In this document: positions 1 to 28,179 of the stretch, in pieces
Numbering within the stretch: the first letter of the stretch is position 1
Layout: each line of letters begins with the position of its first letter
IMG/VR virus record: IMGVR_UViG_3300023179_000409
Coordinates: 1 to 28,179 of that record
Reading direction: 5' to 3' (one strand)
Source of the DNA: a virus
DNA: 28,179 nucleotides
Position numbers and translations under genes: made by a program
Notes under the pieces: generated by a model
Told to the model about the DNA's origin: nothing
The model's database searches: none
What the model saw: only the letters and a program-made list of their open reading frames with translations

Positions 1-1511
1 ATGGTACCAAAACCAAATTTAGATATATCTGCCAATACAAAGTTAGTTGTTGCTAAATTACTTGTAAATGTCAAAGTTGAAGTTTCATTATATTTTAAGA
101 ATAAATCAGTGGCACTTATTGTCATTGATGGATAACGGGTATCTATATCTATGAGAAGATTATTACTTGGACGATTAAAGTTACCGATAATATTAGTAAA
201 TTTGGATGCCGAAACATTAACTGAAATTTGTCCAAGGAAATTAGTTTGAGGCGTTATATTGGCTGTATATATGGTGCTCGAAACTGATGTGAATGCATCT
301 AACGTACCGCCACTGCCTACATTAATATCTACTGCACTAAATGTTGCAGTAGCATTGGAACTAGTGAATGTAAGTTCAGCAACATCACCGGCCTTTAATG
401 CAACGTCACTTGAAACAATTGTGATTTCTGGTCTAACTGAATTTATAGATACTGTTAATACGTTACTTACTTGATTAAAAGTATTTGAAAGGTTTTTTAT
501 AGAATTCCCAGGTACAAAAATACTATATGAGCCCAATTGTTCATTTAGAGGTGTCAACAAAGCTGTTGCTGTAGTTCTCCCGCCATAGAAAAAATTACTA
601 AGCGTCCCTATCCCAGCATACATAACATCGGCAAGTACAAAACTTACCACGGGTTCAGACAAAGTGAAAGTAACTATTCCAGCATGATGTGCTAATAAAG
701 GACTAGCAATATTTAAAGTAATAGATACAGATATTGGTGTTGGTGGTTCTGTGGTTGTTGAAGTTGAAGTGGATGTCGATGTTGTTATAGGTTTAATTCT
801 TTGCGGTGGCAGATCTGGAAACTTACCTGTAGTTTGAATAGGTAAAGATGCTACTTTTTGATAATGGGTAAAATCTGCGTGTTGTGCGGTCCCGGTTATA
901 TTAGCTCTAAAAATAACTTTTTGATACCCAGGAAATGATGGGGCTTTACCTGCATCTAACCATAAATACAAACCATTAGTTACAATTCCCGCTGTAATAG
1001 TAAATAATTCAACTTCTACATGACTAAGATACTGTGCTTCATCACTTTGTGCTTGATCGTGACCTAAGTTATGATCTACAACGAAAAAAGAGGATGAATG
1101 CTCTATAAATCCAGTGTCAAATGCGATATAACCATTTGCAGTATTATTGCTACCCCATGGTGCATAGCTGTAGGTTGCCGGTACAAAATTATAGCTTTCA
1201 AATTTATTAGTACTAAATGTAACTTGACTACCACCAAATAATTGAATTCTAAATTCAGCATGTAGGTTACCGTCTATCCAAATCATATTTTTTTCAGAAT
1301 CTAGGCTATCAACAGCATGCCAATAAACTTTATACCTTATTCTTATGTGAGGAGGTAAATTTGTTAAGGAAAGGGTATAGAGTCCTGGAGTAGGACCATG
1401 GCAAGTAACTGTGCCCAATCCAGAAATATTTGTAAAGGTATAAACATCGGCCCTACTCCATTTAGATAAATCGGTGTCAGCTGACGAACCTTCATTCAAA
1501 ACTATTGACAT
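1..1511 (-). CDS. Partial Ig-repeat tail fibre/adhesin-like protein (C-terminus off the left edge)
   Basis: The reading frame is open from an ATG at 1511 to the window edge, giving 503 codons with no stop. The first ~230 residues look like a beta-sandwich rich in aromatic and polar residues; I do not recognise the family. A Ser/Thr linker (TSTSTSTSTTTEPP, about residues 243-256) follows. After it come about 2.5 tandem bacterial Ig-like repeats of ~100 residues starting near residues 258, 359 and 457. Each has a pattern such as 'ITIVSSDVALKAGDVAELTF' and an 'F...DI' motif, typical of Bap-type adhesin repeats. The start lies 2 bp after the stop of the giant protein, so the two are probably co-transcribed. 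The ribosome-binding site is weak (GGAT). A host-contact fibre or adhesin role is inferred from repeats, linker and position. The missing C-terminus would normally carry any receptor-binding tip. Confidence 0.72.
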   Translation of the reverse strand, partial: MSIVLNEGSSADTDLSKWSRADVYTFTNISGLGTVTCHGPTPGLYTLSLTNLPPHIRIRYKVYWHAVDSLDSEKNMIWIDGNLHAEFRIQLFGGSQVTFSTNKFESYNFVPATYSYAPWGSNNTANGYIAFDTGFIEHSSSFFVVDHNLGHDQAQSDEAQYLSHVEVELFTITAGIVTNGLYLWLDAGKAPSFPGYQKVIFRANITGTAQHADFTHYQKVASLPIQTTGKFPDLPPQRIKPITTSTSTSTSTTTEPPTPISVSITLNIASPLLAHHAGIVTFTLSEPVVSFVLADVMYAGIGTLSNFFYGGRTTATALLTPLNEQLGSYSIFVPGNSIKNLSNTFNQVSNVLTVSINSVRPEITIVSSDVALKAGDVAELTFTSSNATATFSAVDINVGSGGTLDAFTSVSSTIYTANITPQTNFLGQISVNVSASKFTNIIGNFNRPSNNLLIDIDTRYPSMTISATDLFLKYNETSTLTFTSNLATTNFVLADISKFGFGT

Positions 1512-1513
1512 TT

Positions 1514-4500
1514 TTAATCCATTGTATTAGAACTAGCAGAATCGCTATTCACTATAGCTGCACAATTATCGGGCCTAGTGTTTCCACCTGTAGCGTAGAT
1601 AATTTCTGTATCATCAGCCTTACAAAAACTGGTACGCCCGCCACGCCAGGGTGCATCCGAAACACCGTATGGTGGACCACCAGCGCTACCTCTATCTGTT
1701 GGTTGTTGGCCCCCTCGACCACCTGCACCCACTTTAACTTTATATTGTGTACCTGCACCTACTGGATATTTAGTGAGTAATCCAGCACCACCACCACCAC
1801 CTCCGGCATTAACACAAGGGCCGGTAGCACCCCCACCGCCGCCAGCTATTATACCCACTGTTATTTCTGTTACTCCAGTAGGTACAGTAAATGTACCAAT
1901 TAATGCATGTTCATATAAATCAGCACTAGCACGTTTAGCAGTGCTTAGACTGTGATCCCACTCTATAGCGTTGCTTCCAGACACCAAGCGAGAAGCACCA
2001 AATGCAGTCACATCAGCACTTGTGAATTGATAAGTTCCACCTGTAATAGTTATTCGTACCAGACCACCAGTACCATTACCGCCATTAATCGGTGCAGTCG
2101 AGCTGTTAGCTCCATCAGTCTCAACACCACCACCACCGTTACCTATTCCAGAAGCATGAACAGCAGCTGAATTGTATCCGGATAAACCGCCAGTTCCAGC
2201 AACACCAGAAGTTGTATAGCCGCCACCAGAGGCACCAGTACCATGGTCCCCTTCACCACCAACTGGCGAAATCCATGATCCACCTGCACCGCCCAACGGA
2301 CTTGCCGATCCGCCACCGCCGTTACCCATATGACTTAAAGCAGCTGAATAGCCACCTCTATGGCCAACAAACACACCAGGATATGCTAAAGGACCGAATC
2401 CATTACCGCCCCAGGCTGCATTAGAAGCAGGAATGCCCGGAGGTAGTGGTGGGGGTGGTGGGGGTGGTGGTACAGTTGTTGTACTAGAAGTTGAAGTAGA
2501 TGTTGTGGTAGTAGGTGGTGGTGGATATCTATCCTTAGTTGCATAGTATAATTGAGTAACCTCAAGACTAGATAGCTCTCTATTATAAACAAATACTTCG
2601 CTTATATCACCATCAAATTCATAACTATCAGAGGAACCAGGATTAGTTTGGTTAGCAAATGTAATACCAATACCAGCAGTGCCTGACGTAGCTGGCAAGT
2701 GTACCTGAGAAAGAGTTCTCTCCATTCCGTTAATATATAACTTATTGTATCCTACATAAGTGCTTCCACCGATTGTGTTATGAAATACAGCAGAAACAAA
2801 CACCCAAGCACCCTTATATTGTGACATAAACGAGGGGGTAACTCCATAAAGATCACCCGATCCATTGTTAAATCCTAATGCTCCTCCTGGCATCCATAAT
2901 CTATAACCAGTTTGCCATTCCATAGGGAATCCATTAGCATCACCTATGGAACTCCATCTCATCCACATGTTAACGGTATTGTATCCTCCAGGATTTGTAT
3001 TAATACCGGTTACATTAGATATAGAACTGGTACGATCGTTTATATTAGCACCAAAGTTAAACCTGAAATGCCCGCTTTGCTCCGGACGCCATTCAGGACT
3101 GTTATCCAATAAAGCGAAATCATTCTTATTTGTAGTTAAATCAAACCAAGTTTTACCTTTGGTCATATTATTTGTTACTCTAAAGAAAACTTGTTTCTGT
3201 TCTCCAGTTAGTAAGTCAAAAGTAGTGGGGTAAAAAGAAACTGATGATTCATTAGGTTTACTCAATACAGATATGGTAATATTAGTATTTGAAGTTTGAA
3301 GACCTCCAAAAGTTCCTACAGCGAATGAATCACTTGTCTCTGTTTGGGCCTGAGTAAACGGCACATAAATCGAAGATTCTGTATTGCCTATAATACCAAT
3401 CGATAAAGGTGCAGGAGCTATAGTTGTAGTAGTTGTTGATGTTGTCACTGAGCCGGGATCTAATTCTGCTACCCTAATAGAAAGACTATCATATATTGCC
3501 CCAGGTAATAGTTCTTCGGGACTATGAGCAAATAACCTATCAACAAACTTGCCGCCGCCAACTTTAATGTTACCCGCTGTTAATCCCGATGATGAACCAA
3601 AAGTATCACCTACTAAAATTGTATCATTTGTTTGAGAAACGTTACCTACAATTACCGGATTAACCGAACTTATTCCAGGAATAAGTTGATATAGAATTTT
3701 AGGTACAATATTGTCATCTGTCTGTACATAAAATCCCATTGTTCTATCATTGGCATTGTCAAAACTAGACGACATTACTTTTGTAAGATTGTTACTTGAA
3801 AAGATCGACCCGGTTACAAAATTTTCTGTGGTTTTATATGCTTGACCTTGATAACTTAAATAAGCTCCTTTTAAAACAACAGTATTCGGTTGCCACTCAG
3901 ATACTTGTGTTGTATATTGCACACGATCAAACTTTAAAGTGGTATGAATCTTTCTTACGGTTTTGTTACCTAATCTAGCAGTTAATACTGCACTACCTGC
4001 AAACTTAGAACCAGGCAATGATGATGTAAAAATTTTTGTTCCCTGCCATCTTGACCCATTATATACATAGGTTTTGTCTCCGTATGAATATGAAGTTCCA
4101 TTAAATGGATTTGTTGGCAACTGAAATGGAGTACTCAACACATAATGTTTAGGATCAGATCTAAGAGGAAATAAGTAACCATTTTCAATTCTAAATGATA
4201 TCGTACAAAAAGCATCTTGCGAATTATCTGAAGATCCGGCATAATGTTCTATACCACGACCAGTTCCGCAGCCTGGTAATCCAACCAAAATATAACTACT
4301 TCTGTACTTAAAATTACTATTAGCGAGACCAGGTTTTCCAAAAATTTCAACACTGGCTCCACACCTTTGTAGAGCTGCATCTAAATTATTTGTTAGTCTA
4401 TTGATTGAAGGTTCATCGTAAGTATGAACTACAACTACGTGATCATCAGTCGTCATATTTAAGTCTAAAGCTAGATCAGTTGTAGTATATCCTGTATAGC

Positions 4501-7500
4501 CTATAGAATTCTGTGAATAAATGTCGTAATGTCTAGAGAACGAAACGTACCCATCTGATCTTCTAATTCTATGCATGTGGAATCCACGTACCTGTGCTTT
4601 ATATTTTACATCAGAATATGGCCCGTAATCTAATAAATCTTTAATTGACGGTTCGGTTCCGTTTACTTCCTCAAATCTCGGGTAAGCGAACTGCCCTCTT
4701 GTGTAAGGGTCTGCACAATAATAATGATAACAACGTTGCATTGCCTGCGTTGCACCGGGAGGAAACTTACCATCAGCAATATTTCCATTGTTGGCCATCA
4801 CACGACCACTAGTGCGTGTATAAATTCCGCTATCAGGATGAGAACTAGTACCTGTGTGCGTGGAAGGAAAAATATACCCTACATGTAAATACCACACATC
4901 TTTATCATAATTGCCAGCACTTCTATAATTCCAATAAGGATTAGATTCATTTAAACCAGTGGCAATATTAATTACATCGTTGGAGCTACCAATAGTATGT
5001 AACCCATGATAGAATACGCCACCAGCATCATTTGTGGTACGACGCATCCAGACTACGCTTCTATATGTTTTACTTGGATCTATAGAAAAATAATTACCAT
5101 TCCAACCACCATCAGCATTACCGTCGCCGCTTGGCCTAGTTTCCCATACAATATTAAGTTGATTCCAGGGATCAAGGTCTCGTACTCTTTCATTTTCCTT
5201 AGTAAGGCCATTTCGGGGGAATGTTGCAGTTCCGCCCGATCCCAAAGTCCAATCTGCTGTGGATATTTTACTATGACTATAATTCTTTAATAGATTTTGT
5301 CTACTAAAGTCACCATATAACCCAAAGGTTAATTTGTTTATTGTGGCTGTGCGAGAGTAAGAATATCCTTCAGCCACTACTGTAAAATTAAATTTATTAC
5401 TATCATTTGGGCGACGACTTCCAACACCTAAAACTTTTACGATTGGAGTTTGTGTGTAATTTTCTCCGGTTTTATCCATGTAAACTTTGCTGATTCCAAA
5501 GTTAGTAGTATCGATTATGACGGAGGCATTAGCTTCCTCTCCAGAAGAATAATCAGTTCGTAATATTTCAATATTGGGAATTATGACATTGCCATTTTGA
5601 AAATTTTGGTAACCGTAACCTGGTCTTGATACGACTAATTGGTCAATAGAATACTTATAGTTGCTGAGCCAATTTATATATTCGGGTCTTTGTAGAATTA
5701 CTGCATCTATTTCTGGGCGGCTACCGTCGGGACTTCTGTATACCTCTAAATCGCGATCATAATAAGGCTGTATGTCAAAATCAGTTATATTACCAACATA
5801 AGAATCTATTTTTTCATATGCTGATATAAATTCTCTAATTTTTGTCCTATATGGTTTTATCTCATTAACATAATTTTCTATGTTAGTTTGATAATTGCTT
5901 ATTGTACTAGCTAACTCTGTGAAATTTTTAGTTATGTGTTTAATAGAGATAAAACTTGTCTTAAAGAACCAATCAATATATTTTTGCTCACCTAAAATAT
6001 AATTTATAAGATTAAATAATAATTTTGTATATTCAATTTTAAGATCATCTATAAATACTTCTTCTTTTAACCCTTGGAACACATAACGAAGTTCAATATC
6101 TTTTCGATTGTCATAAACATTTACATCAAAATCAAAACTATCAAATCCTTCTAATTGAGCCACTGAATCAGATATTTGTATAGATTTATTTGCGAGTCCG
6201 ATTAGTCTCGGCTGGAACTTGCCATTTGCCATGCTATCAAATTGGTATAGTTCCCAATCACCTAGAGACTCTTCGTAATCATTAACAATATTACCATACC
6301 TTATAGTGGTATTAGAATTATTATTAACCTTAACAATTAATCCATCAGTCAAATCTAATTTATAAACATCTTTAAATTCGTTAACTATATTATCGGGTCG
6401 TGTTTGGCTGGTATAACCGGGAGCGTACCAATCTATATAATACCATATGTTTTGAACATTAAAACTTTGTTTTTTAATTAAACTTAAAACAGTGTTTTCG
6501 GCTGTAGGAAATACTCCCACAGTACCTTTTCTTTGATATAAACCCCAACCATTTAAAGTTTCATCATTTTTTACTAAGATTTTTAACGTTTCTAAAGTCT
6601 GTGCCGGATTATAAATTTGACTCTTTGTTTCTACAATTACGTTATAGCTTGTACTACTAGGCTCAGGGTCACTGGCAAAAAAATTGTCAGAAAAAATTGT
6701 AGATTTATTTCTTAGTTTAGAAACAACTGGATATTGAATTAAAATATCATTTATATACTTTATAAGATTTTTTCTAGCATTTTGCTTATCTATTATTAAA
6801 GTTTGGTTTGGTGCCACACCTAAACCAATTTTTTTCTGAGCAGAGAGAAATGGATCTGGAACTAAACTACCATTTACATCTAATCCAATTACGCTATCAA
6901 TTAACTTATTTTCTAAAGCTATTGGGAAGGCAAAATTGGGATTACCATCTTGTAACAATGTAAAATCACTGTGAATAATTTGATCGGTTACTAATTTTTT
7001 ACTTGACAGATATAAAGTCGTCTCATCTTGAAACAAAAATGGTCCTGCATTATATAAAGCTATGGCGTCATCACGTAAAGCAGCCATGAAAGGTATGCCT
7101 TGGGATATTGGATCTAAAATAATAGATTCAATCGAAATAGTCGTTTTCTTTTTATTAGCAGCAGATTTGTTAGTTTTTCCTCTAACCCAGAAATAATATT
7201 TGGTTTTAAAACTACCAGTTTCTTTGTCAACATAAACCGAATCAGAATAATATTCGTCATTTGCATACAAAGGAGTACCTTCTAATCCATTTGTAACATA
7301 GACAGAAGGAAGATAATCACTATCTATCCATTCGTACACTTCAACAGTGCTACCTGGAAACAATTTACCCCAGTTTTCTACTCTAGAACGTAATTCACCT
7401 TGTTCGTAGTCCACAAATCTACAGTTAGAAGTATTCCACCAATAGGTCCCGACTTGGTCTTGACCCCAGAAAATTTCTTCGCTGAAATAATAATTACTAC

Positions 7501-10500
7501 TTGTATCATTTCTTCTGTAAGCAGCGGGATCACGACTAGCTATTATATCAATTTCTTCTCTAGCTGTACTAAGGATTCTGCCCTTATTTGGATCATATAG
7601 ATCCACTCTAGTTAGTATTTGTTTATTTTTATTATTATATAGATAGATATTGTTGATACTTTCAATATCAACAATTTTGTTAAATTGTCTTACTACCTCA
7701 AATTTATAGACATATATTTCTTTTACCGAAGTTACAGTTTGAGTTCTAATTAATTCACCGCCTATACTTACATCCCTAGCAATATCTTCATCAGTAGCAT
7801 CTTCAATGGTATAATACAATTCTTCAGATTCATCAGCTGAAAAAACACAAAAATTAATAGCGTCACTATAATCAACTGACTGAACAATTGAATTAGCTAT
7901 CTCACAATTAATTCCAACGATATTATATATGTTTGTTATGTCAGTACTACTGTCAACAGAAATTTTAGATTCTACATCAGAAAAAATTGCTTTATATACT
8001 GCCCAAGAGTAAGGGTAGGTAACTTCATTAACATAAATTAAATCAGATTCAAGAAATCCATATTTAGGTACGTGAGAGTAAAGCTCGGTTAAGTTTGAAT
8101 ATCTTAATTTTTCAAAATCTATCAATTCTGCTTGGCGATTATCGACTGCAAAATTGTTTTCTATCCCAGATTTAATTACACAAATCTCTGTTTCGGTTAC
8201 AGTAAAAATTGGATAGAAACCATCAACCATTGTGTCTACACCACGAACTGCTATCATGTCTCCTATTTGACATTCATGTGCAGAGTCGCAAACTAATATT
8301 AATTTATTATCAAGATCAGATCTTGCAGCTATGATCTTAACTGGTGATATGTAGGCCCTATAAACCTGCCAGTTATTGTTAAAATCTTTAGCCACCCATA
8401 TTTTGTACCCGTTATATAAGTTTAATAACAAAGTACTGTCAAAAGTTGCATAATTTCTTATATCAAAAACTTGACTATTAATTTCATCAATATTAACGAA
8501 TCCGGCACTTTGAATGTCATCCTCATAGAGTTTATATTTTCCACGAATTTGGTCTTCAATTATACTCTTAACAAGTGGTGATAGAATTTGGTCATTTATT
8601 AATCTATACCCTTCTTGGTTAGGATGAATGCCATCTAACGAAAGATAATTTTTTAATTCTGTTAAGTTATAGACATCAGCTAAGTAATCTCCGTATTCAT
8701 TAGAAACTTCCCTCATTGCTTTAGCATACAATGATAAATCATTAGTTCCAATTGGAGCAAATTGCGTATATTGACTTTCAACATCTATTTTAACTGGCGT
8801 TTGCCAAATTACAATTTTATCCTTTGGTAATCTTTCCCTTAAAGCAATTAAATTAGATTTGTAGATAGATATAGGTACACCATATCTAGCGTCGTTCAAA
8901 CCATGGTTTATTACTACTATATGAGATTCTATGTTATCAGGCCAAACTCCATTAACACCATCATTGCCTGTTAATAAATCCTGACTTTTAGAATTTTCAA
9001 CAGACCGTGTTGTTACAGCTACATCAAAAACATTTTCTAAACTTTTGAATAGTAAGAAATCGGGTGGTTCATCTACACGACCTGTTACTTTATCTTTAAG
9101 ACAAACTAGATCCGAATTAATATCTCCGATACCTTCTGTTGCAGTGTCTTGAATTTCATTAATAGCTACTTCTTCTATAGACCAATAGACATCCTCAGTA
9201 TCAAAAATTGATGTTATATTTAAAAAAACATCATCGCCCATTTTAGTTTCATCTACATAATAATATGTACCGTCTTGGGTTCTCGCACGAGGTCTATCCG
9301 GATATAATGCAGGCTCAATACTAATATGTACTTTTTGAAATGCGTTTTTAGTTGTAAACTCAATACTCAAATCCGATGGAGAAAGCAAACTTACAATAGA
9401 AGGTTGAAGAGCATCGTCGTATGTAGTGGTGGAAAGTTGAATTTCATCCGCGGTTGGGGTTTCTAGCGTTACAAATAATTTTTCATTTGGCGTCATAGAA
9501 GTGAAATTTAATAAAAAAGGTTCACCTGCACGAACATAATCTTGATATCGTTGGTTGTGAACTCCGGTAATATGAATTGAATATGATGATTTTTGCGTTA
9601 GATCAATCGAATAACCATGTCTTTTAGCAATACGCACGCTATATCGATCCGCTTCAACTTTTTTGCCACAAATAACACTATCACCAAACAACTCAACTTT
9701 CCATAATTGTGGTTCAATAACATTTCTATTTCTAAAAATATTTGGCGAGTATTCAGAAGGATATAAGAGAAAATCTCTAAATTTTACAGGAACAATTAAT
9801 TTGTTTTCAACCTCTTGGTTCGAATCAAGCATCTGATACGCAATTGGGTTATCTGTATACAAACTATTTTTAATAGGAAAACTATATTCTGGATTATTAT
9901 CTATCGCCCCGTAAACACCAAGTCTTGCTCCCCATTCCTCGTAAAGTTCTATTGTATTTTCTACATTGGAAAATATGCCTCTTTCAAATGCACGAATGGC
10001 ATTTGCAGTACCTTTTTCTTTAATAAATCCTTGATAAAATTTTATTTGTGAAACAGGATCTAACCCCAGATTGTTCAGATAGTCTCTTGTTCTATACCCA
10101 ATTAAACTGTTACTGTATATTGTTAAATTTTCGTCATAAGGCAATAGGTCAACGTCATATATATCTGAGAACTTTACAGCATTCTGACTTAAATTCGGAA
10201 GTAGACCTTCCCTAAAACTGGAATCTAATCTTATCCAATAATTAAAATTAAAAGAATCTGATCCTTCAATATCTTTTAGGGCACTGTAATACAAAGATTT
10301 ATATTGAACAATTTCGCCTTTCTTGTAATCATAACTTGACTGCCATTCATCTACTTTGCCATCAGAATATACGAACCCCGGAGGTGTTAATTCACCATCC
10401 CATGAATTTGTTACTGACCCTACTATTTTTAGTCTAGTTTGTCTATCACCAACTTCGGGTTTATACAAAATATCGTTAAAGATACTAATATTATCTAGCA

Positions 10501-13500
10501 ATAGTACATGTTCGTATTGAATTAGGTTAAGTCTCAATAAAGCTATGGTTTGCCCACTTACTGTAGTTATAGTTGTACGTTTACTATCGCGTAATATGCT
10601 GAAATCATTATTTCGAATAATATTATAATTTGTACCTAAAATTTGCGACCCATAAACATAATTGTCTATTTGGTCAACAACATAATTTTCAGAATATACA
10701 TGTATAGTATCAATTATAGGACTTAAGACAAGAATGTTTCCAGAATCCCACCCTTGTTTAGCCCATGTAATGAATTCTTGTACGCTTAAACTAAAATTCC
10801 TAACAGATTGTAATTCGGTGTCATAGGTGTCAAAAATAATACCTTGTGCCGACAGGTACCTTTGATAACTGATTAAAAAATCAGCTACCTGTTGCAAAGA
10901 CACAAATTCAAAACCATAAGGAATTTTAAGTTTTTGTGGTAAAAATTTATCAAACAATACTATAGTTTCATCTAGAACATTAATAGAATAACTTGTACCA
11001 TTTACTTGGCTAGGAATTATTGTAAAATAAGGAAACTTTTGATCATAACCATTTACACTGAATCCCCTAGAAGTTCTTTCAATTACAACAGCACTATAAG
11101 AAATTGTCTCAACAGGTAAACTTTTGTGCAAATATATATTATAACTTTCTTCGGGTATAATCAAACTTTGACTTTTACTTGTAAGACTGATTTGATTGGC
11201 TAAAACATTAATATAATTTTTATTAGTGAATCCGGCAAATTTATATGCTAAATTTAAATTAGAATTATCAATAACATTTCTTAAAGTTGTAGAAGCATCT
11301 ATACCAAGTCCCACTAGATACCCGTGAATCCAATTTATGTAACTTGATGCCCTTTGAACCTTATTGCCAATAGTTTCACCATTTACTATTATATTTTTGA
11401 AACTTAACCTTAGATTTGTATCTTTAACAGAGTATTGTCTTGTCTGTGCATCAAATCTATAATTAAATGTGTCTAATAACAGACCAAAATATTGTGCCGG
11501 TTTTAATAATGCAAAGGCTTTTTGTTCTGCAAATACATATTCACTGCTTCTAGCCCATGCCGATTCAACAGGGCCATAGTCACCAACTGTAAAATTCCCG
11601 GACAACCTTTCGCTATCGAAGCCTGATATTAAGATTTGCTGCGGTGACAGTAAAGTACCTGTTTTATCAACAGGAATGACCTTTTCAAATCCAGGTCTAG
11701 CGTAAGAAGAATTAGTTGCTGTAAGATATGTACTAGCAGAGGGAATCTGTGTACGTCCATTTACAATAGCTGATATAAGGTTTGATCTTTTGGCACTTTC
11801 TTGCCAACTATAGTAGTTATCCCACCAGTTGGGTTTGATTGAATACCCTAACATCTCCCATGGATGAGTGTGTGGACGATCCGTGTCAAAAAAGTATTTG
11901 TAAATACCACGCCAGTACCCGGGAACACGTTGATTATCTAAATCTCGTGCTTCTCTGTAATTCCAAGACCATTCGTCATTGGCACTGAAAAAACTATTAG
12001 TTGTATAGTCTAAACTATTCTCACCTACCCATTTTAAAAATTCTAAACTTAAAACAGATGTGAATTCAGCTCTAGAATAACTAGTGGTCCTATACTTGCC
12101 AGGTATTACTCTACGTCTATTAAATAAACTTTCAGTAAATCTTACTTTAATATTATTAAAAATTCTAGTTTCTAATTCTAAAATAAGATAATCTCTTATG
12201 TCATTAAAAGCCGGTAATAAGCTACCATCATGCCCTTGAATTACGTAAAAAGGTTTGGAATATGTTTCATCTAAAAATTTTTCAGGTACATAACTAGGAT
12301 ACATACCTAACTTGCTAGGTGTTTCCGGAATATAATTTCCATCTGTGTTAGTATATTCCTTAATTGTGAGAACATCACCTTCTTTTAGATTAACTGTGTT
12401 TGATAAATTTAATAAATTGTTAGTTATTGTAAAATCTATATTGCGTTTTAGAATTTTATTATTAATATATACTAAAATTGCAATATTACTAGGTTCATCT
12501 TTAAATGTTAAATTCAAATTATAGATTAATTGAATATTGCTTGTTACCCTTCTATTTGTAATAGTAACGCCGCGACGACCGAACGGAACCATATCCGAAT
12601 AATAGAAAGGAAAATTTTCATTTTTAACTTCGGAAAATTTTTCTAGAATTTCATCTAAAATAGCAGGTACTTCGTTTATATTTCTATCCAAATAATTGTT
12701 TATTGCATCTAGAAATCTATTTTTAAATCTTGTATATTCTTTAGCAGCATAATCAATGGCATGAACATAGTTTGTTTGTTTATTGGTTAAAAATGCTATA
12801 GCCGGTGCGAGACTAGCACTATGTTGTAAAATAGTTCCAGGAATACCTTTATAACTAATGTCTCGTAAGTTATTTGATTGAAAAATGTTTCCAATAAGAA
12901 ATCTGCTATTCTCACCAATTTTCTTAAGATTGTTTCGCAATTGTCCAAAAGTAATACTACTGATTAATTCGTTAAAGGGATTATTTTCTAAATTACCTGG
13001 GATTTCGTAATATCCAAACGAAGAAGGCTGAGGTGCATATAAAAAAATGTCAATAATATCATCTTTGACAAGAAGTCTATAATCAATAACTACTGCTGTC
13101 CTCTCACCAACCAATTCTACTCTATATTCTGGGTTTACTGAATTGGTTAATTGTAAAAATTCACCGTTTAAAAATATTTTTAAATTCGATGTTATTCCTA
13201 AGGGTGCAGTAGGAATTTTTCCTATTTCAAAATAATTAGTGATAGCATCATATTTGCTTCTTATATGTTGATATTGTTTAGATTCATTATCAACCGCAGT
13301 AAAATTATTAGTAAGTAAAAAGGAATAACGACCAGTAATTTTTCTAAGATAACCAATGTTAATTGATTTTTCTACTCTGTTTGTAAGTGCTTGATTAAGC
13401 CGGTATGCGAAGGTGTCATTATCAAAGTTATTTTCAAACTCAATATCACCAGAAAGGTTTAAATTGTTAGAGTAGGTTAGAGAAAAAGGCAATACATCAT

Positions 13501-15883
13501 CCACTGCACCATTGCCTAGTTTGTAACTAAACACTTTTGTCCCAGTAAAACTACTGTCTGTATATAGGTCTGCTAAACTGCTTCCGTTATTATTAACCAC
13601 ATCAAACAACGGTGGTAAATTAATACTTGTTTTGGTTTGTCCTTGCTGCCAATCATCTTTATTAAAATAAAAACTTTTACCAACATTTTCACCATTTTGT
13701 ACCACCACTACATCATAATTAGTAATCGAGTCTATTTCTGCAAGAACTACTCTAGGTTGGTTATATTTTACACCAATTAAATTGGTATATGTTACATTTA
13801 CTGGCATTTCCAAATATGCTTCGGATATTCCTCTTATTTCTGCTATTCGACCTATATATGAATTATTTGACTCATATAAATCAGTACCAATCTCTAATTG
13901 TGTTATAAAATTTGTATTAACACCACTTACTCTATTTTTAGAAATAGTAACAGTACCAGATAATTGACCATCAAATACTACTGAAGATATTTGATCTAAC
14001 CGATTAATTTTGTATATCTTATTTTTTACTAACGAAGAACTATCATTACCAAAAACAACAGTTTGCCCAACTTGTAATGAAAAACCCACTGTTTTAAGGT
14101 CAGCGAATTTGATATTTGGTAATACAGCAAATGCGTTATTAAACTTTTCTAACTGACCACGGTTTATATACTTGAAATTTTTGTCAAAGAAATAATTTAT
14201 AAATCCTTTCAAAACTCTACCAGAATTAAATAACTGCAAATCGGCATCAAATTCAATAATAGGCCTTTGTGCATTTTGCAGACCGCCGAGATCTAATTGA
14301 TAATTATTTCTTTTATAAGATTCAATAATTACATCTTTGTGAAACCAACGATTTATTCTAGCCCATGCGTTACTGTCTAAGCTAGATCTATTCATTACAA
14401 TATAGTCAGGAACTTGTGACCCTTGAAAAACTTCGTCATATTTGCCAACATCAAATTGTTTTATCTCATAAGCAGATTCAACAAGATTTTCAGTTACTTC
14501 CGGTACAATTAATAATTCTAAATCTACAAATCTAATCGCTTTTCCTACACCTTCAACAATGAAAGTTTTGTTATGGTACTGGCTTGGGATAACAGTATCA
14601 TCAAACTTAATCTTCATACCATTTGATAACGTTAGTCCATCGGGGGTCGTGTACGTGCTACGGCCAATAATATCGTTTACATTAATTGTAGTGTAGGCTT
14701 TGTCAATTATTTCAATTTCGCCAAAATAATCTTTCTTACTGTGTTGATAAAAAAGAAAATTAGTTTCGGCTGTGACACCTTTAAATTCTGCAAAAGAACT
14801 GCTAGGAATATAATATTCTTTACCTTGTTTGAATCCTTTGTTTATTAAAACTCGAACATTTTGCGGAACACTACGAACATAATTTAATTGTACCCTTGCT
14901 GGTTGCCCAGAGTATTTTACTATATCTATACGCCATATACCGCTACGACGTTCTATGGGAACAATTTGTCCATTTCTATCAGTCCAATCACTGTTCGATG
15001 TACTTGTGCTTAGGAAGATGACTTCGGTATTATCGGGGTAAAACTGTTCGCCATCTAATTGATTGCTCATACCTTCACCAAAATTCCAAATTACATTGTC
15101 AAGTAAAGAAAAGTTAGTTGTTAAAGCATATTCAACATGATCAATTTGTGGATATCTAAGTAAGGCATCTTGCGTTGATTCAAGAGGTGGTGTAAACGTT
15201 ATTGTTGATGATCCATTATTACTAACCCCAGCAACTTCTCGACTAGAGACACTAGGACTATATTTTTTTGTTCCATCTTTGCCAGGTTCAGTTTGAATGA
15301 ATAAATTACCCTGTAACGAGCTTACATTAAACGTATAGGTAACTCCTCTTTGCAGAACAATCTTTGGATTGTTTTGAGTACCAGCAACATCTATGTTAAA
15401 GGCATAACTTTGATCAATGAAATTATAAGTAGTACCAGGATATACTTTTTTAGTGCCTATGACTATCTCTTCTGGACCAGCCGGTAACCAGTAATAATTT
15501 CTGTAATTAATTAACTTATCAAAATCAACAGGAGGTGTATACGCATAAGATATATTATTAAATAATCTATCATGATTAGACGTAATGCCACCAAAATATG
15601 AAATTTGGTTTATTAAATCGTTATAATTTGCAAAACTTTCAACCTTAGAAAACTTATTTTTTAATACCAATCCAACTTCGAGTTGATAATTTTGTCTTAA
15701 TTTGCTTATTTCGCTGACATAACTATCATCTTTATATCCAAAATTTCTTCCAATATATCCATTCACTCTCTTAAAGTTAGGTTCGCTGACAAGTTGGTCT
15801 AAGGTGCTGCCTAGAAATTTCTTGTTAGCATCAGTTTGGAATATTCCAGGTAATAGTTTAATAGTTTTTCTACTGAGAGCCAT
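1514..15883 (-). CDS. Giant multidomain baseplate/tail structural protein with embedded SGNH hydrolase and C-terminal adhesin modules
   Basis: This 4789-residue protein fills half the window. I start it at ATG 15883 (MALSRKTIKLLP); a TTG two codons upstream is less likely. The N-terminus (LPGIFQTDANKKFLGSTLDQ) resembles large virion proteins of T4-like cyanophages and pelagiphages in the gp7/gp8 position after gp6, recognised from memory. Regions in order: cupredoxin-like beta domain (~165-250); Ig-like module (~640-705); conserved Trp/His-rich stretch HTHPWEMLGYSIKPNWW (~1336-1352); CBM5/12-like WQSSYDYKKGEIVQY (~1840-1885); SGNH hydrolase (~2060-2440); carbohydrate-binding-like beta-sandwich (~3530-3760); ILEI-like domain (~3800-3915); second CBM5/12-like WQPNTVVLKGAYLSYQGQAY (~3990-4030); Thr-rich linker (~4145); Ig-like module; LamG-like domain (~4255-4450); Ser/Thr/poly-Pro linker (~4453-4483); glycine-rich tip to the end. 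It probably forms peripheral baseplate and receptor-contact structures. Assignment to gp7, gp8 or gp10 is uncertain. The frame is intact throughout. Confidence 0.8.
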   Translation of the reverse strand: MALSRKTIKLLPGIFQTDANKKFLGSTLDQLVSEPNFKRVNGYIGRNFGYKDDSYVSEISKLRQNYQLEVGLVLKNKFSKVESFANYNDLINQISYFGGITSNHDRLFNNISYAYTPPVDFDKLINYRNYYWLPAGPEEIVIGTKKVYPGTTYNFIDQSYAFNIDVAGTQNNPKIVLQRGVTYTFNVSSLQGNLFIQTEPGKDGTKKYSPSVSSREVAGVSNNGSSTITFTPPLESTQDALLRYPQIDHVEYALTTNFSLLDNVIWNFGEGMSNQLDGEQFYPDNTEVIFLSTSTSNSDWTDRNGQIVPIERRSGIWRIDIVKYSGQPARVQLNYVRSVPQNVRVLINKGFKQGKEYYIPSSSFAEFKGVTAETNFLFYQHSKKDYFGEIEIIDKAYTTINVNDIIGRSTYTTPDGLTLSNGMKIKFDDTVIPSQYHNKTFIVEGVGKAIRFVDLELLIVPEVTENLVESAYEIKQFDVGKYDEVFQGSQVPDYIVMNRSSLDSNAWARINRWFHKDVIIESYKRNNYQLDLGGLQNAQRPIIEFDADLQLFNSGRVLKGFINYFFDKNFKYINRGQLEKFNNAFAVLPNIKFADLKTVGFSLQVGQTVVFGNDSSSLVKNKIYKINRLDQISSVVFDGQLSGTVTISKNRVSGVNTNFITQLEIGTDLYESNNSYIGRIAEIRGISEAYLEMPVNVTYTNLIGVKYNQPRVVLAEIDSITNYDVVVVQNGENVGKSFYFNKDDWQQGQTKTSINLPPLFDVVNNNGSSLADLYTDSSFTGTKVFSYKLGNGAVDDVLPFSLTYSNNLNLSGDIEFENNFDNDTFAYRLNQALTNRVEKSINIGYLRKITGRYSFLLTNNFTAVDNESKQYQHIRSKYDAITNYFEIGKIPTAPLGITSNLKIFLNGEFLQLTNSVNPEYRVELVGERTAVVIDYRLLVKDDIIDIFLYAPQPSSFGYYEIPGNLENNPFNELISSITFGQLRNNLKKIGENSRFLIGNIFQSNNLRDISYKGIPGTILQHSASLAPAIAFLTNKQTNYVHAIDYAAKEYTRFKNRFLDAINNYLDRNINEVPAILDEILEKFSEVKNENFPFYYSDMVPFGRRGVTITNRRVTSNIQLIYNLNLTFKDEPSNIAILVYINNKILKRNIDFTITNNLLNLSNTVNLKEGDVLTIKEYTNTDGNYIPETPSKLGMYPSYVPEKFLDETYSKPFYVIQGHDGSLLPAFNDIRDYLILELETRIFNNIKVRFTESLFNRRRVIPGKYRTTSYSRAEFTSVLSLEFLKWVGENSLDYTTNSFFSANDEWSWNYREARDLDNQRVPGYWRGIYKYFFDTDRPHTHPWEMLGYSIKPNWWDNYYSWQESAKRSNLISAIVNGRTQIPSASTYLTATNSSYARPGFEKVIPVDKTGTLLSPQQILISGFDSERLSGNFTVGDYGPVESAWARSSEYVFAEQKAFALLKPAQYFGLLLDTFNYRFDAQTRQYSVKDTNLRLSFKNIIVNGETIGNKVQRASSYINWIHGYLVGLGIDASTTLRNVIDNSNLNLAYKFAGFTNKNYINVLANQISLTSKSQSLIIPEESYNIYLHKSLPVETISYSAVVIERTSRGFSVNGYDQKFPYFTIIPSQVNGTSYSINVLDETIVLFDKFLPQKLKIPYGFEFVSLQQVADFLISYQRYLSAQGIIFDTYDTELQSVRNFSLSVQEFITWAKQGWDSGNILVLSPIIDTIHVYSENYVVDQIDNYVYGSQILGTNYNIIRNNDFSILRDSKRTTITTVSGQTIALLRLNLIQYEHVLLLDNISIFNDILYKPEVGDRQTRLKIVGSVTNSWDGELTPPGFVYSDGKVDEWQSSYDYKKGEIVQYKSLYYSALKDIEGSDSFNFNYWIRLDSSFREGLLPNLSQNAVKFSDIYDVDLLPYDENLTIYSNSLIGYRTRDYLNNLGLDPVSQIKFYQGFIKEKGTANAIRAFERGIFSNVENTIELYEEWGARLGVYGAIDNNPEYSFPIKNSLYTDNPIAYQMLDSNQEVENKLIVPVKFRDFLLYPSEYSPNIFRNRNVIEPQLWKVELFGDSVICGKKVEADRYSVRIAKRHGYSIDLTQKSSYSIHITGVHNQRYQDYVRAGEPFLLNFTSMTPNEKLFVTLETPTADEIQLSTTTYDDALQPSIVSLLSPSDLSIEFTTKNAFQKVHISIEPALYPDRPRARTQDGTYYYVDETKMGDDVFLNITSIFDTEDVYWSIEEVAINEIQDTATEGIGDINSDLVCLKDKVTGRVDEPPDFLLFKSLENVFDVAVTTRSVENSKSQDLLTGNDGVNGVWPDNIESHIVVINHGLNDARYGVPISIYKSNLIALRERLPKDKIVIWQTPVKIDVESQYTQFAPIGTNDLSLYAKAMREVSNEYGDYLADVYNLTELKNYLSLDGIHPNQEGYRLINDQILSPLVKSIIEDQIRGKYKLYEDDIQSAGFVNIDEINSQVFDIRNYATFDSTLLLNLYNGYKIWVAKDFNNNWQVYRAYISPVKIIAARSDLDNKLILVCDSAHECQIGDMIAVRGVDTMVDGFYPIFTVTETEICVIKSGIENNFAVDNRQAELIDFEKLRYSNLTELYSHVPKYGFLESDLIYVNEVTYPYSWAVYKAIFSDVESKISVDSSTDITNIYNIVGINCEIANSIVQSVDYSDAINFCVFSADESEELYYTIEDATDEDIARDVSIGGELIRTQTVTSVKEIYVYKFEVVRQFNKIVDIESINNIYLYNNKNKQILTRVDLYDPNKGRILSTAREEIDIIASRDPAAYRRNDTSSNYYFSEEIFWGQDQVGTYWWNTSNCRFVDYEQGELRSRVENWGKLFPGSTVEVYEWIDSDYLPSVYVTNGLEGTPLYANDEYYSDSVYVDKETGSFKTKYYFWVRGKTNKSAANKKKTTISIESIILDPISQGIPFMAALRDDAIALYNAGPFLFQDETTLYLSSKKLVTDQIIHSDFTLLQDGNPNFAFPIALENKLIDSVIGLDVNGSLVPDPFLSAQKKIGLGVAPNQTLIIDKQNARKNLIKYINDILIQYPVVSKLRNKSTIFSDNFFASDPEPSSTSYNVIVETKSQIYNPAQTLETLKILVKNDETLNGWGLYQRKGTVGVFPTAENTVLSLIKKQSFNVQNIWYYIDWYAPGYTSQTRPDNIVNEFKDVYKLDLTDGLIVKVNNNSNTTIRYGNIVNDYEESLGDWELYQFDSMANGKFQPRLIGLANKSIQISDSVAQLEGFDSFDFDVNVYDNRKDIELRYVFQGLKEEVFIDDLKIEYTKLLFNLINYILGEQKYIDWFFKTSFISIKHITKNFTELASTISNYQTNIENYVNEIKPYRTKIREFISAYEKIDSYVGNITDFDIQPYYDRDLEVYRSPDGSRPEIDAVILQRPEYINWLSNYKYSIDQLVVSRPGYGYQNFQNGNVIIPNIEILRTDYSSGEEANASVIIDTTNFGISKVYMDKTGENYTQTPIVKVLGVGSRRPNDSNKFNFTVVAEGYSYSRTATINKLTFGLYGDFSRQNLLKNYSHSKISTADWTLGSGGTATFPRNGLTKENERVRDLDPWNQLNIVWETRPSGDGNADGGWNGNYFSIDPSKTYRSVVWMRRTTNDAGGVFYHGLHTIGSSNDVINIATGLNESNPYWNYRSAGNYDKDVWYLHVGYIFPSTHTGTSSHPDSGIYTRTSGRVMANNGNIADGKFPPGATQAMQRCYHYYCADPYTRGQFAYPRFEEVNGTEPSIKDLLDYGPYSDVKYKAQVRGFHMHRIRRSDGYVSFSRHYDIYSQNSIGYTGYTTTDLALDLNMTTDDHVVVVHTYDEPSINRLTNNLDAALQRCGASVEIFGKPGLANSNFKYRSSYILVGLPGCGTGRGIEHYAGSSDNSQDAFCTISFRIENGYLFPLRSDPKHYVLSTPFQLPTNPFNGTSYSYGDKTYVYNGSRWQGTKIFTSSLPGSKFAGSAVLTARLGNKTVRKIHTTLKFDRVQYTTQVSEWQPNTVVLKGAYLSYQGQAYKTTENFVTGSIFSSNNLTKVMSSSFDNANDRTMGFYVQTDDNIVPKILYQLIPGISSVNPVIVGNVSQTNDTILVGDTFGSSSGLTAGNIKVGGGKFVDRLFAHSPEELLPGAIYDSLSIRVAELDPGSVTTSTTTTTIAPAPLSIGIIGNTESSIYVPFTQAQTETSDSFAVGTFGGLQTSNTNITISVLSKPNESSVSFYPTTFDLLTGEQKQVFFRVTNNMTKGKTWFDLTTNKNDFALLDNSPEWRPEQSGHFRFNFGANINDRTSSISNVTGINTNPGGYNTVNMWMRWSSIGDANGFPMEWQTGYRLWMPGGALGFNNGSGDLYGVTPSFMSQYKGAWVFVSAVFHNTIGGSTYVGYNKLYINGMERTLSQVHLPATSGTAGIGITFANQTNPGSSDSYEFDGDISEVFVYNRELSSLEVTQLYYATKDRYPPPPTTTTSTSTSSTTTVPPPPPPPPLPPGIPASNAAWGGNGFGPLAYPGVFVGHRGGYSAALSHMGNGGGGSASPLGGAGGSWISPVGGEGDHGTGASGGGYTTSGVAGTGGLSGYNSAAVHASGIGNGGGGVETDGANSSTAPINGGNGTGGLVRITITGGTYQFTSADVTAFGASRLVSGSNAIEWDHSLSTAKRASADLYEHALIGTFTVPTGVTEITVGIIAGGGGGATGPCVNAGGGGGGAGLLTKYPVGAGTQYKVKVGAGGRGGQQPTDRGSAGGPPYGVSDAPWRGGRTSFCKADDTEIIYATGGNTRPDNCAAIVNSDSASSNTMD
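1517..2436 (-). other. Polyglycine-rich adhesin tip of the giant protein
   Basis: The last ~305 residues hold many Gly runs (GNGGGGSASPLGG, IGNGGGGVETDG, IAGGGGGATG, AGGGGGGAG) and the phage-fibre phrase FTVPTGVTEITVGIIAGGGG. Such runs resemble stacked polyglycine-II helices as in gp38-type receptor-binding adhesins of T-even phages. The loops between Gly runs would be the variable receptor contacts. It follows a LamG-like domain and a Thr/Pro linker, fitting a modular exchangeable tip. Confidence 0.55.
2437..2525 (-). repeat. Low-complexity Ser/Thr and poly-Pro linker coding repeat
   Basis: On the plus strand this is a GGT/GGG-rich run followed by GTT/GAA/GTA triplets. On the coding strand it reads as four Pro, a Ser/Thr run (TTTTSTSTSSTTT), then Val and eight Pro. 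Similar Ser/Thr linkers are encoded near 3409-3450 in the same gene and near 741-790 in the next gene. They look like flexible hinges between binding modules and could serve as sites of domain exchange. Confidence 0.7.
4180..5300 (-). other. Carbohydrate-binding-like beta-sandwich and ILEI-like domain of the giant protein
   Basis: Residues ~3530-3760 carry a pattern seen in many phage fibres: a 'LLKNYSHSKISTADWTLGSG' opening, 'DGGWNGNYFSIDPSKTYR' and 'VVWMRR', suggesting a galactose-binding-like sandwich. Residues ~3800-3915 match the ILEI (FAM3-like) domain: VVVVHTYDEPSINRL, then RCGAS, then YRSSYILVGLPGCG, then a Gly-Glu-His-Tyr-Ala-Gly motif. ILEI domains occur in phage tail proteins and are thought to bind ligand or glycan. 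Both calls rest on remembered motifs, with no search. Confidence 0.55.
8550..9710 (-). other. SGNH/GDSL hydrolase domain inside the giant structural protein
   Basis: Block I is LFGDSVICG with the nucleophile at Ser2069. Block III is INHGLND with Gly2328 and Asn2330. Block V is LDGIHPN with Asp2417 and His2420, followed by the usual 'xxGYxLINDxI' helix. These are the signature residues of SGNH esterases/deacetylases. Block II is poorly conserved: TTRSVENSKSQDLLTG (about residue 2290) lacks the expected Gly. About 200 beta-rich residues (~2080-2280) lie between block I and block II, which are usually close together, so another domain seems inserted in the fold. SGNH domains on phage tails are known to deacetylate host surface polysaccharide, for example gp63.1 of phage G7C. 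Removal of acyl groups from a host glycan is the inferred role here; the substrate is unknown. Confidence 0.75.
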
Positions 15884-15893
15884 CTTCAATCCA

Positions 15894-18800
15894 TCAAGTT
15901 GTAATTGGTTGTAGTTCTAAAGTTGTTATCGAACTTACTATTTCCACATCATCAACTGTGGCAGCACTAATTAATAACTCATATGGCTCACTATTGATTT
16001 GGTACAAATTGCCAAAAGTCATATTAAGATTCTTACTAGTAATAATAATTGCAGCTATGTTAGGACTTAACGTTTTATGAAGGTAAGCTGCTAATTCGCT
16101 AAAATAGAAGACTTCGCCAAAATCCCAATTTTCGGTTGAAAAGAATTCGTTCACAGCCGCGATGACTGATGATTTTATTTCAGCGTCGGTTACCGAAATG
16201 TTTGGATTTTTGACTACCTTAAAAACAGATTGGAGTTTTACATCTGCCTTTGATCCAAATAAAGGTTTATAAACTGCACTTTGTATGACAATTGTATCGC
16301 TAATAGCTTTTAAATTTTCTAATTCAGTATACTTGTTTTGAAGTTCTAAGTCGGTCGGAGCGTCGGGTTCGCTAAGTTTACCTGATGTGTCCTCCAACCA
16401 TAATCTATAATTTGTTTCATATTCTGCGGTTAAAACATATATGTCGATAATGTTTCCAATATTAGGATCAATCCTATTTGAGTTTGGAGAATTATGTCTA
16501 TATTGATATCTAATTTCTTGTCTACCAACAAAACATTTATAGTTAGGAACAATAACAGAAGATGTACTGTTAAGTCCAACACTTAACTCTTTTAGTCCGT
16601 AAGCATCTAATTGGCAACGATAGAATTGTTTTTCTCCTCTAGCAAAAAACAATTGGCCAACGAGGTAATTTTTAATTTCAGCTAGTATATCTGCTTTTGT
16701 TAGATAATTATCGATTACCTTATTATTGTCTAATAGTTCATAACTTGTAAAATTTGAATTATTCTTTACTAATTGGAAATATACTAGATTTTTATTTGTA
16801 AATTTACCATTTCTAAACATTAGTGCTTCTGATAAATTATAAGTCAAGGATTGAATGTCGGTCAAAGTAAGGGAATTGTCTAATAATTTACCTACATAAT
16901 TATCTAATTCAATTTGTGTTGGAAATCTTCCTACATTTTTCTTGAAAATATAATTTACTCTAGTTGCATTCTTCTTAGCATTTAAAGAAGCAAAACTTGT
17001 TATATACGGGGCTCCAGATACAATTTGTTCAAAGATATTATTAACGTCAGGGACACCATCTTGATTGGTGTCTGCATAGGTTAGATTAATACTTTTGTTT
17101 TCGATAAATCCATCACTACGTTTAATTTCACTTTCAATGAACCAGGTTAAATTTTCATTTAAACCTTTGTTAGAATCTAAAACAATTATTTTGTCATTAA
17201 TTACTTCGTTATTCACAGGATCATAAATTTGCAAATCAGAGTCAAAAAAGAAATTAGTTTCTTTCGGACTATGAAATACATACTGTAAATTCTTATAAGA
17301 AACTACATATTTTTTATGAGTTGAATTAAACTCAAATTTGATCCACCAAGCATTAGGATCAGAAAGCAATGTAGCATCAACCATAACCCAATTACTAGAA
17401 GCAGTTGTATATACAAGTCCGAAATTTTCATTAACTAGAATTTTACTGACCATTGCGTCGACAATAACAGTACGTAATGAATTTTTAAACGTTGGTATAA
17501 TGGATTCAACTACAGCACCAGTGGGAATAGCTAAATTTATTTTAACAGGTCCGGTACCATTGGAAAAATTTCCAGTCCCGTTATTACTACCATCACCGTA
17601 AACCTGAGTAATTGCTGCAAATTTAGCCAATGTATCTCCGGTCTTTTGCAAAGGTCCTTTTAACATATTCAAGTTTGAATTGAAATGATAGTTGTAATCT
17701 GGCACAAATTTAACTAATGCACCTGTAGATAGGAATCTTTTATCATTTTGTATTGTTGGCCCAACAGGAATTACTTGTCCGTTATAAGTAAAATACCCTG
17801 TGGATACACCTGTTTCTGTTGAACTTAAATGCCATTTATAATTAGTTGAACAAGTTCCTGTACCAAATTCCTCAACTATTATTTCACCAAGCAAATGATT
17901 AGTTCCCCAACCGGGCGGTCTGTCGTAAAAAAACCCACCACCATCACCGGCAACGAAATTTTTTGTTTTGGCTAAATGTCTGTTCGCTAAAGGACCAGAT
18001 ACAACTGCATCAGCAGCGGCAAAAAATATGTCGTAAAAGTTTTCAGAATCTACGTTAATTTTTGTTACTAAAGTTGAGTTTACCCAAAAAGATAAACCGC
18101 CTACATCTGGCGTACGGTATAAACCATATCTATATTCATCATTACTTAATTTATATTCATTGTTACCTAGATAAAATTTAAGAATTTTTAAAGTTTGCTT
18201 TTTATATTCCTGTGTTGTATATGAACCTTTATTTGCAGCAACAAAATCATCTATGTTATACGCCTTAGTGGTATAGTTACGAGATACATAATAATAAACG
18301 CCGGGAACAACATTAGTAGTATCCCATGTTATCGTACCGGTACTACCTCCATTATTTTCAACAGTACCTACAGTAACATTTCCTAACACACCACCTGTTT
18401 GAAAAGATTTTATATGAACAGGTTGATTTGATAAATTTACTAGAGATAATTGTTCACCAACTTTTATTCTTATAGTTGTATTTGGTAACGAGCCTTTTTC
18501 AGTAACTTGATCTACCGTACCTATCCCTGTGTTGATCGCAGTAGATAGAGGAGTAACTGCATTTACTGTCACTGTATATGTTCTTTTACTACCGTCCTCA
18601 ATTATATAACCGGAAGCCATAAATTCAACTTCAAAGGTATAAATGCCAGTTTTGGAAAATTGAATTACACCTATCTGTTTGATTCCATTAGAATCAATTA
18701 TATCTAAATCAGAAATAAAAGGATTTGGAGACCAAGGAGCAGTTTCAATACCAGTGTAAGTTTTTTTTACTCTAAACAATGCCCCGGGAGGTGCATTATA

Positions 18801-20693
18801 GATAGTAATATATGAAGTTGATCCTAATTCGACAGTCATCGAAGTGCTAACACCAACTGAGCCATTAGTTGGGCCTATGGTAGGATTATAACTTGTTAAA
18901 ATAGAGTTAATATAAAAGTTATCAGTTTTATTTGCCCGTAGTGCATAATTTAAAGTTCTTTTACCATTTTCGTCTGATCTAAAAACCGTCCCTATAGTGT
19001 TATCGGTTGCACCATACCTCATAAAGTTTGTTGTTCCAACCGATATTATTTCATACACTTCACCCTTTATTATATTTTCTTCATATACTAAACTATCTTC
19101 TAAAATATGCGGTAATACAGTATCATGAAAAAAGTGCATGACATTTTTATTGTCAATGACTTCGGGAATAAGAACATTTCTAATAAATTTTAAAGATTCT
19201 AATCTATTAAGAGCGGTAAATTCTAAGGTATCAATTTTAGATTCAGAATAGAGTACTCCATCATTACCAAAAATATTTGTGCTTGAGTATTTGCCTGTTA
19301 CATCTAATGTATCTAAGTATCTGCTTAATCCTGAACTAATTCTATTAATTGCTTTGACTTTTTTAATATCAGAAAACGTTGTATAGGGAAGGATATTATA
19401 ATCCTCCCCGGTAATCATACGATTTTGAGTATAATATTGCTGTGGAGCACGCTGTTTAATTTCGTCGGCCGACTCTCTTGCTTTGGCATTTGCCACTGTG
19501 TATCGTAGACTAGCACGAAAAGTTACAGTTTCGACTCTATTATTTCTACTAATATAGTCAAAACTAATTTGAACACCTCGTATCTCGTCTGGCGTAATTT
19601 TATAAGTATTACCGTTACTTACTCTATAATATAATCTAAATTTACCTTGAGGAATATTTGCAAATGAACCATCACCAAAAACTAAACTTATTTGATCGTT
19701 ACTTCTGCTGTTGACCTGATATATATTTTTACTTTTGCTAGTGTTGTAAATTACATTGGTACTAACCACTTGTTCCCAGAGAGTATCAACAAAACCCGAA
19801 GAATCTAAACTGTATAACCATATGTCTTGGTTATTAATATTGTCTATATCAATATTGACTATTTTGTTCGGCAAACCTGTATCAATGGTAAAATCTAAAT
19901 TGCTTAACTCACCTTGTTTGAAATATAAAAAGAATCCAGTATTGTTACTGTCATTACCATTACTGTCATTTCTATATAAAAGATTATAGATTTGGTTGAT
20001 GTCCGGTGGTTTCTCGTAGATATAACTTTTACCAGTGCTTGTTGCACTTACAACTTCAAAACTTGTTGTTAAACCGTTTACACTAGATTCAAAACGATAA
20101 ATTGGTAATATGTTGTTAATAAGATTAATACCATACTCTTCGGTTCTTATATTATTAATGGTATTTCTATTAGATGGCCTCCCAAATGTTTGATATGTAA
20201 CTAGACTGGCATTGATAACACTCACAAACTGCTCAAACCAATTGGAATTTCCAAGGTCGTTCCATATAACAATTCTATTACTTAAATCTAGACCATCACT
20301 ATCGAAAATAGTTTCTGTGGTGCTTACACTATCAATTTTAAGGTAACCTGATGCACATATATTTCTTTTTGGGTTGTAACTTATCAGTCGTGCTAATTTT
20401 AAGATACTATCTCTACGCTCGGCTGTATCAATAAAGTTTTCTCTTGCATTCAAATCAGTTCTAAATGCTAAACTCTGCCCTAAATAAGCAATTAGATCAA
20501 TTAATGCAATAAACTCAGAACTTTCAGTGAAATCGTTGAACTCTTCAGCATAATTGATTTTGATATAGTCAATCATAGTTTTTCTTAGACTTTCAAAGTC
20601 ATAAGAAGTAAAATCTGCGTCCCTAAAAGTTTGATAAACTTTAGTCCAGTTTTCAGCTAACAATGATCCAGTTTGGCGACTTGTAATTGGCAT
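15894..20693 (-). CDS. 6: Baseplate wedge protein gp6-like, strongly enlarged
   Basis: The product of 1599 residues begins MPITSRQTGSLLAENWTKVY. Its N-terminal ~130 residues (FTESSEFIALIDLIAYLGQS, then RTDLNARENFIDTAERRDS) are the hallmark of T4-type gp6, the dimerising wedge protein that forms the inner baseplate ring. The C-terminal part (NWDFGEVFYFSELAAYLHKT) also fits gp6. T4 gp6 has 660 residues, so about 900 are extra. The inserted middle has an Ig-like region (~608-709), a cupredoxin-like region (~737-800), and two DUF4214-like motifs: LYRTPDVGGLSFWVNS near 853-870 and IFKKNVGRFPTQIELDNYVG near 1244-1265. It lies 28 bp after gp25 and ends 10 bp before the giant gene. A late-promoter-like octamer lies 20 bp upstream of the start. 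There is no Shine-Dalgarno sequence. The gp6 call is firm; the insertion calls are motif-level. Confidence 0.9.
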   Translation of the reverse strand: MPITSRQTGSLLAENWTKVYQTFRDADFTSYDFESLRKTMIDYIKINYAEEFNDFTESSEFIALIDLIAYLGQSLAFRTDLNARENFIDTAERRDSILKLARLISYNPKRNICASGYLKIDSVSTTETIFDSDGLDLSNRIVIWNDLGNSNWFEQFVSVINASLVTYQTFGRPSNRNTINNIRTEEYGINLINNILPIYRFESSVNGLTTSFEVVSATSTGKSYIYEKPPDINQIYNLLYRNDSNGNDSNNTGFFLYFKQGELSNLDFTIDTGLPNKIVNIDIDNINNQDIWLYSLDSSGFVDTLWEQVVSTNVIYNTSKSKNIYQVNSRSNDQISLVFGDGSFANIPQGKFRLYYRVSNGNTYKITPDEIRGVQISFDYISRNNRVETVTFRASLRYTVANAKARESADEIKQRAPQQYYTQNRMITGEDYNILPYTTFSDIKKVKAINRISSGLSRYLDTLDVTGKYSSTNIFGNDGVLYSESKIDTLEFTALNRLESLKFIRNVLIPEVIDNKNVMHFFHDTVLPHILEDSLVYEENIIKGEVYEIISVGTTNFMRYGATDNTIGTVFRSDENGKRTLNYALRANKTDNFYINSILTSYNPTIGPTNGSVGVSTSMTVELGSTSYITIYNAPPGALFRVKKTYTGIETAPWSPNPFISDLDIIDSNGIKQIGVIQFSKTGIYTFEVEFMASGYIIEDGSKRTYTVTVNAVTPLSTAINTGIGTVDQVTEKGSLPNTTIRIKVGEQLSLVNLSNQPVHIKSFQTGGVLGNVTVGTVENNGGSTGTITWDTTNVVPGVYYYVSRNYTTKAYNIDDFVAANKGSYTTQEYKKQTLKILKFYLGNNEYKLSNDEYRYGLYRTPDVGGLSFWVNSTLVTKINVDSENFYDIFFAAADAVVSGPLANRHLAKTKNFVAGDGGGFFYDRPPGWGTNHLLGEIIVEEFGTGTCSTNYKWHLSSTETGVSTGYFTYNGQVIPVGPTIQNDKRFLSTGALVKFVPDYNYHFNSNLNMLKGPLQKTGDTLAKFAAITQVYGDGSNNGTGNFSNGTGPVKINLAIPTGAVVESIIPTFKNSLRTVIVDAMVSKILVNENFGLVYTTASSNWVMVDATLLSDPNAWWIKFEFNSTHKKYVVSYKNLQYVFHSPKETNFFFDSDLQIYDPVNNEVINDKIIVLDSNKGLNENLTWFIESEIKRSDGFIENKSINLTYADTNQDGVPDVNNIFEQIVSGAPYITSFASLNAKKNATRVNYIFKKNVGRFPTQIELDNYVGKLLDNSLTLTDIQSLTYNLSEALMFRNGKFTNKNLVYFQLVKNNSNFTSYELLDNNKVIDNYLTKADILAEIKNYLVGQLFFARGEKQFYRCQLDAYGLKELSVGLNSTSSVIVPNYKCFVGRQEIRYQYRHNSPNSNRIDPNIGNIIDIYVLTAEYETNYRLWLEDTSGKLSEPDAPTDLELQNKYTELENLKAISDTIVIQSAVYKPLFGSKADVKLQSVFKVVKNPNISVTDAEIKSSVIAAVNEFFSTENWDFGEVFYFSELAAYLHKTLSPNIAAIIITSKNLNMTFGNLYQINSEPYELLISAATVDDVEIVSSITTLELQPITT

Positions 20694-20712
20694 TTTTTAA
20701 TGGCTATTGTAT

Positions 20713-20720
20713 TATTTATC
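20713..20720 (-). promoter_or_regulatory. Candidate T4-type late promoter for gp6 (one mismatch)
   Basis: On the minus strand it reads GATAAATA, 7 of 8 matches to TATAAATA. It sits in the 28-bp gap just after the gp25 stop, with its 3' end 20 nt from the gp6 ATG. That is almost the same spacing as the perfect motif upstream of gp48. Confidence 0.45.
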
Positions 20721-20721
20721 G

Positions 20722-21114
20722 TTACGTAACCATGGTAGTTGTACCTGAGCTGCGTTTCGCAGCATCTCGGTCAAACCTCATAGATAAACTTGTTACTTGA
20801 TTCGTTGGAATATAAACAACTTCTATTTCGACTACAATACCTTGCCCAAAATCACTAACATTTACATTTTTTGCAGCTAGTCTAGGATCATAACCTATAA
20901 TAGTTTTAATATCAGCGGCGATGGCGTCTTTGACATTTAAAGTAAAAGGTTCAAACAAAAGATCCCAAATTATAGTGCCAAAACTGGGATTCATTAATTT
21001 TTCACCTTTTCTTATATGAAAATGGTTGAAGAGATCCTGTCTAGCTAACTCAAAGTCTGTTAGTTTATATTTTTTAATTCTATTAAAAGTACTGTGACCA
21101 AGATATGTAGGCAT
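20722..21114 (-). CDS. 25: Baseplate wedge protein gp25-like
   Basis: The product of 130 residues matches the GPW/gp25 family in length and layout. gp25 links wedge gp6 and gp53 and helps nucleate sheath assembly; related proteins are TssE of type VI secretion and W of phage P2. The core motif is visible as FGTIIWDLLFEPFTLNVKDA at about residues 45-64, with EPF where many members have EPR. A beta-strand pair (IVVEIEVVYIPTNQ, ~93-106) follows as in the family. It begins 10 bp after the gp5 stop and precedes gp6, as in other T4-like marine phages. No Shine-Dalgarno sequence precedes the ATG; translation may depend on reinitiation after gp5 or on a very short leader. Confidence 0.92.
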   Translation of the reverse strand: MPTYLGHSTFNRIKKYKLTDFELARQDLFNHFHIRKGEKLMNPSFGTIIWDLLFEPFTLNVKDAIAADIKTIIGYDPRLAAKNVNVSDFGQGIVVEIEVVYIPTNQVTSLSMRFDRDAAKRSSGTTTMVT

Positions 21115-21121
21115 AATTTAG

Positions 21122-21129
21122 TATTTATA
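21122..21129 (-). promoter_or_regulatory. Candidate late promoter TATAAATA overlapping the gp5 stop
   Basis: This is an exact match to the T4 late-promoter octamer. It contains the TAA stop of the gp5-like gene, and its 3' end is 8 nt from the gp25 ATG. Transcription from it would give an almost leaderless mRNA, so it may be a promoter or a coincidence created by codons ATA-TAA. Confidence 0.4.
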
Positions 21130-23314
21130 TACCGCCAGGTCGCTTCTTTACCGCTGCTGCACCTAAATTATATAATTTATTAAAACTATTACCAAATGCA
21201 TCAACTTGATTATTTCCGGTTAATCTAGCCGATTTGGCCGCATCGTTGCCTAAGGAATATCCAGCCACCAACATACCGGCTACAGTCGATTTAGTGTCAT
21301 TATATTTAAACACACCACTTACTACCCCATCTTTATAATTCTTTTGCAACGTTTCAACAAAAACGTCAGTTTGTACTGTTTTGTTGGACAGAAATTCAGA
21401 TGCCTTGGCTATACCATCTTTTCCGGTCCAACTTGCTGCATCTTGTAACGCAGCAGCAGGGTTTTTAGAATACTGATCTAAAGCAGATAAAGCTATATGT
21501 CCCGTATTAGCAAGATTTTGTGCAGTTGCAGCATATGCACCTAATGCACCATTGGTAGCTACTTGCAAAGGATTGTTATTGCTAAATGTTTTTTCAGCCT
21601 GTACTGCTATTGCCTTAACATCCCCAGTATCTAATGGACCTACAGTTTCAGTAATTGTTGGGGCATTCTCACTTAACATGTCTGTTTCAGTTATGAGGTC
21701 ATCTCTATCTATACTTTCATTTGCTGCTTCTTCTATACCAGGATCTCTTTCACCAGCAATTACTGTTTCCCCTTCTTCATTGAGATTAAAACCTTCATCA
21801 TCTGTAATACCACTATCATCTACAGCATTATCAGCGTCAGGTGCAGTTGCATTTTCTAATTCGGTATTGTCATTTTCGGTATCTTGCACAGCGTTGCTCT
21901 CTGCACTAGCTGAACCCGATTTCCTATTCCATGGTTCGTGTGTGGGCACGATTGTGGCCACACTCTTTAACTTACCTTCCTCCACGATCCATTGTCCGGT
22001 ACCGGATTTCTTAGTGTCGGCCAAAGACTTCAATGGAATATCTCTCGGTTTTGTTACAACAGGCCCCGGTCCCGAGTTTAGACCAATCGTACCACCAGTC
22101 ATCATAAGACTTTGTTTAGCAGTAAAACTTCCACCACCCGATGTGTACAAATCTAACCGTCCGTCGGATCCTAATTTTAAACTACCCCCATATACAGTAA
22201 CTCCACTAAGTCCTTTTGCTGTAATTGTTGCTGCTTGTAAGTTCATTTGACCTTTTACATTGAGATTAAAATTGCCTCCAACATTAACATTCATATTTCC
22301 GTCGGCATGAAAATTAAGTTCAGCTTTTGTTCTAAAATTTATACTATTACTTGAATAAACATTAAGGTGACCGGCCTTGCTCATCTCTATATAGGTGCTA
22401 CCACTTGCACTGATAATATATAAAATATTTTCAGAATCATCCATTAATATTTGATGACCACCAGCACTACGCCAACGAGTTAAATTGTTTTTACCATCCT
22501 TGTCCCCGTCGTCCATGACAAATGTGTGGCCACCTTTTCTCGTTTTAATTCTACGTTGCAAACTTGGTGCATTTTGAGCAGGATAAGCACCTATTGGGCG
22601 ACCCGGCGTGCTCACACCAAAAACACCGGCCGGTGTTTCACGCTGACTTGTGCTCGTTATCAGTCCTCGTGTTCCAGTTAGTCTTTTTCTATCTAATCCT
22701 TGTTCTACTAGTATTTTTAATTGAGCCTCGTGAACTGGTTTTTTATTTGTATCTATGTCGCTCCAATTTACTGTTTTATCATACTCGTTAAACTCAACAA
22801 CCGGATATGGCTGTCCAGGTTCAACTATCTTTTGTAGTGACGGATCTTCCACCGGAGCGAGTTTTTCTGTTGATGCAATACCAGGTACCATATAATGCCC
22901 TACCTGGTTAGGCACGCAAGCGAACCAATAACCACGTGCAGGATCACCACCAACGAAAGTGCATAAAACCCAGTTTTCTAAATCAGGTACATTATACCAC
23001 ATACCATATGTATGTCTTACTGTTTTAAAGCTATTCTTATCCGATGCACCGGGAACAGGAGCTTCTTGAGCAAAAGGGTCTTGATAAGTAGATCCCAAAA
23101 AAGGACTAGCATAATTTACTGTCCTCCAAAATTTTGGATCTGTTTCTATACCACCAAATTCCGGAATCCATATTTGTAAGCGTCCTGTCATCAAAGGATC
23201 GCGATTTTCTTTTACTATACCAATGTAAGGACCAGAATCATACCGAGCACCGTCAGTATTTTCTCGTTGTACCCAATCTGCGGTTTTTCTTGATACGCTA
23301 TTTACAGTTGACAT
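21125..23314 (-). CDS. 5: Baseplate central spike/hub protein gp5-like, without lysozyme domain
   Basis: The 729-residue product forms the membrane-piercing needle in the centre of the baseplate. An N-terminal OB-fold region is seen at ~25-160 (YIGIVKENRDPLMTGRLQIW, then FWRTVNYASPFLG). A gp5/VgrG-type region starts near 258 (GGHTFVMDDGDKDG, GGHQILMDDSE). A repetitive beta-helix follows to ~416 (FHADGNMNVNVGGNFNLNVK). An acidic linker (~470-545) leads to a C-terminal module of ~165 residues that I do not recognise, containing VAGMLVAGYSLGNDAAKSAR. T4 gp5 has 575 residues with a lysozyme domain between OB fold and helix; no lysozyme Glu/Asp/Thr motif is seen here. The ATG directly follows the stop of the 865-residue gene and is preceded by AGGA. 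The spike assignment is secure; the role of the C-terminal module is unknown. Confidence 0.88.
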   Translation of the reverse strand: MSTVNSVSRKTADWVQRENTDGARYDSGPYIGIVKENRDPLMTGRLQIWIPEFGGIETDPKFWRTVNYASPFLGSTYQDPFAQEAPVPGASDKNSFKTVRHTYGMWYNVPDLENWVLCTFVGGDPARGYWFACVPNQVGHYMVPGIASTEKLAPVEDPSLQKIVEPGQPYPVVEFNEYDKTVNWSDIDTNKKPVHEAQLKILVEQGLDRKRLTGTRGLITSTSQRETPAGVFGVSTPGRPIGAYPAQNAPSLQRRIKTRKGGHTFVMDDGDKDGKNNLTRWRSAGGHQILMDDSENILYIISASGSTYIEMSKAGHLNVYSSNSINFRTKAELNFHADGNMNVNVGGNFNLNVKGQMNLQAATITAKGLSGVTVYGGSLKLGSDGRLDLYTSGGGSFTAKQSLMMTGGTIGLNSGPGPVVTKPRDIPLKSLADTKKSGTGQWIVEEGKLKSVATIVPTHEPWNRKSGSASAESNAVQDTENDNTELENATAPDADNAVDDSGITDDEGFNLNEEGETVIAGERDPGIEEAANESIDRDDLITETDMLSENAPTITETVGPLDTGDVKAIAVQAEKTFSNNNPLQVATNGALGAYAATAQNLANTGHIALSALDQYSKNPAAALQDAASWTGKDGIAKASEFLSNKTVQTDVFVETLQKNYKDGVVSGVFKYNDTKSTVAGMLVAGYSLGNDAAKSARLTGNNQVDAFGNSFNKLYNLGAAAVKKRPGGI

Positions 23315-25912
23315 TTATACTGATCCTGGATAAAGACTAGCATCAACGGCAAATTCTTCTGGCCATGATTGTATATCAGCGTTAGCCAATTCAAAATCAG
23401 TTTGCGGATTAAATTCTTCTGTTGACGATGTTGCGTCAGGATTACCACCAATCAATTCACCACCTTCACCATATTCGTTTTCATAAAATCCAGAATCAAC
23501 TCTGTTCTCTCTATCTTCAATTCCTAGTGAAGGATTTGATATTGACCTATTTGGGTTGTTTTCCTCTCTAGATACCTTCTTATTTTGTGTGTCAGCCGGT
23601 TGGTCAAATAAACGTACACATTTTAATTTTTGTTTAAAAACACCATTATTAAAAGAATTATCTACTTTAATGATTGAATATATACCCGAAAATGCACTAT
23701 TTTTATTTTCAAATTCGTATAACCCAGTTGACAGATTGATGTCTCTTGGTATTTTAAAATTAAGTTGCATGAACAATTGTTTCTTATCCATTAATAAACT
23801 TGTGGTACTTCTAGCCGAGCTAGGTGGAATCCAAACATCATCTTGTTTTATTAAGTCGGGATCACCGGCAATTTCTAAATCAATGCTTACCATATCAGCA
23901 CCAGATTTGTTGAAAACTGTGTTAAATAGATCTACTGCTTGTACAGACTTTTTACTTCCATCATTAAGTTGGTTATGCGAGCGATTTGTTGGTGTAGTTT
24001 CTATTCGAAGAGTTTGTAAACCACCGCTGCCTGACGAAGATTGATTACTGCCCACAGAAGCAGCACGAACTTGGTTAGGATCAATTCCTTCAGCAAAGGC
24101 ATATTCATTTGAAGTATCAAGATTATCTTTCGCGGTTTTTGACTCGAATGCAGTTAAAGATTGAAAAAATAATGTATTAAATTCAATCTTTAAATCAAAA
24201 ATTTCTTGATTCTTACCCATAAAAATATAATTATATTCTTTATCCATTACTGTGGGAATTGATTTTTTAGCATTGGGAAATTGCTGATTATGATATTTAA
24301 ACTTTGTTATGTTAAAAGTAATTTTCTTTTTATATAACTTACGCTTATTATCCCACTGATCTAAATACTCTACTGTAGTAATAATTTTATGTAGATTGAG
24401 AGGTTGGCTTTTGACATTTGCTTCATTTTGAGATTCCATTTCATTCGAAGGGGGTATTATCTGAGATCTATAGTAATCACTACTACGAATTATATTGTTA
24501 ACAACTTCTATTAAATTAGAACCTGCATTAATTGGTATGATTCCAGAAGCTTGATCTAGAGAATCTTTTGGTGTTTTATCGTTTTGAGCCGGAGCTTGTG
24601 TTAGATTATGAAAGTCTTTAACAAAAATAGTTGCTCTTTCTATATCCGGATCTATGACAAACACATATTCGTCAGCAACGCCTTGATATCCTTTTTTAAC
24701 AAGTTCTTTTTGATATTCATTAAGAGCATCTACTAAACTTAAAGTGCCATAGGATTTTGGTTTGGGACTGGCATTGATTCCTAATCTTCTTGTTTCGGCT
24801 TCAGTTTGAGATTCGTCCCTTGTAGGGTTGTTTACTGCGTCAGGTTTGGTACCATATGGCGGTAAGTCATATTGAAGATCAGATGCCCCAGTAGATTTAA
24901 AAAATTCTTGTACATTCTTTGCTGTGACTTCAAAATTTACCGGAACTGTAACGCTTTTATTTTGCAACGCAGCATGACTTTGCGGAATAGCTCTTATTTT
25001 ATACTCAGCCCCTTTTTGAGTTATAGCTAATTTAATATCTATAATTTTAATGCAAAGATGTTTTGTGACATCTGGTATAGGGCTAGCAGCATAACTACCA
25101 TCAGGGTTTATGGCAAAGAAATCTATTTGTAATACCAAAGGCATTTGATCCCACATTTTGATACCAGCCTGATTAGCAACGGTAACCAAATTTTCAAGAA
25201 AACTAGCTCCTAAAGGCTCATGTACAGTAAACTCCATATCGATGGCATTAGTACCTTTGTTGCTAGAGTTTAAACCAATTATTGTAGACATTTTAAAATC
25301 TGTTATATACATATCTAATTCAAAATTTGGATTTCGACTGAAATCGGGTGATCGTCTACCGCCACTAGCAATCAAGACTTGCCCCTTACTTGGAGTCCAT
25401 GGTGCTCCTCTTACTACCACTGAATTATACTCTTTAATAGTCATATAGGCTAAACTTAACCCATAGGTATAGGTGGTATATATATTTAAAGGATTTTTTC
25501 TAGGTTTTTTAGGAGAGTTGTCAACTCCGCCTGAGCTCAATGATATATTTTCGCCGCCCCCGCCATATTCATCTTCCGCGAAGGCAGGATCCATTTCTCC
25601 GCCATATGCATCACCACTCTCACCGTATTCATCTTCTGTAAAACTCCTATCGTTTAGTCCATCATCGGGGGGTGAAGCAAAATCTATTCCTGCTACTGTG
25701 GCATCTCCGGGACCACCATCAGCGAAGTCAAAACCTGCTGTAGATTCATCTCCACTTATAGAACTTTCCGGTAGTTCTAAATTAAATTGTTCTTGAGAAT
25801 TTATGGGCTCAACTTGGTTTAACTGCGGTTGTGTTGGAGATATAGCCGACTCGGCTGTATCATTAGTAGCTCTAATAGAATCTAGAAATTTGCTAAAGGT
25901 AAATGCTACCAT
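23315..25912 (-). CDS. Probable baseplate hub structural protein (gp27 position)
   Basis: The product has 865 residues. Residues 1-140 are acidic and Gly/Ser-rich, with EDEYGESG at 93 and EDEYGGGG at 113. A globular core (~145-780) carries YGLSLAYMTIKEYNSVVVRG near the start, MVSIDLEIAGDPDLIKQDD later, and FSGIYSIIKVDNSFNNGVFK near its end. The last ~65 residues are acidic again with ENEYGEGG at 811. The core resembles large structural proteins that sit just before gp5 in T4-like cyanophages, remembered and not searched. T4 gp27, the gp5-binding hub ring, is 391 residues. Position next to gp5 suggests a gp27-like hub, but I cannot show homology. Its ATG overlaps the gp53 stop by one base (TAATG) and has a good AGGTGG ribosome-binding site, which implies coupled translation. 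Confidence 0.62.
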   Translation of the reverse strand: MVAFTFSKFLDSIRATNDTAESAISPTQPQLNQVEPINSQEQFNLELPESSISGDESTAGFDFADGGPGDATVAGIDFASPPDDGLNDRSFTEDEYGESGDAYGGEMDPAFAEDEYGGGGENISLSSGGVDNSPKKPRKNPLNIYTTYTYGLSLAYMTIKEYNSVVVRGAPWTPSKGQVLIASGGRRSPDFSRNPNFELDMYITDFKMSTIIGLNSSNKGTNAIDMEFTVHEPLGASFLENLVTVANQAGIKMWDQMPLVLQIDFFAINPDGSYAASPIPDVTKHLCIKIIDIKLAITQKGAEYKIRAIPQSHAALQNKSVTVPVNFEVTAKNVQEFFKSTGASDLQYDLPPYGTKPDAVNNPTRDESQTEAETRRLGINASPKPKSYGTLSLVDALNEYQKELVKKGYQGVADEYVFVIDPDIERATIFVKDFHNLTQAPAQNDKTPKDSLDQASGIIPINAGSNLIEVVNNIIRSSDYYRSQIIPPSNEMESQNEANVKSQPLNLHKIITTVEYLDQWDNKRKLYKKKITFNITKFKYHNQQFPNAKKSIPTVMDKEYNYIFMGKNQEIFDLKIEFNTLFFQSLTAFESKTAKDNLDTSNEYAFAEGIDPNQVRAASVGSNQSSSGSGGLQTLRIETTPTNRSHNQLNDGSKKSVQAVDLFNTVFNKSGADMVSIDLEIAGDPDLIKQDDVWIPPSSARSTTSLLMDKKQLFMQLNFKIPRDINLSTGLYEFENKNSAFSGIYSIIKVDNSFNNGVFKQKLKCVRLFDQPADTQNKKVSREENNPNRSISNPSLGIEDRENRVDSGFYENEYGEGGELIGGNPDATSSTEEFNPQTDFELANADIQSWPEEFAVDASLYPGSV

Positions 25913-26214
25913 TATCCACCTAATGCAGACATTAAGGTATTAGCATCGGGAATGAATATTTTTTGTCCTAAATAAAAATCAAAAATAGGATCACGTATAG
26001 TATTTGGATTCCTTGCAGCAAATACCCACCAAAGTTGAGGATTATTATAGACATCGTTGGCTAACAAGTCAGGACGATATTCATAAACTCGATTGATTTT
26101 AAATAATACATCCTGACTACTACGTGGTATAGATCTATAATTTAAAATGTCGAGAAAACGCCCAAATCTCTCTGTGGTAAAATATGGACTGTACTTGGTA
26201 TATTCTGCTGCCAT
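25912..26214 (-). CDS. 53: Baseplate wedge protein gp53-like
   Basis: The 100-residue product matches the C-terminal/LysM-like half of T4-type gp53, the wedge clamp that binds gp6 and gp25. Visible features are KYSPYFTTERFGRFLDILNY near the N-terminus, YEYRPDLLANDVYNNPQLWW in the middle, and LGQKIFIP near the C-terminus, the last being LysM-like. T4 gp53 has 196 residues, so this is a short form as in marine relatives. Start and stop overlap both neighbours by one base (TAATG), so it is tightly coupled to gp48 and the hub gene. Confidence 0.83.
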   Translation of the reverse strand: MAAEYTKYSPYFTTERFGRFLDILNYRSIPRSSQDVLFKINRVYEYRPDLLANDVYNNPQLWWVFAARNPNTIRDPIFDFYLGQKIFIPDANTLMSALGG

Positions 26215-27107
26215 TATAAAAACTTGCTCCCAACTAATTTGCCCTGGGCAAACTCATTTAAATCGAATTGTGTTAATGATTCTTTACTATAGACTGGTTG
26301 TAGCGAAATACTAAATGTGCTCATAACCGGAATTCTCGTGCAGCCCTCACCGGAACTAGACAAAAAATTAGTTAACCCACCTAACCTAGGTTCTTCACCA
26401 AACTCACCGGCTCCGGTGCTAGGTTGAAAGCCTATTCCAGTGCTACTACCACTAGTCACTATGTAATCTACTTCACTGGGCATGGTGTGACTAAAACTTG
26501 TAACAATACAAGGAACGTCAGGGAAATAATGTCGTCCATACCCACTTAAAAAAACTAATGGTGGCGGATAGCCCGCAAACTCTCCTCTCCCAAAAAACAT
26601 TTTTGAAGTAGCCCTAAAGAAATAAATACAAGCTAGAACATAATCAGCTTCTTCCTTATTTTGTGCTGTGAATTCAGCTTGAATCTGAATTGTTTGTACT
26701 TCAGAGTTGTCGTAACTATAATGAGCATAATTACTATGGGTGAATCTCTGAGGAGTATAATTTGCTTGATAAGCTACCGTAATATTTGGTGTGTAAGGAA
26801 ATATGACTCCACCACTTTCAATTAAAGGATTCAATAAACCGCTTATTCCACTTTTGTAAAGAATGTTGGCATTTCCTATTCTAATACGAACTTTCCAATC
26901 TGATGAACTACTACCTTGGCTATCATTGAAGTTGATATTAAAATTTCTGCCTGTGGATTTACCCATGCCGATTATTCCTAACAGACCTGATGACTGTAGA
27001 CGACCCACCACCGGATCTACAATAGGTGCAATAGCTTTACCTAACATCCTAGTTCCTACAAGTGCAGGAGCTGCTATAGTACTGACAATGTTTTGGAAAT
27101 CAAACAT
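26214..27107 (-). CDS. 48: Baseplate tail-tube cap protein gp48-like
   Basis: I start this gene at ATG 27107 (MFDFQNIVSTIAAPALVG), giving 297 residues. A longer frame extends to 27317, but that part lies opposite gp55 and encodes improbable sequence. Features resembling cyanophage gp48 are DWKVRIRIGNANILY, GGVIFPYTPNITVAYQANYT, THSNYAHYSY, PPPLVFLSGYGRHYFPDVP and a C-terminal FAQGKLVGSKFL. gp48 caps the baseplate hub and starts tail-tube polymerisation. It is the first gene of the minus-strand operon and follows a perfect late-promoter octamer by 20 nt. gp54 is the main alternative, but the motifs and position favour gp48. Confidence 0.72.
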   Translation of the reverse strand: MFDFQNIVSTIAAPALVGTRMLGKAIAPIVDPVVGRLQSSGLLGIIGMGKSTGRNFNINFNDSQGSSSSDWKVRIRIGNANILYKSGISGLLNPLIESGGVIFPYTPNITVAYQANYTPQRFTHSNYAHYSYDNSEVQTIQIQAEFTAQNKEEADYVLACIYFFRATSKMFFGRGEFAGYPPPLVFLSGYGRHYFPDVPCIVTSFSHTMPSEVDYIVTSGSSTGIGFQPSTGAGEFGEEPRLGGLTNFLSSSGEGCTRIPVMSTFSISLQPVYSKESLTQFDLNEFAQGKLVGSKFL

Positions 27108-27203
27108 AGAATCACTCGCTTTATTATTATTTATAATTACAAAAAATGGTTGTATTTGTGCCCAAATTATGTTACTATTTTTATAGTATTGAGGAGAATT
27201 AAA
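27108..27203. other. Divergent promoter region between late structural operon and gp55
   Basis: This AT-rich segment of 96 bp is the only noncoding stretch of note. On minus it holds TATAAATA for gp48. On plus it must hold or transmit the promoter for gp55. The best -10-like hexamer there is TATAGT at 27182-27187, with TTGTGC at 27156-27161 as a poor -35 at 20-bp spacing. That promoter would start transcription inside the gp55 ribosome-binding site, so I do not trust it. Confidence 0.6.
27128..27135 (-). promoter_or_regulatory. Late promoter TATAAATA upstream of gp48
   Basis: This is an exact match on the minus strand to the T4 late consensus octamer read by gp55-programmed RNA polymerase. 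Its 3' end lies 21 nt from the gp48 ATG, so transcription would begin ~15 nt before the start codon. It heads a run of structural genes, and the sigma factor gene is directly divergent. Confidence 0.7.
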
Positions 27204-27206
27204 ATT
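27191..27206 (+). promoter_or_regulatory. Strong ribosome-binding site and probable AUU start of gp55
   Basis: GAGGAG at 27191-27196 is the best Shine-Dalgarno sequence in the window. Seven nucleotides later comes ATT in the gp55 frame. No ATG or GTG start exists in frame until 27489, which would remove the conserved N-terminus. The next in-frame alternative, TTG at 27237, has no ribosome-binding site. Confidence 0.6.
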
Positions 27207-28067
27207 AAAAGTAACTATCTCAACAACAAAGATATATTGAAAGAAATACATAAAAGTAAAAATACATATTGTAGCTATATTACCTCCGATGTAGCCGACT
27301 ATGATATTATTATTCATGATCTAAAAAGTATTACTGCCGATCTTATTGAACAAGCTAGACAAAATCGTGCCGAAAGGCTAGCAAAACTTGCATGGGAAGC
27401 CAGTCAACAACAAGGGGAAAAACGCAAATTAGATGAATTCTCTATACCTTTATCTCAGATAAAAAAACAAGATATAGTACTACGTGTAATGACTTGGGAA
27501 CATATACCAGTTGCACCCGTAGTTTCAAAAAAAGTTTTATTGGTAGATATAGAAGACGAACCTGTTGTAACCGAATATGATGATGAACCGGCTACCGGCC
27601 CAATAAAATATGTCAAATGTAACTTTCCGCCATTCCAACATTATAAAATCGGGCTAAGAAATAAACCATACTGCGTAGGTAAAAGTCACTGGCAGGGAGA
27701 TTTAGAGACCGGTACTTATTCTAAAGATCACGGTACAATGACACGTACTCTAGCCCATATGTTTATGAAACTATGCGAACGCTATGCTACCCGTAGTAAT
27801 TGGCGTGGATATACTTACAATGATGAAATGCGTAGCCAAGCTCTATTACAGCTTAGTCAAATTGGACTACAGTTCGATGAAAGTAAGAGTCAAAACCCGT
27901 TTGCCTACTACACTGCTGCTATAACTAATAGTTTCACCCGTGTGCTCAATATCGAAAAACGTAACCAAAACCTACGAGATGACATATTAGAAATGAACAA
28001 CTTTGCTCCCAGTTATACTAGACAAGGCATGCTGTCAGGTGGGCATATTGCGGACGATCATGACTAG
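27204..28067 (+). CDS. 55: Late-transcription RNA polymerase sigma factor, gp55-like
   Basis: With the AUU start the product has 287 residues; T4 gp55 has 185. The N-terminal NYLNNKDILKEIHKSK resembles the YVNNKD segment of cyanophage gp55, supporting this start. A charged helical stretch follows (about 45-80). The C-terminal ~110 residues are the sigma-2-like core: ATRSNWRGYTYNDEM, then GLQFDESKSQNPFAYYTAA, then FTRVLNIEKRNQNLRDD. gp55 directs host polymerase to TATAAATA late promoters and works with the sliding clamp and gp33. The middle region (~105-185) is extra relative to T4 and includes Cys139, His146, Cys157 and His162, a possible metal site. The hydrophobic clamp-binding tail of T4 gp55 is not obvious; this protein ends in IADDHD. 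It is followed by gp47 33 bp downstream. Confidence 0.87.
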   Translation: MKSNYLNNKDILKEIHKSKNTYCSYITSDVADYDIIIHDLKSITADLIEQARQNRAERLAKLAWEASQQQGEKRKLDEFSIPLSQIKKQDIVLRVMTWEHIPVAPVVSKKVLLVDIEDEPVVTEYDDEPATGPIKYVKCNFPPFQHYKIGLRNKPYCVGKSHWQGDLETGTYSKDHGTMTRTLAHMFMKLCERYATRSNWRGYTYNDEMRSQALLQLSQIGLQFDESKSQNPFAYYTAAITNSFTRVLNIEKRNQNLRDDILEMNNFAPSYTRQGMLSGGHIADDHD

Positions 28068-28084
28068 ATTTTCGTCTACCAGTA

Positions 28085-28093
28085 TGTTATACT
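28085..28093 (+). promoter_or_regulatory. Possible extended -10 promoter before the gp47-like gene
   Basis: TGTTATACT matches the extended -10 pattern TGnTATAAT with one mismatch. No clear -35 is visible. It ends only 7 nt before the ATG, so a transcript would be near leaderless; AGGTG at 28094-28098 is very close to the start. It may be a chance match. Confidence 0.25.
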
Positions 28094-28100
28094 AGGTGCT

Positions 28101-28179
28101 ATGGCAAATCTATTTAAAAAAGTTGCAGTTTTTACAGATCTTCACGTCGGTCTAAAATCAAACAGTATTGTTCACAATA
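28101..28179 (+). CDS. 47: Partial gp47-like recombination nuclease subunit (SbcD/Mre11 type), 3' end off the window
   Basis: Only 26 codons are visible. They read MANLFKKVAVFTDLHVG and continue into LKSNS. A hydrophobic strand followed by D-L-H is the first metal-binding motif of calcineurin-like phosphoesterases, and the DLHVG-LKSNS form fits the T4 gp47/SbcD nuclease. With gp46 it processes DNA ends for recombination-dependent replication. gp55 followed by gp47 is also the order seen in T4 and its relatives, which supports the call. The remaining metal-binding motifs lie outside the window. Confidence 0.72.
   Translation, partial: MANLFKKVAVFTDLHVGLKSNSIVHN

Follow-up and report, generated by a model that had tools for sequence, protein, structure and literature searches.

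An SGNH/GDSL esterase-fold cassette in a giant gp7-position virion protein of jumbo phages, with recurrent loss of catalytic residues

SGNH domains found in phage tails are generally regarded as active deacetylases. The tail-fibre domains of G7C gp63.1 and Possum gp66 are O-polysaccharide deacetylases (PMC9569702), and in Klebsiella prophages SGNH is a major and frequent receptor-binding domain that hydrolyses pNPA (PMC13123978). The copy described here lies in a viral DNA stretch of 28,179 nucleotides (IMG/VR record IMGVR_UViG_3300023179_000409, hereafter the window) and has in common with these fibres a virion SGNH domain, the residues of blocks I, III and V, and a likely glycan target. It differs from the tail-fibre deacetylases by its location in a giant protein at the gp7 position (P0001), by a series of putatively Ig-like repeats after block I, by the absence of the block II Gly, and by the fact that most of its close homologues are catalytically broken. 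The Tal protein (gp59) of 80alpha and phi11 also carries an SGNH domain in a baseplate protein, with activity unproven as in P0001; in these siphophages the domain is C-terminal to a gp27-like hub domain, whereas in P0001 it is inserted in a giant wedge-position protein (PMC7048315). Further domains placed inside the SGNH sequence, as in P0001, are found in NmApe1 (a CBM) and in the hemagglutinin-esterases (a receptor domain; PMC9487903), but the P0001 insert consists of tandem, putatively binding, Ig-like repeats between a Cys pair, and no sequence relation to either was seen. Thus the SGNH fold, its occurrence in phage tails and the insertion of material into it are already known; in the open-access literature we found no description of the giant-protein context, of a slot shared with FG-GAP repeats, of repeats beside the active site or of recurrent catalytic loss, and nothing relevant on catalytically dead SGNH domains in phages.

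P0001 (residues counted from the ATG at window 15881-15883, minus strand) matches phrog_10938 ('virion structural protein', 1.6e-295), with core similarity across most of its length, and has homologues in the jumbo phages PA5oct, Atu_ph07, Phosso, SCTP-2, 121Q and Vibrio phage 2.275.O, of which the PA5oct protein is annotated as a virion protein from mass spectrometry. It follows, in this order, the homologue of gp53, two gp5-region proteins, and the homologues of gp25 and gp6 (Table 1), and thereby occupies the position of T4 gp7. The giant proteins of PA5oct, 121Q, Atu_ph07 and SCTP-2 have the same core and the same position after a gp6 homologue, but are devoid of the SGNH domain and have their slot filled with other material. 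With the baseplate wedge protein gp7 of T4, P0001 has the gene position after gp6 in common, without detectable sequence similarity: a profile of 67 family members showed none to T4 gp7 or gp8 (hhalign probability at most 1%), and homology to these proteins was rejected. The PDB yielded no fold match for the AlphaFold2 (AF2) model of the downstream core and no sequence match for the upstream core. Given the lack of gp7/gp8 similarity and of a PDB fold for the downstream core, we deduce the baseplate location from gene order. The original prediction of a baseplate component therefore holds as far as the gp7 position after gp25 and gp6 is concerned, and finds no counterpart in similarity to T4 gp7/gp8.

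Several features of the surrounding genes deserve mention. Between gp25 and gp53 (window 21125-25912), P0003 matches baseplate hub/lysozyme PHROGs; Pfam, run to E = 1, retrieved no lysozyme domain from P0003 or P0004 but only weak matches of OB and Gp5_C-like type, and the phage may lack a gp5-type lysozyme at this locus. DUF4214-like motifs in the gp6-like protein were dismissed, as Pfam gave them no support. The C-terminal part of P0001 (aa 3766-4789, window 1514-4600) comprises ILEI-like, LamG-like and glycine-rich domains separated by Thr/Ser- and Pro-rich linkers, and the higher GC content at window 2001-3000 (0.45 vs ~0.33 elsewhere in the gene) suggests its recent acquisition. The next gene (P0006, window 3-1511, cut by the window end) encodes three Big_12 Ig-like domains (E 2.1e-30) joined by Thr/Ser linkers of the same type.

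Reading of the sequence had placed the motifs GDS (Ser2069), GLND (Asn2330) and DGIH (Asp2417/His2420) in the order of an SGNH hydrolase inside a protein of 4789 residues; both order and numbering proved exact, and each motif occurs only once across the 4789 aa. Pfam recognised the region as Lipase_GDSL_2 (PF13472, E = 1.4e-11, 45.7 bits with the cut-off at 32.9) and Lipase_GDSL (PF00657, E = 8.5e-7, above the curated cut-off), with the match beginning only at aa 2285, since an insert of ~185 residues (2076-2261) separates block I from the rest. This insert and the absence of the block II Gly had both escaped the original reading. Based on 11 aligned homologues, the AF2 model (aa 2045-2467) is confident for the alpha/beta core (aa 2267-2449, pLDDT mostly ~80-97), fair for the block I strand (pLDDT ~75) and unreliable for the insert (largely < 50). 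Its topology is that of a canonical SGNH domain, with Ser2069 right after beta 1 (block I pLDDT being only ~75), Asn2330 opening the helix after its strand, and Asp2417/His2420 in the loop ahead of the last helix. With an E-value limit of 0.001, Foldseek retrieved 105 PDB chains. SGNH esterases headed the list (probability 1.00), with target-normalised TM values of 0.69-0.72 for 1yzf, 9otv and 4rsh, and the matches included a single phage tail fibre (SFP21A gp09, 9lna). The flavodoxin-like SGNH fold that had been anticipated is hence borne out by the modelled core and by Foldseek, a chance match of the three motifs is rejected by Pfam, AF2 and Foldseek, and P0001 holds a true SGNH/GDSL domain.

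Table 1. Features of the window discussed in the text (window coordinates; aa numbering of P0001).
Feature	Position	Strand	Basis or remark
Giant virion-type protein P0001	1514..15883	-	4789 aa ORF; gp7 position in T4-like baseplate gene order
Conserved core downstream of slot (aa 2745-3410)	5654..7651	-	AF2 mean pLDDT 74.8
Repeat unit 4, outside SGNH domain (~aa 2675-2711)	7751..7861	-	Repeat HMM
SGNH cassette (~aa 2053-2452), between '...FxNR' and '...EDDxxxAGYVNxDE'	8528..9727	-	Presence/absence, Pfam, AF2, Foldseek
Block V DGIH (aa 2417-2420), Asp2417 and His2420	8624..8635	-	Motif location
Block III HGLND, oxyanion Asn2330	8891..8905	-	GLND = aa 2328-2331; Asn2330 codon 8894-8896
Block II position, Glu2296-Asn2297, canonical Gly absent	8993..8998	-	Alignments
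Insert in SGNH fold (aa 2076-2261), three repeat units, ends at Cys2261	9101..9658	-	Alignment; repeat HMM cross-matches
Cys2261	9101..9103	-	Conservation
Repeat unit 3 (aa 2214-2258)	9110..9244	-	Repeat HMM
Repeat unit 2 (aa 2164-2213)	9245..9394	-	Repeat HMM
Repeat unit 1 (aa 2118-2163)	9395..9532	-	Repeat HMM
Cys2072, three residues past nucleophile, proposed disulfide partner of Cys2261	9668..9670	-	Conservation
Block I FGDS, nucleophile Ser2069	9677..9688	-	Ser2069 codon 9677-9679; GDS = aa 2067-2069
Conserved core upstream of variable slot (aa 1184-2022)	9818..12334	-	26-66% identity to all homologues
gp6-like baseplate wedge protein	15894..20693	-	phrog_10646 1.2e-284
gp25 baseplate wedge protein	20722..21114	-	Pfam GPW_gp25 6.3e-8
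gp53 baseplate wedge protein	25912..26214	-	Pfam Phage_gp53 1.6e-4; phrog_7145 4.4e-25

The Foldseek matches with the best E-values were Ape1 peptidoglycan O-acetylesterases (8gkd, 8gld) and, as NmApe1 has a CBM inserted in its SGNH domain (PMC9487903), it may be asked whether the domain is a peptidoglycan O-acetylesterase serving cell-wall penetration rather than a surface-glycan module. We regard this as very improbable: the Ape1 matches have low TM (~0.37) and high rmsd (a consequence of the poorly modelled insert), other SGNH enzymes fit the core better (~0.7), and a gp7-position protein is not expected in the periplasm.

The insert holds three of the four repeat units detected in P0001. 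The units are related, as HMMs built from single units matched the others with E-values of 8e-3 to 7e-8, against none below 1 for shuffled sequences. Their Ig-like nature is a guess from the sequence pattern, made without a database match and kept as such because the insert is poorly modelled (pLDDT < 50). The ~185 aa of the window insert compare with 13-18 aa at the same site in the compact domains (L105, L108, L110, L117 and L119-L123); among the giant proteins L105/L108, L110 and L117 are without the insert, which is shorter in L103 and L106. In L117, in which the site after block I is empty, similar-looking Ig-like material occurs at ~aa 2249-2337, directly before DGIH, and, going by this protein, the repeats seem mobile within the SGNH fold. 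Cys2072 and Cys2261 flank the insert and are the only Cys of the window domain; both are present in 26 of the 27 members compared, L096 having neither. The simplest reading is a disulfide that would close the neck of the insert.

A scan of IMG/VR with part of the upstream core (aa 1184-1700) gave at least 597 relatives, 80 of them retrieved. Across the aligned relatives the SGNH domain is a single clean block of ~400 aa, and in three members devoid of it (L024, L025, L030) the flank '...FxNR' joins directly to '...TAGYVNxxDV...'. In the upstream-core tree a single branch separates all 22 SGNH carriers from the other members (SH-aLRT 99, one change) and one acquisition therefore suffices. The cassette is present in one jumbo-phage clade of the giant-protein family and absent elsewhere in it, and is best read as a single gain by the ancestor of that clade. 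An FG-GAP repeat region was found in the variable slot of 42 of 49 non-SGNH members vs none of the 20 SGNH members scanned; as this region lies downstream of the SGNH insertion point, the pattern is one of exclusion within one slot and not of replacement at the same residues. In a collection of 84,980 species genomes, 32 stretches fitted the SGNH patterns and none was confirmed as a relative.

The slot has further contents. That of a near SGNH-less relative (L024:2618-4333) has a YHYH domain (E 7.6e-31) and no FG-GAP repeats, and L009 and L103 have an extra segment of ~300 aa after the SGNH domain. A Pfam scan gave one weak DUF4214 match (0.0065) in one member, and a DUF4214-like motif was seen by eye in this part of L009.

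The closest homologues outside the giant proteins were found on five distinct contigs (L119-L123), near the N-terminus of tail proteins of 1254-1769 aa that resemble phage tail-fibre SGNH deacetylases. Their loci are not homologous to the giant, and their domains are compact, with 13-14 residues at the site of the window's ~185-aa insert. A 2030-2243 aa ORF ahead of the SGNH gene in L013/L121 raised the possibility of a split giant gene, which was rejected since a profile search found no homology; these are therefore different myophage tail loci. The tail protein looked at most closely, L013 (the same protein as L123), also has an ILEI-like domain, a second domain type in common with the giant. 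This is indicative of module exchange; mosaicism is a known property of phage tail proteins (PMC10684548).

The giant and tail-protein copies differ sharply in their catalytic residues (22 and 5 copies compared, respectively; the patterns used may miss more divergent giants). Ser, Asn, Asp and His are all kept in the five tail-protein copies vs 3 of the 22 giant ones (the window, L095 (= L015) and L099 (= L011)), so that 19 giants are without at least one of the four (Fisher test, p = 7e-4, ignoring the kinship of the rows). Block I Ser is present in 11 of the 22 giants (Gly or Asn in the other 11), block III Asn in 9, and block V His in 15-16. Because the rows are related, more weight is given to the trees: the domain tree (built without the catalytic columns) splits tail proteins from giants at 100/100 and implies a minimum of six changes at Ser, six at Asn and three at His (five, five and two on the core tree). 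A search artefact is an unlikely cause of the frequency of loss, since Gly was permitted in place of Ser in the patterns and the search also employed another, independent motif. At the Ser, Asn, Asp and His positions L105/L108 have Gly, Ile, Asn and Tyr, and L115/L118 have Gly, Tyr, Asp and Phe; with these substitutions neither pair can use the SGNH mechanism. Five relatives (L101, L102, L104, L109 and L113 (= L020)) keep Ser, Asp and His and have Arg in place of the block III Asn (GMRD/GLRD). In PatB1 a block II Arg acts in the oxyanion hole (PMC9487903) and, by analogy, the Arg of these five may be an oxyanion donor, making them catalytic variants rather than dead copies.

The fold, on the other hand, is maintained, as identity to the window in the SGNH core (41-68%) follows that in the downstream core (39-67%), including in serine-less members (40.9 vs 41.0 in L021). 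L096 drifts faster (55% vs 67%). Near the active site, DGxNxxWPD, NHGxxDA, TTRSV and an invariant block I Asp are conserved even in most of the broken members. Such persistence of the fold while catalysis decays could reflect a structural role rather than binding, and a fold plus Ig-like repeats acting as a pure spacer or brace, which lengthens or stiffens an arm without touching glycan, would also agree with the filling of the slot in other phages by equally large FG-GAP repeat regions. We nevertheless hold it unlikely, considering that the conservation around the active site goes beyond the needs of a spacer and that Ser/Asn/Asp/His are intact in three members.

The window copy has Ser2069, Asn2330, Asp2417 and His2420 but no block II Gly (Glu2296-Asn2297), whereas most members have at least one Gly there and the outside relatives have Gly-Asn, Gly-His or Gly-Phe. 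Block II gives a backbone amide to the oxyanion hole; SpOatA functions with Ser at this block and a two-component hole, and in OatA activity is abolished on replacing the block III Asn (PMC9487903). With the four residues kept, the block II Gly absent and the tolerance of SpOatA for Ser in its place, the window copy may still be active, with chances that we judge about evenly balanced. A stronger claim would be that it is an active O-acyl (probably O-acetyl) esterase acting on host surface polysaccharide at attachment, the broken relatives being irrelevant. The canonical topological positions of the four residues in the model, the dispensability of the block II Gly in SpOatA, the deacetylase function of the G7C and Possum fibres and the cleavage of pNPA by the Klebsiella prophage fibres all argue for it. 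Yet we find it rather doubtful. In the set, both candidate block II positions are non-Gly elsewhere only in L105/L108, where none of Ser, Asn, Asp and His is left; the clade as a whole does not conserve the catalytic residues; and L096, which groups with the window and L095 and is one of the window's two nearest relatives, has Gly for Ser. The de-esterification at attachment that had originally been predicted keeps its footing in the SGNH fold, the well-placed Ser/Asn/Asp/His and the giant virion-type protein after gp25/gp6, and it may still occur in this phage, the window being one of the three intact copies. Catalysis is less likely to be the role under selection, considering that 19 of 22 giants are broken and 11 of 22 have no Ser while the fold is kept.

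We reason that the domain probably serves mainly to grip surface sugars, here perhaps still trimming them, because most relatives broke the catalytic site and kept the fold. Thus, a captured tail-protein esterase re-used as a host-glycan-engaging module, with catalysis dispensable and repeatedly discarded, is the explanation that we consider somewhat probable. By this explanation, a single event in the ancestor of one clade would have brought an SGNH esterase-fold cassette, from the esterase domains of other phages' tail proteins (its nearest relatives), into the variable slot of the giant gp7-position protein. A short array of putatively Ig-like repeats sits between two conserved Cys, beside the catalytic Ser, and pocket and repeats together would retain a polysaccharide, probably an O-acylated one, during settling of the baseplate. 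Hydrolysis would be optional: the window copy might remove acyl groups with a reduced oxyanion hole, and most relatives have kept the fold and lost one or more catalytic residues. The glycan binding, the help of the repeats, the exposure of the slot on the baseplate and the substrate are all parts that we infer. A more ambitious version, which we put forward tentatively and at a little under an even chance, sees in the gp7-position protein of jumbo phages a swappable host-recognition slot, in which a captured esterase, braced by a disulfide and Ig-like repeats, stands in place of an FG-GAP propeller and has several times been turned into a dead glycan-binding pseudo-esterase.

Within one protein context and on a conserved fold, the family offers a natural series of active sites that range from intact through partly to fully broken, with which the parts of binding and catalysis in phage adsorption can be told apart. 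It also serves as a warning that a profile match alone is insufficient to annotate phage 'SGNH hydrolases' as enzymes, and suggests that the exchange of host-facing modules may extend beyond fibres to a giant core virion protein.

What the first reader, a model, noticed from the sequence alone, without database searches (positions are those of the whole stretch)
27191..27215. AUU start codon for the late sigma factor
GAGGAG is followed at ideal spacing by ATT, the frame lacks ATG or GTG near the expected N-terminus, and the residues after ATT resemble the start of cyanophage gp55. AUU starts are rare (infC is the classic case) and are sensitive to IF3, so this could throttle sigma synthesis and delay late transcription.
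Basis: partly seen in the sequence, partly recalled or inferred. Interest (0 to 1): 0.6.

Follow-up and report, generated by a model that had tools for sequence, protein, structure and literature searches.

The report
AUU-start phage late sigma gene
A phage gene for the switch protein that turns on late genes begins with a rare, inefficient AUU start codon paired with an unusually strong ribosome-binding site, and dozens of related phages do the same, so the odd start is real and probably limits how much of the switch protein is made.

Summary
GAGGAG (27191-27196) lies 7 nt before ATT (27204-27206), which opens a 287-codon frame encoding a gp55-type late sigma factor (PHROG E=1.5e-81; T4 gp55 structure 7d7c E=2.6e-9). 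The first in-frame ATG is residue 96. It is not a sequencing error: IMG/VR scans gave 76 distinct loci (window included) with ATT (67) or ATC (9), never ATA, at exactly this codon, where other relatives have ATG, GTG or TTG. ATT persists between relatives whose four-fold sites are only 23-67% identical. Non-NTG starts go with a strong SD (GGAG/GAGG in 74/76; 6/68 for ATG and 2/35 for GTG/TTG at the same codon), also over independent phylogenetic pairs (14:3, Wilcoxon p=0.0008). In four large ATT-gp55 phage contigs gp55 is the best or second-best non-NTG start among 146-402 genes. A sigma70-type promoter predicts a ~19-nt leader. Best reading: an infC/pcnB/sigR-like translation-limiting start, discriminated against by host IF3 and offset by a strong SD, that sets late-sigma dosage. 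IF3 control and delayed late transcription are inferred, not shown. New variant of a known kind; no earlier phage case turned up in the literature searched.

The parts
27204..28067 (+). gp55-type late sigma factor gene, 287 codons, starting at ATT
   Evidence: phrog_12791 E=1.5e-81; phrog_234 E=1.7e-23; T4 gp55 chain 7d7c_F, E=2.6e-9
27204..27206 (+). ATT (AUU) start codon
   Evidence: aligned with ATG/GTG/TTG/ATT/ATC starts of relatives
27191..27196 (+). strong Shine-Dalgarno GAGGAG, 7 nt from the start; duplex energy -9.3 kcal/mol against a genome-wide median of about -4 to -5.6 in related phages
27150..27178 (+). predicted sigma70-type promoter: -35 TTGTAT (27150-27155), 17-nt spacer, extended -10 TGTTACTAT (27170-27178); predicted TSS about 27185, leader about 19 nt
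   Evidence: the same promoter shape in 57 of 76 ATH relatives
27128..27135 (-). T4-type late promoter TATAAATA, divergent, in front of the virion structural gene (ATG at 27107)
26214..27107 (-). divergent virion structural gene (phrog_12050), a likely gp55 target
27189..27191 (+). in-frame TTG, rival start, considered and rejected
   Evidence: no SD; not shared beyond L134

Best explanation
The late sigma factor (gp55) gene is translated from the AUU codon at 27204, by formyl-Met initiator tRNA mispaired at the third codon base. A strong SD seven nucleotides upstream holds the 30S subunit in place and compensates for the weak codon. SHOWN by sequence: the start position, its recurrence, retention of ATT/ATC, exclusion of ATA, coupling to a strong SD, near-uniqueness of gp55 in the genomes checked, and a promoter-like sequence giving a very short leader. 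INFERRED: host IF3 discriminates against this codon, as for infC, pcnB and sigR, so that gp55 output per mRNA is held low even though the promoter looks like a host sigma70 promoter. That sets the dose of late sigma and could tie the late switch to the IF3/ribosome balance of the infected cell.
For: ATT/ATC at the homologous codon in 76 distinct loci. 30 of these have an in-frame stop within 10 codons upstream with no NTG between, and 25 of those also have no NTG in the first 20 codons, leaving no conventional start. Codons from +1 on are conserved as protein with synonymous variation, whereas upstream of the start only the SD and AAA are conserved. Four-fold sites between the window and ATT relatives are 23-67% identical while ATT is kept. 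SD: -8.25 kcal/mol for ATH against -5.33 (ATG) and -5.71 (GTG/TTG); 14:3 over independent pairs, Wilcoxon p=0.0008; L147 (ATT, AGGAG) against L330 (GTG, AGGAA) is a natural near-minimal pair. Gene-specificity. Published parallels: AUU/AUA starts give about 10% of AUG output and come with extended SDs (PMC13009471); sigR GTC start repressed by IF3, with SD AGGAGGTG (PMC5472188).
Against: No ribosome profiling or N-terminal peptide. Many relatives use ATG, GTG or TTG, so ATT is not essential to the family. The ATT+strong SD / NTG+weak SD trade-off could be drift between TIRs of equal output, without any IF3 signalling. Twenty of the 76 loci have an in-frame NTG somewhere upstream. Host unknown; IF3 dependence untested.
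Confidence: 0.78

Rival explanations
1. Iso-expression drift: the phage only needs a certain moderate gp55 level, and lineages wander among TIRs of equal strength (ATT + strong SD, GTG or ATG + weak SD). AUU is a real start, but its IF3 sensitivity is not used.
For: 19 changes between ATH and NTG on the tree, 8 forced by well-supported branches; SD strength moves in compensation.
Against: ATH starts are nearly absent from other genes of the same genomes, about 1 in 146-402, so drift alone does not explain why gp55 does this so often; ATT is kept over long distances.
Confidence: 0.35
2. The gene starts at the in-frame TTG 27189, or at another upstream NTG, making an N-terminally extended protein; ATT is an ordinary Ile codon.
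For: TTG 27189 is in frame in the window and in L134.
Against: The TTG overlaps the SD and has none of its own; the predicted TSS is about 4 nt upstream of it; most ATH relatives lack it, and in L017 the frame is closed two codons before ATT; upstream codons are not conserved as protein.
Confidence: 0.05
3. Translation starts downstream, at TTG 27237 or later.
For: TTG 27237 is in frame.
Against: It is TTA in the 93%-identical relative L134, has no SD, and would cut off the near-invariant NYLNNKD motif.
Confidence: 0.02
4. Sequencing or assembly error of an ATG.
For: Single metagenome contig; raw reads not available here.
Against: L134, 87% identical in the CDS and from another contig, has the same ATT; 74 further distinct loci carry ATT or ATC.
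Confidence: 0.01

Closest known systems
infC (IF3 gene) AUU start, E. coli
   Same: GGAGG-type SD about 7-8 nt before ATT, AAA as second codon (L269: ttGGAGGaataaggtATTAAA); non-NTG start of a regulator gene
   Different: Encodes IF3 itself, hence autoregulation; gp55 is a phage sigma factor, and 21 related phage contigs carry no IF3_C domain
Streptomyces sigR GTC start repressed by IF3 (PMC5472188)
   Same: Sigma factor gene with a non-canonical start and a very extensive SD, a normally annotated start being wrong; purpose there is sigma dosage
   Different: GTC rather than AUU/AUC; cellular stress sigma with an anti-sigma; conserved only in Streptomyces; IF3 effect shown by experiment there, not here
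E. coli pcnB AUU start; S. aureus cvfC1 (AUU), ccpN and infC (AUA) (PMC13009471)
   Same: Conserved non-canonical start with strong or extended SD that limits expression
   Different: Cellular genes, AUA tolerated there and absent here
T4 gp55 and gp55 of jumbo phages (PA5oct, Atu_ph07, Phosso, 121Q)
   Same: Protein family and likely role; TATAAATA late promoters present in the window
   Different: The eight named phages inspected start gp55 with ATG

Membership tests
T4-type late sigma factor (gp55) | Sequence homology to gp55 | tested here: met
   phrog_12791 E=1.5e-81, phrog_234 E=1.7e-23; profile hits T4 gp55 7d7c_F at E=2.6e-9 over positions 145-235
T4-type late sigma factor (gp55) | TATAAATA-type late promoters before structural genes | tested here: met
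   Minus strand 27135 and 21129, just before the structural genes at 27107 and 21114; only two clear cases in this window
T4-type late sigma factor (gp55) | Directs RNA polymerase to late promoters | not testable with these tools
   Needs in vitro transcription
Non-canonical (AUU-class) translation start | Non-NTG codon at the conserved start position, with no usable NTG | tested here: met
Non-canonical (AUU-class) translation start | Strong SD compensating for the weak codon | tested here: met
Non-canonical (AUU-class) translation start | Initiation observed at the codon (profiling, peptide) | not testable with these tools
   No expression data for this uncultivated phage
IF3-regulated gene (infC, sigR type) | Expression changes with IF3 level or IF3 fidelity alleles | not testable with these tools
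   Needs reporters in infC mutants
IF3-regulated gene (infC, sigR type) | Codon of the class that IF3 discriminates against (AUU, AUC, AUA) | tested here: met
   ATT 67, ATC 9, ATA 0

The most novel reading that the evidence does not exclude
A large group of uncultivated jumbo phages has put its master late-gene switch under the host's IF3 proofreading: gp55 mRNA is made from a host-type promoter, but its AUU/AUC start with a strong SD makes output depend on the IF3/ribosome balance, so that the early-to-late switch senses the translational state of the cell. The same start-site design reached a second phage gene (phrog_16202) in some lineages.
Probability: 0.25. Interest if true: 0.85.

Novelty: new variant of a known kind. 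Interest (0 to 1): 0.62.

Why it matters
Conserved AUU starts are known from only a handful of bacterial genes. Here is one that has recurred many times in the gene for the key late regulator of a phage group, with natural ATT/NTG pairs that make the role of start codon and SD directly testable. Gene finders that allow only ATG/GTG/TTG will call this start wrongly or miss it. If IF3 control is real, it links phage developmental timing to the host's initiation machinery.

Tried and rejected
Phage-encoded IF3 as partner: no IF3_C (PF00707) match in 21 related contigs. Phage-encoded initiator tRNA as the enabling factor: an initiator-like tRNA-Met is present in G001 (gp55 ATT), but also in G009 (gp55 GTG), and ARAGORN called no tRNA-Met at all in G002 (gp55 ATT), so no consistent link. 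Non-NTG starts as a general habit of these phages: only gp55 and one other credible gene in four ATT genomes; sham codons give as many weak candidates. Host clue through bacterial genomes: the only genome contigs match was a chance hit in a Lutibacter gene. TIR hairpins: weak and alike in ATH and NTG groups. One search failed on a script bug, on wrong coordinates, on a too-short term, one search was an incomplete submission. Tool-run independent pairs on starred branches alone were too few for significance (about 4.4 same direction, 0 opposite of 8); the greedy pairing over all branches gave 14:3, which leans on unsupported branches too.

Full report
Observation. The window is a 28,179-bp uncultivated virus record. 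On the + strand GAGGAG lies at 27191-27196 and is followed by two in-frame ATT codons, 27198 (1 nt away) and 27204 (7 nt away). The frame from 27204 runs to a stop at 28067 and encodes 287 residues. The first in-frame ATG is at 27489. The product is a gp55-type late sigma factor: phrog_12791 at 1.5e-81 and phrog_234 at 1.7e-23, and a family profile finds T4 gp55 (7d7c_F) at 2.6e-9. TATAAATA late-promoter sequences stand in front of two structural genes on the minus strand, at 27135 and 21129, which fits a T4-like late system.

Is ATT the start? Of the 80 closest IMG/VR relatives found by protein, eight others have ATT at exactly the homologous codon; the rest have ATG, GTG or TTG there or one to a few codons upstream. 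In L017 an in-frame stop lies two codons before ATT. After de-duplication 76 loci start with ATT (67) or ATC (9) and none with ATA, although ATA makes up 25% of the internal Ile codons of the same genes (chance about 4e-10). In 30 of the 76 an in-frame stop lies within 10 codons upstream with no NTG between, and 25 of these also lack any NTG in the first 20 codons. Conservation changes character at this codon: downstream the protein is conserved with synonymous variation; upstream only the SD and the AAA before the start are conserved. The nearest relative, L134, is 87% identical in the coding DNA, has the same ATT and an unbroken identical stretch through the promoter -10, SD and start, and has TTA where the window has TTG 27237. 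A sequencing error and the nearby TTGs are therefore poor explanations.

Is it kept by selection? Between the window and other ATT members, four-fold degenerate sites are 23-67% identical while ATT is unchanged. ATH and NTG starts interchange 19 times on the gp55 tree (8 forced by well-supported branches, shuffled mean 59.5), so the trait is both clustered and recurrent. Non-NTG starts go with a strong SD: mean duplex energy -8.25 kcal/mol against -5.33 for ATG and -5.71 for GTG/TTG at the same codon, GGAG/GAGG in 74/76, 6/68 and 2/35. The SD lies 7 nt away in 60 of 74. In 17 edge-disjoint ATH/NTG pairs closer than 1.0 on the tree the ATH member has the stronger SD in 14 (sign test p=0.013, Wilcoxon p=0.0008). 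L147 and L330, 0.05 apart, differ as TTAGGAGATGCAAA-ATT and TTAGGAAACACAC-GTG: a natural trade of codon strength for SD strength. The first set of GGAG-containing loci came from a pattern that demanded GGAG, but all 76 also match the unconstrained pattern, so the coupling is not built in by that search.

Is it peculiar to this gene? With a simple coding-plus-SD model on six large contigs, gp55 is the best non-NTG start in G001, G002 and G004 and the second in G003, among 146-402 genes each; two contigs with GTG or ATG gp55 (G009, G010) have no credible internal case. Sham codons show that most other candidates are noise. The other candidate in G003 encodes a 172-aa protein of phrog_16202 (unknown function). 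Its relatives mostly start with ATG, but six loci (L472-L475, L514, L541) have ATT behind GGGG or GGAG and AAA: the same design in a second gene.

Transcription. Upstream of gp55 is a sigma70-like promoter: TTGTAT, 17 nt, TGTTACTAT in the window (27150-27178); TTGACA and TGTTAGTAT in many relatives. The extended -10 is present at the right distance in 57/76 ATH and 78/103 NTG loci, against 2.3 and 6.1 expected in shuffles. The predicted leader is about 19 nt, with little beyond the SD. So gp55 is likely transcribed by unmodified host polymerase, and the start codon is where its output is held down. This is inferred from sequence.

Mechanism. From established work (own knowledge for infC; pcnB cited in PMC13009471), AUU pairs imperfectly with the initiator anticodon and IF3 destabilises such complexes. 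Reporter measurements in S. aureus give non-canonical starts about 10% of AUG output and note extended SDs at such sites (PMC13009471). Streptomyces sigR, also a sigma gene, has a GTC start with SD AGGAGGTG and is repressed by IF3; a canonical start or IF3 fidelity mutants cause overproduction (PMC5472188). E. coli infC has the same shape, ttGGAGGaataaggtATTAAA. The best-supported explanation is a dosage-limiting start; control by IF3 is likely but inferred; a delay of late transcription is possible but untested. No IF3 domain was found in 21 related contigs, although huge phages with IF3 exist (PMC7162821), so host IF3 would be the actor.

Limits. All evidence is comparative. The phages are uncultivated and their hosts unknown. 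The eight named phages inspected start gp55 with ATG. The literature searches covered open PubMed Central papers only, so the absence of an earlier phage example is not proof. The T4 post-transcriptional review holds no AUU case.

Noticed in passing
L472-L475, L514, L541 (start at locus position 1001 in most); G003:C1 about 177707: A second gene (phrog_16202, unknown function, 160-172 aa) uses an ATT start with the same GGGG/GGAG...AAA-ATT design in a few lineages; 72 of 80 relatives use ATG.
   Followed up: partly
L476-L551, about 5-15 nt before the ATG of the phrog_16202 gene: Most ATG-starting relatives of that gene have TAAATA (late-promoter-like) only a few bases before the ATG and no SD, which would give leaderless or nearly leaderless late mRNA.
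   Followed up: no
G001:C1 c[121650,121725]; G009:C1 c[316060,316134]: Phage-encoded tRNA-Met with initiator-like mismatch at 1:72 (A.A, C.A), among 40 and 21 tRNAs; could affect initiation at non-AUG codons, but present with both ATT and GTG gp55.
   Followed up: partly
window 27109-27203: Divergent intergenic region: TATAAATA late promoter on the minus strand and sigma70-like promoter on the plus strand within about 50 bp.
   Followed up: partly
window 1514-15889 (-): A single open frame of about 4,790 codons on the minus strand, a giant phage structural protein with Thr/Ser-rich repeats and a glycine-rich end.
   Followed up: no
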